Source of the DNA: Candidatus Poribacteria bacterium | GTDB lineage: Bacteria; Poribacteria; WGA-4E; JAJDTR01 | DNA: 64,000 nucleotides | Direction of reading: 5' to 3' | Assembly (NCBI GenBank): GCA_022827055.1 | Contig: JAJDTR010000127.1 | Span: 1 to 64,000, forward strand | In this document: in pieces, positions 1-64,000 of the stretch | Position numbering within the stretch: the first letter of the stretch is position 1 | How the letters are laid out: each line of letters starts with the position of its first letter | Program-made: the position numbers and the translations under genes | Notes under the pieces: generated by a model | Databases searched by the model: none | Seen by the model: the letters and a program-made list of their open reading frames with translations, nothing else | What the model was told of the DNA's origin: nothing

Positions 1-429
1 CATCGCAACTATGGGAAAACATGGAATGTGATTGCTGCCATTGTTAACTTGCGATATTCCTCAACAAGTTGCCAAACGGCGTAGTTATTCTAATCTCCAA
101 GATTGCTGTAACTACACGGATCCATTTTGGAAAGATGTCTACTGCACCTAAACGTTCATGTGAGACACGCGTTCTGCACGTATTCGTTCAGCTTTCCAAA
201 TTTATTGCCCAATCCTGGTTTGCTAACTTGGCTATAGATATGGCATAATAATTGCCAAATACGTTGGGTGATGACACAAACACGTCATCTGAATTCTCAG
301 TCATTACTAACCTCGTCAACCGATCCACTATCGACGCAAGGACAGAAAGAGCTGCCAATAACCTTTGACCGCCGCTGATCTTTCCTGTTTCAGTTGGCTT
401 TGCTTGCACGTCGCAAAAGGGAGGGCATC
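1..429. other. Intergenic region at window edge, no supported gene
   Basis: I see no convincing gene here. The only sizeable frame is a 73-codon minus-strand ORF (188-409) with a GTG start. I cannot match it to a family and it has no clear ribosome binding site. The stretch is more AT-rich than the genes that follow. It may hold the promoter of the WD40 gene starting at 430, but I could not pick a convincing -35/-10 pair. Confidence 0.5.
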
Positions 430-3330
430 ATGAAGAAATTACTTCTGCTACTGGTTCCTTTCGTTGCTTTGTCATTTAACGTCTATTCGCAAATTGATTT
501 GCCGGAGGGCGCTACACAGCGTATCGGGAAAGGCGCAATCTGGGAAATTGCATATTCACCTGATGGCAAGTACCTGGCAGTTGCCAGTTCCATTGGGACT
601 TGGCTGTATGATTCACGGACGGGCGCCGAGCTCAATCTACTTACCGGACATACCTACGCGGCTACCAGTATAGCGTTCAGCCCTGATGGTCAAACGTTGG
701 CTACTGGAGGTGACTGGCCTGACAGGACGATTCGTCTGTGGGACGCGGCAACGGGTGTGCTTGCGCGGACGCTTGATGTAAGTGAATTTAGCGGCGGTAG
801 TTTAGCGTTCAGTCCTGACGGGAAGACGCTTGCGGGCGAAACCTACAACAAGAAGGTGCGCCTTTGGGATGTGGAGACGGGAGCTCGCATCCTGACACTG
901 GAAGGGCATGCGTCCAGCATTACAAGCGTAGCATTCAGTCCGGATGGACGTACAGTTGCCTCTGGCAGCCAGGACAATACTGTCCGGGTATGGGATATCG
1001 GCACGGGAACGCAGAAATTCAAACTTACCGCACATAAGAACAACGTTACTGATGTAACGTTCAGTCCCGACGGACGTATGTTGGCTAGCAGCAGTTATAA
1101 TGGTCGTGTGCGCTTGTGGGATGCGTCGACGGGAGATCTCCAGAGATCTCTTGGATGGCATATCGGCGCGATCTATTGTCTAGCGTTCAATTCGGATGGT
1201 CGGACACTTGCCAGTGGAGGTGAAGACAACTCCGTCCGTCTTTGGGATGTAATGACCGGCGTTCTTGAGCGTACAATCGAAGGGCATTCGTCCTGGGTCA
1301 AAAGCTTAGCTTTCAGTCCGGACGGCCAAACACTTGCCAGTGGGAGTTGGGACTCTACCGTCCGCTTGTGGAATGCGGTGACGGGTGACCACAAGCGAAC
1401 TATTGAAGGACATACAGGGATGGTTTGGAGTGTCGCCTTCAGTCCGGATGGTCATACACTTGCGAGCGGGAACGGAAATCCATTTCCTTGGGCGGCAAAC
1501 AACCATATTCGTATTCTGGACGCAATGACAGGCGATGTCCATCGAACTCTCACGGCGCCGCGAATGCCTTGGGTGCAGAGCGTGGCTTTCAGTCCGGACG
1601 GGCTGACGATTGCCAGTAGCGGCGGGCGTGAGATTCACCGTTGGGATGTAATGACGGGAGAGCAGAAGCAAGCACTAAAGGGGCATAGAGATTCGGTCGA
1701 TGGATTAGCGTTCAGTTCTGATGGTCAAACAATCGCCACCGGGAGTGATGATGGAACGGTGCGATTGTGGAATGCCGAGAGTGGCGATCTTGAGCGAAAA
1801 CTTGAAGGGCACACAGCGGCAGCAGTCAAGACCGTAGCATTCAGCCCGGACGGTCGGATGCTCGCTAGTGGCGGTGGTGGCATCAGTCTGTGGGATGTGT
1901 CGACGGGCGATCGACTAAAGACACTACACGGGCACAAAAAATGGGTTAATAGCGTGTCATTTAGCCCAGATGGCCGCGTGCTTGCTAGCGGCGGTGATGA
2001 TACCACGGTTCGCTTGTGGGATGTGTCGACTGGTGAACACCTCTTCACCCTTGAAGAGACTGGTTCCAGAATAAGGTCTGCGGTTTTGTCCGTGGACTTC
2101 AGTCCGGATGGCCGGACACTTGTCAGTGGGAATTGGCGGTATGTCTATGTCTGGGATGTCATGACAGGCGGGCTGAAGCGAGTACTGGAAGGGCATGCGG
2201 ATTGGGTCAACGGCGTAGCGTTCAGTCTAGATGGGCGTACCCTTGCAAGTGGTAGCGAAGAGGGTACGATACTCATGTGGAAGTTTGACCCTACGGTTAA
2301 CCTCAACGCAACTGCAGAAGTTTCCCCCATTTCTGTGCAATCACCCGCTCTTGGTGCTCAGTTCACCATAGCACTCACCGTTGCAGAAACCGAGAACACG
2401 GCAGGCTATCAAGCCACTCTTCAATTCGATCCAACGGCAGTGCGCTTTGTTGCGAGCACTAGCGGCGACTACTTCCCTGGAGGAGCCTTTGCCGCGCCAC
2501 CGGATGTGGAGGAGAATCGTGTCACGATTGCAACGACATCTCTCGCCGGACTGGGCAACGGAGATGGCACGCTCGCTGCACTCACCTTTGAGGTCGTTGC
2601 GTTTAGAGAGTCCAGCCTGACGTTATCCGACGTAATTCTGGTGGCGCCCAATGGCGAACGATATTTCCCACACGTCGAAAACAGGGAAATTTTGGTGGAA
2701 TTGCCAGACGCAACAGGAATCGCAGGTGACGTTAATCGCGATGGTGTGGTGAACCTTCAAGATCTCGTATTGATTGGTTCGAACTTGGGGCAGACGGGGC
2801 AAAATGACGCCGATGTGAATAACGATGGGATTGTCGATATCGTTGATTTAGTCATAGTAGTCGGCGCCTTTGGGAATGGAGCAGGTGCGCCTTCCGTGTC
2901 CTCAGAAAATCTGTCAACCCTTTCTGCAGCCGACCTGCAACATTGGCTCAACTTATCGTCAGATTTAGATCTGTCTGATGAATCGTTGCAACGAGGGGTG
3001 CGCGTGCTAGAAATTCTGTTGGCAGCCATGACTCCTCAAGAGACGATCCTATTGGCGAATTACCCCAATCCGTTCAACCCGGAAACGTGGATTCCGTATC
3101 ACCTCGCCAGCGATTCCAATGTGATGATTACGATTTACAATGTGCACGGCATGTTAGTGAGTCGGCTCGACTTGGGGCATCAGAGAGCAGGATTTTACAC
3201 AGATAAAGGGCTTGCAGCATATTGGGATGGTCGAAGCATGAGAGGCGAGCCGGTCGCGAGCGGCACGTATTTCTATCAACTTCACGCGGGTGACTTCTCG
3301 GCGGTGCGGCGCATGGTGATTGTCAAGTAG
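430..3330 (+). CDS. Secreted 14-blade WD40 protein with cohesin-like, dockerin and C-terminal sorting-like domains
   Basis: The start is moved from the ORF-track 394 to the ATG at 430. AGGGAGGG sits 5 bases upstream and translation then opens with a clean signal peptide (MKKLLLLLVPFVALSFNVYSQ-like). After the leader come 14 WD40 blades (S-P-D-G strands and R-L-W-D endings), enough for two seven-bladed propellers. A cohesin-like beta domain follows (about residues 630-755), then two dockerin-type calcium loops (GDVNRDGVVN and ADVNNDGIVD, about 765-820), a short helical linker, and a tail with LLANYPNPFNPETWIPY resembling FlgD-Ig/Por-type sorting domains. It is probably exported and surface-attached or released, serving as a protein or glycan binding scaffold. 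The domain reading is secure; the binding partner is unknown. The gene stands alone. Confidence 0.93.
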   Translation: MKKLLLLLVPFVALSFNVYSQIDLPEGATQRIGKGAIWEIAYSPDGKYLAVASSIGTWLYDSRTGAELNLLTGHTYAATSIAFSPDGQTLATGGDWPDRTIRLWDAATGVLARTLDVSEFSGGSLAFSPDGKTLAGETYNKKVRLWDVETGARILTLEGHASSITSVAFSPDGRTVASGSQDNTVRVWDIGTGTQKFKLTAHKNNVTDVTFSPDGRMLASSSYNGRVRLWDASTGDLQRSLGWHIGAIYCLAFNSDGRTLASGGEDNSVRLWDVMTGVLERTIEGHSSWVKSLAFSPDGQTLASGSWDSTVRLWNAVTGDHKRTIEGHTGMVWSVAFSPDGHTLASGNGNPFPWAANNHIRILDAMTGDVHRTLTAPRMPWVQSVAFSPDGLTIASSGGREIHRWDVMTGEQKQALKGHRDSVDGLAFSSDGQTIATGSDDGTVRLWNAESGDLERKLEGHTAAAVKTVAFSPDGRMLASGGGGISLWDVSTGDRLKTLHGHKKWVNSVSFSPDGRVLASGGDDTTVRLWDVSTGEHLFTLEETGSRIRSAVLSVDFSPDGRTLVSGNWRYVYVWDVMTGGLKRVLEGHADWVNGVAFSLDGRTLASGSEEGTILMWKFDPTVNLNATAEVSPISVQSPALGAQFTIALTVAETENTAGYQATLQFDPTAVRFVASTSGDYFPGGAFAAPPDVEENRVTIATTSLAGLGNGDGTLAALTFEVVAFRESSLTLSDVILVAPNGERYFPHVENREILVELPDATGIAGDVNRDGVVNLQDLVLIGSNLGQTGQNDADVNNDGIVDIVDLVIVVGAFGNGAGAPSVSSENLSTLSAADLQHWLNLSSDLDLSDESLQRGVRVLEILLAAMTPQETILLANYPNPFNPETWIPYHLASDSNVMITIYNVHGMLVSRLDLGHQRAGFYTDKGLAAYWDGRSMRGEPVASGTYFYQLHAGDFSAVRRMVIVK

Positions 3331-3439
3331 CACAGGCCAGCCGATGCCCCAGTAGAGCACGACAAGAATACTTCCAATCTATTTTGTCAGGTTGAGCGTT
3401 ATAGTGTTGAGGTAAGTTAACTTTACACATGTTTCGGTA

Positions 3440-3460
3440 GGTGCGGTTCCTAACCGCACC
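3440..3460. repeat. Hairpin repeat family A, copy 1 (G-C variant)
   Basis: Arms GGTGCGGTT and AACCGCACC are perfectly complementary around a CCT loop. The same hairpin occurs at 17996-18016, and a GGTTCGG variant occurs at 3535 and 45541. There is no T-tract, so a simple Rho-independent terminator is unlikely. It looks like a dispersed intergenic palindrome. Confidence 0.85.
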
Positions 3461-3534
3461 GAGCATCGTTAGGATATTACCGAAATAATTTTTTAAACTT
3501 CATCCAACCGCACCTACGAGACTCGATAAATGTC

Positions 3535-3556
3535 GGTTCGGTTAGGAAACCGAACC
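3535..3556. repeat. Hairpin repeat family A, copy 2 (T variant)
   Basis: Arms GGTTCGGTT and AACCGAACC flank an AGGA loop, followed by TACCG. The preceding bases (TACGAGACT then GATAAA) also recur before the copy at 45541, so the repeated unit is longer than the hairpin. It lies 55 bases before the GHMP-family gene. Confidence 0.85.
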
Positions 3557-3611
3557 TACCGTAGTGTATAAATAACAATTGGTATTACTATAGAAGTAAT
3601 TCGGTCCAACT

Positions 3612-4580
3612 ATGAGGCATGTACGAATAATAACTCCCGCTCGGCTTCACTTCGGGCTAATTGATCTCAACGGTGCATTGGGCAGGATTGATGGCGGAAT
3701 TGGAGTCGCGATTAACGATCCGACCTTCGAGTTAGTTGTTAAACCTTCACACCGAATTGAAGTCGAGTCGTGGCAATATGAAGCGCGGTCAATCGCCATA
3801 ATTGAGCGCCTTCAGACGAGATTCGATTTTCCCGGTTTGCACGTCGAGTTTTTATCCGAAATTCCCGCGCATTCAGGTTTTGGATCAGGGACGCAGCTTG
3901 CTCTTGCGCTCGGTCAAGCTGTAAATAAACTTTACGACCTGAATCTCAGCATCCCGGAACTTGCATTCGCCGCGGCTCGCGGTGGAACATCCGGAATAGG
4001 CGTTGCCGCATTTGAACATGGCGGATTTGTCCTTGATGGCGGTCATCCCTTTCCCGATCAGAAATCCTCCTTTCTCCCCTCCTCGGCTGTCGGCAATGTT
4101 CCGCCACCACCGGTTCTACTTCGATATCCGTTCCCTAATTGGGATCTATTAATCGTTAGTCCGACCTGCAAACACATTTCGGGTAAAGCAGAGATTAATC
4201 CATTTCAGACGTTGTGCCCGCAGCCACAATCGACGGCAGAGCGGCTTTCTCATATTATCTTGATGAAACTCTTGCCAGCGATTATCGAAGAGAACCTCTA
4301 CGCCTTCGGCGATGCGATTAACCGAATCCAAACCTTCGGTTGGAAAAAAGTTGAGATTGATGCCCAACGAGGCGTACTTCAACAGACACTCGACTTTCTC
4401 CGAGAAAGTGGCGCGATTGGCGCTGGAGTTAGCAGTTGGGGTCCCGCGATTTTCGCCGTAGGCGAAAACCTCTCCGCCTTACATAAGAAGACCGAAGCAT
4501 TTCTTGAATCGTTGCCGGATGGCGGGAGTTGCTTTCTCACACAGCCAAACAACCTAGGCGCCCAAGTGAAGTTGCGTTAA
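3612..4580 (+). CDS. GHMP-kinase-superfamily protein, beta-ribofuranosylaminobenzene 5'-phosphate synthase-like
   Basis: This 322-residue protein starts with the TPARLHFGLIDLNG signature typical of beta-RFAP synthases. It has the GHMP phosphate-binding glycine loop (PAHSGFGSGTQLALALG, about residues 87-103), and its length fits that family. Characterised members make the precursor of methanopterin-type C1 cofactors in archaea, methylotrophs and planctomycetes. No other tetrahydromethanopterin gene is present here, so a role in C1 metabolism is only suggested. Another sugar- or phosphate-handling GHMP activity is possible. It is monocistronic, between hairpin repeats and a converging minus-strand gene. 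The ATG has no strong Shine-Dalgarno. Confidence 0.85.
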   Translation: MRHVRIITPARLHFGLIDLNGALGRIDGGIGVAINDPTFELVVKPSHRIEVESWQYEARSIAIIERLQTRFDFPGLHVEFLSEIPAHSGFGSGTQLALALGQAVNKLYDLNLSIPELAFAAARGGTSGIGVAAFEHGGFVLDGGHPFPDQKSSFLPSSAVGNVPPPPVLLRYPFPNWDLLIVSPTCKHISGKAEINPFQTLCPQPQSTAERLSHIILMKLLPAIIEENLYAFGDAINRIQTFGWKKVEIDAQRGVLQQTLDFLRESGAIGAGVSSWGPAIFAVGENLSALHKKTEAFLESLPDGGSCFLTQPNNLGAQVKLR

Positions 4581-4620
4581 CTTGTCTTTCAGTGGCGTTA
4601 CATGTTTTCAGCATTTGCGC

Positions 4621-6078
4621 CTAGTCTAAATAGTCTGTAGCAGCGTATAACCGAATCTGACTGCCATTTCGGTTTCGCAAACAGAGAATTACTTCATTTC
4701 TATCATCGTTGTCCGCATCATCAATCTTCAAGTCGACGATTTTCCCATCAATTAGCGGACTCTTCCAAGCGATGGTATATAGTCCCTGCCTGCTCTTAAG
4801 AATTACAAACTGATCCTGGGGTTCGCCGCTCCCGACCTCCGCAGGGGAATTTACGCTCGTAGCAATTTCAAATGCGGCATCGCCATCCAAATCCCCGACC
4901 GCAACCCCTTCGCCAAACAGCGGCGGGGTTTTCCAGAGCAGTCGAGCTACTCTAGTATCGATATAATATGCCCGAAGGTTGCCGTCAGAATCTATCAGTA
5001 CAATCTCGCCGCTTCGATCTGCCGCATTCGCGTTAAGTATACGTGGGGCAACTGAATGATAGTTGACGCGCAAGGCGGATGGTTGTGTGCCTTGAGCGCC
5101 TTTCATGTTTCTGACTAAGAAAACCGTCGAATCTGCCGTGTAGTTAGACGAATTCGCGGCAACCTTTGCTGCAAGAAAAAAGTCCGCGCCATGAGCGACC
5201 AACATTGGCGAATGTTTTGACACTAATGCTCGGCTGTCCTCCATCCACTCGACTTGCCACGTGGTATCCGGTGGAGAACCAACATAAAGTTCATCCCGGT
5301 CATTTTGATCTTGATCCGCCGAGAGCATTGTGCGGCGCTCTCGGTCCGTGATGGGTGATTCGTCTTCTTGATACTGTATGTCTACTAGATTGGTTCTTGT
5401 GTCGAAACCGGCACCATTCCACCGTAACGTCGTTATTTGTTTAGCCTCCGCTAAAATCAATTCATTATAACCATCGCCATTGACATCTGCTACATCAAGG
5501 GCAAGCACTGCCAAATTAGTGTCTGACAAGCCTTTCCATTTCAGGTGATATGGATTATCATCTGCGCGAATTGTCTCTTCCGCTGAAAACGTGAATGACG
5601 AGGAAAGAGTGAACTCTAATTCGGCAGCATGTTTGAGATATCCTGTGGGCGTGTCCCAAAGAAAAAGTGTACCGTGAGCGGGCAGATGTGAGTGTTTCCG
5701 TACAATCCGGCCTGTTAGTAGTTGTTCACACCTAAGGATTTTGCCGTACTTCTTAGCTCGTGGGATTGACAGTAGGCCATTGTCTGTTGGAAAATTACGC
5801 CAATCGATCTCGTCTATGCCGATGAAGTCATCGCCGGCATGAACAACTAATCTTGCAGCGAGCATGCGTGTGAGGATATCGCAAGCCACGTTAAGACTTG
5901 CCTGATTGGAGGTCAACGGGATGAGTCCGACAGATGCATCGTCTTGCACAAGTTGCTCGCTAAGCTCGTCCATAGCTTGGCGAATCGCAAGGTTTGGATT
6001 CTTCGGCTTGGCACTGGAAGTATTTACTAGGAAATTCCCGGATATCAAAATAAGAATGATGAGGGAAAGCTGTTTCAT
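4621..6078 (-). CDS. Exported FG-GAP/VCBS-repeat-like protein
   Basis: I use the ATG at 6078; the track's 6087 start is a TTG three codons upstream. The protein (485 residues) opens with MKQLSLIILILISGNFLVNTSS-like signal sequence. Residues about 30-130 resemble the nucleotide-free N-terminal fold of FlgO/CsgG-like proteins (weak). The rest carries FG-GAP/VCBS-type calcium loops such as DVNGDGYNE and GDLDGDAAFE, as in integrin-like beta-propellers, and ends with a similar DDADNDDRNE stretch. It is probably periplasmic or outer-membrane associated; the function is unknown. It converges on the GHMP gene with 40 bases between the stops. Confidence 0.8.
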   Translation of the reverse strand: MKQLSLIILILISGNFLVNTSSAKPKNPNLAIRQAMDELSEQLVQDDASVGLIPLTSNQASLNVACDILTRMLAARLVVHAGDDFIGIDEIDWRNFPTDNGLLSIPRAKKYGKILRCEQLLTGRIVRKHSHLPAHGTLFLWDTPTGYLKHAAELEFTLSSSFTFSAEETIRADDNPYHLKWKGLSDTNLAVLALDVADVNGDGYNELILAEAKQITTLRWNGAGFDTRTNLVDIQYQEDESPITDRERRTMLSADQDQNDRDELYVGSPPDTTWQVEWMEDSRALVSKHSPMLVAHGADFFLAAKVAANSSNYTADSTVFLVRNMKGAQGTQPSALRVNYHSVAPRILNANAADRSGEIVLIDSDGNLRAYYIDTRVARLLWKTPPLFGEGVAVGDLDGDAAFEIATSVNSPAEVGSGEPQDQFVILKSRQGLYTIAWKSPLIDGKIVDLKIDDADNDDRNEVILCLRNRNGSQIRLYAATDYLD

Positions 6079-6563
6079 TGGAATCAAGAGTCTTTGTTTT
6101 AGCAGTTAGGTTCTGTTCACATATCCAAGAATACGTTTGAATGAGAATATAATTGAAATTCTATTGACTTGGGACCTCTATCGGGACTTTCTATGGGAGC
6201 TCTATCGCGTTCGTTGTTCACTCTCTTGATTTTTCACTATTCGTCCTTTGATCTGTTCGGGCAGTTAATCGCTATCCACTTGCATGACTTCAGTTCATCT
6301 ATTCATTAGATTCTTCGGGGCTGAAATGTCTTGGAGTTTTTCAAATCTGCCTGGCCAAAGGAGATTTGATTTCTTGTGGTGTTGAGTTATTGTATGATTG
6401 CCCGCTTGCCGACCGGTTAAGAGGCCCAATCTACCAGAGGGGCGCATCTTGAGTTAACTAGAGTGGTCAAAAGTTTAGCTTGACAAATTTTAAGTGTTAT
6501 GTGAAGATAATACGTCGCTGCTTAGTGCACAAGTAATCAACTCTTTCGAGGGTCGGTACGTAG
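6079..6563. other. Divergent intergenic region with repeat D
   Basis: This is the divergent spacer between the FG-GAP-like gene and the DnaJ gene. It contains a copy of dispersed repeat D near 6171-6230 and no convincing gene. A TTGACA at 6480-6485 is followed by GATAAT at 6506-6511, but the 20-base spacing is too long for a confident promoter call. Confidence 0.6.
6171..6230 (+). repeat. Dispersed repeat D, copy 1
   Basis: The stretch has two partial copies of GGGANCTCTATCG, the second continuing into GCGTTCGTTGTTCACTCTCTTGAT. Similar blocks occur near 13519, 49853, 49930 and 53739, and in reverse near 60317. It is non-coding and its role is unknown. Confidence 0.7.
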
Positions 6564-7385
6564 ATGTCAATACCTGATCATTATCAGACATTGGAAATTG
6601 ATAGACAGGCAACGCCGGGGACGATAAAGCAAGCGTTCCGTCGGCTGGCGAAAGAATATCATCCGGACAAAAATCCGACGCGTGAGAAATTTGCCGAAAA
6701 GATGTTCCGTGAGATTTCTATCGCTTACGATGTCCTGCGAGACCCGAAGGAGAGGTTTAAGTACGATTTAACGCTTAACGCGACAATAGGAAAAAGAAGA
6801 TTCCGACGCCCTTATCATGAAGACCTCGGGCATTCGCGCCATGCTCAACACAGGTTCGGCTTGATGTTTCAGCAGTTGTTGACTCAGAACTATGAGGTTG
6901 GCATCCAGATTTACGAACAATTACAGCGCGGAAATCGGAAGTTCCGCATTGACGACTTCTTGGATTATAGGAATAGCCGGGACTGTGAGTTCCTTATCGC
7001 CGAAGCCTATCAAACCTTAGGCGACCTACCGAATGCAACCCGAATTTACGAATCTTTGCTTGCGTCGGAAAAACATCGACCAGTTTTTCATCATTTTGCC
7101 GACGAAATTAGAGATCGGTTAAAACGAATCTACTATTATGCCCTAGCGGATCCGGTTCACATTGAGTCTATTCCAAACAATCTGGAGAAAATCCGTGCCC
7201 TGAAGTTATCAAAGCGTGAAACAGCTTGGGTATACAAAAAACTTGCGGAATTTTACTGCGAAATTAACTGGCTTGTTAAAGCTCAAGAAATGCTGCAAAT
7301 GGCTCTAGAACTGCATCCGCGATTAAAGGGTACGAAGAAGCTCTGCCAGAAATTGGGATTGGAAAATCAGTCATGCCATGATTGA
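6564..7385 (+). CDS. J-domain protein with C-terminal TPR-like helices
   Basis: Residues 4-70 are a J domain with the HPD tripeptide at 33-35 (YHPDKNP), which stimulates DnaK-type ATPases. The G/F linker, zinc fingers and substrate domains of full DnaJ are absent. The remaining 200 residues are helical, with TPR-like pairs near the end (KLAEFYCEINWLVKAQEMLQ). The protein is therefore a class III J-protein of 273 residues, cytosolic with no signal peptide, and probably recruits Hsp70 to a specific client. GAGGG lies upstream of the ATG with loose spacing. It is not in an operon. Confidence 0.88.
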   Translation: MSIPDHYQTLEIDRQATPGTIKQAFRRLAKEYHPDKNPTREKFAEKMFREISIAYDVLRDPKERFKYDLTLNATIGKRRFRRPYHEDLGHSRHAQHRFGLMFQQLLTQNYEVGIQIYEQLQRGNRKFRIDDFLDYRNSRDCEFLIAEAYQTLGDLPNATRIYESLLASEKHRPVFHHFADEIRDRLKRIYYYALADPVHIESIPNNLEKIRALKLSKRETAWVYKKLAEFYCEINWLVKAQEMLQMALELHPRLKGTKKLCQKLGLENQSCHD

Positions 7386-7782
7386 GAGCCGTCTCATCAA
7401 GATTGTAACATCTCCCGAATTGGCACACAAGGCAAAAGCCGTTACGGCAGTGAAGCCATCACAACAGCGTTAGTTAGCGTACCGTTTTCATTCCCCACAA
7501 ATTGATGAGGCACGGTTAAAAACATCGTTCATAAATTCGCCGATTCACACTCTTTTAGCCCGCCGCGATTTGACATATTTCCGGTCAACGTTCACAGTTG
7601 GCAGTCCCACCGAAATGTCTTCCAGCAACTCTCATATTAAGATTGATGAGTTTCAAAGACAGATTAATATTAGTGGATTGAGCACACGATTAAGGACGTG
7701 CTGCCAGTGGTTGAAATAATCCCCAAAATCAATGCTCGAGGTTAGACGCCGAGAATGCACCGATATAATAGGAAGCCCTCTG
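7386..7782. other. Intergenic region, no supported gene
   Basis: A 31-codon frame (7378-7473) overlaps the end of the J-protein gene but has no recognisable similarity. The rest has no good frame, hairpin or promoter that I can defend. It could be degraded coding sequence. Confidence 0.5.
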
Positions 7783-8922
7783 ATGAGTAATACAGATCAA
7801 GGAAATGACGCGATGACCGAATACGTACGCGAAGGCGAGAGACGTGCGCGCGAACTCGACAATCGCGGTCCCCTCAATTTTAACTCGGATGGCTCACTGG
7901 ATTCCAAGATTCTGGATGCCTACTCGCGTTACGGCTTTTATGTGTTTGAAGGTGTCGTAACCGACCAAGAACTCAAAGATTTGCAGACTGAGTTGGAACA
8001 CATGCTTGAGCGTGCCCCATGCACAAAGGACGCGCTTGTTGATGCAAAGGGACGACCGGCGATGGGAAGCGAGTTTTCACATCCGGTTTTCAACTTTGCA
8101 AAACCGCTGAGTGATCCAGTGGGCGGCACTTCAAAGAACAACGGGCGCCACCACGTTAAAATGTCGGAACCCAATCCGCCGTCGGACGCCCCGGAGTATG
8201 TTTTGTACACCATTTCCGCTCCACTACAGCTAATGGACTCCTGCCTCCGGCTCTACGGCCATCCACAGCTTCTATCCGTAGCAGAACAGATTAATGGCGC
8301 AGATTTTGCCCCGTTCGGAGAAGCGATATTCATCAAGCAACCGGGGCTAGGACCATCTGTCGCTTGGCATCAAGATGGCACCACACATTGGGACAAAACT
8401 GGTCTTGACGAGGGGACACACGGTTTCAATTTCATGTTTCAATTCTACGGAAGTTCTGCCGGAAGCGGCGTATGGCTACTCCCCGGATCGCACAAGGGCG
8501 GAAGATATAATATCAAAGCCATGGTGGAGGCAAACAACGGTTCCGACCGTCTCCCCGGAGCCGTCCCGCTAGTCTGTGAACCGGGCGACGTTGTCCTGGC
8601 AAACCGCCAAACGTTGCACTGTTCGTTCGCCAACACGTCGCCGGATAGGCGAGCGACATTCAACTTTGGATTTCACCGCCGCGCCTCCGTGCTTAATGTC
8701 AAAACTCACTTCTTCGACAAGCCGATTGTCTACGACGAGGCATACATCCACGACAGGGCACGATTGATTGCCGTGGCGATTGATGCCCGACAACAGCGTT
8801 ATCCTCACGAATCGCGATATATCTACCAACCCTTCATCGGAGAGGAAGATGCCAACCGCTGGAACGAAGCTGCAAGAGAAGATATTGTCAAAGACTATCA
8901 TCTGAAAGATCTACGGCTATGA
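7783..8922 (+). CDS. Phytanoyl-CoA dioxygenase (PhyH) family protein 1
   Basis: This is a non-haem Fe(II)/2-oxoglutarate oxygenase, 379 residues from the ATG at 7783 (AGGA 9 bases upstream). The ATG at 7813 is an equally possible start, and the track start 7732 looks too early. The iron-binding HxD is in WHQDGTTHW. The distal His and the 2-oxoglutarate-binding Arg are in LHCSFANTSPDRR. PhyH enzymes hydroxylate small-molecule substrates; the substrate is unknown here. It is one of twelve PhyH genes in the window and is distant from the tandem array at 21-24.7 kb. It leads a group with DJ-1/PfpI and ThuA-like genes. Confidence 0.9.
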   Translation: MSNTDQGNDAMTEYVREGERRARELDNRGPLNFNSDGSLDSKILDAYSRYGFYVFEGVVTDQELKDLQTELEHMLERAPCTKDALVDAKGRPAMGSEFSHPVFNFAKPLSDPVGGTSKNNGRHHVKMSEPNPPSDAPEYVLYTISAPLQLMDSCLRLYGHPQLLSVAEQINGADFAPFGEAIFIKQPGLGPSVAWHQDGTTHWDKTGLDEGTHGFNFMFQFYGSSAGSGVWLLPGSHKGGRYNIKAMVEANNGSDRLPGAVPLVCEPGDVVLANRQTLHCSFANTSPDRRATFNFGFHRRASVLNVKTHFFDKPIVYDEAYIHDRARLIAVAIDARQQRYPHESRYIYQPFIGEEDANRWNEAAREDIVKDYHLKDLRL

Positions 8923-9091
8923 CGTCACTCCTGTTTGTGCCTCCTCCAAAATCGAGCGTGTTTTGCCCGAGATTGGCGCCCAAAGAATTTCGTCGAGGGT
9001 CGTCAATTCAGCGTGTGGAGGGATATGAAGACGGCTATAGAGTTTGTAATGTCCTATTGGCTATATCGCACCATTTAAAGGAAGAAATACG

Positions 9092-9655
9092 ATGGAGAAG
9101 GTTCTGTTAGTCATTGGCGACGCCGCCGAAGTCACTGATACGCTTTATCCCTATTACCGAATCGCCGAAGACGGGTACGAGGTACTGGTCGGAGCCCCCG
9201 AGAAACGCACTTACCACCTAGTTCAGCACGACGCGCATCCGGATTGGGATATAACCGTGGAGTCGAAAGGTTACGAGTTTGCCGCAGACATCGCATTTCG
9301 GGAGGTCAGTCCGGAAACCTACTTGGGATTGGTAATTTCCGGTGGGCGCGCCCCGGAATATATCCGGTACGACGAAGATCTAATGGCAATTACCCGTCAC
9401 TTCGGAGAGAGCGGTAAACCCATCGCCTCCGTGTGCCACGGCATTGAGATCGTGGCGAAGGCTGGCATCATCCAAGGCAAGACCATAACAACTGTCGCTA
9501 AATGCCGATTTGACGCCGAGATTTGTGGCGCAACCTATGTAGATGAGCCGGTAGTGGTAGACGGGAATATTGTGACTGCTCGCACTTTTCATGACAATGC
9601 ACCCTGGATGCGCGAGTACATGAAGCTTTTGAACGCTGCACGCGACGGTCGATAA
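9092..9655 (+). CDS. DJ-1/PfpI family protein
   Basis: This 187-residue single-domain class-I-glutamine-amidotransferase-like protein has the nucleophile elbow Cys at about residue 115 (ASVCHGIEI) after the SGGRAPEY turn. The family includes proteases, chaperones, glyoxalases and deglycase-like enzymes, so the activity cannot be set from sequence. AGGAAG about 8 bases before the ATG supports the start. A His in TARTFHDNAPW sits where PfpI proteins normally have a short Arg-Gly-Pro turn. It lies between PhyH 1 and the ThuA-like gene on the same strand. Confidence 0.88.
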   Translation: MEKVLLVIGDAAEVTDTLYPYYRIAEDGYEVLVGAPEKRTYHLVQHDAHPDWDITVESKGYEFAADIAFREVSPETYLGLVISGGRAPEYIRYDEDLMAITRHFGESGKPIASVCHGIEIVAKAGIIQGKTITTVAKCRFDAEICGATYVDEPVVVDGNIVTARTFHDNAPWMREYMKLLNAARDGR

Positions 9656-9796
9656 CATTCTAGGATTTGAAATATTAGGTATATCCAGCGGCTATAATCC
9701 AAATTTTCCGGCATCATCCGCACCGTGCTCGCCTCTTCGCAAAACGCCTTATTTTCCCGATCTCCACGTCCGAGTTACAACACAACGAATTCGTAT

Positions 9797-10522
9797 ATGA
9801 ACCAGCCCATTCGCGTTACAGTCTGGAACGAATACCGGCACGAGAAGAATGACAAACAGATAAGCAGGATTTACCCGGACGGAATTCACAACGCCATTGG
9901 CACTCACCTGAAGTATCAAACCGACTTCGAGGTTCGCACAGCCACGTTAGACGAACCGGAACATGGTCTGACTACAGAAGTCTTGACTGACACCGATGTG
10001 CTTATTTGGTGGGGACATGCCGCGCACGCCGACGTTCAGGACGAAGTTGTGGACCGAATTCACGAGCGTGTTCTCAATGGAATGGGCCTTATTTGCCTCC
10101 ACTCGGCGCACTATTCCAAAATTTTCATGAAACTGATGGGTACAAGCTGCAGCCTAAAATGGCGAGAATCGGGGGAGAAGGAGCGGATTTGGGTTGTTGC
10201 ACCCGGGCACCCGATTGCTAAAGGTCTGGATGAACACTTCGAGATAAGTCATGCGGAGATGTATGGAGAACCTTTCGATATACCCGAACCAGACACGCTG
10301 GTATTCATCAGCTGGTTCCCGGGCGGAGAAGTGTTCCGGAGCGGGTGTTGTTTCTATCGCGGTCAAGGGAAAGTGTTCTATTTTCGTCCGGGGCATGAGA
10401 CTCACCCGATATACTACGATGCGGTCGTTTTACGTGTAATCTCCAACGCCGTGCGCTGGTCGGCGCCTGTGAACGGGCCAAAACCTACCTTCGGAAGGGT
10501 ACAACCCTTGGAATCCAGTTAA
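9797..10522 (+). CDS. ThuA-like domain protein
   Basis: I start it at the ATG at 9797 ([13 protein letters not shown]), where similarity to ThuA begins; the track start at 9725 adds an unlikely leader. The protein has 241 residues of a class-I-glutamine-amidotransferase-like fold with [15 protein letters not shown] and [10 protein letters not shown] blocks. ThuA proteins are linked to sugar use (trehalose and related disaccharides), often in carbohydrate operons beside oxidoreductases and isomerases, but their chemistry is unsettled. The catalytic Cys of amidotransferases is absent, as is normal in this family. It is cytoplasmic, on the same strand as its neighbours. Confidence 0.87.
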
Positions 10523-10678
10523 TTTCGTCAGCATCTCGACCACTCGTGACCACATCATTGCCAAACCGAGATGCATTGCGCGATAATTCGGCATTAGTGC
10601 GTAAACTCTTGAATTCAAACCACGCGGTTGATATAATGGCACATTCAAATTCCGAAAGTCGCGTAAGGGGAACACGCC

Positions 10679-11584
10679 ATGGAAAACGCATTCATGCGGT
10701 GGTGGGGCTGCGGCGCATTTGAGGTCATCTTGGGTGATGTGAATATTGCCTTCGATCCGTACCTTTTTAAGGAAAACCTCGAATTCGCAGAGCCAATCTA
10801 CGATTACATTTTCATCTCGCACGAGCACTTTGATCATTGTCATCCCCCTACGCTACAGAAACTCTGTCAAGGCGACCGATTTAAGACACTATTCGTCAAC
10901 CCCGGATGTGTTCATCCCGTGCTACCCATCGACAAAAACTACGGCGATGCCGCGTTTGAACGAGATCTCCCTATAACGAAGTATCTGCCAGCGGACAAAG
11001 TTCAAATTCTTTACCCCAAGCATCTCGACTGCAGCCAAGCGATTAGCCGAGCGTTTCCCGGTCCATCTGAGCTAGATCTCGGAGCGTTAAAGGTCGAAAC
11101 TATCGAAAGCGGCGAGAATTCGGATCCGCACACTCCGACATGCGGGTATCTGGTGTCCCACAAGGAAAAAGACATTTCCGTGCTGCATTCAGGCGACATG
11201 CACGTACCTTATCCCGCTCTAAAAAACATACAGGGGCGAGTCGACTTTCTCATTCATATGAAGCTGGGTTTGACGGAGTGGGAAGGGCCAAATCATACGC
11301 AGAATCTTCTTGACTGTCTCGACCTCATACAGCCTCGCTACCTCATTCCGACACATTACCGAACGGACAGTGCCAGTGATCCAATCCCGCACGGCACATG
11401 GCCCCCAAACGTCACCGATGTTTTGGCTTTTATCGAGTGGATTCGCGAGGCGGCAGGCGATAGAACCACAGTGCTTCCCTTCACGGCTGGAACTCAATAC
11501 GAGGTGGAAATGCCGGCAAAGAAAGTCATATGGAAATGGAACTGGTTCAACACGTGGACAGTGCCGCCATGGCGTGAAGGGTAA
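10679..11584 (+). CDS. MBL-fold metallo-hydrolase, UlaG-like
   Basis: This 301-residue metallo-beta-lactamase-fold protein has the metal motif HEHFDH (SHEHFDHCH) near residue 45, a later HSGDMH and a C-terminal THYRTD. The closest pattern is the UlaG group (L-ascorbate-6-phosphate lactonase and relatives), which act on lactone or phosphodiester bonds. The ATG at 10679 is preceded by AAGGGG at 7 bases. It sits downstream of ThuA and upstream of a putative glycosidase, which suits a sugar-acid pathway. The substrate is not determinable. Confidence 0.87.
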   Translation: MENAFMRWWGCGAFEVILGDVNIAFDPYLFKENLEFAEPIYDYIFISHEHFDHCHPPTLQKLCQGDRFKTLFVNPGCVHPVLPIDKNYGDAAFERDLPITKYLPADKVQILYPKHLDCSQAISRAFPGPSELDLGALKVETIESGENSDPHTPTCGYLVSHKEKDISVLHSGDMHVPYPALKNIQGRVDFLIHMKLGLTEWEGPNHTQNLLDCLDLIQPRYLIPTHYRTDSASDPIPHGTWPPNVTDVLAFIEWIREAAGDRTTVLPFTAGTQYEVEMPAKKVIWKWNWFNTWTVPPWREG

Positions 11585-11701
11585 GTCGATATTGCTTTCG
11601 TTTTTTCGCTGGAATAGTGTTGTTATCGAGGAGCCTTTGACACTCGCATCACGTTCAACAGATTATGCAATGGTTTTTGCTCATTAACTCCTAAATAGAC
11701 A

Positions 11702-13291
11702 ATGCCAAAACTCGACGACATCAATACCACCGATATCCGCGACGCAATACAACTCGGCTGCCGCACAATGGGAAACATCTTCAATGCGGATGATAATGAC
11801 CTCCCATTCTTTGGTGCTCACGTGCGTCCCCATCCACCGGCGTTGGCATGGAGCGACTTCCACGCGGAATCACACATTCCCGGGAGGCATCTCAACGCAT
11901 TATTGGCGGCAGAAGGCATCACGGGCGTAGAAATTGATGAACAAGCCGTTGAAAAACACACGCGAGCGGCATTTCTTTCCTATTCCGGCCCGGTGCCGTT
12001 GCCTCTGAATAGGGAAGCAATGGATGGCGCCCCAATCAGGCTGATTTCTCATAACGTCCGCGAAGGCTTCCACGCGCTTCATGCGCTGATGCGTTATCGC
12101 AACTGCGAGCGTGCTAGAGAGCTTGCCGAAGGTAGCATCGACACCATTCTGGAACGTTGGGATCCTGAGCAAGGCTGGGACGGCGATTATCTTGAGAAAA
12201 CGTGCGGTCTAAAGATTTGGGGAACAGTTGACTCAACCTATCGCGATGGAAACATCCTCATCGGCTTGGGGCGATCAGTGGGGCCGCTGGTGAAGTATTA
12301 CCGCGCAACAGGTTATGGGCCTGCAGTGGAGTTGGCGATACGGTTGAAGGATAAGATGCTTCAGGATTGCTTTTGGGAAGACGGCCATTATGATGCGGAA
12401 CGGTTCGGACACCATGCGCATTCGATTACATCGTCAATGTCTTCACTGGCGCAACTGGCGGATCTGCTGCAGGACTCGGCACTACTAAACCGTGTGAAAA
12501 CGTTCTACGATAACGGTCTTTGGCACTTTCGCGACGACGTTGGGTGGGCGAGTGAGCATGCGGAAGGAGGCGATAGGCCCGAAATGGGAGAGATGAACAC
12601 CACCGGCGATATCGTGGAAACAGCGCTAATTTTGGGGAGTTGGGGTTATACGCAATACTATGGGGACGCTGAGCGGATCGTCCGGTGTCATATTCTTCCA
12701 TCCCAGCTCCGCGACATCTCTTTTTGTAAGGCTGACGATAATCCCGACCATGAAAACCGCCTACACGACGTTCCCAACCGGCTATACGGCGCGTTCGGAT
12801 TCCCTGCACCTTACGGTCACACGCCTCTGGGGGTTGTCGGAATCTGCTTCAACTTGGACGTTGTAGGCGGCACCGTCGGATCATTGTGTGCGGCTTTTGA
12901 GTCAATCACACGATTTGATGAAGTCGGATACCGAGTGAACATGCTATTCGACTGCGAGACGGACGCCATAAAGGTCGAATCTCCTTACACGCACGGAGAC
13001 CTGCGCGTTCATCTGAAGCGTCAAGCGCCACTTTTTGTTAGAGTTCCGTCGTGGGTCAAAGCAGAAGGGTTGGTCGTCACCGGAACAGACCATACACCGA
13101 TATTCAACAACGGTTACGCTTTCTTCCCTCAGCCGCCGGTGAATTGCCCTATCGGGATTCGTTTTCCGTTGTCGGAACGAGAGATAATCTTGAAGCACAA
13201 GACTCGAGATATTCGCGTCCGGCTTCGAGGAGACGCGGTAGATGCAATGGAGAATTTTGGGGCAGAATTGACGTTTTTCGATTCACTCTAA
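11702..13291 (+). CDS. Putative glycosidase with (alpha/alpha)6-barrel, GH127-like
   Basis: The protein has 529 residues, no signal peptide and a helical N-terminal two-thirds that looks like a six-hairpin barrel (WDGDYLEKTCGLKIWGT, GEMNTTGDIVETALILG). A beta-rich end follows (VRVPSWVKAEGLVVTG) resembling the C-terminal sandwich of GH127/DUF1680 beta-L-arabinofuranosidases. The overall plan supports a glycan-active enzyme, but I could not locate the Cys/Glu zinc site of GH127 with confidence. It may be a related, uncharacterised family. There is no good Shine-Dalgarno at the ATG. Confidence 0.65.
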   Translation: MPKLDDINTTDIRDAIQLGCRTMGNIFNADDNDLPFFGAHVRPHPPALAWSDFHAESHIPGRHLNALLAAEGITGVEIDEQAVEKHTRAAFLSYSGPVPLPLNREAMDGAPIRLISHNVREGFHALHALMRYRNCERARELAEGSIDTILERWDPEQGWDGDYLEKTCGLKIWGTVDSTYRDGNILIGLGRSVGPLVKYYRATGYGPAVELAIRLKDKMLQDCFWEDGHYDAERFGHHAHSITSSMSSLAQLADLLQDSALLNRVKTFYDNGLWHFRDDVGWASEHAEGGDRPEMGEMNTTGDIVETALILGSWGYTQYYGDAERIVRCHILPSQLRDISFCKADDNPDHENRLHDVPNRLYGAFGFPAPYGHTPLGVVGICFNLDVVGGTVGSLCAAFESITRFDEVGYRVNMLFDCETDAIKVESPYTHGDLRVHLKRQAPLFVRVPSWVKAEGLVVTGTDHTPIFNNGYAFFPQPPVNCPIGIRFPLSEREIILKHKTRDIRVRLRGDAVDAMENFGAELTFFDSL

Positions 13292-13372
13292 ACAAATACT
13301 TAGCGAATGAACCATTAAGTGGTTTATTTTCTGGATAGTTAGGGATTATGGGGGGGGGTTGGCGCTTGTCTG

Positions 13373-13422
13373 AATCACGGATTTTCGCGGATTAAACGGA
13401 TTACATGGATTACACGGATTAA
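13373..13422 (+). repeat. Short CGGATT-type tandem repeat
   Basis: Five imperfect 9-11 base units ending in GGATT run head to tail (CACGGATT, CGCGGATT, AACGGATT, CATGGATT, CACGGATT). No gene is associated with it. Confidence 0.75.
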
Positions 13423-13518
13423 GAGCAGCGTATGTGTTTCACGGATAGTGATGATTTGTTCCGCAATTTGTTAGATTGTGATCTCCGCAAACTAACAGTA
13501 TATTTGTAGGTGCGCAGG

Positions 13519-13570
13519 TGATCTCTATGGGACTTCTATCGCGTTCCCTATCCAGTCATTTGATCCCTCC
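13519..13570 (+). repeat. Dispersed repeat D, copy 2
   Basis: It has the shared block GATCTCTAT, a second CTTCTATCGCGTTCCC, then CAGTCATTTGATCC. The ends form a GGATC/GATCC inverted repeat in the better copies. Confidence 0.7.
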
Positions 13571-13610
13571 TTAATCAGTCGGTTGATCGCAGTGTGCACC
13601 TTACAAGGAT

Positions 13611-13627
13611 GGTGGGCAATGCCCACC
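13611..13627. repeat. Hairpin repeat family B, copy 1
   Basis: GGTGGGC and GCCCACC flank an AAT loop, with CTAC following. Related hairpins are at 20919 and 45456. Confidence 0.85.
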
Positions 13628-13832
13628 CTACAAATTTACTATCAAGTAACACTCCACATTGCACTCCTCTGGAGTGCGGGACTCTGGACATGTCGCATTC
13701 TATTGACATTTCGATCCTCTGGATCGAGGAAAGAGACTCTGACCAGAAAGTGTTGCTTACTGAATGAATTATTCCGATAGGGATAATGGGACGCTACCAA
13801 AGTTATACAAAAGAAGTTACGGAGGCATATGA

Positions 13833-16340
13833 ATGAACGAATCTTCAGACATATATGAGTCAATATCGACAGCGACAGTTGCGGAACTTGCCAAAGCCCA
13901 CAAATGGACGCAGGCAAAGTTTGAAGGGGTAGCGGAAACGAAACCGGATGAAGGTTACCTGACCGTGAACTTGGACGCGGGCAGGGTGCAACGAAGCGAA
14001 GTCACCACAACCGGATACGGACTTTACGCAATTGCCAGTTGCCCGCTCCGAATCGCCGACCGAGACTTTGAACGCGGGCTGCATTTTCCATCCGAAGGAG
14101 AGGTAGTGGTTCATCTGCCGAAACCCGCGAAAAGTTTCGAAACCGTTCTTGGCGTAGACAGCAATCGGGTTACCGGTTTCTATTCCAACGCAGGGCGTGG
14201 CACTGTAATTGCCTCAGTCGATGTCAATGGAAATGAGGTTTTTCGTTCGGATGTGCTCCACGAAGGATTGGAGGGGATTCCCCTTACAATCCAGCTCAAT
14301 AGCGCAACCGAATTTGTTCTCGGATTGAGCGATGCGGGCGGGGGGACAATCCAAAGAGTCAATTTCAACCAAGTGGATTGGGCGGAAGCACGGGTGATTC
14401 TGGAAGACGGGGAGACGGTATGGTTGGATGAGCTACCCACTGCCCCGCTGCGCGCCGCATATTCAACCGACGCGCCCTTCTCATTCCGTTATGCGGGACA
14501 ACCGTCCGGTGAGTTCCTTGATGGTTGGAAACTTGAGCGTACCGAGAGAGTGCTGGACGATGAGCGAACCGAACTCGTGACCACCTACTCCGATCCGTCT
14601 AGTGGTCTGCAAGTTCGATGCGTTGCCGTTAAATATGCAGATTTTCCTGTCGTGGAATGGACGCTGTATTTCAAAAACACGAGCGAGGAGCCGACCCCAA
14701 TTATTGAGGATATTCAAGCGCTCGACACCCAAATGGAACGCGGCGGTGACGGAGAGTTTCTACTGCACCACAACGACGGCAGTCCTCATTCCGGCATAGC
14801 GCCGCAAACTCCCACGCAATACGCGCCTCGGGAAACCGAACTCCCTCCCGGATCGGAGAAACGGCTGGCAGCAATGGAAGGGTTGCCGGCTGGAGGTGAT
14901 CTTCCCTATTTCAACGTCGAATGCAACGGTGAGGGCGCTATAATCGCCATCGGCTGGATGGGACAGTGGGCGGCGCAGTTCACACGCGACAATGCCAACG
15001 GCTTGAACATACGAGCGGGACAGGAGCTAACCCATTTCAGGCTGATGCCGGGTGAAGAGGTGCGCACCCCTCTTATGGCTATGCTGTTCTGGGAAGGCGA
15101 TTGGAACCGGTCGCAGAATCTATGGCGCCGCTGGATGATTCGCCACAACCTGCCTCGGCCGGGCGGAAAGTTACCTCCGCCGCAACTGGAAGCCGGCGGT
15201 TCGGCTCAGTATATCGAGATGTCTTTGGCAACCGAAGAAAATCAGATTGAATTTGTTGACCGCTACTTTGAGGAGGAGATCAAAATTGATTACTGGTGGA
15301 TGGATGCCGGCTGGTACAGCTTTCGCGACTATTGGCTAAGCTTGGGAACGTGGGAACCTGATCCGGAACGGTTTCCGCGCGGACTTCGTCCAATCTCGGA
15401 TCACGCTCATTCCAAAGGAGCTAAAGTCATTCTATGGTTCGTCCCTGAAAGAGCGGATCCGGGCGAATGGCTCTACGAAAACCATCCCGAATGGCTGTTG
15501 GGCATCAACGAGGGCAGAAAGCTTCTGGACTTTGGAAACCCCGACGCTTGGGAGTGGGCGGTAGATCACTTCGACTCGCTGTTTATCGAACAGGGCACTG
15601 ATCTCTTTCGAATGGACGGCGACGGTCCACTCCCATTTTGGCGGGCTAACGATTCCGAAGACCGCCAAGGGATTACTGAAATCCGACACGTTGAGGGCAT
15701 ATTGGCTTTCTGGGATGAGTTACGTCGTCGGCACCCTGACATGTTGATAGACATCTGCGCCGGCGGCGGTGCTCGAAACGCACTTGAAGCACTGCGCCGC
15801 GCCGTACCGCTTTGGCGAAGCGATTACGCCTACGAAACAACGGGAATGCAGAACCTGACTAGCGCCATGTCACTTTGGATTCCGTATTTTGGTGCGGGCA
15901 CGAATGCGTTTGAATCGTACACCTTCCGGAGTCAGATGGCACCCGCTGTATCCTGCATATGGGATTTGCGGCGCAGGGATGTTGATTACTCCTTCCAGCG
16001 CCGGGCAGTGGCGGAGTGGCGGCAAGTCTCGGATAACTATTACGGCGATTACTATCCGCTCACGGCTTACCGCACCGAAAACGATGTGTGGGCGGCTTGG
16101 CAGTTTGATCGCCCCGAATCCGGACAGGGGATGGTGCAAGCGTTCCGCCGTCAGGATAGCGATGTCACTCAGATGTGTTTCAAGCTGCGCGGGTTGGATC
16201 AATCGGCGGACTACACCATAACGAATATGGACGTTGACGGATCGACGAAAATCTCGGGTAAGGACTTGACGGAAAACGGTCTTTCAATTACAATTGAGGA
16301 ACAGCCGGGAGCAGCCCTGGTTGTTTATAAACGGCTATAG
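13833..16340 (+). CDS. GH36-like alpha-galactosidase with N-terminal NPCBM-like domain
   Basis: This 835-residue protein starts 7 bases after GGAGG. Residues 1 to about 200 form an NPCBM-type carbohydrate-binding domain. The GH36 beta-sandwich and (beta/alpha)8 barrel follow, including WWMDAGWY and LWFVPERADPGEW. The probable nucleophile is Asp about 595 (FRMDGD) and the acid/base Asp about 664 (LWRSDY), both clan GH-D positions. It should cleave alpha-linked galactosides or related glycosides. There is no signal peptide, so it looks cytoplasmic. Two shorter relatives (38488, 41609) lack the NPCBM domain. It shares the conserved AWQFDRP block near the C-terminus with both. Confidence 0.9.
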   Translation: MNESSDIYESISTATVAELAKAHKWTQAKFEGVAETKPDEGYLTVNLDAGRVQRSEVTTTGYGLYAIASCPLRIADRDFERGLHFPSEGEVVVHLPKPAKSFETVLGVDSNRVTGFYSNAGRGTVIASVDVNGNEVFRSDVLHEGLEGIPLTIQLNSATEFVLGLSDAGGGTIQRVNFNQVDWAEARVILEDGETVWLDELPTAPLRAAYSTDAPFSFRYAGQPSGEFLDGWKLERTERVLDDERTELVTTYSDPSSGLQVRCVAVKYADFPVVEWTLYFKNTSEEPTPIIEDIQALDTQMERGGDGEFLLHHNDGSPHSGIAPQTPTQYAPRETELPPGSEKRLAAMEGLPAGGDLPYFNVECNGEGAIIAIGWMGQWAAQFTRDNANGLNIRAGQELTHFRLMPGEEVRTPLMAMLFWEGDWNRSQNLWRRWMIRHNLPRPGGKLPPPQLEAGGSAQYIEMSLATEENQIEFVDRYFEEEIKIDYWWMDAGWYSFRDYWLSLGTWEPDPERFPRGLRPISDHAHSKGAKVILWFVPERADPGEWLYENHPEWLLGINEGRKLLDFGNPDAWEWAVDHFDSLFIEQGTDLFRMDGDGPLPFWRANDSEDRQGITEIRHVEGILAFWDELRRRHPDMLIDICAGGGARNALEALRRAVPLWRSDYAYETTGMQNLTSAMSLWIPYFGAGTNAFESYTFRSQMAPAVSCIWDLRRRDVDYSFQRRAVAEWRQVSDNYYGDYYPLTAYRTENDVWAAWQFDRPESGQGMVQAFRRQDSDVTQMCFKLRGLDQSADYTITNMDVDGSTKISGKDLTENGLSITIEEQPGAALVVYKRL

Positions 16341-16384
16341 CCATGGCATCACGCGCCGCCATATATGCATCGCCGACATTGTGT

Positions 16385-16403
16385 GCGGGGCAAGATGCCC
16401 CGC
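16385..16403. repeat. Hairpin repeat family C, copy 1
   Basis: GCGGGGC and GCCCCGC flank AAGAT and are followed by CTAC. The same core occurs at 23782. Confidence 0.85.
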
Positions 16404-16526
16404 CTACTTTCAGATGAAGCAATTATCAATGGGACTACATTGACCAATCTTACAGTTTTCCAATCTTTCTTGTGATTTCAGAAGGTAGGGACATCTATCT
16501 CAATTATCTCAGGAGGAGAAGTAACC

Positions 16527-17750
16527 ATGCAGGTTAATCCGGCACAGTTGTGGGAGGACGGCTACATTATAATACCGGATTGCGTCCCCTCGAATCGCCT
16601 TGATGAGTTACGTAACAGTTTCGAGGTGCTTGTTGAACGCCAGAAAGAGATATGGGCGCGCGAACGTGGTCCGAACGATCCGCCCGGCGGTCAATGGGAG
16701 ATAGCTCCTCAGCCGAGGGCCACCTTCGGTCCGCTCATTGATGAGGAAACTGCCAATACCGTTGAATTCTGTCTGCACGAGAACACACTGGGAGTTAGTC
16801 GTCAGGTGATGCGGTCGCCCGAGACAATCCTCAAGTACATTACCATCATGTGCAGCCCGGTACAGGATCACGGTCCGTCAGGTTGGCACCGAGATATCGA
16901 ACCCAATCGCGACGGTCCGCTGAGCGGTTTACAAGCGGATATGGCGGCAAACGGTGTCGGGACCGTGCAATGGAACATTGCGCTTTACGACGACGATGTT
17001 CTTTGGATAGTCCCGGGCAGCCACCGGCGCCGCAACACCGATGCCGAGAATCGCACACTGCTTGAAAGCAACCGCCAACCATTACCGAATAGCATGCCCG
17101 TCAAACTCAAGGCGGGAGAGGGTGTGGTCTATTCCAACGCCATCCTTCATTGGGGCAGCAACTACAGCTCGAAACTGAGGAGAACGATTCATCTCGCCCT
17201 TCGAGCATTCGGTAGCAAGCTATTTTCGTATCGACCGTATCTCAACTGGACCATCGACTTCAGCAAACACCTTTCACCATCGGGCAGAGGGACTTTTGAG
17301 CAGTTCAGAAAGCGTTTCGATGCGGAGTTTGACGTCATTGCGCAATCGTTTCGTGCGGTCATCGACAAAGATGAAACGGCATTTCTCGAATGTGTTGCCA
17401 CGCTCCACCCCGGCGAAGAGCACCGGATGATCTGCGTCATGTTTTTGACGAAACTAGCCTATAAGGTCTATCACCTCAATAAACCGGAGGTAGCTGCGCT
17501 GCCCGACGCCGAGCAAGCGGGGCAGGTTGGATGGCCCTGGGAGAGCGTCGATGTTCTTCAGAACGTTGCCAGCCGGTTCACGGTTGATGAGACCGACCTC
17601 CTGTGGAGCCGCTTTATCGACATGGAAAATAGACTCAAGTCGGAGGAGGACCAATACGAACCCGGGTTCCAGACCGGTCCCACCAAGTATTACTTCTACG
17701 ACATGCCTCCGAATTACGAGGTAGAGGACTTTATCGCTACGTGGGAGTGA
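16527..17750 (+). CDS. Phytanoyl-CoA dioxygenase (PhyH) family protein 2
   Basis: This Fe(II)/2-oxoglutarate oxygenase of 407 residues starts 7-8 bases after AGGAGGAG. HxD is in GWHRDIEPN, and the distal His with a downstream Arg is in LHWGSNYSSKLRR. The C-terminal third is a helical extension (about residues 260-407) not seen in the small PhyH paralogues of this window. It is likely a separate substrate group. It follows the GH36-like gene after a family C hairpin, so it may have its own promoter. Confidence 0.9.
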   Translation: MQVNPAQLWEDGYIIIPDCVPSNRLDELRNSFEVLVERQKEIWARERGPNDPPGGQWEIAPQPRATFGPLIDEETANTVEFCLHENTLGVSRQVMRSPETILKYITIMCSPVQDHGPSGWHRDIEPNRDGPLSGLQADMAANGVGTVQWNIALYDDDVLWIVPGSHRRRNTDAENRTLLESNRQPLPNSMPVKLKAGEGVVYSNAILHWGSNYSSKLRRTIHLALRAFGSKLFSYRPYLNWTIDFSKHLSPSGRGTFEQFRKRFDAEFDVIAQSFRAVIDKDETAFLECVATLHPGEEHRMICVMFLTKLAYKVYHLNKPEVAALPDAEQAGQVGWPWESVDVLQNVASRFTVDETDLLWSRFIDMENRLKSEEDQYEPGFQTGPTKYYFYDMPPNYEVEDFIATWE

Positions 17751-17948
17751 TGCGTAATTCGTAATGCGTAATTAAAACACGACAGGGACAGAACGTGGAT
17801 TGAGTTCAAGTTTGGCGTGTGCATCGTTCTTCGTCACGCTATTGGAATTAGCAAATTTCGCGTACAAACTAGGCTTTGGTTCTATAGTAAATCCAATGAT
17901 AATTTATACACTGCGGTAGGTTTGATCAACCGAGTGGATAACGAGGAC

Positions 17949-17977
17949 GATAGAGATCCCTTTCCTAGCCGAACCGG
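17949..17977 (-). repeat. Composite of repeat A arm and repeat D core
   Basis: On the minus strand it reads CCGGTTCGGCTAGGAAA followed by GGGATCTCTATC. That is a family A 5' arm continuing into the repeat D core instead of the expected 3' arm. A fuller example is at 47661. Confidence 0.7.
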
Positions 17978-17995
17978 TATTTATACAGCCTCGAA

Positions 17996-18016
17996 GGTGC
18001 GGTTGGAAACCGCACC
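17996..18016. repeat. Hairpin repeat family A, copy 3
   Basis: GGTGCGGTT and AACCGCACC flank GGA and are followed by TACCG. The arms are identical to copy 1. Confidence 0.85.
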
Positions 18017-18151
18017 TACCGAAACACGTGTAAATATGAATGGAATTGACCTATTAGTCAGTATCTGCTAGAATATCGGGAATTTCGCTCCCCAGTATCG
18101 TCGAGATTTAACCGCGAACGAATACCTTAACCCGCGGGAGGAGAGGTCACC

Positions 18152-19129
18152 ATGGCTCTAACACAGGCACAACTCGATAAGTTCCACGAAGACGGGTTTC
18201 TCATAGTGGAAGATGTTTTCGACAAGAAGGATGTGGAAGCCGCGCGAATCGAGATGGAAAAGATATTTTACGGTACGAGTTTCGAGGATTACTTGGCGAA
18301 GTCGGATGCCACCGGCAAAGCGGAATCCACCGACCCCACCAGCACCGCGGCGGTTCCTCACTACGGCGAAACGAAACACGGGCGCGCCCAATTCCCGACA
18401 GGCATTGACGCGCTTGATCGCCTTATTGAAAACGAAGACTACCTCGACATGTATGAGCAGTGCCTCGGCACACCGGACATGAGCTACTGCAACGGGCACC
18501 TGTTTTTGCGATCGGGCCCCACCGACAAGCGGCATGCCGAACACCCTTGGCAGGGGTATCACATTGACCACGCAACAAACTGCTTTTTGCCGCCGAGTCA
18601 GGAGGTGGACTTATACAACTATGTGAATTCTTGCGTCTATCTCCACGATGTTGAAGACGACGGAGCACCGATGCAAATCATCCCACGCACCCATCGACAG
18701 ATTATCGACCTTCTTCCTCGGCTCATTGAAGAGGGCAACTGGACGGGTATGGGCGGCATCAATGACATCCGAGAAATCCCCGAGTTTTGTGCCCCCGTCG
18801 CCACGACAGCCAAGGCAGGCAGCGTTCGATTCAATAGCTCTTACGGTGTTCATGCGGCAATCCCCTTCAAGAATAAGCGTAGGCAGCGAGGCTATTGGAC
18901 ACTTTCACTCTGCCGTGGAGATAGCAGTCAGTTTACCAAGTTGTCGAACCTGTGGAGAGAACGGGACTTCTCCATTCCGTTCTGGCAGAAGACGACACCG
19001 CGCGTGCGGGCGCTGTTCGGTTGGCCCAAGCCGGGACACTCCTACTACACGCCCGAAACTGTCGAGTCACTCGCGCATTGGTATCCCGAGATGGATTTAG
19101 AGCCGTACCAAAAAGCGATGGAGGCATGA
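18152..19129 (+). CDS. Phytanoyl-CoA dioxygenase (PhyH) family protein 3
   Basis: This 325-residue Fe(II)/2-oxoglutarate oxygenase has HxD in GYHIDHATN and the distal His in GVHAAIPFKNKRRQRG, which also supplies the Arg. GGGAGGAG precedes the ATG. The stop overlaps the start of the next gene (ATGA), so the oxygenase and the amidohydrolase are almost certainly translated together. This suggests the oxygenase acts just before or after a hydrolysis in one pathway. It is not close to the tandem PhyH array. Confidence 0.9.
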   Translation: MALTQAQLDKFHEDGFLIVEDVFDKKDVEAARIEMEKIFYGTSFEDYLAKSDATGKAESTDPTSTAAVPHYGETKHGRAQFPTGIDALDRLIENEDYLDMYEQCLGTPDMSYCNGHLFLRSGPTDKRHAEHPWQGYHIDHATNCFLPPSQEVDLYNYVNSCVYLHDVEDDGAPMQIIPRTHRQIIDLLPRLIEEGNWTGMGGINDIREIPEFCAPVATTAKAGSVRFNSSYGVHAAIPFKNKRRQRGYWTLSLCRGDSSQFTKLSNLWRERDFSIPFWQKTTPRVRALFGWPKPGHSYYTPETVESLAHWYPEMDLEPYQKAMEA

Positions 19130-20022
19130 TGCCCCGCATTGACGCTCATCTTCATGTGTTCACCAAGGCGTCCACAGAGTTTCCGAGGGAAACCAATGAG
19201 CTTTGGCCCGCAGAACGGGAAGAATCTGTCGAAAAATTGCTTGCAGAGATGGAAGCGCATCAGATTGATCAAGCGGTGCTTGTGCAACACCCCGGCGTAC
19301 AGATTGCCCATCACGCCTATCTCTTACACTGCCTCAGAACGCACCCGAACCGCTTTTTGGGCATCGGACTCATATCTCCCGACCTTCCCGACGTTGAAGA
19401 CCACATGGACACCTTGACAGATGGCACCGGAATTGTAGGCTTTCGACTTTCGAGAATTGGGGGACCTCGCGATCCCTTTGAAAAAATAGATGTGAAGCAA
19501 CTTGGCGCCTATCGCATCTGGAAACACGCTGCAGAGAACGATTATGTCCTCTGGCTGATTCTTCAGGCACGCGATGCGCATCTACTGCCGTATCTTGTTG
19601 CCGAATTTCCTCAGGTCAGGATTGTCATTAACCACATGGGGGTGTGTCCGGGAAATGGCAAACTCTCTTGGGGCACAAATTGCCGACCACGAATAGAGAC
19701 ACCGATGTACAATCCGGCGTTTCACACGACCTGGCGACTCGCACAATTCGAGAACGTTGCGATGTTATTGTGCCTCCAGTACGCATTCAGTAACGAGCCG
19801 TTCCCGTATCGAGATCTTGTGGGGTGGCATCAAAGTCTCTTGAGGATTTACGGTTCCAAGCGCCTTATGTGGGCGACCGATTCTCCGTGGATTCTCGAAG
19901 ATCCGGGTTACGGCAAGTTGACTACCATCATCAAAGAATTAATGCCCGATCTCACGGAAGACGAATACCGGGACATCATGGGGGAAACCGCAAAACGGTT
20001 TCTGCGCTTTCCCGACCAATGA
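19126..20022 (+). CDS. Amidohydrolase-2 family protein
   Basis: I place the start at the ATG at 19126 (or the adjacent ATG at 19129), not at 18952. Similarity begins at once with the metal motif DAHLHVF, and the ATG overlaps the PhyH stop by four bases. The 298-residue TIM-barrel has further metal or catalytic positions in VINHMG and WATDSPW. Members hydrolyse lactones (for example fuconolactone), decarboxylate aromatic acids or cleave amides. Given the sugar-related neighbours, lactone hydrolysis is a reasonable guess. Confidence 0.88.
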   Translation: MMPRIDAHLHVFTKASTEFPRETNELWPAEREESVEKLLAEMEAHQIDQAVLVQHPGVQIAHHAYLLHCLRTHPNRFLGIGLISPDLPDVEDHMDTLTDGTGIVGFRLSRIGGPRDPFEKIDVKQLGAYRIWKHAAENDYVLWLILQARDAHLLPYLVAEFPQVRIVINHMGVCPGNGKLSWGTNCRPRIETPMYNPAFHTTWRLAQFENVAMLLCLQYAFSNEPFPYRDLVGWHQSLLRIYGSKRLMWATDSPWILEDPGYGKLTTIIKELMPDLTEDEYRDIMGETAKRFLRFPDQ

Positions 20023-20159
20023 TATGTTTTACACGAGGCGTACAACCGCCTTCTTGGCAGTATACATCGAGCAGTACTGACACGGAACCTCCAAATCTAC
20101 GTTCTTCCGCGTAAATCTCCTATGAATTTTGGAACTCGCATCGTTTACCGAGAGGAATC

Positions 20160-20912
20160 ATGAATATTGAAACACTAAAAACAGAACTAGATGAGTATGG
20201 ATTCGTCCTTATTCCCGATCTAATCCCATCGTCGGACGCCGAACGCATGGCACAGCGGCTGATGGAGATCATGGATCAGATTCCGGATTCGCCCGATTTC
20301 AGTGGCGCACAAGAAACGAGTCAACACCTGCGCGGTGTGTTCAACTTTCTCCATCCCAGCGAATTTGACCTGTTCGAGCAAATCGCTACGAATCCGGTGC
20401 TCCTCGAACTGGCGGATTACAAACTCGGTGATGGTTTTCAACTCAACACGGTGGCCGCCCTCTGGCGGAAACCCGGGGCTCCAATCGGCAAACTTCATGC
20501 CGATCTCCCGATGCTGACGAGGCGCGAGACTCCGTTTCCTACGCCTAAGGTGTGCTTTCTCCTTAACTGTCTATGGATGCTGACTGACTTCACTAAAGAA
20601 AACGGAGCCACGAGGGTGATGCCTTTCAGCCATCATGCCGGGATCCCTCCCAGAGCCGAGATCGAATACAGACATTTGGTTACCGTGGAAGGACGAGCGG
20701 GCTCGGTGGTCGTGCTGAATGGCCCCGTATGGCACGCCGCTTGGTCAAACACGACGAACGACCAACAACGCATGGGGGCGCCGGTTCCTTTCCACGCGCG
20801 GTGGATGGATCCCACTGATCCCGCCCTCGGATGGTGCCTTCATAAACGCAGCGTCCGCGACAAATTCTCGCCCGAGATGCGGGAGTTAACGCAACACGTT
20901 GAAGATGATTGA
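20160..20912 (+). CDS. Phytanoyl-CoA dioxygenase (PhyH) family protein 4
   Basis: This is a compact oxygenase of 250 residues. HxD is in LHADLPML, and the distal His with a nearby Arg is in VWHAAWSNTTNDQQRMG. The sequence between and after these motifs differs from the array next door, so it is a separate lineage. GAGGAATC precedes the ATG closely. It starts 138 bases after the amidohydrolase and ends just before a family B hairpin. Confidence 0.88.
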   Translation: MNIETLKTELDEYGFVLIPDLIPSSDAERMAQRLMEIMDQIPDSPDFSGAQETSQHLRGVFNFLHPSEFDLFEQIATNPVLLELADYKLGDGFQLNTVAALWRKPGAPIGKLHADLPMLTRRETPFPTPKVCFLLNCLWMLTDFTKENGATRVMPFSHHAGIPPRAEIEYRHLVTVEGRAGSVVVLNGPVWHAAWSNTTNDQQRMGAPVPFHARWMDPTDPALGWCLHKRSVRDKFSPEMRELTQHVEDD

Positions 20913-20918
20913 TTATCA

Positions 20919-20943
20919 ATGTAGGGTGGGCATTGCCCTACAT
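20919..20943. repeat. Hairpin repeat family B, copy 2
   Basis: ATGTAGGG and CCCTACAT flank TGGGCATTG. It is the variant form of the GGTGGGC hairpin and lies directly after PhyH 4. Confidence 0.8.
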
Positions 20944-21091
20944 CGGAAACTACACAGATTGGATTTCCGCAATGCGGTTATTGAATATTTCGCTCGAAGC
21001 GAGATGTCTTCTGTTCTGCACCTGAATCATTGCTTGTTAATCGGTGTCCCTCTTACCCCTCGTTCACTTCAACTTAAGGAGGAATCCAACA

Positions 21092-21907
21092 ATGGCACTC
21101 ACTCCCCAACAATGCGAATTCTTCCATTCATTCGGTTATCTCGTTCTGCCGGGTTTACTGGCTGACGATGTGGATTGGATGATTGAAGAGCATCGAAAGG
21201 TTTTTGAGAAGAACGGCATCGTTCACGATGGCACGAAACGTACGTATGTCGTGCCGTTCATAGATCAAACCGAAAAACTGTGCACCCTGCTTGACCATCC
21301 AAAAGTTCTTGAAGTGCTCGGATCTCTTTTAGGCGACGATTTTAATTACGTCGGTAGTGATGGCAGTTACTACAGCGGTAACACGAGCTGGCACGACGAT
21401 GGCGGACAGCGGCCCGGCGGTCTGGTTTTCGCCAAATTCCATATCTACCTCGACACACTGACACGCGATACGGGGTGTATTCGAGTCATCCCGGGGAGTC
21501 ACTTGCCGGGAGGCTGGAGAGACCAACTGAGAGAGAACATCTGGCTCCAGCCGTTCTGCGAATCGATAGGTGTTGCCGGCACCGATATCCCTTGTGTTGC
21601 AATTGAAAATGAACCCGGAGATGTCGCCGTGTTGAACCACACCACCTATCACGCATCCTTCGGCGGCGGAACGGCGCGACGGCACTTCGACCTCAATCTG
21701 TCGAGCCGCGCGAAAACGGAGGAGGAAATCGCAGATCTTGAGAAGTTCATCCTGCCGGGGGAACGCACCAAGGAGAAACCTAGCAAATACGCACCGGGAG
21801 AACAAGACATCATGCTCGGCACGGCTACTCCGGAGCGCATGCGCCATCTTGAGCAAGTGATCGAGCGCGAAAATCTCGATCGAGCCGCTTGGGAAGCTAC
21901 CCAATAG
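21092..21907 (+). CDS. PhyH-family dioxygenase, tandem array member 1
   Basis: I start it at 21092 (MALTPQQCEFF), 9 bases after AAGGAGG; the track start 21044 is too early. It has 271 residues. HxD lies in WHDDGGQ, and the distal His and Arg in HASFGGGTARRH. It defines the subfamily found again at 21979, 22893, 23929, 37474, 43713 and 46665: MxLTPQQ start, FGYLxLPGL, LCTLLDHPK, LLGDDFNYVG, PGSH, HASFGGG and a closing RMRHLEQV motif. Members probably act on related substrates, which are unknown. It shares an orientation and intergenic spacing of about 70-120 bases with its paralogues. Confidence 0.93.
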   Translation: MALTPQQCEFFHSFGYLVLPGLLADDVDWMIEEHRKVFEKNGIVHDGTKRTYVVPFIDQTEKLCTLLDHPKVLEVLGSLLGDDFNYVGSDGSYYSGNTSWHDDGGQRPGGLVFAKFHIYLDTLTRDTGCIRVIPGSHLPGGWRDQLRENIWLQPFCESIGVAGTDIPCVAIENEPGDVAVLNHTTYHASFGGGTARRHFDLNLSSRAKTEEEIADLEKFILPGERTKEKPSKYAPGEQDIMLGTATPERMRHLEQVIERENLDRAAWEATQ

Positions 21908-21978
21908 TCACCGACCGCGCGTTTCACGTAGTCCTCTTGCCGTTCCCAGATTTTAATAGAAGCACGTGAGCCAAAGTG

Positions 21979-22770
21979 ATGCTTTCTCCTCAACAACGTA
22001 ACTTCTTTGAATCGCTCGGCTATCTCATTCTGCCAGGTCTGCTTGCCGATGACATTGATTGGATTACGGATGAGCACGAAAAAGTCTTTGAAAAGAAGGG
22101 GGTTGTTCATGACGGCTCGAAACGTTCCTTTCTTGTCCCCTTCATTGACGAAAGCGAGCGTCTCTGTTCCCTGCTTGACCATCCCAATATCGTAGGCGTG
22201 CTCGGCTCATTGTTGGGCGACGACTTCAATTACGTAGGGGGCGGCGGCAACTATTACAGCGGCGACACAAATTGGCACGACGACGGAGGTCATCGCGTCG
22301 GAGGTCTGGTTTTCGTCAAGTTTCACATCTATCTCGATCCACTGACTCGCGAGACAGGTTGTATCCGAATTATCCCTGGCAGCCATCTCGACGGTGAATG
22401 GAGGGGCCAACTACAGAAAATCCGTCTGCAGGCGTTTAGCGAGGAACTAGGAATTCAGGGAGTTGATGTGCCCTGCGTGGCTGCTGAAACTGAACCCGGC
22501 GATGTTGTCGTCTTGAATCACACAACCTATCATGCATCCTTCGGCGGTGGACCGGCACGCCGTCATCTTGATCTGAACGCCTCCAGTAGGGCGAGGACAG
22601 ACGCCGAGTTCAAGGATCTCGACAAATTCATCAAAATCATAGAGGGCTTCAAGCGGGAAAAGGAAGCCAAGGGGGAGGAAGACATGATTCTCAGCACCGC
22701 CTCCCCCGAACGAATGCGCCACCTTGAACAGGTAATTGGACGCGAACTGTATCTTCGCAACGCAGTTTGA
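21979..22770 (+). CDS. PhyH-family dioxygenase, tandem array member 2
   Basis: This closest neighbour and paralogue of member 1 has 263 residues. I use the ATG at 21979; a GTG one codon upstream is the track start. HxD lies in WHDDGGH and the distal His in HASFGGGPARRH. It keeps the same Asp between His and Asp as member 1, unlike members 3 and 4 (Ser). The Shine-Dalgarno is weak, so it may depend on upstream translation or a separate promoter in the 71-base gap. Confidence 0.92.
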   Translation: MLSPQQRNFFESLGYLILPGLLADDIDWITDEHEKVFEKKGVVHDGSKRSFLVPFIDESERLCSLLDHPNIVGVLGSLLGDDFNYVGGGGNYYSGDTNWHDDGGHRVGGLVFVKFHIYLDPLTRETGCIRIIPGSHLDGEWRGQLQKIRLQAFSEELGIQGVDVPCVAAETEPGDVVVLNHTTYHASFGGGPARRHLDLNASSRARTDAEFKDLDKFIKIIEGFKREKEAKGEEDMILSTASPERMRHLEQVIGRELYLRNAV

Positions 22771-22892
22771 TGGTCGCACAAGTATCGTTTGTCGGGTGTT
22801 GAATATGCGCACCAACTTTTCGCGGATTTCGCTCTGCTTTTTTAAGTCTCCCGTTACGCTCCGATATTCCATAAAAAGGATGCAACCCTAAA

Positions 22893-23684
22893 ATGACTCT
22901 TACTCCCCAACAGTGCACCTTCTTCGAAGTATTTGGCTTTCTGATCCTTCCCGGTTTGATGTCCGACGACATTGACTGGATAATCGAGGAGCATGGGAAG
23001 GTTTTTGAGCAGCAAGGCGTCGTTCATGACGGGTCCAAGCGTTCAATGATTGTCCCGTTTAGTGATCAGCGTGAACGACTCTGCACGCTTCTAGACCATC
23101 CGAAAGTGCTCGGTGTGCTGAAGTCACTGCTCGGCGATGATTTCAACTATGTGGGCGGCGACGGAAACTACTACAGCGGCGACACGAACTGGCACTCCGA
23201 CGGCGGACATCAAGTCGGTCTATTCGGCAAATTTCATCTCTATCTCGACCCGTTGACGCGGGATACGGGATGTATCCGCGTGATTCCCGGCAGCCACCTG
23301 ATCGGTCCGTGGAGAGAGCACCTTCAAGGTACTCGCCAGCCCACCGAACTTCTCGGCATCTCCGGTCGGGATGTCCCCTGCGTCGCCGCTGAAACCGAAC
23401 CCGGCGATGTCGTCGTGTTCAATCACAACATTTATCATGCCTCTTTCGGCGGCGGACCTGCCCGCCGTCACATGTGCCTCAATGTGACTAGCCGAGCCAA
23501 GACCGAAGCCGAAGTCAACGAACTCGACCGGTATCTGCGACCAGCCGGTAGACCGAAGCATTGGCTAGGAAAGTACCCGCCCGGCGCACAAGACATCATG
23601 CGGAATACGGCGTCACCTAAGCGTTATGTCCATCTGGAACAGGTCATCCAACGCGAGCAGTATTACCTAAACGCGGCACAGTAA
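22893..23684 (+). CDS. PhyH-family dioxygenase, tandem array member 3
   Basis: It has 263 residues, MTLTPQQCTFF start, HxD in WHSDGGH and the distal His/Arg in HASFGGGPARRH. The Ser in the HxD triplet and the shortened loop after it (VGLFGKF rather than VGGLVFVKF) separate it from members 1 and 2. AAAAAGGA is upstream with a longer than usual spacing. It is followed by about 190 bases including a family C hairpin. Confidence 0.92.
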   Translation: MTLTPQQCTFFEVFGFLILPGLMSDDIDWIIEEHGKVFEQQGVVHDGSKRSMIVPFSDQRERLCTLLDHPKVLGVLKSLLGDDFNYVGGDGNYYSGDTNWHSDGGHQVGLFGKFHLYLDPLTRDTGCIRVIPGSHLIGPWREHLQGTRQPTELLGISGRDVPCVAAETEPGDVVVFNHNIYHASFGGGPARRHMCLNVTSRAKTEAEVNELDRYLRPAGRPKHWLGKYPPGAQDIMRNTASPKRYVHLEQVIQREQYYLNAAQ

Positions 23685-23781
23685 TACCATTTCTATAAAC
23701 TGCTTGTGCATTAATTGAGTGATTCAGGTAAAGGAGCTTGCATGAAGTGAAACAGAAAGTCTTATCCCCGCACAAAATCGA

Positions 23782-23798
23782 CGGGGCAAGATGCCCCG
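23782..23798. repeat. Hairpin repeat family C, copy 2
   Basis: CGGGGC and GCCCCG flank AAGAT, followed by CCTAC. It matches the copy at 16385 and lies between PhyH array members 3 and 4. Confidence 0.85.
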
Positions 23799-23928
23799 CC
23801 TACGGAGTAGCGATGGATAAAGTCAAGATATCATATGCACTGTTATTCGAGCGAAATGGTATAACTTTTGGATGCTCCGCGTTTGCCTGATTCTAGTCAT
23901 ACCCCGCGATCCAAGGAAGAAGCCTCAC

Positions 23929-24729
23929 ATGTCGTTGACTCCTCAACAATGTTCCTTCTTTGAAGCATTCGGATATATCCTTCTCCCGGGATTGATGACC
24001 GATGACATCGGTTGGATAATTGAGGAACACAAGAAAGTCTTTGAGAAAAAAGGGCTTGTACACGACGGAAGTAGGCGCTCTCAAATTGTGCCATTCAGCG
24101 ATCAGAGCGAGAGGCTCTGTACCTTGCTCGATCACCCCAAAGTGTTGGGCGTACTCAAATCACTGCTTGGCGAAGATTTCAACTACATCGGCGGCGACGG
24201 CAATTATTACAGCGGCGATACGAATTGGCATTCCGATGGATTTCATACCGTCGGCTTCTACGCCAAGTTTCATCTCTACCTCGACCCATTGACGCGCGGC
24301 ACCGGTTGTATTCGCGTAATCCCAGGCAGCCACTTAGGCGGACCATGGCGGCATCATTCGGAACGAGCTCGCCAACCAAACGAAGATTTTGGCATCCAGG
24401 GATGCCACATCCCGTGTGCCGCTATAGAAACCGAACCTGGTGACATCGTCGTATTCAATCACAACATCCTCCACGCTTCCTACGGCGGAGGCACCGCCCG
24501 CCGCCACTTTTGTTTGAATGTGTCACGTCGGGCAAAAACTGACACCGAGATTGAGGAACTCCACAAATACATCCGACGTCCTGATGGATTGCCGCGTTAT
24601 CACCCGAGATCCGCCAGTGTCCACTCCGAACTCATGCGGCGCACCGCATCGCCCGCGCGAATGCGCCACCTAGAGCAGGTCATCGACTGCGAAAACCAGT
24701 GGCTAACGAAAGGGAGACACTCGAACTAA
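23929..24729 (+). CDS. PhyH-family dioxygenase, tandem array member 4
   Basis: I start it at the ATG at 23929 (MSLTPQQCSFF), preceded by AAGGAAG, rather than 23872. It has 266 residues, HxD in WHSDGFH and the distal His in HASYGGGTARRH (Tyr replaces the usual Phe). Its TAA overlaps the next ATG by one base (TAATG), so it is translationally coupled to the SMP-30 lactonase. This is the only array member joined directly to a sugar-lactone enzyme and the best clue to a sugar-like substrate. Confidence 0.92.
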   Translation: MSLTPQQCSFFEAFGYILLPGLMTDDIGWIIEEHKKVFEKKGLVHDGSRRSQIVPFSDQSERLCTLLDHPKVLGVLKSLLGEDFNYIGGDGNYYSGDTNWHSDGFHTVGFYAKFHLYLDPLTRGTGCIRVIPGSHLGGPWRHHSERARQPNEDFGIQGCHIPCAAIETEPGDIVVFNHNILHASYGGGTARRHFCLNVSRRAKTDTEIEELHKYIRRPDGLPRYHPRSASVHSELMRRTASPARMRHLEQVIDCENQWLTKGRHSN

Positions 24730-25568
24730 TGACAATCTCCGACATACTTGACGGCGAACCGGAACTCGTTGCTACCGGGTTCAAATTTACGGAGGGACCA
24801 GTCTGGCACCCTGACGGTTATCTCTTTCTCAGCGACATTCCGGCGCATCGAATCTTTAAATTGACGCTTGACGGCACATCAGAGATTTTTCGAGAACCCA
24901 GCGGCGGCGCTAACGGACTCACTTTTGACCGCCAAGGCAGGCTCATCGCATGCGAATATCATAGCCGCCGCGTTTCCCGTACGGAATCCGACGGAACGAT
25001 TAGCGTTCTCGCGGACAGTTACCACGGCAAGCGTTTGAATAGTCCAAACGATGTGGTGGTGAAGTCGGATGGCAGCATCTATTTCACCGATCCCTTCTAC
25101 GGTTTCCCCGCAGACCAAGAACGCGAACTCGACTTTCAAGGCGTCTACCGTATCGCTCCCGACGGCGCAATCACACTGCTTGTCGATGATTTCGGCGTGC
25201 CGAACGGATTGGCGTTTTCGCCGGATGAACGTATCCTTTACATCGACGATTCAAGACACCAACATGTCCGTGCCTTTGATGTGTTATCGGACGGTTCGCT
25301 CGCCAACGGGCGAATTTTGATCGATATGAGAGCTGACGCACGGGGGGCGGCGGATGGAATGAAGGTGGATATCTCTGGAAACCTCTACGTCACGGGCGCG
25401 GGCGGAACGTGGGTTATTTCGCGGTCGGGAAAACACCTCGGAACCATTGTCACTCCCGAATTGCCGGAGAACTGCGTTTTCGGGGGGCCGGATCACAAGA
25501 CACTCTTTATCGCGGCTCGAACTTCAATCTACAGCATTCGGCTCAGTATCGCCGGCGCCCAGAACTGA
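24729..25568 (+). CDS. SMP-30/gluconolactonase/LRE-like protein
   Basis: This 279-residue six-bladed propeller enzyme starts at the ATG within TAATG; the track start 24699 lies inside the PhyH gene. Metal-ligand positions of the family are visible: Glu in TEGPVW, Asn in SPNDVV and Asp in AADGMKVD. The family hydrolyses sugar lactones (gluconolactone and similar) and other lactones. It is cytoplasmic. Coupling with the upstream PhyH suggests successive steps. Confidence 0.9.
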   Translation: MTISDILDGEPELVATGFKFTEGPVWHPDGYLFLSDIPAHRIFKLTLDGTSEIFREPSGGANGLTFDRQGRLIACEYHSRRVSRTESDGTISVLADSYHGKRLNSPNDVVVKSDGSIYFTDPFYGFPADQERELDFQGVYRIAPDGAITLLVDDFGVPNGLAFSPDERILYIDDSRHQHVRAFDVLSDGSLANGRILIDMRADARGAADGMKVDISGNLYVTGAGGTWVISRSGKHLGTIVTPELPENCVFGGPDHKTLFIAARTSIYSIRLSIAGAQN

Positions 25569-25704
25569 TTTCCCCGTAATTCCTCTTTTCGACATCGGTA
25601 GGGACGATTCTTTTCTTTACGCATTAGTTTCTTGGGAATGTTCTGTGCCAGAGCCTTCTCTTTCCATCTCCCCTTACAATTCTTGACCGAGGATTCATCA
25701 GCAC

Positions 25705-26628
25705 ATGCAATATCGCCAGTTAGGTTGTTCCGGGATTGAAGTGCCGGTTTTAGGGTTGGGCGGCTGGACATTGGGTGGATCGGCATATGGGGAAGTTGAC
25801 CGGGACACCGCGATGACCGCCATGCGCACGGCGTTCGATCTCGGCATCACTCTCATCGACGGCGCGCCATACTATGGCGATACCGAGATTTGGTTTGGAG
25901 AGGAATTTCGCACCAGACGGCATGAAGTGTTCCTCATCACCAAATCCCAGCGGCGTCCCTACACAAAAGCGAATCTGTTTGCCAACATTGAGGGCAGCCT
26001 CAGAAACTTGCGCACGGACTACGCCGATCTTTACGTCATCTTTCCCGATGCGAACACTCCGGTAGACGAGATTCTTGATGGGTTGATTCAGGTGAAGGAA
26101 TCCGGCAAAGCCCGTGCCGTGGGCGTCACTAATTGGGATAGCGCTATGCTGCAGGCTTCCGTTGGCAAGGTGGAACTGGCAACCAACCAACTCGGCTACA
26201 GTCTCTTTGATCGCTATTGGCAAAAGACCGTATTTCCGACCTGCGCAGAGCTGGGCATCGGTGTCATGGCGTACAGTCCGCTTGCTCAAGGGCTTCTGAG
26301 TGGGGCAATTACCGCTGACACCATTCTCCCGCCGGACGACGTGCGAACCCATAACAATCTTTACGCACCCGAGAACCTGCCTACGAATTTAACCGTAGTG
26401 GAGAAGTTGAAGGAGTTCGCCAGCGAGCGCGGGTTGACGCTCTCCCAGCTGGCGTTGGCGTGGACACTCGCCAATCCACTCGTAAGTGTGGCGATAGTTG
26501 GAACCCGCCGCCCAAATCGGTTGGCGGAAGATGTCGGCGCGCTTAAGGCAGCATTGACACCTGTGGAGTTGGCATGGTTGGATACTATTGTCGCCAGTAT
26601 CGTCGGTGTTGCCCCGCGTTTCGGTTGA
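25705..26628 (+). CDS. Aldo/keto reductase with altered catalytic His region
   Basis: This 307-residue AKR barrel has the general catalytic Asp and Tyr in TLIDGAPYYG and the Lys in LITKSQRR. The loop that normally reads as IHWPD reads DLYVIFPD, so the tetrad His and following Trp are replaced by one Phe. The NADPH-binding end (VGTRRPNRLAED) looks intact. It may be an altered or substrate-specialised reductase. GAGG is 12 bases from the ATG. It lies between the SMP-30 and sulfatase genes. Confidence 0.88.
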   Translation: MQYRQLGCSGIEVPVLGLGGWTLGGSAYGEVDRDTAMTAMRTAFDLGITLIDGAPYYGDTEIWFGEEFRTRRHEVFLITKSQRRPYTKANLFANIEGSLRNLRTDYADLYVIFPDANTPVDEILDGLIQVKESGKARAVGVTNWDSAMLQASVGKVELATNQLGYSLFDRYWQKTVFPTCAELGIGVMAYSPLAQGLLSGAITADTILPPDDVRTHNNLYAPENLPTNLTVVEKLKEFASERGLTLSQLALAWTLANPLVSVAIVGTRRPNRLAEDVGALKAALTPVELAWLDTIVASIVGVAPRFG

Positions 26629-26778
26629 AATGTGTATCGTTTCTCTTTTCTAGTCTGCGTCTGTTCACGCCTCTTTCAACTGCCTCTTACGCATTACGTA
26701 TCATCATTGCAGGCTATAGACCTCTGATTTTTCTTATGTTCCACGCCTTACTTGTTTTTTCTTCAAGGAGCACATTCA

Positions 26779-28254
26779 ATGTCCAATCATTCTCAACAGC
26801 GTCCGAATATCATGGTTATCCACTGCCACGACATCGGACGTCATCTTGGCTGTTACGGACGTAGCGTAGAAACGCCGAACATAGACAGCTTGGCAGATGA
26901 AGGCGTCCGATTCGATCAGTATTTTTCAACTGCCCCCTACTGCGCCCCGAGCAGATGCAGCCGCATGACGGGACTTTATCCCGTAAACCACGGTGCAATC
27001 GGCCAGACGCACTTGGGTTGGAAAATGAACGATGGGGTTCAGACCTTACCGATGTATATGAACGCGCTCGGTTACGATACCCATCTTTTCGGTTTTCAAC
27101 ATGAAGCCATCGATCCTAAAAATCTCGGCTATCGGCACACCGAGTACGGCTTTCCAAACGCCACAATCAGCGCCATGGACGTGGCGCCGCGAGTTCAGCA
27201 GTTTCTCGACAGTTACCGCGAAGAGGACGGCCCGTTCTACATGGATGTGGGATTTACCGAGGCGCATTCCGCGACGCCGCGCGGAGGGTTCGAGAACTGG
27301 CCCGACAACTTGCCCGTGCCGCGTTTCAAACCGAAGTATGTTCACCGTGTGGACGCCCCCAAGTATGAGGGTCAGATAGTCCGTCCCGTCGACAATCCGT
27401 GCGATCCCTATTTCCGCGACTACGATCCGGACGAAGTTCAGCCGTTGCCATACCTCCCGGACCGGCGCGGAATCCGCGAGGACATAGCGGACTTGAATAG
27501 CCTAATCACCTGCGTCATTGATGTCGCGGTGGGACGAATCCTCGACAAACTCAGCGCTACCGAGCTGGACAGAAACACGCTTGTCATCTTTACGACAGAC
27601 CACGGAATTGAGGTGCCGCGCGCCAAAGGATCACTCTACGACGCGGGTATCGAGTGTGCCCTGATTATGCGCTATCCCGACAATTTTCAGCCGGGGACAG
27701 CGAATGATGCCCTTCTCAGCAATGTAGACTTTCTGCCTACGCTTGTCGAAATTGCTGGCGGTAATGCCCCGGATGATATTGACGGGCATTCCTTCCTTCC
27801 GATGCTTCAAAATCGCGCCTATCAGCGCCGAGACCACATCTATGCCGAGAATACGTGGCACGGTCAATATATCCCGATACGAGGCATTAGGACGGAGCGC
27901 TTCAAGTACCTGATGAATTTCGACACGCACAAGCATCTCCTTTACCCGCAAAACAGGTCAGCGCGCGAAGTGCTCACGGAACTGCTAACGGGATTCAAAG
28001 GGATTGAAGAGCTATACGACCTCGAGTCCGATCCGCACGAACAGAACAATCTCGCATCTACGCGAAAGATGTTCGGTTTCGGTGATGTAGACTTCACCGG
28101 ATTGTCCGGCTGGACGCCCTGCCATCCCGATTACAAGAGAATTGCGACATCCTTCAAAGCGCAATTGAGGGCGCATATGGAGGAAACAAACGACCTACTG
28201 CTGAAAGGTCCCGTAACTCACCCCGGATTCGAGCATATTTGGGATGACCTGTAA
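26779..28254 (+). CDS. Type I sulfatase, N-sulfoglucosamine-sulfohydrolase-like
   Basis: I use the ATG at 26779, 8 bases after AAGGAGC; 26752 is the track start. It has 491 residues. The sulfatase signature CAPSR begins at Cys55 (PYCAPSRCSRMTGLYP). That Cys should be converted to formylglycine by a separate maturase, not present here. A C-terminal metal site is in FTTDHGIE. The N-terminal metal motif reads HCHDIG rather than the usual Asp-Asp. Overall it resembles heparan-N-sulfatase-like S1 members. There is no signal peptide, suggesting the sulfated substrate is taken up first, or an atypical leader. Confidence 0.9.
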   Translation: MSNHSQQRPNIMVIHCHDIGRHLGCYGRSVETPNIDSLADEGVRFDQYFSTAPYCAPSRCSRMTGLYPVNHGAIGQTHLGWKMNDGVQTLPMYMNALGYDTHLFGFQHEAIDPKNLGYRHTEYGFPNATISAMDVAPRVQQFLDSYREEDGPFYMDVGFTEAHSATPRGGFENWPDNLPVPRFKPKYVHRVDAPKYEGQIVRPVDNPCDPYFRDYDPDEVQPLPYLPDRRGIREDIADLNSLITCVIDVAVGRILDKLSATELDRNTLVIFTTDHGIEVPRAKGSLYDAGIECALIMRYPDNFQPGTANDALLSNVDFLPTLVEIAGGNAPDDIDGHSFLPMLQNRAYQRRDHIYAENTWHGQYIPIRGIRTERFKYLMNFDTHKHLLYPQNRSAREVLTELLTGFKGIEELYDLESDPHEQNNLASTRKMFGFGDVDFTGLSGWTPCHPDYKRIATSFKAQLRAHMEETNDLLLKGPVTHPGFEHIWDDL

Positions 28255-28441
28255 CTGCCGATCGTTCTGAATTGGCAGATTTAGACCAAACCGCGTTCGT
28301 ACCCCCGACATGGTAATACCATTGTTGAGATAGATCGCCTTTAACAGGGATACCTACGGAACGGACACAATTCTAGCATGTTGTCTCTCGCCAATTTACC
28401 GACCAGAAAAAACTTGCACTTTGAAAAAAGTCCGTCTTTAG

Positions 28442-30385
28442 ATGAGAAGTAGACTCTTGCAAACGGTCAGCCTCCTGTCCATTCCCGCGCGATTACTGTT
28501 CTTTGCCGTGCTTTTGCTTCAGCACGGTTGTAACCGAGACATTTCTCATTTGTCCACCCCCAAGATTGTTAAACGAGAACTTGGGAAAGGCAGAATATTC
28601 GAGGTTGCTTATTCGCCGGACGGTACTCGGCTCGCAGCCGCAACAAGCCTGGGTGTTCGGATCTATGATGTCGACACTTACACCGAGGTTACTTTTCTGA
28701 GAGAGGACACGCTTTGGGGGAGCAGGGTTGCATACTCCGCCGATGGAGGTTTACTTGCTTATGGCAGATCGGACGGTGCCATTCGATTATGGGATACCCA
28801 AACATGGAAACATCTGCACACACTTAAGGGTCACACGAGTCCGGTCTGGTCGATAGCGTTTTCGCCTGACGGCAAGAAACTCGCGAGTGCAGGCAGGGAT
28901 AAGTTGATCCAGTTGTGGAGTCTGCGCGATGGGAAACCCTTATGGTCGCAAGTGAGGCACACTCACACGGTATATTGCGTGGCTTTCTCACCTGATGGTA
29001 ATACACTCGCCAGTGGAAGCGCTGGAGGTAAGATTGAATTCTGGGATATCACCACTGGCGAAGTTCGACAAGAGTTTAAGGAACACAGAAATTGGATTGA
29101 ATCTATAGCGTTTTCACCTGATGGCTCCATGCTCGCCAGTGGAGGCGAGGACAGGATAGTTCGCGTGTGGAACTCTCACACCGGCAAAATCTCACATACG
29201 CTTGAAGGACATGTAGGCTTCGTGAAATCCGTAGCGTTTTCTCCCGATGGCACTATGCTTGCTAGTACGGCAACTGCGAATGCGAATCTAGCTTATAACG
29301 ATTTCACTATACAGATGTGGAATACACGCACTGGTGAACACTTGAGGACGCTAGACAGCCATCGCGCTGAATCGGTGGTATTTTCACCTGATGGCTCAAC
29401 CCTCGTTAGCGGTGGTGAAAAAGGGATTCATATCCGGGATGCCGGCACGGGGAAACTCCTGAATACTATAGGGGAGTATACCGGTGAGGTGCGATCTATA
29501 GTATTTCTGCCTGACGGCGAAACCCTTGCCGCTGCCAGTGCTGACGAGACGTTACGGTTGTGGACCGTTCTTGGCGGTGCAAACCGAAGCACCTTTGATA
29601 CGCACACCTTCCCCGAGGGGTTGCCTCGGGAAAACAACGTATATTCGAGGGCTTTTTCCTCTGATGGCGCAACCTACGCCACGGCGAGTACGGACAAAAT
29701 GATCCGATTGTGGGAAACTCAAACCGGGTTAGTCTTGCGAACCATGGAGAATGAATCGATCTATACATATGCATTAGCGTTTTCCTCCGATGGATTGACA
29801 TTAGCCAGTGCGGGAAATTGGAACAATGGTATTCGAATATGGGATGTGAAGTCCGGTGAACTCCTGTATTCTCTCGGGGGCAATACTAATTGGATCTACC
29901 GTCTATGCTTTTCGCCTGACAACTCCATACTTGCAAGCTCAAATGGGAATGACATTCGACTGTGGGATGTGCGAACAAGAGAAATCCTGCACCACCTCTG
30001 GGGGCATACAGGAACAGTCATCGCAATGGCGTTCTTTCCCGACGGCTCGACACTTATTAGCGGGAGCGCCGATAGTTGCGTTCGCTTATGGGACGTTCAA
30101 ACCGGTGAATCTCTTGAACCGCCTAAGTGGCCTACCGGGACGGTAAGTTCAATAGCATTTTCACCAGACAAATCCACATTTGCCACCGGAAACTCGAACG
30201 GTTTGATTTTGTTTTGGGACACACGAACTAATGAACTGCTCAAAACACTCAAATCCGGCACAGGCAGAGTCAATTGCGTTGCGTTTTCTCCCGACGGGGT
30301 ATGGCTTGCCGCCGGGAACTCCGACGGTACGATTACCGTGTGGAACTTGCCCCTCGCAACAGATCTTATCCAGTCCGTTCCCTGA
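28442..30385 (+). CDS. Exported 14-blade WD40 protein, possible lipoprotein
   Basis: It has 647 residues with a hydrophobic N-terminus ending in LLLQHGC, which is a weak lipobox. The leader is followed by an opening motif (KRELGKGRIFEVAYSPDG) seen in all WD40 genes of this window. I count 14 blades, enough for two seven-bladed propellers. There is no cohesin, dockerin or sorting tail, unlike the gene at 430. It could be membrane-anchored through the lipidated Cys. There is no clear Shine-Dalgarno. Confidence 0.85.
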   Translation: MRSRLLQTVSLLSIPARLLFFAVLLLQHGCNRDISHLSTPKIVKRELGKGRIFEVAYSPDGTRLAAATSLGVRIYDVDTYTEVTFLREDTLWGSRVAYSADGGLLAYGRSDGAIRLWDTQTWKHLHTLKGHTSPVWSIAFSPDGKKLASAGRDKLIQLWSLRDGKPLWSQVRHTHTVYCVAFSPDGNTLASGSAGGKIEFWDITTGEVRQEFKEHRNWIESIAFSPDGSMLASGGEDRIVRVWNSHTGKISHTLEGHVGFVKSVAFSPDGTMLASTATANANLAYNDFTIQMWNTRTGEHLRTLDSHRAESVVFSPDGSTLVSGGEKGIHIRDAGTGKLLNTIGEYTGEVRSIVFLPDGETLAAASADETLRLWTVLGGANRSTFDTHTFPEGLPRENNVYSRAFSSDGATYATASTDKMIRLWETQTGLVLRTMENESIYTYALAFSSDGLTLASAGNWNNGIRIWDVKSGELLYSLGGNTNWIYRLCFSPDNSILASSNGNDIRLWDVRTREILHHLWGHTGTVIAMAFFPDGSTLISGSADSCVRLWDVQTGESLEPPKWPTGTVSSIAFSPDKSTFATGNSNGLILFWDTRTNELLKTLKSGTGRVNCVAFSPDGVWLAAGNSDGTITVWNLPLATDLIQSVP

Positions 30386-30504
30386 ACGCCATGATCTCTC
30401 CTATTAAAACGATTGACATTTACTGAACCATCTTTCTGAAAAAAGAGAAAACTTATTCTTATATTGACTATTTCATATTCCTCGAACTCGCGTACCCATT
30501 CCTG

Positions 30505-33500
30505 ATGAGAAAGAAATCACATTTGGTATCGAGACTTGCGCTATTTTCTGTCTCGATCCTGTACCTTTCCGTACCGCTTGTAGGAGACACTTCCGTTCAA
30601 AGTAGCACGAAATGGGCTTTGCCCGAAGGCGCAAGAGCGCGCCTCGCCAAAGGTTGGATATCTCAAATCGCATATTCGCCAGATGGAACTCATTTAGCCG
30701 CGGCGGGAAGTGTTGGAATCTGGACCTACGATGTTAATTCCGGTACCGAGGTGGCACTCTTCACGGGGCACACTAATGGGGTTTCTTCAGTCACGTATTC
30801 ATCCGATGGGTTGATGCTTGCGAGCGGAAGTTGGGATGGAACGGTCCAATTGTGGACCCCCCGCACCGGAGAAAACGTGCAAATCCTTTCTGGGCATGGC
30901 GAAGGCATCACTTCGGTTGCAATGTCAAATGACAAGTCCATTATCGTCAGTGGCAGTTCAGACAAAACGGTTCGATTGTGGGACGTGCAAACCGGGAAAC
31001 TCTTGCATACGCTTGTGGGACACGAGAAAGGTGTTTACTCCGTTTCAATTTCCTTCGATGGTACCATGGTCGCTAGCAGTGGGGGTTATGACGAGATCAT
31101 TCGCGTTTGGAATGCGCATACGGGGCTACAGCTGCAAACACTTGAGGGACACAGAAATAATGTCACTTCCGTTGCTTTTTCTCCCGACGGATCCATTCTT
31201 GCCAGCGGTGGAGGTTACGATAACACCGTCATGCTCTGGGATATACACAGTGGCGAAGTCGCACACACTCTCATCGGGCACACTGACTGGGTCGACACCA
31301 TTGCTTTCTCTCCAGACGGCTCGACACTTGCGAGTGGTAGCCAGGACAACACCATTCGTTTATGGGATGTGCGCACCGGCAAAAGCCTACTTACGCTAGG
31401 CGGATACATTGGCGATGTTACTTCCCTCGCTTTTTCTCCCAACGATCGCACACTTGCAAGTCGAAGCGGCGACAACAGCATTCGGTTTTGGAATTTCCGC
31501 AGTGGCGAACTTCTGCAGACTATCCACGGACACTCCGGTAGAATTAAGTCAATAGCGTATTCTCCCGATGGATCATTGCTTGCGAGCGGGGGCGGAGATG
31601 CGTATATTGGGACGGACGACTACTCGATACGCCTGTGGGACGTACATACCGGCGGGTTGTTTAGAACGCTTACCGGACACAGGTTTCCAGTCCACTCCGT
31701 GACATTCTTGCCTGATGGCTCTACGCTTGCGAGTTCGGACAACGCTCCGATAATCCGTTTTTGGGATGCGCGTGCCGGTAAAGGGATACGCCGCCTCTCG
31801 GGTATACGGGGTCAGGTCGATTTCGTGGTGTTCTCCCCCGATGCCAAGACGTTTGCCGCGGACTTTGGCCGTCTGATTTATCTTCGGGATAGTCGCACTG
31901 CTGAGGACCTTCATATACTTAAGGGGCATACAGATTCGGTTCGTTGTTTGGCGTATTCTCCGGACGGAAATTTGCTTGCCAGTGGAGGACATGGCGTATA
32001 TGACCGGATTCGATTGTGGAATGCGCGCACGGGCGAACATCTGCACACACTAGGCAACGCCTCGCATTTTGTCCATACCATCGTATTTTCCCCCGACGGG
32101 AATACCCTGGCGAGCGCAAGCCATGGGGCGATTCGCTTATGGGACACCGGCACGCAGAGGCTCTTGAAGACTTTCCGGTTGTCCGATGATGTCGGTTCGC
32201 TCGCATTTTCGACCAATGGGAATACCTTGGCGATTGGCGGACACGGAAAAATACGTTTGTTTGATAGACGTACTGGAGACCTCAGAGCAAATCTGGAGGG
32301 ACACAATGATACGGTGCATTCGGTTAAGTTTTCTCCCGATGGAATGACCCTTGCTAGCGGTAGTGCCGACGGGACAATTTTGCTCTGGGACTTACCTCCT
32401 TCTACACTAGCGGATGTCAATATAGACTCGTTTGTCAATATAAGAGATTTGATGTCGGTGTACACACAGTTCGGTGAAACGGCGGATAACCGGGCGGACA
32501 TCAACAGAGATTCAGTCGTTGATGTCGCTGACTTGCTGCTGGTTGCCGCCGCTATTGAGAAGAATCTCACTGCCCTCTACGTGCATCCTCAGAGCGTGTA
32601 CACCGAAATCTGTGACATTCTCACCACGACCCAGGTAAACGATTGGCTATCGGATGCAAGGCGCTTGGAATACCGAGACGAAACCACGAGAAAAGGGATT
32701 GTCGCGCTAGAGCAACTCTTGACTGCATTGACGGTATGGTCATCCGTGGAGCCACATAGAGTTGCACAGGGGTTGCCCAAAGGCGCCAAAGCGCGGCTCA
32801 GCAAAACCAAGTTGTCCAGTAACATCGTGTATTCGCCAAACGGTAAGCTACTCGCTGTCGCAAGTGGGCGTACAATTAGCTTTCATGAAGCGAGCACCGG
32901 TGCCGAGATCGGGGTTTTATCGAGTCATTCCGCTGATATAAATTGCTTGGCGTTCTCCCACAACGGGCTCACGATTGCCAGTGGAAGTAACGACAATACT
33001 GTTCTATTGTGGGACGCACGCACCACAAAACAGCGGTTGGTCCTAAAGGGTCACAAGGGGCCCACACATTCGGTCGCGTTCTCACTCGCTCCATACATTC
33101 TGGCTAGCGCCGGTATGGATGGAACCATCCAGTTGTGGGATGCCTTCACGGGAAAACGTGTACGCACCCTTGAGCACTCCGGCTGGATAAAATCTCTGGC
33201 GTTCTCACCCGATGGCTACAGACTAGCCAGTGGGGGTTGGGCTGGTAAGGTTCTGATATGGTATGTCGAACTGGATGAACCCTTTCTGACGCTAGAAGAT
33301 CACTCCGGTTGGGTCAATTCAGTCACTTTTTCTCCTGACGGAAAGACGCTTGCCAGTGGCGGGACAGACGAATTACTGCGTTTGTGGGGTGCTTACGAGG
33401 GTGATCTCAAACAACCTCTTCACAGGCATGCATCCGGAATCCTTTCTACTACGTTTTCGCCCGACGGAATGCTGTTGGCTAGCGGGGGATACGACAATAC

Positions 33501-33657
33501 GGTTCGGGTATGGGTTACCCTTACCGGAGAACACCTCCTAACACTCAAGGGGCATACGAGCAAAGTGATTTCTGTCGCCTTTTCTCCCGACGGAAAAACA
33601 CTTGCGAGTGGAAGCGCTGATGGCACGATATTATTATGCTCCTTGATCCCTGATTAA
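30505..33657 (+). CDS. Secreted 14+7-blade WD40 protein with internal dockerin
   Basis: It has 1050 residues with a signal peptide (LFSVSILYLSVPLVGDT). It has 14 WD40 blades, then two dockerin-type calcium loops (ADVNIDSFVN, ADINRDSVVD, about residues 636-690), a short helical region (TRKGIVALEQLLTAL), and seven more blades opening with LPKGAKARLSK. In the 430 gene that helical region leads into PNPFNPETWIPY; here the sorting tail is missing and a third propeller takes its place. This may be a gene fusion or an end-duplication. It starts 119 bases after the previous WD40 gene. Confidence 0.9.
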   Translation: MRKKSHLVSRLALFSVSILYLSVPLVGDTSVQSSTKWALPEGARARLAKGWISQIAYSPDGTHLAAAGSVGIWTYDVNSGTEVALFTGHTNGVSSVTYSSDGLMLASGSWDGTVQLWTPRTGENVQILSGHGEGITSVAMSNDKSIIVSGSSDKTVRLWDVQTGKLLHTLVGHEKGVYSVSISFDGTMVASSGGYDEIIRVWNAHTGLQLQTLEGHRNNVTSVAFSPDGSILASGGGYDNTVMLWDIHSGEVAHTLIGHTDWVDTIAFSPDGSTLASGSQDNTIRLWDVRTGKSLLTLGGYIGDVTSLAFSPNDRTLASRSGDNSIRFWNFRSGELLQTIHGHSGRIKSIAYSPDGSLLASGGGDAYIGTDDYSIRLWDVHTGGLFRTLTGHRFPVHSVTFLPDGSTLASSDNAPIIRFWDARAGKGIRRLSGIRGQVDFVVFSPDAKTFAADFGRLIYLRDSRTAEDLHILKGHTDSVRCLAYSPDGNLLASGGHGVYDRIRLWNARTGEHLHTLGNASHFVHTIVFSPDGNTLASASHGAIRLWDTGTQRLLKTFRLSDDVGSLAFSTNGNTLAIGGHGKIRLFDRRTGDLRANLEGHNDTVHSVKFSPDGMTLASGSADGTILLWDLPPSTLADVNIDSFVNIRDLMSVYTQFGETADNRADINRDSVVDVADLLLVAAAIEKNLTALYVHPQSVYTEICDILTTTQVNDWLSDARRLEYRDETTRKGIVALEQLLTALTVWSSVEPHRVAQGLPKGAKARLSKTKLSSNIVYSPNGKLLAVASGRTISFHEASTGAEIGVLSSHSADINCLAFSHNGLTIASGSNDNTVLLWDARTTKQRLVLKGHKGPTHSVAFSLAPYILASAGMDGTIQLWDAFTGKRVRTLEHSGWIKSLAFSPDGYRLASGGWAGKVLIWYVELDEPFLTLEDHSGWVNSVTFSPDGKTLASGGTDELLRLWGAYEGDLKQPLHRHASGILSTTFSPDGMLLASGGYDNTVRVWVTLTGEHLLTLKGHTSKVISVAFSPDGKTLASGSADGTILLCSLIPD

Positions 33658-33704
33658 CATTCAACCAGAACAGAAATGTGAACACTTGAAATGGAAATTG
33701 CCAA

Positions 33705-34868
33705 ATGATTACAAAGTTCGGCACACTCTTCGCGGGTCACGTTGACCTGCCGGAAGTGGGATACGACGCTCCGCCCGTGAATTCGTATTGGCTGCCTAAC
33801 GGACAGCTTGCCACCGTGTACGCCAAAACCGAAGCCATCGCGAAGTTCATGGACCGATCGGGATATGAAACGCTATGGCTGGCGGAACACCACTTCCAGC
33901 GTGAAGGATATGAGTGCATATCCAACATCCTGATGCTTGCGGTGCATCTCTGCCACCTCACGGAGAAACTAAAAATTGGAAGCGCTTTCAATATTCCGCC
34001 CATGTGGCATCCGCTCCGTCTCGCAGAAGATTACGCTACCGCCGATTTTCTCACGGGTGGCCGCGTCATCTTCGGCATAGGCCGCGGCTATCACACACGC
34101 GAAGTCGAAGTCTTCGGTGCACCGCTGCTTGACAAAGATGCCAATCGCGATTTGTTTGAAGAACAGATAGAGGTCATCTTCAAAGCGTTCAATGAGTCCT
34201 CGTTCTCTCACCATGGGAAGTATTATGACATTCCGCCCAAAGTGCCTTATCGCGGTTATGAGTTGGAGGAAATTACACTCGTCCCACGGCCGCTAAACTT
34301 ACCTGTGGAATGCTGGCAACCCATCGTCAGCGCCAGCGAACGCGGATTGAACTTGATGGCAAAGTACAGTATCAAAGGTGTGATAGGCGGAGGAGCCGCT
34401 CCGGGCGGCGCTGCGGACAAGGTCGTGGATGCGTGGCAGCGGGTTCAAGCAAATCACGGAAGGGAGTTGCCACGCGGCGGCGATCTCAATGTGGGATTCT
34501 CCTGCTACATTGCCGACACCGAAGAACAGGCAATAGAGGAGGCAACCAAATATTTTGAAGAGAACGTGAAGATGTTCGCTCCGCTCGGATTCGTAGGAGG
34601 ATTAACAGATGAGCAGATTGCCGCAACGGCGGATCCGCTACGGGTAAAGAGCGCCGGTCTCCCTACGCTAAAAGACGCCATTAAAGCCGGATCCTGGCTA
34701 TGCGGCCCACCTGATCTAATTATCGAAAAATTGATGGACGTTCAGAAACGACTTCCCGGTCTTGAGCAAATTACTCTCAACAACACGATTGGAATGCCCC
34801 AGGATGCTATTTTGGAACAACTCGATCGTTTCGCTTCGAACGTGATGCCGGCATTCAAGGACCAATAG
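33705..34868 (+). CDS. LLM-class flavin-dependent oxidoreductase
   Basis: The protein has 387 residues of the luciferase-like monooxygenase barrel, with characteristic LWLAEHHF and GRVIFGIGRGYHTREVEVFG blocks. Such enzymes use reduced FMN or F420 to oxidise small molecules, so the cofactor and substrate cannot be told here. GGAAA lies shortly before the ATG. It is on the same strand as, and about 200 bases before, a DUF6785-type membrane protein. Confidence 0.9.
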   Translation: MITKFGTLFAGHVDLPEVGYDAPPVNSYWLPNGQLATVYAKTEAIAKFMDRSGYETLWLAEHHFQREGYECISNILMLAVHLCHLTEKLKIGSAFNIPPMWHPLRLAEDYATADFLTGGRVIFGIGRGYHTREVEVFGAPLLDKDANRDLFEEQIEVIFKAFNESSFSHHGKYYDIPPKVPYRGYELEEITLVPRPLNLPVECWQPIVSASERGLNLMAKYSIKGVIGGGAAPGGAADKVVDAWQRVQANHGRELPRGGDLNVGFSCYIADTEEQAIEEATKYFEENVKMFAPLGFVGGLTDEQIAATADPLRVKSAGLPTLKDAIKAGSWLCGPPDLIIEKLMDVQKRLPGLEQITLNNTIGMPQDAILEQLDRFASNVMPAFKDQ

Positions 34869-35064
34869 AGGGGCACCGTTTACCAGATTCCGCGATTTTT
34901 CCCAACCACTTCTTTTCTTACGCACCACGTGTCAAGAATCGCCTATCAGTTAGCGCCGGTAACTAGCCAACGACCGCTGAAACCTGATCTTTCCACATTT
35001 CGCTCGTCGCTCGCACGCATTTTCTTTGCCGTTCCAATCCATTCCACCACCACCCCCTGATAAC

Positions 35065-36996
35065 GTGAAAAAATCTCCGCCAACCTCGGTCACGAAGAGA
35101 GCTATCCTAATTGGCGTACTGCTGATTATCGCCAACAGTTACTGGCTCGCCTACATTGAGATGATCTGGCATACAGCCCATTTGACAACTGTTGCGCTTT
35201 CAGTCAACATCCTGTTCGCCATACTGATAATCACGTGGCTAAATATGGGGTTACGTGCCATCGCTCCGAGCGCGGCTCTAGGTCAGCGAGATTTGCTTCT
35301 CATCTACGGAATGCTTGCCGTGGGCAGCGCGTTCTCCGGGCACGACTCAATGCCTCGTTTGATGGGTGTAATGTCCTACGCCCACCGGTTTGCCACGCCT
35401 GAAAACGACTGGGAGGCGTTACTGTTTCGGCATCTTCCCCCGTGGCTTGTCATCGCCGACGCCGGACTGGTCAAGGATTTTTACGAAGGAGAGGTCGGAT
35501 TCTTCAGCGGCGGCTATTGGCGTTACTGGGCAGTTCCCATCCTTTCGTGGTCGGTCGTTATCCTGCTGCTGATAGCTATGTTCTTTTGTCTGACGATAAT
35601 GATCAGAAAGCAGTGGGTGGAAAACGAGAAACTGGCATATCCCATCATCCGAATCCCCCTTGAAGTCAGCACCCGCTCAGGCGCCATCTTTGGAAATCGA
35701 CTTTTGTGGATAGGTTTTGGAATCGCCGCAGGCATCAATGTGCTCAACGGTCTTGAATATTTCTTCCCGACGCTACCGTCGATTCCTGTGAAGGAGTACG
35801 ATCTCAAAGTTCACTTTACGCAGAAACCGTGGAACGCGATGGGCAGCATGCCGCTTCGATTCCATCCTTATCTCATCGGTCTCGCGTTTATCCTTCCGTT
35901 AGACTTGTCGTTTTCCTGCGTGTTTTTCTACTTTGTGGCGAAAGTGCAGATGCTGGTTGGTAGCATGGTCGGCGTCGCTACCTTACCGGGATATCCGTTC
36001 CTGGGGGAACAGGGCGCAGGCGCACTGTTTGCCCTTCTTACCGTGGCATGTTGGACCGGTCGGAAGCACCTTCTGAAGGTATTGTCCAGCATGGTTCGTC
36101 CCAGTCGGGAAGACGACTCCGGCGAACCCATCTCGTATCGAACCGCGGTCGTTACATTCGGTCTATGCATAATTCTGCTGATGCTGATCTGCGTGAAGGG
36201 CGGCATGTCGATCTGGGGGTATGCGCTCTTTATCGCCATCTATCTGCTGATTGTCGTCGGCGTCACCCGAATGCGCGCCGAGTTGGGTCCCCCGATTCAC
36301 GCCATCGGCTACACGACTCCCCAATATCTAATGATTGCCATGATTGGCACACAACGGTTAAGGCCAGGCAATTTGACGATGCTCTCCTTGATGAACTGGC
36401 TAAGCGGAGCCAGCTACGCCTCATTTCGCACCCACCCGATGCCGGATCAGCTCGAAGCCTTCAAACTGGCGGAACTCACCGGCATTCGCACGCGAACGAT
36501 GTTCGCAGCGTTGGTGATTGCCAGCGTGGTAGGCGTCGTCTCCACGTTAATCCTTTTTCCTTATGCCGTCTACGACGAAGGGATCGTCTCCGGATCCGAG
36601 CAGATCCACTCCGGTGGAACGGAAGCGTACAACTTCCTTTCCGCGTGGCTGGTTAATCCGAAGTCCACAGATTGGTTTGCAATGTCTATCCTCGGCATGG
36701 GATTTGTCTTCAATCTGGGGGTCATGCTTCTTCGATCTCGATTCGTTTGGTGTCCGCTTCACCCGGCAGGATACGTTATCGGCGTAGCCCCCGGAACCCT
36801 AATCATCAACGTGCTCTGGCTGCCCCTAGTCATCGCAATGACCGCCAAGTGGATCATACTCAAGCATGGTGGAGTCAAAGCTTACCGTCACGCGATTCCC
36901 TTCTTTGTTGGCTTGGTTCTCGGCGAAGCCCTGCTCGGCTGTTTCTGGCCCATGGTTAGCCTCATCCTCCGCTCCTCTGTCTATAGCTTTTATTGA
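35065..36996 (+). CDS. DUF6785-type polytopic membrane protein 1
   Basis: I recognise the DUF6784/DUF6785 family (OPT-like predicted permeases). It has a dozen or more hydrophobic segments, TPENDWEALLFRHLPPWL and NEKLAYPIIRIPLE blocks, and no signal peptide. The start is uncertain: the track TTG at 35026 adds a proline-rich leader, while the GTG at 35065 lines up with the paralogue at 51196, and neither has a Shine-Dalgarno. It is possibly an uptake system for an oligomeric or peptide-like substrate of the island. Confidence 0.85.
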   Translation: MKKSPPTSVTKRAILIGVLLIIANSYWLAYIEMIWHTAHLTTVALSVNILFAILIITWLNMGLRAIAPSAALGQRDLLLIYGMLAVGSAFSGHDSMPRLMGVMSYAHRFATPENDWEALLFRHLPPWLVIADAGLVKDFYEGEVGFFSGGYWRYWAVPILSWSVVILLLIAMFFCLTIMIRKQWVENEKLAYPIIRIPLEVSTRSGAIFGNRLLWIGFGIAAGINVLNGLEYFFPTLPSIPVKEYDLKVHFTQKPWNAMGSMPLRFHPYLIGLAFILPLDLSFSCVFFYFVAKVQMLVGSMVGVATLPGYPFLGEQGAGALFALLTVACWTGRKHLLKVLSSMVRPSREDDSGEPISYRTAVVTFGLCIILLMLICVKGGMSIWGYALFIAIYLLIVVGVTRMRAELGPPIHAIGYTTPQYLMIAMIGTQRLRPGNLTMLSLMNWLSGASYASFRTHPMPDQLEAFKLAELTGIRTRTMFAALVIASVVGVVSTLILFPYAVYDEGIVSGSEQIHSGGTEAYNFLSAWLVNPKSTDWFAMSILGMGFVFNLGVMLLRSRFVWCPLHPAGYVIGVAPGTLIINVLWLPLVIAMTAKWIILKHGGVKAYRHAIPFFVGLVLGEALLGCFWPMVSLILRSSVYSFY

Positions 36997-37077
36997 GGTT
37001 TAGAGATATTGGCAAAAACAGTGTGTCATCGCAGAAAGTAACAGCGGTAATTAAAGAGTAGGGAACGCAGTAGTGAT

Positions 37078-37305
37078 GTAGGGTTGAACGGTCAAACACG
37101 AATCTGCGTCAACGCCAAGAGAGAATTTGCCTTGCGACGTCACCATCTTGTGGGAAGAGAGCGTGAAACCCAACATCCATGTTTCCTGAATCGCATCTTC
37201 GTTGGGTTTCACTATGTCTTGTGAAGTTTTGTGCGCAATCAAGCATAGGAACCTAGGTGGAACACCGGACATGTTTTTTGGTTGGCACCGTTCAACCCAA
37301 CCTAC
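37078..37305. repeat. Nested inverted-repeat element, MITE-like
   Basis: An outer pair GGGTTGAACGGT (37081-37092) and ACCGTTCAACCC (37287-37298) frames an inner perfect pair GTGAAACCCAAC (37163-37174) and GTTGGGTTTCAC (37201-37212). There is no transposase. It could be a small non-autonomous element or a structured RNA. The outer ends extend to GTA/TAC. Confidence 0.6.
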
Positions 37306-37359
37306 GGATTATCGCTGAAAAATCAGATGCGTTTGCCCTGCGCTACATGCCGATTCCTC

Positions 37360-37388
37360 TTGACATCAAGGCATTGTTATGAAAAAAT
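37360..37388 (+). promoter_or_regulatory. Possible sigma70-type promoter upstream of PhyH 37474
   Basis: A perfect TTGACA is followed after 17 bases by AAAAAT, a four-of-six -10. The 86-base distance to the ATG is plausible. It is a pattern match only. Confidence 0.3.
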
Positions 37389-37473
37389 TTTGTGTAGTTG
37401 TATTCAACGCCGAAATCCGTGTTAAATTCCGTCACCGATTCATTGACTCATAACCGCTAGATGGGGGCCTCAC

Positions 37474-38331
37474 ATGAAATTGACCGACCAACAACTCAAC
37501 TTTTTTCATAATTTTGGCTACCTGATGATTCCGCAACTCTTTAGTCCCGAGGAGATGGCATGGATCATTGAGGAATACGAGAACGTCCTTCAGAATCACG
37601 CGGGCGGGAATGCTCATGACGGCTCACGACGTACCATGATCGTCCCCTCCTACGGTTACAGCGAAAAACTCTGTACACTGCTTGATGACCATCGTATCCT
37701 TGGGATTGCGTCCGGCATTCTTGGAGATGACTTTAATTACGGCGCTGGCGATGCCAACTACTACGTAGGCGACACTCGCTGGCATCCCGACGCAAGTTGG
37801 CCCGAACTCTTTGCGATTAAGATGACTTTTTACCTTGACCCAATGAGTGCCGACACCGGCTGCCTCCGCGTTATTCCCGGGAGTCATCGACTCGACTCGT
37901 ACTGGCATAAGAATCTGGACGAGGACTGGAGAAACGATCGCGATCACATTAATCTAAACGACTCGGAAGACGTCTGGGGGCTTTCGCCTGCCGACATTCC
38001 CGGGAGCGTTGCGATAGAAACCAGTCCGGGCGATTTGGTATTCTTTAATCACACCATTTTCCACGCCTCCTTCGGCGGGGGAACTCGCCGGCGTATGTTC
38101 ACGCTGAACCTAACTAAAGGCGGCAAGACCGAGGCGGAAATCGCACGTATAGACGCATATCTTACGAGGAACTGCCCGACTGCTCATGGATTCAAAATCG
38201 GTGGAATGTACACTGATCTCACAATCGACACCGCCACCCCCGAACGCCTGAGACACATGACGCAGTTTCATGAACGTCACGCCGTCGTGCATCCTAACGA
38301 CACTATTCCACGCGAATTGCCGACACTCTAA
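37474..38331 (+). CDS. PhyH-family dioxygenase paired with GH36-like gene (cassette 1)
   Basis: It has 285 residues of the array subfamily (MKLTDQQLNFFHNFGYLMIP start). HxD lies in WHPDASW and the distal His/Arg in HASFGGGTRRR. Pro between His and Asp is shared with the GH36-linked copies at 43713 and 46665, but not with the array at 21-24.7 kb. GGGG lies close before the ATG. The GH36-like gene follows after 156 bases. Confidence 0.92.
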   Translation: MKLTDQQLNFFHNFGYLMIPQLFSPEEMAWIIEEYENVLQNHAGGNAHDGSRRTMIVPSYGYSEKLCTLLDDHRILGIASGILGDDFNYGAGDANYYVGDTRWHPDASWPELFAIKMTFYLDPMSADTGCLRVIPGSHRLDSYWHKNLDEDWRNDRDHINLNDSEDVWGLSPADIPGSVAIETSPGDLVFFNHTIFHASFGGGTRRRMFTLNLTKGGKTEAEIARIDAYLTRNCPTAHGFKIGGMYTDLTIDTATPERLRHMTQFHERHAVVHPNDTIPRELPTL

Positions 38332-38487
38332 AACGTTTTGAGTCAGCAAAACTCTATATCCCAGCAAGCGCGGCTGCAAGAATAAGTGAATTTCGTCGCA
38401 TGGCACTGGAAACAGGAATTCATAACCTATGGCGATTCCGTACCTCAAATTCGATATGCTTACACTGGAATAGGAGTATTCCTTCAA

Positions 38488-40611
38488 ATGGTTGATACAC
38501 TCTCTTCGATGCCCGAGGAAATGCAAACAGCCCGGAACTGGATAGCCGGTTCAATTGATGGGCTAGTTCCAAACCTTCCCTTCTCCTTCACGTATGATGG
38601 CGTATCTTCGCGCGAATTTCTTCCGTCGGCGGATCAGGCAAAGTGGACGTGGGATCTAAAGCGGGAAGAGGTGGAGATGGACGAGGGGCGTACACTGCAT
38701 AGTCTGACCTATGACGACCCGCACACGGGACTTCAGGTTCGGTGCGAAGCCATCATCTACGCCGATTATCCGGCTGTCGAATGGATTGTATATTTCCAAA
38801 ACAACGGTGATCACGACACTCCGATTATCGAAGACATCTTGGCGATGGACGTGTCATTCACCCGTCCAGGTCCGGGGAATCCGACTTACGTCAAGCGATG
38901 GATTGAGTGGAAGGGTGAAGCCGAAACCGTCGCCTTGCACAGAGAACCCGGCGAATTCGTCGTCCATCACGCCACTGGGGGTGTACATTCATTCTGGGCA
39001 TTCCAGCCGCACGACGATGAGTTGGGACCGGGGCAGGATTTGACAATCGGCGGCGTTTCATCTCAGCCGGATCTGCCCTTCTTCAACATCGAATGGCCGG
39101 ACGAAGGAGTTATCGCCGGTATTGGTTGGACAGCGCCATGGCGGGCAGATTTTGTTCGTGATCAGGAACGATCACTGAGCGTCAACGTGGCAATGACCGA
39201 ATGGGTAGCACCTTGGCAAGCGGAGGCGATGAGAGGCGCTCATCTCGTTCTGCGACCGGGTGAACGTATCCGCATACCCCGTGTGCTCATGTTATTCTGG
39301 AATCAGGATCGGCTTCGCGCTCAAAATCGCTGGCGACGGCTGCTGCTCGACTACTACTCGCCCCGCCCCCACGGCGAGTTGGTCAAAATGCCATTCGGCG
39401 CCGCAACCCAGTGGCACACCGAGGAACAGAACATTGCAATCATCAACTGGCACCTTGACAACGGAATGCCAATCGAAGACTTTTGGATGGATATCGGATG
39501 GCAGCGGGCGCCATCGGAAGAGGAAGCTTTCGAACACCTCGCCGATGATGTCGTCAATGAAGAACTGTTTCCCAACGGTATTCAAGCAGTGTCCGACGCC
39601 GCTCGTAAACGCGGGGTCAAGTACTTGCTCTGGTTTGGCGGCGATGAACGATGTCGGTTTCAGGCAATCTACCCCTATCTTGAGCGCGTCCGGAAGTACC
39701 GGCCTGAACTGCTGTCCGATGAATATCCCGGCAACGACAACGGCAACCCCATGATTAACAAGTGGATGATAGATCACTATGGAAATCAGATTGAAAATCT
39801 CGGGATCGACATCTTTCGATGGGACTCCCGCAGCACCCCGCCTCCGGACGCAAACAACGACCGAAGAGGTATAAACTGGGCGAGATCAGCCGAAGGGTTT
39901 TACAAGTTTTGGGATGCGCTGTTAGAACGCTTCCCCGGCCTCGTCATCGACTGCTGCGGCGGCGGTGCCGTAAACATGGATCTTGAGACCGTTCAACGCA
40001 GCGTCTTTCTTCACCGCTGCGATTACCAGTGCGGCGGCATCCACGAACCCGAGAACGTGTTCAATCCCACCGGTATGCAGGGCCAGACCCATGGGATTAC
40101 ATCGTGGGCGCCGTTAACCAGCGGGTGTGTCCGCCAATTGAGCACCTACGCCTTCCGAAGCGCATACAGCGCCGGATTGCGAATCACCTTTGAAGTCGTT
40201 GTTGAAAGCTTTTTCACCACTCCACCGTCCGCACCGTCGGAAGAGGAGTTCGATGTCGAACTCGCGCGCAAGCTATCGGAGGAGTACCTTTCCGTCCGTC
40301 ATTGCTTCTACGGCGATTATTATCCGCTCTGCCGATACAATCTTGACGAGGACGCTTGGATGGCGTGGCAGTTTGATCGCCCCGATCTCGGCGAGGGCAT
40401 TGTGCAAGCCTTTCGTCGGACTCAAAGTAACATCCTTACCTGCCAGTATCAACTCCATGCGCTAGAACCGGATACTCGTTATGAGTTGACCAATTTTGAC
40501 ATTCCCGGTACCACGAGCTTGACCGGAAGCGAATTGATGAATGACGGGCTAATCATTGATATCGGGGAGCAGCCCGGCGCCGTGGTAATCAGATACAGAG
40601 CAATCAAGTAG
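38488..40611 (+). CDS. GH36-like glycosidase (cassette 1)
   Basis: I move the start from the GTG at 38386 to the ATG at 38488, 11 bases after AGGAG, matching the paralogue at 41609. It has 707 residues. The probable nucleophile is in IFRWDSR and the acid/base in LHRCDY. FWMDIGW and WHTEEQNIA are shared with 41609. The LWFVPE-type loop of the longer paralogue at 13833 is reduced to LWFGG, so substrate contacts may differ. There is no NPCBM domain or signal peptide, so it is probably cytoplasmic. Confidence 0.9.
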   Translation: MVDTLSSMPEEMQTARNWIAGSIDGLVPNLPFSFTYDGVSSREFLPSADQAKWTWDLKREEVEMDEGRTLHSLTYDDPHTGLQVRCEAIIYADYPAVEWIVYFQNNGDHDTPIIEDILAMDVSFTRPGPGNPTYVKRWIEWKGEAETVALHREPGEFVVHHATGGVHSFWAFQPHDDELGPGQDLTIGGVSSQPDLPFFNIEWPDEGVIAGIGWTAPWRADFVRDQERSLSVNVAMTEWVAPWQAEAMRGAHLVLRPGERIRIPRVLMLFWNQDRLRAQNRWRRLLLDYYSPRPHGELVKMPFGAATQWHTEEQNIAIINWHLDNGMPIEDFWMDIGWQRAPSEEEAFEHLADDVVNEELFPNGIQAVSDAARKRGVKYLLWFGGDERCRFQAIYPYLERVRKYRPELLSDEYPGNDNGNPMINKWMIDHYGNQIENLGIDIFRWDSRSTPPPDANNDRRGINWARSAEGFYKFWDALLERFPGLVIDCCGGGAVNMDLETVQRSVFLHRCDYQCGGIHEPENVFNPTGMQGQTHGITSWAPLTSGCVRQLSTYAFRSAYSAGLRITFEVVVESFFTTPPSAPSEEEFDVELARKLSEEYLSVRHCFYGDYYPLCRYNLDEDAWMAWQFDRPDLGEGIVQAFRRTQSNILTCQYQLHALEPDTRYELTNFDIPGTTSLTGSELMNDGLIIDIGEQPGAVVIRYRAIK

Positions 40612-40700
40612 GACACTATTAATAACGCAATAAGTAAATTTAGGCTTGGAAGAGTAACTTTTAATGAGCATAACAAATACCCCGAAAAAAGGAGTTTACA

Positions 40701-41360
40701 ACGTTTAGAAATTTGCTTATAGCCATGATGGTCTCCCTATTCGCCGCAATTTCAGTAGCCGATGAAATTGCTTACACTACAAGCGGTAAAAAAGTTTTAC
40801 TGAAAGATGACGGAACATGGTCTTATGTGAAGGAATCGTCAGAAGACAAAGATAAATTTGACTTCAGAAAAACAACTTGGGGAATGAGTAAAGAACAAGT
40901 TAAGTTATCTGAAGATATAAAACCTGTTTTTGAGGAAAAAGATACACTCATGTATGAAACTGAAGTTTTACATATGAAATGCTATATTGCCTATAAATTT
41001 ATAGACAATATATTAGCAGCAGCTGTTTATAGCTTTATAGATGAGCATTCAAATGAAAACGACTATATCTCGGATTACAGTAACGTTAAGGATGCACTTC
41101 AGAAGAAATATGGAACTCCCAAGTCAACCGATATAAACTGGAGAAATGATTTATACGCAGACGAGCCGGAACAATATGGATTCGCAGTGAGTATAGGGCA
41201 TTTAGTCTATTGGTCAAAATGGGAAACAGATAGTACAGATATAATTCTATCTCTAAATGGCGAAAACTATGAAATAAGCCATTCAGCATTTTATAATAGC
41301 AAGGTCTTTTATCCTAAGCTGATGGAAAAGCATGAAAGAGAATCTAAATCAGATTTCTAA
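40701..41360 (+). CDS. Exported AT-rich protein of unknown function with apparent ACG start
   Basis: I do not recognise the family. The protein has about 219 residues, with a signal peptide (LLIAMMVSLFAAISVADE) followed by a short lysine-rich segment (GKKVLLKDDGTWSYV) and a WGMSKEQVK block seen in some exported proteins. The frame begins ACG-TTT-AGA-AAT, with AAAAAAGGAG placed 6 bases before the ACG. No in-frame ATG, GTG or TTG has such a site; the track start is the TTG at 40713. Either ACG is used, a sequencing error hides ATG, or the gene is losing its start. Composition is clearly more AT-rich than its neighbours, suggesting transfer. It sits between two GH36 cassettes. Confidence 0.75.
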   Translation, partial: TFRNLLIAMMVSLFAAISVADEIAYTTSGKKVLLKDDGTWSYVKESSEDKDKFDFRKTTWGMSKEQVKLSEDIKPVFEEKDTLMYETEVLHMKCYIAYKFIDNILAAAVYSFIDEHSNENDYISDYSNVKDALQKKYGTPKSTDINWRNDLYADEPEQYGFAVSIGHLVYWSKWETDSTDIILSLNGENYEISHSAFYNSKVFYPKLMEKHERESKSDF

Positions 41361-41608
41361 TATCTGAAAAGAGATTTTTCAAACCCAAAACCACTTATTG
41401 CGATTAATAAAACCCTGCTCACACTGTTTCAGAAACCTGGAATAGGTCACAACTTTTCGGTCACAGTCATGGATTTGGATTCAAAGCAGCGCGATTCATC
41501 GTGCGTCGGGGTTACATTTATCATCAGTGTAAATTTGTTTCGATGACCGTTGAACCCTTGATTTTCAGTATTCTATCGGGAAAGCCGCAAAAATATTAGG
41601 AGTACCCC

Positions 41609-43702
41609 ATGGACTTCCTTTACTTCGCAGCGACCCTCGTTCAACTCGCGCATACCGTGGCTCCGTCCACTGCGGAGAAGGAGCGTGCCCGTGCGTGGGC
41701 TACTACGAGTTTCACGTCCCGCGCACCAACTCCTCCGATCTCATTTAACTACGACGGGGTACCGTTATGTAAGCTGTTGAAAACATGGGTGCTTGAACAA
41801 ACGAGTGAGAGACTGGACGAGCATCGGTCGCTGCATCGATTGACCTACTCGGACCCTCAGACAAGCCTTCAGGTACAACTTAAAGCGGTCGAATACAATG
41901 ACTACCCCGCCGTTGAATGGGTTGCATATTTCCAGAATATCGGCGATAGTGACACTTCGATCGTGAAGGATATTAGGGCGCTGGATCTTACCCTTTCGCG
42001 CGAGGCGCCTGAAGCGCCCATCGTCGAGGAGCGGTGGAACGAGATGGCGGGGCGCTTTGAGCCAAAAGAGATTGAGACAGAACTTCAAGAGTTCGTCGTG
42101 CATTACGCCGAGGGCTCGCCGCCCGAAATTACGGCTTTCCAGCCGTTAGAAGCCAAACTTGGCGCCGGCCAACACCTTCGCATCGGTGGTTACTCCTCCG
42201 TGACGCATCTGCCGTTCTTCAACATTGAATGGGATCATGGCGGCATGATTGCGGCGGTCGGCTGGACGGGTCCGTGGGAAGCAGATTTTGAGCGAGATGA
42301 TGATCTGTCCCTTTCCGTCGAGGCTGGCATGAGCGAGGCGCACTTTCGCCTGCATCCCGGAGAGCGGATTCGGATGCCCAGAATGCTTGTCATGTTCTGG
42401 AGTGATGACCGGATCCGCGGACACAACCTATGGCGAAGACTGCTATTCGACCATTACTGTCGTCGGTCTGAAGGAGAGTTAATGCACGTCCCGATAGGGG
42501 CTGCTGCTCAGTGGCACACCGAAGAGCAGAATATCGCCATGATTGACTGGCATTTGGACAACAAACTCCCTATTGAATACTATTGGATGGATATCGGGTG
42601 GCATCGACCGCCAACAGAGGAAGAATCAAAGCAAATTCTAAACGAAAGCGCCATCAACGAAGAGATGATTCCTAACGGCATTCGTGCCATCTCCGATCAT
42701 GCGCACAACCGAGGCATTAAATACCTGCTATGGTTCGGCGGACCACACTTTTTCGTCAATCCCGATAGAGTGCGGAAACACCACCCCGAGCTCCTGACCG
42801 AGGAATTTCCCGGTTGGGATAACGGTAATCCGATGATCAATCGGTGGATGGTCGATTACTTCTCAAAACTTGTAGAAGACTGGGGCATTGACATCTTCCG
42901 TCAAGATACACGGAATTACCCACTTCCGGATCCCGCGCCGGACCGCGTCGGCATCAATTGGGCTCGCTGTGTCGAGGGGAATTACGAATTCTGGGACGCG
43001 TTGCTGGATCGATTCCCGAATCTACTATTTGACATTTGCGGCGGCGGAGGCATGAACATCGATCTTGAGAGTATTGGACGCTGCTTTTGTCTGCACCGCA
43101 GTGACTACCAGTGCGGCGGGATTCACGAACCGGAGAATCTGTTCAATCCCACGGGAATGCAGGGGCAGACCTATGGACTGTCACTTTGGGGGCCGTTAAC
43201 CAGCGGCTGCTGCCGCGATATGTCTCTATACGCCCTTCGAAGCGCCTACAGCCCGGGCTTGCGCGTTACTTTCGAAGCTGTCACAGCCCATTTCTTTGCC
43301 GACGCCTCGAATCCTCCCCCGGAAGGGGCGTTTGACACTGAACTCGCGGCGAAATTGATGAACGAATACAAATCGCTGCGACACTGTTTCTACGGCGATT
43401 ATTATCCCCTGACGCCCTATAGTCTATCTGAACAGAACTGGATGGCATGGCAGTTTCACCGTCCAGATCTTGGAGAGGGATTCGTCCAAGCGTTTCGTCG
43501 ATCAGAGAGCGACATTCTGAGTTGTCAATACAAGCTGGGTGGACTAGACCCGGCTGCCCGGTATTCTTTGGAAATAGACGGGGACGCCCAATCCGCGACA
43601 ATGACCGGCTCCGAACTAGCGGAAAACGGATTGATCATCACGATTCCCGATAGACCAAGCGCCGCCGTCATCACGTATAAGGCGGAGATCCAGACCGGAT
43701 AG
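41609..43702 (+). CDS. GH36-like glycosidase (cassette 2)
   Basis: It has 697 residues, with AGGAG before the ATG. It is a close paralogue of 38488: WMDIGWH, nucleophile in IFRQDTR, acid/base in LHRSDY and FNPTGMQGQT. It has no signal peptide and no NPCBM domain. The next PhyH gene starts 10 bases after its stop, a strong operon signal. Relative to cassette 1 the order of the pair is reversed (GH36 first). Confidence 0.9.
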   Translation: MDFLYFAATLVQLAHTVAPSTAEKERARAWATTSFTSRAPTPPISFNYDGVPLCKLLKTWVLEQTSERLDEHRSLHRLTYSDPQTSLQVQLKAVEYNDYPAVEWVAYFQNIGDSDTSIVKDIRALDLTLSREAPEAPIVEERWNEMAGRFEPKEIETELQEFVVHYAEGSPPEITAFQPLEAKLGAGQHLRIGGYSSVTHLPFFNIEWDHGGMIAAVGWTGPWEADFERDDDLSLSVEAGMSEAHFRLHPGERIRMPRMLVMFWSDDRIRGHNLWRRLLFDHYCRRSEGELMHVPIGAAAQWHTEEQNIAMIDWHLDNKLPIEYYWMDIGWHRPPTEEESKQILNESAINEEMIPNGIRAISDHAHNRGIKYLLWFGGPHFFVNPDRVRKHHPELLTEEFPGWDNGNPMINRWMVDYFSKLVEDWGIDIFRQDTRNYPLPDPAPDRVGINWARCVEGNYEFWDALLDRFPNLLFDICGGGGMNIDLESIGRCFCLHRSDYQCGGIHEPENLFNPTGMQGQTYGLSLWGPLTSGCCRDMSLYALRSAYSPGLRVTFEAVTAHFFADASNPPPEGAFDTELAAKLMNEYKSLRHCFYGDYYPLTPYSLSEQNWMAWQFHRPDLGEGFVQAFRRSESDILSCQYKLGGLDPAARYSLEIDGDAQSATMTGSELAENGLIITIPDRPSAAVITYKAEIQTG

Positions 43703-43712
43703 GAAATTACAT

Positions 43713-44585
43713 ATGCAACCGACTGAGCAGCAACTCAATCACTTTCATACATTCGGGTTCCTGCTTTTGCCTGCGCTTCTCCAGCCAGACGAAGTGGCAT
43801 GGATTACCGATGAGTTCGAGCAGGTCCTTCAGATTCATGGCGCCGAGCATGACGGTTCCAAGCATACCCAAATTGTCCCGATGCTCGATCACAACGAGCG
43901 ACTTTGTTCACTGCTTGATGACGCGCGCATTTTGGGAATTGCGAGCGCTGTCCTAGGCGACGACTTCAACTATGGCGGCGGAGACGGCGACTTTTGGGTT
44001 GGCGATACGGCTTGGCACCCCGATGGAAATTATCCGGATCTTTTTGCCATCAAGTTTGCCTTTTATTTGGACGCTCTCACGCGCGACACCGGCAGTCTGC
44101 GCGTCCTCCCCGGTAGTCATCTGCCCGAATCCTATTGGCGATGCGGAAATATGCACCCCAATAACGCTCAGGCGTCCTGGGGTATCGATCCGTGGGAGAT
44201 TCCGGGCAATGTTGCGATAGAGACGAATCCCGGGGATCTCGTGGTCTTCAACCACAGTATCTTCCACGCCTCTTTCGGCGGCAGCAATCGACGGAGGCAG
44301 TTTTCCATGAATTTGCATAGACGCGGCAAGACCGATGCGGAATTGGCGCGCATCGATCAGTATCTCGGTCATCACGGCACGATTCCGCGGGGCATCCGAA
44401 TCGGCGGCAAGTTCACGGGACTTAAACCGGGCAGCATGTATACGGACTTCAGCATGTACACCGATCTGATGATTGACACTGCGACGCCAGAGCGGTTGCG
44501 CCATCTTTCACAATTACACCATCGCGTGGCGCATGTCCACCCGGCTGCGGCTCCGCCGCGGTCCCTACCGGCCAACAATACATAG
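43713..44585 (+). CDS. PhyH-family dioxygenase paired with GH36-like gene (cassette 2)
   Basis: It has 290 residues of the array subfamily (MQPTEQQLNHFHTFGF). HxD lies in WHPDGNY and the distal His/Arg in HASFGGSNRRR. AGGAAA lies 8 bases before the ATG. Spacing to the upstream GH36 gene is 10 bases and to the downstream P4H-like gene 18 bases, so the three probably form one transcript. It has an insert before the last helices (GGKFTGLKPGSMYTDF) shared with 46665. Confidence 0.93.
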   Translation: MQPTEQQLNHFHTFGFLLLPALLQPDEVAWITDEFEQVLQIHGAEHDGSKHTQIVPMLDHNERLCSLLDDARILGIASAVLGDDFNYGGGDGDFWVGDTAWHPDGNYPDLFAIKFAFYLDALTRDTGSLRVLPGSHLPESYWRCGNMHPNNAQASWGIDPWEIPGNVAIETNPGDLVVFNHSIFHASFGGSNRRRQFSMNLHRRGKTDAELARIDQYLGHHGTIPRGIRIGGKFTGLKPGSMYTDFSMYTDLMIDTATPERLRHLSQLHHRVAHVHPAAAPPRSLPANNT

Positions 44586-44603
44586 TCTAAACCGATAACA
44601 TCC

Positions 44604-45425
44604 ATGAAGGTCAAGTTTCCAGCGACAAACCCCGGATTCCCGTCTTTCGTAACGCTCGACGACTTCCTTGACCGCGACTTTGCCAAATGTATCTCGGACG
44701 AACTTTCGTCCGATGTGGTTAAGGATATAATGGAGCCGTTCCTAAGCGACAACCCGAGGGCGAATTTCTCGAATAACTTGCCGTTCATTCCCGACGGCAA
44801 AGGAGTACCCGATTCCGATCGTCCCTACGAAAAAGATAACGCCTCACACACGTTCAACAGCATACTAAACATCTGTCCTAATCTTTACAAACTTTGGTTG
44901 AAGATGCGTGCCGAAGAATTCTTCAATCAGTGCATTCTTGCAAATCTTGACGCCTTTAGGCACAAAGGAATAGTCTCGACTAACCTCACTTTCAAGACCG
45001 ACGCGCAGTTGTCCATCGCGAAGAAAGATTTCGTTAACGAGCAAACTCAACTCACGATTGCACCGGATTTCCACCTATCAATCGCAAAGCGCGGCTATGA
45101 TGTAAAGGTACATTCGGATAACAGGTACAAGATCCTTTTCGGCGTACTTTTTTTTAACGATGTCCCGTCGGAAGAGGGAGGACAAACGTGTTTTTGGGCG
45201 TCACAGGGAAGTTGTGATGTGCACGATTATCCGCGCTATCCCGATCCAGCCGACATTCGACTCCTTAGCGCGATTGAGCCAAAAGCGGGCAGACTGGTGC
45301 TCGGTATGAACAGCAACGATGCTTACCACAGCGTGCGGGAATACACGGGAAATGGGCGCCGTCAATTTGTCTATTTTTCGTTCTTCGTACCGGATTGTGA
45401 GAACGTCTGGAAGGTCAACTACTAA
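44604..45425 (+). CDS. 2OG-Fe(II) oxygenase, prolyl-4-hydroxylase-like
   Basis: This 273-residue oxygenase has P4H-type spacing, unlike the PhyH genes. HxD is in VHSDNRYKI, the distal His in NDAYHSVREY, and the 2-oxoglutarate Arg in GRRQFVYF. It may hydroxylate a protein side chain or a small molecule. It follows 43713 after 18 bases, so it belongs to cassette 2. The start lacks a clear Shine-Dalgarno, which fits coupling. Confidence 0.85.
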   Translation: MKVKFPATNPGFPSFVTLDDFLDRDFAKCISDELSSDVVKDIMEPFLSDNPRANFSNNLPFIPDGKGVPDSDRPYEKDNASHTFNSILNICPNLYKLWLKMRAEEFFNQCILANLDAFRHKGIVSTNLTFKTDAQLSIAKKDFVNEQTQLTIAPDFHLSIAKRGYDVKVHSDNRYKILFGVLFFNDVPSEEGGQTCFWASQGSCDVHDYPRYPDPADIRLLSAIEPKAGRLVLGMNSNDAYHSVREYTGNGRRQFVYFSFFVPDCENVWKVNY

Positions 45426-45455
45426 CTTTAGCCAAAATTGAACAGAGTTTTGTAG

Positions 45456-45472
45456 GGTGGGCACTGCCCACC
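45456..45472. repeat. Hairpin repeat family B, copy 3
   Basis: GGTGGGC and GCCCACC flank ACT, preceded by TGTA. It lies in the short gap after the P4H-like gene. Confidence 0.85.
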
Positions 45473-45540
45473 AACCTTTTGATCTCAGTTAATCAATGCA
45501 AATCCCTTTCCCGCTAGGGCTACGAGACTGAATAATCACC

Positions 45541-45562
45541 GGTTCGGTTAGGAAACCGAACC
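45541..45562. repeat. Hairpin repeat family A, copy 4
   Basis: GGTTCGGTT and AACCGAACC flank AGGA, identical to copy 2, with TACCG after it and the same TACGAGACT before it. Confidence 0.85.
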
Positions 45563-45641
45563 TACCGCGGCGTATTGGAAATCATTTATTATACCTTAGA
45601 TTCGAGATTCGAATTGCACCTGAGCCTAAGAAAAGCCGAAA

Positions 45642-46475
45642 ATGTCGATTCTGAAGCAGGCGCACCGTGACCATTTTAATGAGTACGGCTACATGGTCGT
45701 AGAGAATGCCGTACCAATTGACCTTTGCAACGCGGTTGTCGATGCAATTTGGGCGTTCTTGGGGATGGATCCGAGCGATCCGGACGATTGGTATCGCTTG
45801 CCTCACGAACCGCCGGAACGTCCGGGCATTGGTATGGTGAGCATGTACTGGCATCAAGCTATGTGGGATGTCTACCAGCATCCACGGGTTCATCAGCTAT
45901 ACAGCGAGGTATACGGCACCGACCGACTTTGGGTGCATATTGACCGGGTAAATATGAAACCGCCACGTCATCCCAATCATCCGGACTGGGCGCGCGCGTC
46001 GGGGTGTCATTGGGATGCGGACACATCAAAATTGCCTCTTAAGTTCGGGACACAGGGAGTGCTCTATTTAACGGACACGGACGCCAATCAGGGGGGATTC
46101 GGCTGTTTGCCAGGGGCGCACAAATCGCTTATCGACGAAGAAAACCCCCGCATTCCGGAGTTAACACCCGGTAAATTTGCCTCAATCCCCGGTAAAGCAG
46201 GATCGATGCTAGTTTGGCATCAGGCACTACCACACGGAAATGGGGCAAACACCTCCGACAAACCGCGATTCGCGCAATATATGAACTTCTATCCCGCGCC
46301 CAACCCGATGGACGAGAAGCGGCGTGAAGAACGCATTACGCTTTGGAAAGAACGCCGAGCTCTAGGCGAGTGGCCGTATACCCTTGATCCACGCGGTTGG
46401 GAGGCAGCGAATTGCGGGCCGCCCAATCTCACTTGGTTAGGACGAAGACTGCTAGGGCTTGACCTTTGGGATTGA
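45642..46475 (+). CDS. Phytanoyl-CoA dioxygenase (PhyH) family protein, divergent
   Basis: This 277-residue oxygenase opens without the array's MxLTPQQ start. HxD lies in GCHWDADTS, and the distal His with an Arg further on is in LPHGNGANTSDKPRF. It is closer in style to proteins 1-4 than to the array. It carries its own upstream spacer with two hairpins and is probably expressed separately. The substrate is unknown. Confidence 0.88.
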   Translation: MSILKQAHRDHFNEYGYMVVENAVPIDLCNAVVDAIWAFLGMDPSDPDDWYRLPHEPPERPGIGMVSMYWHQAMWDVYQHPRVHQLYSEVYGTDRLWVHIDRVNMKPPRHPNHPDWARASGCHWDADTSKLPLKFGTQGVLYLTDTDANQGGFGCLPGAHKSLIDEENPRIPELTPGKFASIPGKAGSMLVWHQALPHGNGANTSDKPRFAQYMNFYPAPNPMDEKRREERITLWKERRALGEWPYTLDPRGWEAANCGPPNLTWLGRRLLGLDLWD

Positions 46476-46664
46476 CTAGTGCCCCATGATTTTTCGGGAA
46501 GGCTATCACATTAGGACTTGCGCGACAACGGGGGATTTCTCCTACAACGAGCCTTTAGGTGTTCAATTGCGCATATCCTATCCGAATATGTAACGCGCGC
46601 CATAGTTTCAGGTTCATGCGGCTTAATCACGCCAAAACCCCCACACCTTGAAAGGAGGATTCTC

Positions 46665-47531
46665 ATGCAACCGACGGAACAACAACTCAACCACTTGCAC
46701 ACTTTCGGCTTTGTGGCTTTTCGCGAACTCTTTTCCTCTGACGAAGTAGCTTGGATTACCGATGAGTTTGAACAAGTCGTTCAAGTCCACGGCGGCGATC
46801 ACGACGGGGCGAAGCACACGGGAACTGTCCCGGCGCTCGATCACAGCGAACGTCTCTGTACGCTGCTCGATGACGCGCGCATTCTCGGTATTGCATCCGC
46901 GATTCTGGGTGACGACTTCAATTATGCCGGCGGCGACGCCAACTTCTATGTGGGGAATACCGGTTGGCACCCCGACGGGAATTATCCCGATGTGTTTGCC
47001 ATCAAGCTGGCATTCTACCTTGATCCTCTTACCCGCGACACCGGTTGCTTACGCGTACTTCCCGGTAGCCACCGTCCCGACTCCCCTTGGAGAACCGAAG
47101 GTTTGCAGCCCCGAGATTCCGAAGTGTCATGGGGTATACATCCATCAGAGATTCCTGGTAACGTTGCGCTGGAAACAAACCCGGGCGATCTCGTAATCTT
47201 CAATCACAGCACCTTCCACGCCTCGTTCGGCGGCGCCAATCGCAGACGCATGTTCACCATGAATTTGCATAAGCGCGGCAAAACAGAAGCCGAATTGGCG
47301 CGTATAGATGAATACCTGAGCCATCACGGCACTCTGCCACGCGGAATTCGTATCGGCGGAAAGTTCACGGGGAACGGTAAGAACAACATGTATTCCAACT
47401 TCAGCATGTACACCGACATAATGCTTGACACGGCTACGCCGGAGCGGCTTCGGCATCTCTCGCAGCTTCACGAACGCGTGGCGCTAGTTCATTCAAAAGC
47501 CGCTCCTCCACGCCCCTTGAACATAAAGTGA
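46665..47531 (+). CDS. PhyH-family dioxygenase, GH36-cassette type
   Basis: I set the start at 46665 (AAAGGAGG upstream); the track start 46518 is far too early. It has 288 residues, very similar to 43713: MQPTEQQLNHLHTFGF, HxD in WHPDGNY, distal His in HASFGGANRRR and the same late insert. It looks like a duplicate of the cassette 2 oxygenase without an adjacent GH36 gene. Confidence 0.93.
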   Translation: MQPTEQQLNHLHTFGFVAFRELFSSDEVAWITDEFEQVVQVHGGDHDGAKHTGTVPALDHSERLCTLLDDARILGIASAILGDDFNYAGGDANFYVGNTGWHPDGNYPDVFAIKLAFYLDPLTRDTGCLRVLPGSHRPDSPWRTEGLQPRDSEVSWGIHPSEIPGNVALETNPGDLVIFNHSTFHASFGGANRRRMFTMNLHKRGKTEAELARIDEYLSHHGTLPRGIRIGGKFTGNGKNNMYSNFSMYTDIMLDTATPERLRHLSQLHERVALVHSKAAPPRPLNIK

Positions 47532-47660
47532 GTGAATATTACTACGAATTACAATCCGTTCGGGTAATGACATTCTTCTGTAGCATAATCTGTTAAATTG
47601 AGGAATGAGCAAACTGAATGAAGTTTAAGAAATTGAATTCGGTATTTGTTTGGCGAAGTC

Positions 47661-47698
47661 CGGTGCGGTTAGAAAGGGATCTCTATCGCACCTACCGG
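47661..47698 (+). repeat. Repeat A hairpin carrying a repeat D core in its arm
   Basis: The 5' arm CGGTGCGGTT and loop AGAAA match family A. The 3' arm CGCACCTACCG is also present, but GGGATCTCTAT, the start of repeat D, sits between loop and arm. This looks like insertion of the repeat D core at one site in the hairpin. Confidence 0.7.
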
Positions 47699-47809
47699 GT
47701 TTGGAGTGAATTAGAATTTCTGATTTAAATGATTAAACGTCATACAGTTTGCCCTACGACGGAGTGCTCGACCTTTTGACGGGTGTTTCGTAGCATTTAC
47801 ATTTTTTGC

Positions 47810-47838
47810 TTGCATCAGATTTGAATTTTGTGTAAACT
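47810..47838 (+). promoter_or_regulatory. Weak promoter candidate upstream of LamG protein 1
   Basis: TTGCAT and TAAACT are 17 bases apart and about 110 bases before the start codon. The match is partial and untested. Confidence 0.25.
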
Positions 47839-47945
47839 AATAGCACGTTTCAAGACGCATGTGTTAGGTGCCTATCTGTGCGTTGCACACAGATAAGGCG
47901 ATCCTCTTTGAAATGCAACGGATTAAATCGAAAAGGAGTAGACAC

Positions 47946-48752
47946 ATGAAAACGGGATTTCTTCTAATATGCGCAGGCTTAATCGGCATCGCCGCGCTCA
48001 TGTCAACGAACAGTACAGCACAGATTGACCTTTCCAATGCCTTGGGGATTTATCTCTTTGACGAGGGTGAGGGCAAAGTAGCTGGAGATTCAAGCGGCAA
48101 TGGCAGCGATGGAGAACTGTTGAACGATGTCAAATGGGTCGACGGAAAATTCGGCACGGCGCTCCAGTTTGACGGTTTGACGTCTGTTGTCGAGTTGAAC
48201 AACCCTATGAATGTAGGCGAGTACGGCACAAGTCACAGTATTTCCATTTGGGCAAACCTTGCCGCACAACAAAATCCTCACGCCGACATGATCGGCAACC
48301 ACGGTAAACCCGGCGGGTATGAGATTGAACAACGGGGTGAGGAACATAACAAGTTCTACTTTGGCATGAAAATCAACGACGCATGGCAAGGCGGACCTTG
48401 GGCGGAGCGCCCCTCAACGCAGCTCGCCGATGGCGTATGGGAACATCTAGTGGTCACACGCGACGGTGACACCGTAAAGCACTATCTGAACGGCGATCAA
48501 ACCGTTGAATACGGGATTGACCCCGATGTGGTTGAGGATACCACCGAATCCAATTTCTTCATCGGCAACAGTGCCTGTTGCGGGGACGGTAGAATCATCA
48601 CCGGCACATTGGATGAGGCTGCCATATTTACGGTCGCGCTAACCGAAGCAGACGTCGCCGCTCTTGCGGGAGGACTAGTGAATGCTACGTCTGTCGACAG
48701 CGCCGGCAAAATGACCACCACCTGGGGTCAGCTTAAGTCCCAGTATAAATAA
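47946..48752 (+). CDS. Exported LamG-domain protein 1
   Basis: Starting at 47946 after AAGGAG (the track start is 47868), the protein has 268 residues. A signal peptide (FLLICAGLIGIAALMSTNSTAQ) precedes one LamG/concanavalin-like domain (LGIYLFDEGEG to about residue 250), and the tail KMTTTWGQLK is shared with LamG proteins 2 and 3. LamG domains bind glycans or proteins. It is probably a surface or matrix binding protein. It ends just before a strong terminator. Confidence 0.9.
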   Translation: MKTGFLLICAGLIGIAALMSTNSTAQIDLSNALGIYLFDEGEGKVAGDSSGNGSDGELLNDVKWVDGKFGTALQFDGLTSVVELNNPMNVGEYGTSHSISIWANLAAQQNPHADMIGNHGKPGGYEIEQRGEEHNKFYFGMKINDAWQGGPWAERPSTQLADGVWEHLVVTRDGDTVKHYLNGDQTVEYGIDPDVVEDTTESNFFIGNSACCGDGRIITGTLDEAAIFTVALTEADVAALAGGLVNATSVDSAGKMTTTWGQLKSQYK

Positions 48753-48811
48753 CAATCTGCTTTCTGCAAGGGAGCCACATCCCTTGAGGTAAAGTGCATC
48801 GGATTCAAATT

Positions 48812-48852
48812 AGGGATGGCTCTTAATGGGAACATTGAGCCATCCCTTTTTT
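48812..48852 (+). terminator. Rho-independent terminator after LamG protein 1
   Basis: AGGGATGGCTC and GAGCCATCCCT form a perfect 11-base stem around a 14-base loop, followed by six T. It separates LamG 1 from LamG 2. Confidence 0.88.
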
Positions 48853-48960
48853 CATATCTTAATGTAAAGATGATGGGTTGTACTTTCCCTTCTTCTTCCG
48901 TAGAATCCGAAATCGCATAGCGTCGTTCCCTCCGTTTCGGAATATTTAAGGACTACCCAC

Positions 48961-49770
48961 ATGAAATCGAAAATCCAGCTTATTTGGTATAGTTTGATTG
49001 GGATTTGCGTGTGTTTCGCATTCGAGATCTCGGCACAAATAAAAGTTGAAGACACCGTTGGAATCTGGCTCTTTGACGAGGGACGAGGAAAGAACGCCAA
49101 GGAGATGGCTGGAAAGGGGCTTGATGGAGAACTGATTAACGGTCCCAAATGGGTTAACGGCAAGTTTGGAAAAGCGATTCGCTTTGATGGATCGCCTCAG
49201 TTCGTGGAGGTCAATGATCCGCTGAATGTGGGAGAGTTCGGGACGAGCCATAGCATTTCGGTGTGGGTGAATCCAGATGCCACGCAGAACAAGCACGCGG
49301 ACATGCTAGGGAATCACGGCAAACCCGGTGGGTATGAGATTGAACAACGGGGAGGCGAGCATAACAACTTTTACTTTGGGATGAAAATCAATGACACGTG
49401 GCAGGGTGGACCTTGGGCGGATCGGCCTTCGACCAAGATCCCTGACGGAGAGTGGAGTCATTTTGTTGTTATACGCGATACCAAGACCATCAAGCACTAT
49501 TTGAACGGAAAGAAAACAGTTGAATATAAAATCTCAGACGACCGAGTGGATGACAGCAACGCAAATTTTCTCTTTGGCCACAGTGCCTGCTGCGCAGGCC
49601 GCAATTTTAAGGGTATGCTAGACGAGATAGTCATATTCAAGAAAGCGTTAGACACGGACGACATTCGAGGGCTTTCCAGAGGTGTGGAGTGGGCAATGCA
49701 GGTCGAATCAAGGGGCAAATTTACAACAAGCTGGGGAAAACTCAAAACCCACTACGTTCGGATACCGTAA
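48961..49770 (+). CDS. Exported LamG-domain protein 2
   Basis: It has 269 residues, a signal peptide (SLIGICVCFAFEISAQ) and a LamG domain very like LamG 1 (GKPGGYEIEQRG and GMKIND are shared). The tail is GKFTTSWGKLKTHY. AAGGA lies 9 bases before the ATG. It is a recent duplicate of LamG 1. The terminator between the two implies separate transcription. Confidence 0.9.
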   Translation: MKSKIQLIWYSLIGICVCFAFEISAQIKVEDTVGIWLFDEGRGKNAKEMAGKGLDGELINGPKWVNGKFGKAIRFDGSPQFVEVNDPLNVGEFGTSHSISVWVNPDATQNKHADMLGNHGKPGGYEIEQRGGEHNNFYFGMKINDTWQGGPWADRPSTKIPDGEWSHFVVIRDTKTIKHYLNGKKTVEYKISDDRVDDSNANFLFGHSACCAGRNFKGMLDEIVIFKKALDTDDIRGLSRGVEWAMQVESRGKFTTSWGKLKTHYVRIP

Positions 49771-49852
49771 AAGGCTTCGCCTGTTGATGCAGAGCACCTA
49801 CACCGCGTATCATTGGATCGCAAGTGTTTTGTGGCTAGTGATTAGTAGTCAG

Positions 49853-49890
49853 TGGATCTCTATCGCGTTCGCTATTCACTCGCTTGGTGG
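49853..49890 (+). repeat. Dispersed repeat D, copy 3
   Basis: GTGGATCTCTATCGCG continuing into TTCGCTATTCACTCGCTTGG. It is the clearest form of the core. Confidence 0.75.
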
Positions 49891-49929
49891 TCAGTGAAGA
49901 CCTTGAAACCGTAAGACGTACAATGAATA

Positions 49930-49967
49930 GGAACTCTATCGCGCTCCTTATTCACTAGCTTGATTCC
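49930..49967 (+). repeat. Dispersed repeat D, copy 4
   Basis: GGAACTCTATCGCGC continuing into TCCTTATTCACTAGCTTGATTCC, about 40 bases after copy 3. Confidence 0.75.
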
Positions 49968-50104
49968 AACTACAAACCGGGAGGAAATGGGCATTCACGC
50001 AGGGTACGCTCAAAAAATGGCAAAAAGACCGTGGCAATTCGTAGTAATCGACTCTAGAAATCGGTACTCTAAACAATTACATTGGACCCAAGCCGACCAC
50101 TGAC

Positions 50105-50926
50105 TCAATCTCCAGCTTTAATTGCCCCCCACGTCACGGCGATCTTTCCGGACGCTTCCACGGCGTAAAATCGCTTTAACGAACCTCGCATTGCACGCTT
50201 AATTTCGCCCTCTGTCAAAGCGGTGCTGTAGAGAGCGACTTCATCAATAATGCCCTTGAACCACTGTTGAACACCGCCGCCGACCCAATTTCTTCCGCCA
50301 ATCTTCAACCCTGTCTCCTTTGCGTCCACTTTGGGTACAAGGTCAATTTCTTCCGCCGACTCTCCATTTACGTAGAGCACACGTTTATTGGACCTCCTAT
50401 CGTCCTGCACTCCGGCGACGTGGTACCATTTATTCGGCTGAATTTCCGGTCCGTTCCCCGTGGCATTTTCAGCTCTAGATTGGAAAGCCAGTTGGTTTTT
50501 GTTGGTTATAGAGAGTCGATATGTCGGTGTGTTGTCCCAGACGAGCCCTCCCTCCTTAAAATAGGTCTTGTCAATGACGGAATAGAACTCTTTGTTTACA
50601 ACCTTGGGGAATATCCATGCCATGATTGTGAAGCTTCCTTTGTCGCCAATATCCAGCGACAGATTGTCGTGGTCAGCAACCTCGACGTGCCCCTTGAATC
50701 CCGTGAATTCCAGTGCGTTGGCAAACTTCCCCCCGTTCACCCATTTGACGCCCTTTCCCACCAAGGTCGTCGTGTGACCGTTCAGACTTAGGTCTCTCGT
50801 GTTCGTGCCCTCTCCTTCGTCAAAGGGAAGATAGAGAACGAGTGACTCGTCCTGTATTGCGTCTACATTCCAAGAAAACAGAGCGGTAAAGCAAGCAATC
50901 ATTATGCCCAGAAATAGCGCCTTCAT
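50105..50926 (-). CDS. Exported LamG-domain protein 3
   Basis: I start it at 50926 (AGGAGG upstream on the minus strand); the track start is 50980. It has 273 residues with a signal peptide (FLGIMIACFTALFSWNVDA), one LamG domain (LVLYLPFDEGEG) and the tail GKIAVTWGAIK. It is more distant from LamG 1 and 2 than they are from each other. Its start is 269 bases from the divergent membrane-protein gene. Confidence 0.9.
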   Translation of the reverse strand: MKALFLGIMIACFTALFSWNVDAIQDESLVLYLPFDEGEGTNTRDLSLNGHTTTLVGKGVKWVNGGKFANALEFTGFKGHVEVADHDNLSLDIGDKGSFTIMAWIFPKVVNKEFYSVIDKTYFKEGGLVWDNTPTYRLSITNKNQLAFQSRAENATGNGPEIQPNKWYHVAGVQDDRRSNKRVLYVNGESAEEIDLVPKVDAKETGLKIGGRNWVGGGVQQWFKGIIDEVALYSTALTEGEIKRAMRGSLKRFYAVEASGKIAVTWGAIKAGD

Positions 50927-51195
50927 GTGCTCATCCTCCTTTATCAGCGTGAGTACCTCAAAAAACCCATGGCACTCCATTTTAGCACGTTGTGCGTCTC
51001 AAATCAAGAAAAACCATTTGCAGAATCGTGCCCGTGTAGAGTGCACCTAGGTTCCTATGACATATTGTGGTAGCTTGATACCGGTGTTTCCATAATTCTT
51101 TGAACAGAAGACCGCCCCTTTATGATATAATCGGCGAGAATAAACCCATGGGTCACTCACCTGTGACCGATTGATTGAAGAGGAAGACGTTCTAT

Positions 51196-53121
51196 ATGAC
51201 CGTCAACGCAGCAAACCAAAAGATAAGTGTTACATGGCGAGCGGTCATTATAGGTCTCCTCCTCATCCCGTTGAATGCCGTCTGGATTATGCAGATGGAA
51301 GCGGTCTACTACTCCGCCCACTCGACGTTAATCGCTCTCTTCTTCAACGTCGTGTGCAATATCCTCATCCTGATACTGTTGAATATTCCGTTACGAAAAC
51401 TATCGCCGAATTTGGCTTTCAACCAAGGGGAACTGCTCACTGTGTATGTGATGCTGAGTTTGTCCTCCGCTCTCGTCGGTCATAGCATGTTACAAATTCT
51501 ACCGCCGACGATGGCGGCTCCCTTGGCGTTAGCAACGCCGGAGAACGACTGGCACGACCTGTTCTGGCGGCACATCCCGCAATGGCTCGCTATCAGCGAC
51601 GAACGAGCGCTTGAAGGGTATGTCAGAGGTGTCAAGAAGGGTGAGCCAACGCTGTATTTGCCGCGAAATATCGAAGCCTGGCTTGTACCGGTACTCGCGT
51701 GGTCTGTATTCGTTGTCCTGCTCATGTTTGTCATGCTTTGTATAAACATCATCATCCGCAAGCAGTGGACGGACAGAGAGAAGTTGACATACCCGATTGC
51801 CCAACTGCCATTCGAGATGACAAAGTCGGGGACTAAATTGTTTAGCAGCAAGCTGTTTTGGCTGAGTTTTTCCATTGTCGGACTCATCGGAATCGTTAAT
51901 GGATTGAGTTACTTTTTTCCCAACGTCCCCTATCTCCGTAACACACCGCCGTTTGACCTAGCCGTCTACTTTACAACCAAACCGTGGAACGCGCTGGGAA
52001 AGACTGCGCTTCTGATTCGACCGTTCATCTTGGGGCTTGTTTTTCTCATTCCGCTGGACATCGCTTTTTCCTGTTGGTTCTTCTTCTTTTTCTGGAAAGC
52101 TCAGTTGATTTCCGCAAGCGCTTTAGGCTGGCGAGAACGCCCCGAGTTTCCCGAGCAAAGCATGGGAGCGTACATTGCCCTGTTCGGTATCGCATTTTGG
52201 ATGGGCAGACGTCATTTGATACGATTCTTCAAATCGGCGTGGAATGCAGACCTTCGGACCAACGCCAACGAAGACACAACCGAGCCGCTAAGATACCGCA
52301 CAGCAGTGATCGGGCTTATCTTGGGTTTCGCCTTCCTCACGGTATTCTGTTGGTATGCGGGCATGTCGATGTGGGCAGCGGCAGTCTTCTTCGCACTGTT
52401 TTTGATGACCGAGATTGGGATTACGCGAATTCGCGCCGAGGTCGGGTCACCAATCCACGACCTCCACTTTGCAGGCCCCGAATATTTAATGGTAGACGCC
52501 GTTGGGACGCGGAAACTTGGAGCGGGCAGCTTGACCGTGATGTCCTTCTTCTGGTTTCTGACACGTGCGCACTACAGTGATGTCATGCCTCACCAGCTTG
52601 AAGGATTCAAGCTGGCAGATCGCGCACGAATGAAGCAGCGTGGTATTCTTGTCGCCATGCTCGTTGCGATAATCTTTGGTACAATCGTCGCATTCTGGGC
52701 AATTCTCGATGCGTCCTACAGGTTTGGAAGCGCTTGGAGCGGCAGCGAACCTTTCCTACGCTTGAGTGGCTGGCTGACCTACTCAAAGTCGACAGACTTC
52801 GCCGGGATCGGTTTCTTTACTTACGGTCTTTTGTTTGGCTTTTTCTTGATGGCGATGCGACTTCGTTTCATTTGGTGGCCCTTCCATCCCGCGGGTTATG
52901 CCGTGTCTAGCACCTATGGAATGCGCGGTCTATGGTCGATGTTTTTTCTCGCTTGGTTGGTCAAACTACTGGTTCTGAAACACGGCGGACTAAGGCTGCA
53001 CCGCCGAATTTTGCCACTGTTCTACGGCATGATTCTTGGCGATTTCGTAGTAGGCGGATTTTGGGCGCTGTTCGGCGTGGTATTCCAAACTCCCACCTAC
53101 AATTTTTTGAAGTGGTGGTAG
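51196..53121 (+). CDS. DUF6785-type polytopic membrane protein 2
   Basis: This 641-residue paralogue of 35065 shares LATPENDWHDLFWRHIPQWL, REKLTYPIAQLPFE and the C-terminal WLVKLLVLKHGG with many hydrophobic segments. I use the ATG at 51196 (GAGGAAGA upstream); the track start is a TTG at 51175. It is probably an OPT-like permease. The nearest + strand partners are a cupin and a parvulin-like protein. Confidence 0.87.
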   Translation: MTVNAANQKISVTWRAVIIGLLLIPLNAVWIMQMEAVYYSAHSTLIALFFNVVCNILILILLNIPLRKLSPNLAFNQGELLTVYVMLSLSSALVGHSMLQILPPTMAAPLALATPENDWHDLFWRHIPQWLAISDERALEGYVRGVKKGEPTLYLPRNIEAWLVPVLAWSVFVVLLMFVMLCINIIIRKQWTDREKLTYPIAQLPFEMTKSGTKLFSSKLFWLSFSIVGLIGIVNGLSYFFPNVPYLRNTPPFDLAVYFTTKPWNALGKTALLIRPFILGLVFLIPLDIAFSCWFFFFFWKAQLISASALGWRERPEFPEQSMGAYIALFGIAFWMGRRHLIRFFKSAWNADLRTNANEDTTEPLRYRTAVIGLILGFAFLTVFCWYAGMSMWAAAVFFALFLMTEIGITRIRAEVGSPIHDLHFAGPEYLMVDAVGTRKLGAGSLTVMSFFWFLTRAHYSDVMPHQLEGFKLADRARMKQRGILVAMLVAIIFGTIVAFWAILDASYRFGSAWSGSEPFLRLSGWLTYSKSTDFAGIGFFTYGLLFGFFLMAMRLRFIWWPFHPAGYAVSSTYGMRGLWSMFFLAWLVKLLVLKHGGLRLHRRILPLFYGMILGDFVVGGFWALFGVVFQTPTYNFLKWW

Positions 53122-53184
53122 TAATCTTTCTGCTATAATGATAGGAATGTAGTTAACCATTTGTGCAAATAGGACGATAGAAAA

Positions 53185-53604
53185 ATGGCAAAAATCGAGA
53201 AATACAAAGGCTACGATACAGATCCCCCGATTCCAAAACCGGAAAAGAAAGTATTGCCGAATATCGTTACCGTTCGCGACGGGATGCCTGTCACATACCC
53301 TAACTGCAACGGCATCGGTGTACGGATTCTTCATCCCAGCAATCCAAAAGCGCCCGCGCAGAACATGAGCGTTGTCATGTTTTATGTTCCGCCCCATGTC
53401 GAGTTGGAACCCGGCACATCGCACTACCCAGAGGAATGTTACGCCATACTGCGCGGAAAAGGTATAATGACGTTGGCAGGCGAGGAAGTAGAAGTAGAAG
53501 CGGGCATGTTCATCCACCTGCCGCCTTGGTGCGAGCATGGCATCAAGAACACGGGTGACGAGACACTAGAGATATTAATCGTTACCTCACCGCCAAATCC
53601 TTAG
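53185..53604 (+). CDS. Single-domain cupin protein
   Basis: This 139-residue beta-barrel has cupin motif 1 in SHYPEECYAILRGKG and motif 2 in AGMFIHLPPWCEHGIKN, with likely His and Glu metal ligands. It could be an isomerase, dioxygenase or binding protein. It lies 63 bases after the DUF6785-type gene and may be co-expressed with it. There is no signal peptide. Confidence 0.88.
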   Translation: MAKIEKYKGYDTDPPIPKPEKKVLPNIVTVRDGMPVTYPNCNGIGVRILHPSNPKAPAQNMSVVMFYVPPHVELEPGTSHYPEECYAILRGKGIMTLAGEEVEVEAGMFIHLPPWCEHGIKNTGDETLEILIVTSPPNP

Positions 53605-53738
53605 CCTTCAAAATAGCGTGGCACCATTAGGGCGTGTTGACATTTCATCGCAACCGGACAATCAAGAGCGCTGCACAGACACATGTCGTTTCGTAGGGGT
53701 TGGGTCTCCCAACCCGTTGGCCGAGGAAAGATCTCTTG

Positions 53739-53799
53739 GGAACTCTATCGCATTCGCTATAAGGATCCCTATCGCGCTCCTTATTCAGTCGCTTGATCC
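53739..53799 (+). repeat. Dispersed repeat D, double copy
   Basis: GGGAACTCTATCGCATTC, then GGATCCCTATCGCGC and a CTTATTCAGTCGCTTGATCC end. The two cores lie about 27 bases apart, within a gene-free spacer. A track ORF (53618-53890) reads through it and is rejected. Confidence 0.75.
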
Positions 53800-53886
53800 T
53801 CGCCCCTGCGATTGGCACCCACCGGCGAATTATGGACACGCCTTACATAAATGTCAACAGAACCTAGGCACTGGAAAAAACTTTCC

Positions 53887-55686
53887 ATGAAAAAATCGTC
53901 TAACGCTTTGCTTCTATTCCTGACACTCGGGTACGTCGTCCACCAAACTTCGTGGCTTATCTATGCTACTGTAGATGCGCCTGATAGCCGCGTCATCCTT
54001 GCACAATACGAGTGGGGGGATGTCCAACATCACGTTTCGCTCGCCGACCTAAAGTTAGCCATCAACAAACTGTCGAGAAACCGTCGTGATGAACTCGTAT
54101 CCAAAAAGAACGTCGTGGAATATCTTGAGGAACTTACGGACGAAAAACTAAAAATCCTAGACGCTACCGGTAGAAACTTGGACACAGATGCATCTTTGCT
54201 AAAATTGGTAAAGGAATATCAAGAACAACAAATGGTGCGGCGCTTGATAGAGATTGAAGTCGATGAGAAAGTCTTTTATACCAAAGCAGAGCTCAAGGCG
54301 TATTATGAGACCCACCAAGACGATTACGTAGCGAAAGCCGAGTCTCACGCCACCTGTATCAGCCTTACCAGCAGACACCGCGCGCAAGAGGTGTTTGACG
54401 AGATAAAAAATGGCAGGGACATCGCGGAATTGGCGGTAGAACTGTCAAGGAAGGGGGAGCTAACGGGCCCCGGTGATACCGAGTCCGAACCGGGCAAAAT
54501 ACGTCTTTTTGCCCAGACCGATTATCCACGCTGGAAGGAGTTTACTGACGCCGTATTCGCACTGGAGATGGGCGAAATGACTCGGGAGATTTTTGAAATC
54601 GAAGTCGACAATGTAACTTACTACATGATATTCCGTAAAGATGACTACATTCCCGAACGGCAAAAAGCCTACGATGAAGTTCGAGAAGACATTAGACGGA
54701 AAATCGGTGACCAGAAAAAACGCCTGCGCTTCGGACAGTGGATGAATATAATCCGCGACCGGGCGAAGTTCATTATCTATCCAGATCTGCTTCCTGACGC
54801 ATTAGCCACGGATGGCACCCAATCCGGCACGGCGAAAATTGAATCTAGCGAAGCTGACAAAACGGTAATTGCCGAATTTGAGTGTGACGGCACGCAGCAA
54901 CTTACACTGACGGAGATAAAATATGAGCTTGACGGCCTGCCTGATTTTGCGAAAGAGAAATATAAGGACAAGGCGGGAATTGAAGAATATGTGAATCTCA
55001 TGGCGGAGAGCCGCTTAATGTTATGCCTCGCCAAGAATATGAGAATTGATGAAGACATCAAGGTTATTGCCCTGGTTAGAGACTATCAGCACAAAGTGCT
55101 AATCGATAAGGTAACTGAGCTGGAAATCAATCAGAAACTCCGTCTAACCGAGGAGGACTACCGGCGTTACTATGAGAAACACAAGGTAGACTATTTTCAA
55201 TCGGAGAAGGTACGCCTTACGTGCATTACACTACAGAGCAAAGAGTTGGCGGAGCAAGTCTTACTACGGATTCGGGCAGGCGAAGATATGGGCGAGATTG
55301 CTACCGAATTATCGGACAGGGGGGAACTGACGGTGGGACCGGGGTCAAATCCGAGGAGACCGGGCGATACAGGTTTTTTCACACACGCATCGTACACTGA
55401 AAGAGCTAAGTCTTTCGCCGATGCCGCTTTTGCGCTTGAGGTCGGCGAAGTAGTAAAGCAGGTATTCCCAATCAAAGTTGAGGGAGAGCGGTATTTCCTA
55501 ATCTTTCGAAAGGAGGAGTTTCGCGAGGCACGCCAGCCAGAATTTGAAGAGGATCGTCTGCGTAGACGCGTGGAAAAGGACGCTGAGCGCCGAGCACGCC
55601 AAGACCTTACCGAGGAATGGCTAAGCCGTCTGCGCGAACGAGCGCAAGTTAAAACCTTCCCAGACCGAATTCCGGAATCATTGTAG
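53887..55686 (+). CDS. Parvulin-like (PpiC-type) peptidyl-prolyl isomerase with internal duplication
   Basis: I start it at 53887 (the track start is 53851). It has 599 residues, an N-terminal hydrophobic leader (NALLLFLTLGYVVHQ) and two copies of a PpiC-like unit, one ending VTYYMIFRKDD and one ending ERYFLIFRKEE. Each has a GELT and ADAAFALEVGE or TDAVFALEMGE block. It is probably a periplasmic folding factor, SurA- or PrsA-like, for the exported proteins nearby. Whether the catalytic residues are complete in both copies I cannot confirm. Confidence 0.8.
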   Translation: MKKSSNALLLFLTLGYVVHQTSWLIYATVDAPDSRVILAQYEWGDVQHHVSLADLKLAINKLSRNRRDELVSKKNVVEYLEELTDEKLKILDATGRNLDTDASLLKLVKEYQEQQMVRRLIEIEVDEKVFYTKAELKAYYETHQDDYVAKAESHATCISLTSRHRAQEVFDEIKNGRDIAELAVELSRKGELTGPGDTESEPGKIRLFAQTDYPRWKEFTDAVFALEMGEMTREIFEIEVDNVTYYMIFRKDDYIPERQKAYDEVREDIRRKIGDQKKRLRFGQWMNIIRDRAKFIIYPDLLPDALATDGTQSGTAKIESSEADKTVIAEFECDGTQQLTLTEIKYELDGLPDFAKEKYKDKAGIEEYVNLMAESRLMLCLAKNMRIDEDIKVIALVRDYQHKVLIDKVTELEINQKLRLTEEDYRRYYEKHKVDYFQSEKVRLTCITLQSKELAEQVLLRIRAGEDMGEIATELSDRGELTVGPGSNPRRPGDTGFFTHASYTERAKSFADAAFALEVGEVVKQVFPIKVEGERYFLIFRKEEFREARQPEFEEDRLRRRVEKDAERRARQDLTEEWLSRLRERAQVKTFPDRIPESL

Positions 55687-55736
55687 AGGTGTACACCATC
55701 TTTTATGCCTGTCCCGTCACATGCGTCTCCTGCTCC

Positions 55737-55758
55737 GTCTGGATTGACAAATCCAGAC
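55737..55758. other. Hairpin between convergent genes
   Basis: GTCTGGATT and AATCCAGAC flank GACA. There is no T-tract on either side. It could help end transcription from both sides or be another palindromic repeat. Confidence 0.5.
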
Positions 55759-55824
55759 CCACTCGTTGCTCTAATGTAAGCTAGGACCTAAACCTCAAAC
55801 CAGTCTCTCGCTCCAGCTACGACA

Positions 55825-57072
55825 TCATCCAATCAACGACAGCACGGGCTCCGCCAAAAGTTGACAAACCCTTTCCAAAAACTGCGCCGCCGGGGCGCCA
55901 TCAATTACCCGGTGATCAAACGTCAGGCTCAACGACATCACCTCTCCAGCGACGACCTCGTCGTCCACGACAACCGGTTCGCGAACAATGCGGCCGACAC
56001 CCAAGATTGCGGATTGCGGAAGGTTGATGATTGGAGTGAAGGAGTCAATGCCGTAGCCACCCAGATTCGTTATCGTAAAAACGCCGTTCTGCAACTGATC
56101 GGCTTTCAACTCGCCCTTTCGTGCGGAATCAACTATCTCTCGCGATTCAGCGGCAATTTTTGATAAACTCTTCTGCGGCACGTCGAAAATCACCGGTGCA
56201 AGCAAGCCGTTCTCCGTGTCAACGGCGAACGCAATATTGATATCCTCCGGAATGAAAATCCCGTCATCGCGCCATTGCCCAGTGATCATCGGATGTTCAC
56301 CTACCGCAATTGCGGCGAGTTTCAGCACCATGTCAGTATAAGTTGGGACAATCTCGTACTGATCGGAAGCCTTGAAGCGATCACGTAATGCCACTAAGCC
56401 GGAGGCATCCACTTTCGTCGTAATGGTAACAGGGGCTGCCTCATTAACACCGGCGACCATTCGCTCGGCAATTGTTTGGCGTATGCGCGTAATCGGAACA
56501 GATTTTCCTGGCACCGCAGTGGGCGGAACTTCAACAGGAGCAGGCGGTTTCGATTCAATAGCGGCTGTTCTGATGTCCTCTTCTCGAATACGGCCGCCGA
56601 CACCGGTTCCCCGCAGACCCGACCAATCAACTCCTAGCTCACGTGCGACACGCCGTGCGCGGGGGGTGATCGCAGTTCTTTTGGCGGGAGGAGAAGTAGC
56701 CGGTTCAGGTACTTGAGTTTCTGGCACCGGGGCAGGTGTTGCTGATTGAGCCGACGGTTCCTCCTTAGGAGGCGGTTCGGGGGCTTTCGGCTTGACGGCT
56801 CCCTCCAACTCAAACGGAGGGACTTCACCATCCTCCACCAAGTAAGCAAGCAACTGGCTCACGACAACCTCGTCGCCAGGCTGCGGTGCATCGGGCGGTA
56901 TTCGCAGAATTCCCGCGTCGAAGGATTCAATCTCTTGCGACGCCTTTTCGCCTTCCAAGACAAATAGCATCTCGCCCGCATCGACTTTCTCGCCATCTTG
57001 TTTCAACCACTCCACAAACGTACCTTCGTCCATAGACCAACCAAGGCGTGGTACAACAATTTCAATTGCCAT
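55825..57072 (-). CDS. 2-oxoacid dehydrogenase E2 (dihydrolipoamide acyltransferase)
   Basis: This 415-residue protein starts at 57072 (AGGTG upstream). Domain order is lipoyl (Lys about 43 in LEGEKASQEIES), a Pro/Ala-rich linker, peripheral-subunit-binding domain (ITPRARRVARELGVDW) and catalytic domain ending in FDHRVIDGAPAAQF. It would pass acyl groups from the E1 encoded upstream to CoA. The E1-E2 gap is 12 bases. No E3 gene is in the window. It could be a pyruvate, acetoin or branched-chain type complex. Confidence 0.93.
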   Translation of the reverse strand: MAIEIVVPRLGWSMDEGTFVEWLKQDGEKVDAGEMLFVLEGEKASQEIESFDAGILRIPPDAPQPGDEVVVSQLLAYLVEDGEVPPFELEGAVKPKAPEPPPKEEPSAQSATPAPVPETQVPEPATSPPAKRTAITPRARRVARELGVDWSGLRGTGVGGRIREEDIRTAAIESKPPAPVEVPPTAVPGKSVPITRIRQTIAERMVAGVNEAAPVTITTKVDASGLVALRDRFKASDQYEIVPTYTDMVLKLAAIAVGEHPMITGQWRDDGIFIPEDINIAFAVDTENGLLAPVIFDVPQKSLSKIAAESREIVDSARKGELKADQLQNGVFTITNLGGYGIDSFTPIINLPQSAILGVGRIVREPVVVDDEVVAGEVMSLSLTFDHRVIDGAPAAQFLERVCQLLAEPVLSLIG

Positions 57073-57084
57073 CAATTCACCTCA

Positions 57085-59085
57085 TTATTCGGCGAGCAAG
57101 TCTCGAATCGCTTGTTCAATACTGTCAACGTTTGGGACCACTTCCTTCTCCAACGTGGGACTATACGGTGTCGGGGCAAATGCGCCGTTCAAACACTTGA
57201 CCGGCGCATCAAGGTCGTTGAAACCGATATCCGCCACTCGCGCCGCGATTTCAGATGCCATGCTGCACGGCGCAAAAACTTCGTCTACGACCAAAAGACG
57301 CCCGGTTTTATGCACTGACGCCAGAATCGTCTCCAGATCCAGCGGTGAGACGGTTCGCGGATCTATAATCTCCACAGACACATCTTCACTTGCCAACCGT
57401 TCTGCAACCTTTTCCGTGTGATGACGCATCAACGCCAGTGCGACAACCGTGGCGTCCGTTCCTTCGCGAACAACGGTTGCCTTTCCAAATGGAACCTCAT
57501 ACGTCTCTTCGGGCACAGGTCCCTTAATTGCCATTAGCTCCCGATGCTCAAGAAACAGTACCGGATCGGTGCATCGAAGCGCGTGCATAAACATACCCTT
57601 GGCATCATACGGGGTGGCTGGCATAACGACGCGCAATCCCGGAATCTGGGAATAGATGGAGTGATAGTTGCCCGAATGGTGGGTCGCCGCGGAGTGCCCA
57701 ATCCCGACACAGCCTCGCACGAGAACCGGCATCTTCAACCGGCCGCTGCTCATGTATTGCATTTTGGCAATCTGGTTGATGAGTTCCCCGAAACTATCGT
57801 TAATGAAATCAAAAAACATGCAATCTATGACCGGTCGGGTGCCTGACATCGCAGAGCCGCCGGCAAGCCCGACAAATCCACGCTCGCAGATTGGCGTATC
57901 GCATAACCTATCCGCGCCGTATTTCTCGAATAAGCCGTAGGTTGTCATGAAATTTCCGCCGCGGACACCGACCCCTTCTCCCATGACAAAGATAGTATCG
58001 TCTTCCGCCATCGCCGCGTCAAGCGCTTCGAGTGTCGCGCCAACATACGTTGTCTCGCGATCTCCTTTGGAGGGTGGCTCTGAAATCGAATCACCCGCGG
58101 GTTCGGAATACACGTGGTGCGTCGCGGTTTTCCCATCCGGATAGCTGCTTGCCTCGGCAAATTTGTGCGACTCGGCGACCAACTCCCGAATCTCCTCCTC
58201 AATGGCGTCTAACTCCGCAGCACCGGCTATACCTTTGTCTATTAGCGTTCGCCGCAGTCGCTGTATGGGGCATCGCGTTTTCCATTCGTCAACATCTTCC
58301 CGCGTACGATAGGTGAAATCTCCCATACCTTCGGCATGTGCCCGCGTCCGGTACGTCTTGCATTCGATTAACGTCGCGCCGCCGCCGCTGCGAGCTCGCT
58401 CAATTGCCTCTCCGGCGATTCGATGAATCGCCAAGACATCATTCCCATCAACTTCGTACCCTGCCAATCCGTAGTTCGAGGCGCGTCGACCAACATCGGG
58501 AATCCCGCTCGCATACTCAAACGGCACTTCGGTGGCGAACTGGTTGTTTTCGCAGACGAATATGACGGGCAAATCCCAAATGCTCGCCATGTTCAATCCT
58601 TCGTGGAATGCGCCGTTGTTGACGCCGCCGTCGCCAAAACACGCTACAGCGACATTGTCGGTTTTCTTGATTTTGAAGGTGTAGCCGCCGCCGCACGCTT
58701 GCAGAATACACGGTCCAACGATGCCGCTCGTTCCCATCAGCCCTATTTCCGGCTTGAACAGATGCATACTGCCGCCGCGTCCTTGCGAACAACCGGTTTC
58801 CCGTCCGTACAGTTCCGCAATCAGTTCTCTCGGATGAAGGCCCTTGGCTAACGCGTGGCCATGACCGCGATGCGTACTAAAGACAACATCGTCTACCCGC
58901 AAATGGGCAAAGACACCCGCCGCAATAGCTTCCTCGCCAACATAGGTGTGACATGCGCCGTGCACCAGACCACGCTGATGCGATCTGGCAAGCTGTTCTT
59001 CGGACTGCCGAATTAACTGCATCGTGCGATAACAGTCAAGCGCGTCGGTTTTGTTTAAACCCGAATTTTCTCGTTGTACTTCCAT
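57085..59085 (-). CDS. Fused 2-oxoacid dehydrogenase E1 (alpha-beta)
   Basis: It has 666 residues with a start at 59085 (AAGGAG, 5 bases), not the GTG at 59091 that falls inside the Shine-Dalgarno. The N-terminal half is E1-alpha-like, with the ThDP motif GDGGVNNGAFHEG running to CENN. The C-terminal half (about residue 340 on) is E1-beta-like (ATHHSGNYHS, LFLEHREL). Most bacteria use two genes or an unfused pair; here both are on one chain. It is transcribed after the SDR and before E2. Confidence 0.93.
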   Translation of the reverse strand: MEVQRENSGLNKTDALDCYRTMQLIRQSEEQLARSHQRGLVHGACHTYVGEEAIAAGVFAHLRVDDVVFSTHRGHGHALAKGLHPRELIAELYGRETGCSQGRGGSMHLFKPEIGLMGTSGIVGPCILQACGGGYTFKIKKTDNVAVACFGDGGVNNGAFHEGLNMASIWDLPVIFVCENNQFATEVPFEYASGIPDVGRRASNYGLAGYEVDGNDVLAIHRIAGEAIERARSGGGATLIECKTYRTRAHAEGMGDFTYRTREDVDEWKTRCPIQRLRRTLIDKGIAGAAELDAIEEEIRELVAESHKFAEASSYPDGKTATHHVYSEPAGDSISEPPSKGDRETTYVGATLEALDAAMAEDDTIFVMGEGVGVRGGNFMTTYGLFEKYGADRLCDTPICERGFVGLAGGSAMSGTRPVIDCMFFDFINDSFGELINQIAKMQYMSSGRLKMPVLVRGCVGIGHSAATHHSGNYHSIYSQIPGLRVVMPATPYDAKGMFMHALRCTDPVLFLEHRELMAIKGPVPEETYEVPFGKATVVREGTDATVVALALMRHHTEKVAERLASEDVSVEIIDPRTVSPLDLETILASVHKTGRLLVVDEVFAPCSMASEIAARVADIGFNDLDAPVKCLNGAFAPTPYSPTLEKEVVPNVDSIEQAIRDLLAE

Positions 59086-59087
59086 TC

Positions 59088-59894
59088 TCACTCCTTAAAT
59101 ACTTCGGTACCGACCGATCCGCCCGCGTTCATAGCAAGGTTGCCGCCATCCATCGGGATGATCGCCCCGGTAATCCATGATGACGCATCTGATGCCAATA
59201 GAACCGAAAGGCCGCGGATGTCGTCAGGACTGCCGAACCGCCCTCTTGGGATGCCACTAAGGAATCGTTCCTTGATACGCGGATCCTTGTCAATTCGCGC
59301 TTGCAGCCCCGGGTTCAATACTTGGGCGGGCAAGATCGCGTTCACACGTACACCTCGTCCCGACCATTCGGTGCTAAGTTCCCTGGTCATTTGAACAACC
59401 GCTCCCATCGCCATGCTGTAGGCGATGTGTCCCCTGCCCATGCCGGTGATGCTGGCGAGCGAACCCAGACTAACGATGCTCCCTCGTCCCGCAGCAAGCA
59501 TGCGCCGTCCCGCTTCTTGGGAGCAACAGAACCGTCCGTAGACGAGATTACGCCACGTCCACTCTACATCGTCAAGGGTGATATCCTCCGGCTTCTTGCG
59601 TACGGCTTCGCCGGCGACGTTTCCCAAAAAGTCTACACGACCAAATTCGTTGTCGAGTTGCGCAAACATGGCTCGAATTTCGTCCGGGCGGGATACATTA
59701 CAGTTCACCGGAACGGCGCGAGGTCCCATTGATTCTATTTCACCGGCAGTTTTTTCCGCACCTTGCAAGTTGATGTCGAGAAGCATCAAGTCGGCGCCTG
59801 CCTCCCCCAGCGCAAGCGACATGGCGCGCCCCATGCCACTGGCGGCGCCCGATACAACGGCAACTCGACCGGAAAGATCGAACATTTGTGTCAT
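59088..59894 (-). CDS. SDR-family oxidoreductase with altered YxxxK motif
   Basis: I use the second ATG (59894), 8 bases after GGGAG; the first ATG (59900) is too close. It has 268 residues with the coenzyme loop SGAASGMG, the catalytic Ser in SLGSLA and the C-terminal PMDGG block. The catalytic segment reads YSMAMG, so the usual Lys of YxxxK is Met. Its stop lies 2 bases before the E1 start, so the three genes form one operon. The substrate may be a diol, hydroxyacid or acyl-like compound feeding E1. Confidence 0.9.
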   Translation of the reverse strand: MTQMFDLSGRVAVVSGAASGMGRAMSLALGEAGADLMLLDINLQGAEKTAGEIESMGPRAVPVNCNVSRPDEIRAMFAQLDNEFGRVDFLGNVAGEAVRKKPEDITLDDVEWTWRNLVYGRFCCSQEAGRRMLAAGRGSIVSLGSLASITGMGRGHIAYSMAMGAVVQMTRELSTEWSGRGVRVNAILPAQVLNPGLQARIDKDPRIKERFLSGIPRGRFGSPDDIRGLSVLLASDASSWITGAIIPMDGGNLAMNAGGSVGTEVFKE

Positions 59895-60402
59895 AGCCAT
59901 TTCTCCCTGTTCATGCGTATCCTAAATTTGTCCTTTGGACGGTGGGTTGTTTTCAGTCTGTGATATAGGGATGCCAGATAATTAAAGCGTAGATTCCACT
60001 AACCCGCCCACCTATTTTGCAAGAATCGCAGTATAGCATACCTGTAGGTCGCTGTCAACCGGTATGTCATCAGTGCGAATATACTTTGCGTCGGGTATTA
60101 TTGCGCTTTCTTTTCCAGAAATAATTGTTTCTAATAGGACTTACGTAGCACCAGCAGGTCGGGAATCGGAGTTCCCTCGTACAAGCGTCGCGACCTGGAG
60201 ATCGCTCCTACATAATAAGCAATCCCCAGCAGCGTGGAGTATAACTCAACAAAGGCCAATCTCGCCATGACAGATAAGCACAGAGACTATCCTTGTAGGA
60301 TGGAATCAATCGACCAATAGGATCAAATGAGCGATAGAGATCTCTCCGCCGTGCCGTAACGTGCATGAAGGTTGCGGCATACGGAGTATTCCTACTACTT
60401 TT
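59895..60402. other. Intergenic region upstream of the SDR-E1-E2 operon
   Basis: About 500 bases without a supported gene. It must hold the operon promoter on the minus strand, but I could not select one. It carries an inverted repeat D copy at 60317-60346. The stop of the LRR gene is at 60403. Confidence 0.6.
60317..60346 (-). repeat. Dispersed repeat D, inverted copy
   Basis: The minus strand reads GAGATCTCTATCGCTC then ATTTGATCC, matching the start and end of the + strand copies but shorter in the middle. Confidence 0.65.
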
Positions 60403-63400
60403 TCACTTCCTTATCAGCATCTTGCGCGTCGCCGCGAACTCTCCCGCCTTAAGCGTGTAGAAATAGAGACCGCTCGCCACAAATTCGCCATGGTCATTGC
60501 GGCCATCCCAATACAATGCGCGGATACGGCTCCGGTACATCCCCGCCGCTTGATGACCCACATCCAAACGCCTAACAACACCTCCGTTCATATCATAAAT
60601 TGTCAACTTGACCTCTGCGGGGGCGGCCAACTGATACGGTATCCAGGTTTCCGGATTGAACGGGTTCGGGTAGTTGGCTAGCAGGGCGGTCTCTTTGGGA
60701 ATAACCAGCGAGGTTAACAGGTTTTGGAGATTCGCAATCCCCTGGCGAAAGGCAACCGAACCGTCGTCTGCCAGATGTGCTTCTGAAATCCACGCTTCAA
60801 CTGTCGCCGCATCGGCGCGTCCTGTCGCAACTGCAGGTGCGGCGGCACCGCCAATGCCCTGCGCGACGAGCGTAAGATCGAAAATGTTAATCACCCCGTC
60901 GCCATTAATGTCTTCCGGCGAATCGGCGGATACCCTTTTCCCCAACTGCTGTGCGACGCTAATGAGATCGAGAATATTGACAACTCCGTCGCGATTGATG
61001 TCCCCTGTGAGTAGCCGTTCCTCAACAGTAAAGTGGATTTCAAGAGGACCCGCAGGGATACCTTCCTTAGCGGCGGAGCCGAATAAGAAGTTTTCCAGTG
61101 CCAATTTCGTTCCACCTTCGGACTTTGCCTTGAACCTCACGCGAAGCACGGGGCCGCTGCCGTTAACGCCGCCCTCGCTAATCCGTCCCGCAATCAGCCC
61201 GGTGATTTTTCCCGCCGCATTGTCGATGCGCCCGCTTTGGAAGAACGCCGCTCCGCCGTCCGACTTGAGGAAATCGCCTTCGCTGACGGCAACGGCTTCA
61301 AGGATGGCGGGATCGAAAGCAATGTCAAATTGCCACCCTGCCAAGTCATTAGCATGTTCTACACGGACATCGACACCGAATAGATCTTCGACATGAATTG
61401 GCGTTTGGGAGAAAGCATAACCCATACCGGGGCCTAAAGTATAATTGGTGTCGGGGGTAAATCCGAAAAAGCCGTTGGAAGGATCCTTAATACCAGCATG
61501 AGTGCCAATCGCCACCAGCAAAACATTTCTCCCCTCGTTAAGCGTAGCGTCGAAAAACTCCGTATTATACTCAATCCCCACACTCCTCGGTGTCCAGGGC
61601 TGTTCCAAACGTTCCCGAATCAACTCGCCGTTTAGCCATATTTTGTATTCATTTCCGCTACTAGCATACATGGTTGTGTCTTGTCGCTCGGGGGAATTAA
61701 GGGATACAGTACCAAAAATCACCCCATTAGGAAAACGGCTTCCTCGCATGTCGTCAAGGTTACGCTGTCCCGACACCGGGAGTTTATCAAAGGTCCACAT
61801 ATCAGTGCCGACTGGCTTCCCTTCTAGCGCCCCATGAGTAGCAATTCGATCTACCGTTACTTTGCCTCCACTTGCCTTGGATAATAGATCCGTTCCGTCA
61901 TTTAGTTTTTCATTCGGCAAAAACACCCATAACCACGGCCCCTCAATCTTTGGTGCTTTGGCAAAAAATCCCGGATTATCATGCCAAGAAAATCGCTCCA
62001 GTATTGGTAATCCCACCACAGGGGAAAAATCCGAGATGTTATTGAACTGTAATTGCAACTCGTTTAGGTTCGTCAATCCAGCCAAAGCGGATACATCTGA
62101 AATTTCATTATATTCAAGCCTCAATTCGTCTAGTTTTACCAATCCTGCCAAAGGGGACACATCAGATATTTTATTCGCCGCAAGGGTTAAAACGACTAGG
62201 TTTGTCAACCTCTTGAGTGGCTCAATATCTACTATCCTATAGCTGTAGCCAATATCTACGACTCTTAATTTGGTTAGATGTCTGATAGGTTCAAGGTTAG
62301 ATACATGGTTGTCGTGGAGCTTGAGAACTTCCAAGTTTGATAACCTTACAAGGGGCGACAAATCTGAAACTTCGTGATGCCTGAACTCAATGTTTACCAA
62401 TTCTGTCATATCGGCAACAGCCGAAATATCCCGTATTCCATCACCATAAAAACGCAACTTCTTCAAATTCGTCAGACCGGCTATCGGTGAAATGTCTTCA
62501 ATGTTGCTTCTAAACTCTAGGTGTTCGAGTTGTGTTAAGTTTGCCAAAGGAGACAAATCTCGCACGCTCGTATCCCAGACCTGCAAAAAAACTAGCTTAG
62601 TACAGTTGGCAAGCGGAGACAGGTCGGATATCCGGTTGCCTGAAATCCATAGTTCTTTTAGATTTACCGCAAATTCGAGTCCCGCTAAGTTGGAAACCCC
62701 CTTGTTGCCGGCTTTAAGAGTTGTTAATGTTGACATCGCCGAAGGCGTAATCTGTTCGGTTTCGAGCGCATCTTCAATAACGGCTCGAAGACGTGAATCC
62801 GGGATGTGAATAATTCCACCCTGTATCACAGCCGGTGGCAACGCAACGCCCTCTGGAGCTCTTAATGTTCGCAGATTGATTAATCTTGTGAGCGGCGACA
62901 GGTCGGATACGTTCGAATCTGAAATATCCAAATACCGCAAATTGATTAACTCTGCGATCAGCGACAGGTCGGAAAATTCGCCGCCAATCTCTAGGAAATC
63001 GAGGTTTGTTAAGCCTCTCAGATGTGATATATCGGATACCTGACTGTTATCAAGTTCCAAGTGAGTGAGGTTCGTTGCAAACTGGATACCCGTCAAATCG
63101 TGGACTCGTCTATCCCGTGACCGGAGTTCTATCAAGGATTCCATTTCCTCCACGGTAATCGGGGCGTTGGGGCTTTTGCCAAGTTCTTCCTCAACTATAG
63201 CACGCAGAATCGCATCCGGGATATGAACATGCCCACCCGGTAAAACATCCGGCTGCGTCACAACCGGCGGCTCTCCAACTTGTTGTGGGTAATCCAACGC
63301 GGAAATTATATCTCGAAAGCTTGATGTCCAGGTGTCGCGTTTCACACTCCCGTTTTCACTATCTAACGCCAGCAATCCCACGTTCTGCAGTCCCGTGTTT

Positions 63401-64000
63401 TCACGAACCCTTTCGAGGAAGGTGTCGGTTTCCAAGCCAACCACGGCGGCGGCGTATGCCGCATCCACCGGTGCCTGAAACGCCTCATGGAAACGCGAAA
63501 CCGGTTCAACACCTTCAAACGTACCTCCCGTGGCTTCAAGCCCTTGTCTGTACCGATTCATGTCTTCCTTCAGACGTGCGTCCATATCTGGCGTTTCAAC
63601 ATAGAGCCGCAGCGCCTGCGCTTTGTTATAGGGCGGACTGGCGTTGCTCTCAATCACGGAACGCACTTGGTCTCCAAAGCTCTTCATGCCCTCCGTATGG
63701 CAACCGATACACGAGATTCCGTTGCGCACCGTCGGGTCACTCGCGGCAGGATTTGAAACGATGCTAATCGGCGCTTCATCCAGCCGTAATCCATTGCCGT
63801 CCACAAGATAGTAACCCTGCAACCCGTTTGGCAAATTGAAGATGACCTCCCCGCCATCATGCGTGAAGTTAAGCGGGTGGGTCAGGATGTTTTGTGTCCC
63901 GACACTACCTGCAAAGTCGTAGCTCTTCCAGTACGCCCCATATCGAGAGGTATGCCGTTCCACGACTCGGTTGTGGTTTGAGACACCCGAATTGTTGAAA
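60403..64000 (-). CDS. Cytochrome-c-motif / LRR / cohesin / dockerin surface protein (5' end outside window)
   Basis: The frame stays open to the window edge; the track GTG (63963) is internal, since sequence before it (SGVSNHNRVVERH) continues the same domain. At the N-terminal side is a c-type haem motif CIGCH (coordinates 63697-63711) in a region known from planctomycete-like secreted proteins. Two LRR blocks follow, each opening with HIPD..LRA, then a beta-rich unknown domain (coordinates about 61430-61980), a cohesin-like domain (about 61000-61400), dockerin loops (GDINRDGVVN, EDINGDGVIN) and the sorting-like tail LLANYPNPFNPETWIPY. It is probably exported; the haem suggests a redox or sensing role. 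It is monocistronic. Confidence 0.92.
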   Translation of the reverse strand, partial: FNNSGVSNHNRVVERHTSRYGAYWKSYDFAGSVGTQNILTHPLNFTHDGGEVIFNLPNGLQGYYLVDGNGLRLDEAPISIVSNPAASDPTVRNGISCIGCHTEGMKSFGDQVRSVIESNASPPYNKAQALRLYVETPDMDARLKEDMNRYRQGLEATGGTFEGVEPVSRFHEAFQAPVDAAYAAAVVGLETDTFLERVRENTGLQNVGLLALDSENGSVKRDTWTSSFRDIISALDYPQQVGEPPVVTQPDVLPGGHVHIPDAILRAIVEEELGKSPNAPITVEEMESLIELRSRDRRVHDLTGIQFATNLTHLELDNSQVSDISHLRGLTNLDFLEIGGEFSDLSLIAELINLRYLDISDSNVSDLSPLTRLINLRTLRAPEGVALPPAVIQGGIIHIPDSRLRAVIEDALETEQITPSAMSTLTTLKAGNKGVSNLAGLEFAVNLKELWISGNRISDLSPLANCTKLVFLQVWDTSVRDLSPLANLTQLEHLEFRSNIEDISPIAGLTNLKKLRFYGDGIRDISAVADMTELVNIEFRHHEVSDLSPLVRLSNLEVLKLHDNHVSNLEPIRHLTKLRVVDIGYSYRIVDIEPLKRLTNLVVLTLAANKISDVSPLAGLVKLDELRLEYNEISDVSALAGLTNLNELQLQFNNISDFSPVVGLPILERFSWHDNPGFFAKAPKIEGPWLWVFLPNEKLNDGTDLLSKASGGKVTVDRIATHGALEGKPVGTDMWTFDKLPVSGQRNLDDMRGSRFPNGVIFGTVSLNSPERQDTTMYASSGNEYKIWLNGELIRERLEQPWTPRSVGIEYNTEFFDATLNEGRNVLLVAIGTHAGIKDPSNGFFGFTPDTNYTLGPGMGYAFSQTPIHVEDLFGVDVRVEHANDLAGWQFDIAFDPAILEAVAVSEGDFLKSDGGAAFFQSGRIDNAAGKITGLIAGRISEGGVNGSGPVLRVRFKAKSEGGTKLALENFLFGSAAKEGIPAGPLEIHFTVEERLLTGDINRDGVVNILDLISVAQQLGKRVSADSPEDINGDGVINIFDLTLVAQGIGGAAAPAVATGRADAATVEAWISEAHLADDGSVAFRQGIANLQNLLTSLVIPKETALLANYPNPFNPETWIPYQLAAPAEVKLTIYDMNGGVVRRLDVGHQAAGMYRSRIRALYWDGRNDHGEFVASGLYFYTLKAGEFAATRKMLIRK

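Follow-up and report, generated by a model that had tools for sequence, protein, structure and literature searches.

Four genes encoding PhyH-family Fe(II)/2-oxoglutarate (2OG) oxygenases lie in tandem on the forward strand of a 64,000-nucleotide stretch of a Candidatus Poribacteria genome (the window; bases 1-64000 of one contig in an assembly of 5.57 Mb and 171 contigs). On balance we favor the reading that the catalytic half of the first two, m1 and m2, was remodelled once, and that this pair acts on a substrate other than that of m3 and m4, a sugar-type substrate being the likeliest. The four genes, with the HxD segment of m1, are:

21092..21907, forward strand: m1, PhyH-family Fe(II)/2OG oxygenase, 271 aa, HDD type, PF05721 43.1 bits
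21390..21430, forward strand: m1 HxD segment and following loop, W100-H101-D102-D103-G-G (alignment columns 108, 118-119)
21976..22770, forward strand: m2, PhyH-family oxygenase, 264 aa, HDD type, PF05721 46.5 bits
22893..23684, forward strand: m3, PhyH-family oxygenase, 263 aa, HSD type, PF05721 49.3 bits
23929..24729, forward strand: m4, PhyH-family oxygenase, 266 aa, HSD type, PF05721 44.7 bits

The first-pass annotation had described four tandem PhyH paralogues at 21092-24729 and named pseudogenisation as evidence that would speak against it; all four frames are intact, and all score above the curated PF05721 cut-off of 22 bits (43-49 bits). No NCBIfam family name was found for any array member. 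The start of m2 is a GTG at 21976 or an ATG at 21979; m4 has a long frame from 23872, with the homologous ATG at 23929, and its 3' end runs past the GTG at 24699 with which the next gene begins. The gaps between m1 and m2, m2 and m3, and m3 and m4 are 68, 122 and 244 bp. Comparison of the members with each other, proposed as a check in that annotation, gives pairwise identities of 59-71% in a nearly gap-free alignment.

Among the at least 150 PhyH matches listed for the genome, m1-m4 form the longest same-strand run, which extends to five genes if the more distant PhyH gene at 20160 is included; the next longest run is four. About 18 same-strand PF05721 runs of two or more genes are found genome-wide among the matches listed, and most genes are single or paired. 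The closest relative compared, Candidatus Poribacteria RHO2_bin_20 (G001), carries orthologues of m1, m3 and m4 in the same order with the same flanks, and the cluster is collinear in the two genomes from the upstream GH36 gene to the downstream PhyH genes. The length of the run, together with the order kept in an independently assembled sister genome, indicates that the array is not a chance arrangement. Tandem repeats misassemble easily and the genome is in 171 contigs, but an artefact of collapsed or chimeric copies is highly improbable, since copies with at most 71% identity are easy to separate in assembly and the sister assembly independently shows m1, m3 and m4 in order between the same flanks.

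The active-site residues are those of a 2OG oxygenase. The putative iron ligands H101, D103 and H187 (m1 numbering) are invariant in m1-m4 and in 69 aligned relatives, and they are also kept in the GH36-linked copies, in agreement with the earlier claim that the iron ligands stay. All four members read HAS at 187-189, placing a Ser (S189) at distal His+2 as in PHYH (Ser266) and EctD (Ser250; residue roles from PMC2871039). For the Arg expected at the start of strand VIII, which binds the 2OG 5-carboxylate, both R196 and R197 are invariant in the aligned relatives and open the predicted strand 196-204 of the m1 model. The SyrB2-type halogenase feature, in which Ala or Gly replaces the Asp ligand, is absent, with D103 present in all four.

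AlphaFold2 models of m1 (mean pLDDT 93, pTM 0.90) and m3 (mean pLDDT 93, pTM 0.91) have 441 and 405 PDB matches, respectively, at E<=0.001 by Foldseek. These are 2OG oxygenases, and the best, which differ widely in their defined chemistries and match at TM about 0.6, are SnoK, SptF, TlxIJ, EvdO1, proline hydroxylase, EctD, HygX and KanJ. The predicted fold of m1 and m3 is the double-stranded beta-helix (DSBH) of 2OG oxygenases; a fold predicted in this way gives the chemistry class of the array enzymes, not their substrate. The nogalamycin carbocyclase/epimerase pair SnoK/SnoN (5epa, 5ep9) provides the best Foldseek match to m1 (E 8.6e-14) and is among the best for m3, and SnoK is also a profile match that reads HDD like m1 and m2; however, identity to the array is about 20% at TM about 0.6, no anthracycline genes lie near the array, and nothing there points to cyclase or epimerase chemistry. 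EvdO1, AviO1, HygX and KanJ, which are orthosomycin and aminoglycoside oxygenases acting on sugar moieties, share fold and superfamily with the array and are Foldseek matches of its models, although at 15-21% identity and in a biosynthetic rather than catabolic context. EctD (4mhr, 3emr) is a profile match (E 5.9e-11) that shares WHSD with m3 and m4 as well as the Ser at distal His+2, but its signature FxWHSDFETWHxEDG(M/L)P (PMC2871039) is absent from the array, which reads WH[DS]DG[GF][QH].

Members of PF05721, including one active Poribacteria protein, demethylate 2'-O-methyl nucleosides (PMC12709175), and this activity makes oxidative O-demethylation a possible reaction of the array, which does lie among glycosidase and sulfatase genes. 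It is nevertheless quite unlikely that the four enzymes remove O-methyl groups from sugars or nucleosides in the manner of PHYHD1/FJS, with paralogues for differently placed methyl groups. PHYHD1-type enzymes read HND (PMC12709175) where the array reads HDD or HSD, the array profile searched against the PDB retrieves EctD, SnoK and PtlH and not PHYHD1, and nothing at the array indicates an O-methyl substrate.

The triplets had been read in the first-pass annotation as WHDDGG in m1 and m2, WHSDG in m3 and m4, and WHPD in the GH36-linked copies, and these readings are exact: the HxD segments are TSWHDDGGQR in m1, TNWHDDGGHR in m2, TNWHSDGGHQ in m3 and TNWHSDGFHT in m4. The HPD copies, which lie beside GH36 genes at 38386-40611 and 41609-43702, were assigned from the tree and motif:

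37474..38331, forward strand: GH36-linked PhyH, HPD type, WHPDASW
43713..44585, forward strand: GH36-linked PhyH, HPD type, WHPDGNY
46665..47531, forward strand: GH36-linked PhyH, HPD type, WHPDGNY

In a set of 119 non-redundant relatives, the position between the His and Asp of HxD is occupied by S in 81, P in 23, R in 6, H in 5 and D in 3, and one further row is a truncated match. HSD is therefore the common state; only m1, m2 and G001 m1 carry HDD. On a tree of 111 relatives this residue changes at least eight times. HSD gave rise to HDD a single time, in the common ancestor of m1 and m2, which form a clade with 100/99 support in a tree of the array clade with outgroups. The HPD trio forms a separate, older and long-standing clade in the tree of 111 relatives; its inclusion in the divergence of the array does not hold, and a single series of HPD, HSD and HDD inside the array is ruled out. 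A change of S to P also arose independently in a dispersed copy, G019a. In the profile alignments EctD reads HSD and SnoK reads HDD, so that neither state is unusual in itself, and because this residue varies naturally in the family the triplet alone is weak evidence for divergence.

The change in m1 and m2 is not limited to the triplet. Seventeen derived positions are common to m1, m2 and G001 m1, comprising S102D and 16 others; every one falls in the C-terminal half, which makes up the catalytic barrel, and none in residues 1-94, against a 42 to 98 distribution of the clade's remaining variable sites (Fisher p=0.003). Within the C-terminal half the changes are not significantly concentrated in DSBH core segments (p=0.15). 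F181L alters a position at which 57 of 57 outside relatives keep F, and N184T one at which the nine other clade rows all have N; N184T and I185T adjoin the distal His187. A Gly-Leu insertion after HxD (m1 residues 110-111) is found only in m1 and m2, and further derived positions fall within the long strand IV-V insert (152-155) and towards the C terminus (228-242). Substrate binding in EctD involves the segment 5-6 residues past the proximal His as well as the C-terminal part (PMC6890836), and its strand IV-V loop has been described as a putative lid (PMC2871039); this mapping of regions rests on a profile alignment (E about 1e-10), with secondary structure and literature rather than coordinates. 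Near-identical pockets in all copies, which the first-pass annotation held would contradict it, are not what we find, as m1 and m2 differ from m3 and m4 in the catalytic half. Unique changes tend to be more numerous in m1 and m2 than in m3, but the excess, albeit consistent in direction, is significant with some outgroups only, and this counts against remodelling.

Selection on three of the members could be followed between the two species. Relative to the G001 orthologues, m1 is 94% identical (dN/dS 0.05-0.06), m3 94% (about 0.10) and m4 92.5% (0.08-0.09), and these ratios show that m1, m3 and m4 are maintained under strong purifying selection. Between array members dN/dS is not measurable, since paralogue dS is saturated or undefined. 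The earlier proposal of duplication followed by substrate divergence thus draws support from the differing pockets, the purifying selection on m1, m3 and m4, and the derived block in the catalytic half of m1 and m2, and much less from the triplet on which it was founded; from the sequences, such divergence is likely.

It is rather doubtful that the four genes serve dosage, with all catalyzing the same reaction and the changes at and near the HxD middle residue being neutral or tuning stability or kinetics. That residue varies widely among relatives, the ligands and most invariant columns are common to m1-m4, and m2 is lost in the sister genome; yet members that are just 59-71% identical include m1, m3 and m4, each held at dN/dS 0.05-0.10, and the m1/m2 changes occur only in the catalytic half, at otherwise invariant positions.

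No orthologue of m2 is found in G001, which lacks both the gene and the m2-m3 spacer (22771-22892 in the window), with the junction at the m3 start codon. As far as the start codon, the sequence between the G001 orthologues of m1 and m3 matches the m1-m2 spacer, a pattern that would fit a clean loss of m2 together with the spacer behind it; alternatively, m2 may have been gained in the source lineage from another relative. A chimeric m2/m3 gene in G001 is ruled out, its m3 being m3-like from the start codon onward. With no counterpart in the sister genome and with departures from several near-invariant positions (F14L, D90G, F199L, M241I), m2 is possibly dispensable, and a tentative alternative is that it is a decaying or dispensable copy, with m1, m3 and m4 the functional set. 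Its frame is nevertheless intact, its ligands are retained, and the m1-m2 differences are concentrated at third codon positions (63/38/157 by position).

The array clade is present in 8 of 85 genomes of the phylum searched, with four copies in the source genome, three in G001, three dispersed copies in G019, and one in each of five genomes of genus g5. In a tree of the array clade with outgroups, m3 groups with two of the dispersed copies of G019, which belongs to another genus, and m4 stands apart. Monophyly of the array is rejected (AU p=0.046; log-likelihood 20.8 lower when forced), albeit marginally, and so the four genes are probably not one purely local, lineage-specific expansion. We note a clade-wide difference at m1 positions 34, 117 and 198: each of the twelve array-clade rows carries His at all three, against Phe, Ala and Met in 56 of 57 outside relatives. 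Residue 117 falls in a predicted strand, with the invariant K115 and Y119 on either side, and 198 directly follows the invariant R196-R197. One could imagine, as an unlikely reading, that the clade is an uncharacterised PhyH subfamily with its own putative pocket marked by these His residues, whose four genes perform successive or position-specific oxidations of one complex substrate, m1 and m2 representing a recent second specificity.

The genes around the array are, with the sources of the assignments:

13833..16340, forward strand: GH36/melibiase-type glycosidase with NPCBM domain, upstream context (Pfam)
16527..17750, forward strand: distant PhyH, HRD (Pfam, motif)
18152..19129, forward strand: distant PhyH, HID (Pfam, motif)
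19132..20022, forward strand: amidohydrolase-2, weakly like L-fucono-1,5-lactonase (39 bits, far under the model cut-off of 400)
20160..20912, forward strand: distant PhyH, HAD, directly upstream of m1 (Pfam, motif)
24699..25568, forward strand: SMP-30/gluconolactonase-like (PF08450, 182 bits)
25705..26628, forward strand: aldo/keto reductase (PF00248)
26752..28254, forward strand: sulfatase (PF00884)

The GH36, sulfatase, amidohydrolase, SMP-30 and aldo/keto reductase genes point to sugar catabolism. The single-copy g5 orthologues have other neighbours (methyltransferase, FGE-like and dehydrogenase genes), and since the carbohydrate context is not conserved in the clade, the substrate class is only a lead; a conserved operon context that would name the substrate is unsupported. 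A literature search on PhyH together with sponge and sulfatase found nothing relevant. Two DUF6785/DUF6784 proteins (35026-36996 and 51175-53121) flank the GH36-PhyH part of the cluster and are possible transporters of its substrate. Two long WD40-repeat proteins (28442-33657) lie inside the metabolic cluster and are 55-77% identical between the two species, much below the surrounding enzymes. A palindromic 19-mer, GGCGGGGCATCTTGCCCCG, occurs in two exact copies (16386-16404 and 23782-23800; none expected in shuffles), the second of them inside the m3-m4 spacer, where G001 carries extra sequence.

The mechanism that we infer, including catalytic activity, substrate class and different specificities, is as follows. 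Each member, most likely a functional Fe(II)/2OG oxygenase, would form a double-stranded beta-helix in which H101, D103 and H187 hold the iron, and S189 would assist in holding 2OG along with either R196 or R197, both invariant, so that a small substrate may be hydroxylated or oxidatively demethylated. The copies would derive from repeated duplication of an HSD-type ancestor, partly predating the genus. The m1/m2 ancestor would then have undergone one remodelling of the catalytic half, including S102D, the Gly-Leu insertion, F181L/N184T/I185T, and the lid and C-terminal changes, and the pair would most likely act on a different or differently decorated substrate, or at a different position of attack, from m3 and m4. 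As substrate class, a sugar or sugar lactone would be likeliest, set free by the enzymes of the nearby GH36, sulfatase, lactonase-like and aldo/keto reductase genes.

An expansion of PhyH in Poribacteria has been described by Kamke et al. 2014 (PMC3909097), with more than 1.9% of genes, mostly unassigned, and 305 PhyH sequences in 193 clusters at 60% identity; the at least 150 matches in one genome reported here belong to the same family and phylum. The abundance and diversity of PhyH were thus already published, but that paper's passages on phyH do not describe the array found here, how it arose or how its active site changed. Relative to those passages, the array, its one-time change to HDD and the three-His signature add new detail of a known kind. 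The PhyH repertoire of Poribacteria is among the largest known, and hardly any of it has an assigned substrate. The single-copy HSD orthologues of genus g5, the dispersed copies of genus g8, and the array of genus g1 with its one HDD remodelling form a small dated series, and this series offers a tractable enzyme set for asking how PhyH expansions yield new specificities.

Follow-up and report, generated by a model that had tools for sequence, protein, structure and literature searches.

A single same-strand array of GH36-like glycosidase and PhyH oxygenase genes in a sponge-type Poribacterium, with a probable local and labile link

The 64,000-nucleotide stretch of DNA analysed here (the window) belongs to a sponge-type Poribacterium with a genome of 5.57 Mb. 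It carries 12 PhyH genes, several of which lie close to genes for GH36-like proteins (Table 1). Open reading frames and Pfam matches bear out, at the stated coordinates and on the forward strand, the two GH36-like and two PhyH genes of a first-pass annotation, and both pairs are indeed paralogous, with 57% protein identity between GH36a and GH36b and about 60% between PhyH1 and PhyH2. The gap of 10 bases between GH36b and PhyH2 (43703-43712) was likewise reproduced, and PhyH2 is separated from the P4H-like gene by 18 bp. For GH36a, the ATG at 38488 was preferred over a longer, GTG-initiated reading frame at 38386, a choice supported by the sister-species protein, which begins at the same position. 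The first-pass annotation had left out PhyH3, the PhyH gene preceding it, the third GH36-like gene with its adjoining PhyH gene, and the number of PhyH genes in the window and in the genome as a whole.

Table 1. Genes of the array and related features of the window, with the profile or comparative evidence for each.
Feature	Coordinates	Strand	Evidence
DUF6785/DUF6784 multi-pass membrane protein	35026..36996	+	Pfam 501 and 93 bits
PhyH1, PhyH-family Fe(II)/2OG oxygenase	37474..38331	+	PF05721 60 bits
GH36a, GH36-like retaining alpha-glycosidase (predicted)	38488..40611	+	Melibiase 36 bits, GH36C 28 bits
Weak DUF3157-like gene, unrelated, separating GH36a and GH36b	40713..41360	+	Pfam DUF3157 18.5 bits, below cut-off
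GH36b, paralogue of GH36a	41609..43702	+	Melibiase 40 bits, GH36C 31 bits
PhyH2, paralogue of PhyH1	43713..44585	+	PF05721 57 bits
P4H-like Fe(II)/2OG oxygenase	44604..45425	+	2OG-FeII_Oxy_3 25.4 bits, cut-off 27; HxD...H...R readable
PhyH of different subfamily (cluster c8)	45642..46475	+	PF05721 53 bits; orthologue in G001
PhyH3, same clade as PhyH1/PhyH2, sister of PhyH2	46665..47531	+	PF05721 61 bits; tree support 99/100
Third GH36-like gene of the window (NPCBM + Melibiase)	13833..16340	+	37% identity to GH36a
PhyH of another subfamily, adjoining the third GH36-like gene	16527..17750	+	PF05721 38 bits; pair kept in G001 (L111)

Do these genes represent two independent cassettes? They had been described as two cassettes, with PhyH preceding GH36 in one and following it in the other, a division that reflects a choice of grouping. 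All genes lie on one strand in the order PhyH-GH36-GH36-PhyH-P4H-PhyH-PhyH, GH36a and GH36b are sisters in the tree (support 96/94), and so are PhyH2 and PhyH3. We therefore reject two independent cassettes and read the locus as a single run of tandem duplicates on one strand, in which the co-occurrence of GH36 and PhyH counts once, not twice. Nor do the data support duplication of PhyH and GH36 together as fixed pairs: in another genus (G003), a PhyH gene of the PhyH1 clade lies 159 bp downstream of a GH36 gene of a different subclade, and the third member of the GH36 clade (C69) has no adjoining PhyH-A gene.

GH36a and GH36b both score above the Pfam cut-offs for the melibiase TIM barrel and the GH36 C-terminal domain. 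Their nucleophile (D446) and acid/base (D512) are invariant among 27 homologues and were aligned with 2xn0. The nearest folds to a model of GH36a (pLDDT 90) are GH36 alpha-galactosidases, L. acidophilus Mel36A (2xn0) and Geobacillus AgaA and AgaB (4fnr and 4fnq), with TM about 0.68 for the top matches. The profile match to these enzymes has an E-value of 2e-58, and the positions of nucleophile, acid/base, WxxD and Cys motif all align. In contrast, sequence identity is only about 16%, and the alpha-galactosidase motifs DDGW, WFEPE and KWD-N do not recur: DDGW is replaced by MDIGW (MDAGW in the wider family) and the lysine preceding the nucleophile by arginine, while the GH36a/b clade has WFGGx for WFEPE and lacks the asparagine following the nucleophile, reading RWD-S-R or RQD-T-R. 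These departures surround the -1 subsite and leave the earlier guess of an alpha-galactoside substrate unsupported; on the strength of the sequences, alpha-galactosidase specificity should not be assumed for GH36a or GH36b.

The oxygenases, too, have intact active sites. PhyH1 and PhyH2 fit the PF05721 profile, and the iron triad (H104-x-D106 and H197) and the 2OG-binding arginine (R206/R207) are invariant. An AF2 model of PhyH1 (pLDDT 81) matches PhyH-type oxygenases, namely SnoK, HygX, EvdO and EctD. By profile, PhyH-A matches SnoK best (E 6.5e-10), and HygX and EvdO1/2 rank among the best fold matches of PhyH1. These neighbours act on sugar units of antibiotics, but they are biosynthetic and only 15-20% identical to PhyH1. 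Moreover, proline, leucine and ectoine hydroxylases reach fold scores like those of the sugar-acting enzymes, so that the fold search is uninformative as to the substrate of PhyH1. The P4H-like gene noted earlier is present with a readable motif, although its profile score falls below the cut-off, and a sequence search with its product against the PDB found no relative.

Comparison with a sister species bears on how closely these genes are tied. The 10-bp and 18-bp gaps that join GH36b, PhyH2 and the P4H-like gene are identical in both species; synonymous sites are near saturation (dS 0.6-2), and neighbouring gaps have changed from 156 to 345, from 216 to 1263 and from 189 to 138 bp. The DUF3157-like gene is absent from the sister species, whose GH36 pair (L109) is 204 bp apart with nothing between. 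Values of dN/dS from 0.04 to 0.13 over all array genes (PhyH1 0.04, GH36a 0.06, GH36b 0.13) indicate purifying selection. Base-exact junctions despite near-saturated synonymous sites favour a genuine local link, and the short, conserved same-strand gaps suggest that GH36b, PhyH2 and the P4H-like gene very probably form a tightly spaced operon. A scan for promoters and terminators gave counts no higher than the shuffle level.

What does a PhyH gene beside a glycosidase gene signify in such a genome? A family search found at least 150 PhyH genes (about 178 candidates). PhyH genes lie within 2.5 kb of 36% of GH36-like genes, 39% of sulfatase genes and 30% of DUF6785 genes, rates that are slight underestimates because the coordinates used cover about 150 of some 178 candidates. 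Many catabolic genes thus have a PhyH gene nearby, and in Poribacteria this arrangement is weak evidence when taken alone. At 500 bp or less, unlike at 2.5 kb, adjacency is enriched, with a PhyH gene at 3 of 7 GH36 loci versus 6 of 121 control genes (Fisher p = 0.007, for few loci). At the C44 locus, a GH36 gene and a divergent PhyH-A gene are 209 bp apart, and the pair is kept in G001; only 3 of the 16 PhyH-A genes of G000 adjoin a GH36 gene.

Beyond the phylum the pairing disappears. No PhyH gene was found within 10 kb of a GH36-like homologue at any of 73 loci outside Poribacteria, a result that rejects a general GH36-PhyH module. All of 59 related genomes hold roughly 80-350 PhyH candidates, only four of them GH36-like genes. 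Close relatives of PhyH1 occur without an adjoining GH36 gene in eight Poribacteria, seven of which have no GH36-like gene; GH36-like genes are missing from 7 of 11 genomes with PhyH1-clade genes, and of the 7 genomes that carry GH36-like genes, 3 gave no PhyH-A match. In G009, a GH36 orthologue and a PhyH1-clade gene are both present, on separate contigs. PhyH1-clade relatives directly adjoin a sulfatase gene, a sugar-related context, in G007, G014, G016 and G019, and an AP_endonuc_2-type gene comes next in three of these four genomes. The neighbourhood search that the first-pass annotation had called for thus comes close to the outcome it had named as refuting its claim, homologues with no association above background: neither the 73 loci nor the eight genomes with unpaired PhyH1 relatives show such an association, and 2.5-kb rates are on a par, whereas the enrichment at 500 bp or less speaks to the contrary. 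The GH36-PhyH pairing is restricted to a few relatives, each with well over a hundred PhyH genes, and does not amount to a widespread module; we read the link as a local, labile one. Nevertheless, the same-clade PhyH gene beside a different GH36 gene in another genus favours a genuine local link, and a local functional link is likely. To this extent the argument from co-occurrence is partly supported, without the weight that repetition had lent it; the enzymes may act on the same molecule.

A literature search for PhyH in connection with glycosidases, GH36 or polysaccharide use returned nothing relevant. The PhyH expansion itself has been described: among genomes screened in 2013, no others came near Poribacteria in their share of PhyH genes, the same PF05721 family as in the array (Kamke et al. 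2014, PMC3909097). The passages of that paper on PhyH leave nearly all of these genes without an assigned function, suggest that a few act on phosphonates in the way of PhnY, and contain no link to glycosidases. A precedent for a methylated sugar unit as target is given by the PhyH-family 2OG oxygenases FJS/PHYHD1, which remove 2'-O-methyl groups from ribonucleosides and of which FJS-like sequences were noted in Poribacteria (PMC12709175); their substrates, however, are free nucleosides, and the PhyH-A profile matches include no PHYHD1 chain. Oxidative unmasking of a decorated sugar during polysaccharide breakdown is known from porphyran use, where 6-O-methyl-D-galactose is demethylated by an enzyme of another class, a P450 with partners (PMC10033563).

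Our best explanation, which we hold with about even confidence, is a genus-restricted glycan-processing array that arose by tandem duplication and contains one conserved GH36-PhyH-P4H operon. Its observed basis is the set of genes present, their intact active sites and the purifying selection on them, together with the conserved junctions and the restriction to one lineage. A sugar compound would enter the cell, possibly via DUF6785 in the membrane; the PhyH and P4H oxygenases, using Fe(II), O2 and 2-oxoglutarate, would hydroxylate it or remove a decoration (an O-alkyl group, for example) by oxidation; and the GH36-like retaining alpha-glycosidase would cut an alpha-linkage before or after this step. 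Glycosidase and oxygenases would thus serve one pathway, perhaps acting on one molecule. The base-exact gaps, dN/dS, short-range enrichment, the C44 and G003 pairs, the sulfatase neighbours and the sugar-acting precedents argue for this explanation; the split contigs of G009, genomes lacking a partner gene, the low count in G000, the few loci and the unspecific fold scores of PhyH1 argue against it. We consider a stricter version rather unlikely: in a dedicated operon, the glycosidase and the two kinds of oxygenase would work one after the other on a single decorated alpha-glycoside, and a substituent standing in the way of the glycosidase would be taken off or rewritten by the oxygenases.

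It is possible, if doubtful, that numerous PhyH genes concentrated in catabolic islands simply landed, in some cases, beside GH36-like genes, that the enzymes act on different molecules and that tandem duplication mimics repetition. The PhyH wealth of this and all 59 related genomes, an expansion known from earlier work (PMC3909097), the similar 2.5-kb rates for sulfatases and DUF6785, and the empty count outside the phylum are as expected from such a background, whereas the enrichment at short range, the junctions conserved to the base and the adjacency of the same PhyH clade to GH36 in a second genus are not. Somewhat unlikely as the core of the locus, and compatible with our best explanation save for the core pair, is a partnership chiefly between GH36-like proteins and DUF6785 (uptake and hydrolysis) with PhyH optional. 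A DUF6785 gene lies within 6 kb of 7 of 11 GH36-like genes (at four distinct loci), compared with 5.7% of the genome, and also near GH36 in G001 and G003; yet most of the 27 DUF6785 matches in the genome have no GH36 gene nearby, and GH36-like loci outside Poribacteria lack a DUF6785 cluster. We regard as improbable a role in biosynthesis, with the oxygenases tailoring a glycoside much as SnoK/SnoN, HygX or EvdO do and the GH36-like protein serving as trimming enzyme or transglycosidase. The profile and fold neighbours of the PhyH proteins are of this kind, and the GH36 family includes transglycosylases, such as the raffinose synthases, but no glycosyltransferase, NRPS or PKS domain was found in the subset of window ORFs scanned, and the neighbours (DUF6785, sulfatase, SGL, LamG, luciferase-like) are catabolic in type.

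The probable GH36-PhyH-P4H operon, with its base-exact junctions, is one of few contexts that give a testable substrate class for poribacterial PhyH proteins. If its enzymes do act in sequence on one glycoside, part of the PhyH expansion of Poribacteria would gain a function.

Do the GH36-like and PhyH genes of this region form two cassettes, and does their proximity point to a common substrate? All genes named in the first-pass annotation were found in the window (source genome 5.57 Mb, 171 contigs) and their family assignments were confirmed; GH36a and GH36b are 57% identical, PhyH1 and PhyH2 about 60%. The GH36 nucleophile D446 and acid/base D512, invariant across 27 homologues, align with the nucleophile and acid/base Asp of 2xn0, and the PhyH iron triad H104-x-D106...H197 and R206/R207 are invariant. 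Every gene compared with the sister species of the same genus has a dN/dS of 0.04-0.13, and the array genes are kept by selection.

Array genes and other features of the window
Feature	Start	End	Strand	Remark
Third GH36-like gene	13833	17750		span of the gene together with its own PhyH neighbour
Surrounding cluster	13833	24729		third GH36-like gene (NPCBM domain), then seven PhyH genes and an amidohydrolase, SGL gene next; mostly kept in the sister species (L111)
WD40-repeat proteins	28442	33657		647 and 1050 aa, side by side; WD40-like genes recur at other loci of the genome
DUF6785/DUF6784	35026	36996
PhyH1	37474	38331	+
GH36a	38488	40611	+
DUF3157-like	40713	41360		AT-rich, inserted between GH36a and GH36b
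GH36b	41609	43702	+
PhyH2	43713	44585	+
P4H-like	44604	45425	+	continues array past PhyH2
PhyH, additional	45642	46475	+	array member
PhyH3	46665	47531	+	array member; sister of PhyH2 in tree
DUF6785/DUF6784	51175	53121

The earlier reading counted two separate cassettes of opposite gene order as repeated co-occurrence. We reject it: the genes form one plus-strand array, P-G-G-P-P4H-P-P, in which GH36a and GH36b are sisters in the tree, as are PhyH2 and PhyH3. Gain and loss of copies in a single array yields the "opposite order", with no need for an inversion, so the argument from repeated co-occurrence loses one of its two counts. The DUF3157-like gene is missing in the sister species, where the GH36 genes lie 204 bp apart.

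The gaps between GH36b and PhyH2 (10 bp) and between PhyH2 and P4H (18 bp) are identical in both species, despite a dS of 0.6-2 in these genes and changes in the other array gaps (156/345, 216/1263 and 189/138 bp). In our view this is the best argument for joint production of GH36b, PhyH2 and P4H from a predicted operon.

Could such adjacency simply follow from PhyH abundance? The genome encodes at least 150 PhyH genes, a high load already known for Poribacteria (PMC3909097), and 11 GH36-like genes of this family. A PhyH gene lies within 2.5 kb of 4/11 GH36, 8/27 DUF6785, 9/23 sulfatase and 15/71 Gfo/Idh genes (genome fraction 0.116). Over that distance GH36 does not stand out from other catabolic genes. 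With the cut-off at 500 bp the count is 4 of 11 GH36 genes (3 of 7 separate loci) versus 6 of 121 control genes (for the loci, Fisher p = 0.007; this is a guide only, since control families and cut-offs were picked after seeing the loci and several distances were tried). Immediate adjacency is thus enriched, in small numbers. Four tandem GH36-like genes elsewhere (L023, G000:C46:5174-13248; gaps of about 15-120 bp) have no nearby PhyH, and this tandem is conserved in the sister species (L113). DUF6785/DUF6784 membrane proteins are strongly expanded (27 DUF6785 hits) and lie near 7 of the 11 GH36-like genes; they may provide uptake for these clusters.

Among 80 homologous loci from GTDB genomes, none of the 73 without Poribacteria label carries PhyH at E < 0.01 (flank up to 10 kb; 1.1 Mb, 724 ORFs; 39 with at least 3 kb on both sides), although very divergent PhyH could escape a profile built from Poribacterial proteins. 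Only 7 of the 85 Poribacteria genomes carry GH36-like genes (E 1e-60 or better); PhyH occurs in 59/59 related genomes tested, at roughly 80-350 candidates per genome.

The PhyH1 clade (63-68% identity) is present in nine further Poribacteria genomes, and only in G003 does GH36 adjoin it. Sulfatase, its second recurrent partner, adjoins it directly in G007, G014, G016 and G019 (together loci L126, L127, L128 and L132); an AP_endonuc_2-type gene lies beyond it in G007, G014 and G016 and is a neighbour common to L127, L128 and L132. In G004, G006, G009 and G012 neither sulfatase nor GH36 directly adjoins the gene, and G009 carries it and a GH36 orthologue on separate contigs. In the tree the G003 gene groups with those of G006 and G009, so either G003 gained the linkage or the other two lost it. 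Since the G003 GH36 falls outside the subclade of GH36a/b, the PhyH1 clade came beside a GH36-like gene in two settings, and pure chance looks unlikely. The pairing is no stable module.

The GH36a model (pLDDT 90) best matches GH36 alpha-galactosidases, yet their substrate motifs are unlike its own. Both the PhyH1 model (pLDDT 81) and its profile hit SnoK, HygX, EvdO, EctD and proline/leucine hydroxylases with comparable scores. The PhyH/P4H-like oxygenases might oxidatively remove a sugar decoration, with alpha-glycoside cleavage before or after. By analogy this would be chemically sensible, because a known PhyH enzyme demethylates 2'-O-methyl nucleosides (PMC12709175) and a methylated sugar is oxidatively demethylated in porphyran breakdown (PMC10033563), there by a P450.

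The proposal that oxygenase and glycosidase act on the same molecule is partly supported. A general module is not supported, given its absence from the loci outside the phylum and the background frequency at 2.5 kb. The conserved short gaps and the close-range enrichment argue for a putative local operon, confined to a few Poribacteria, whose products probably share a pathway.
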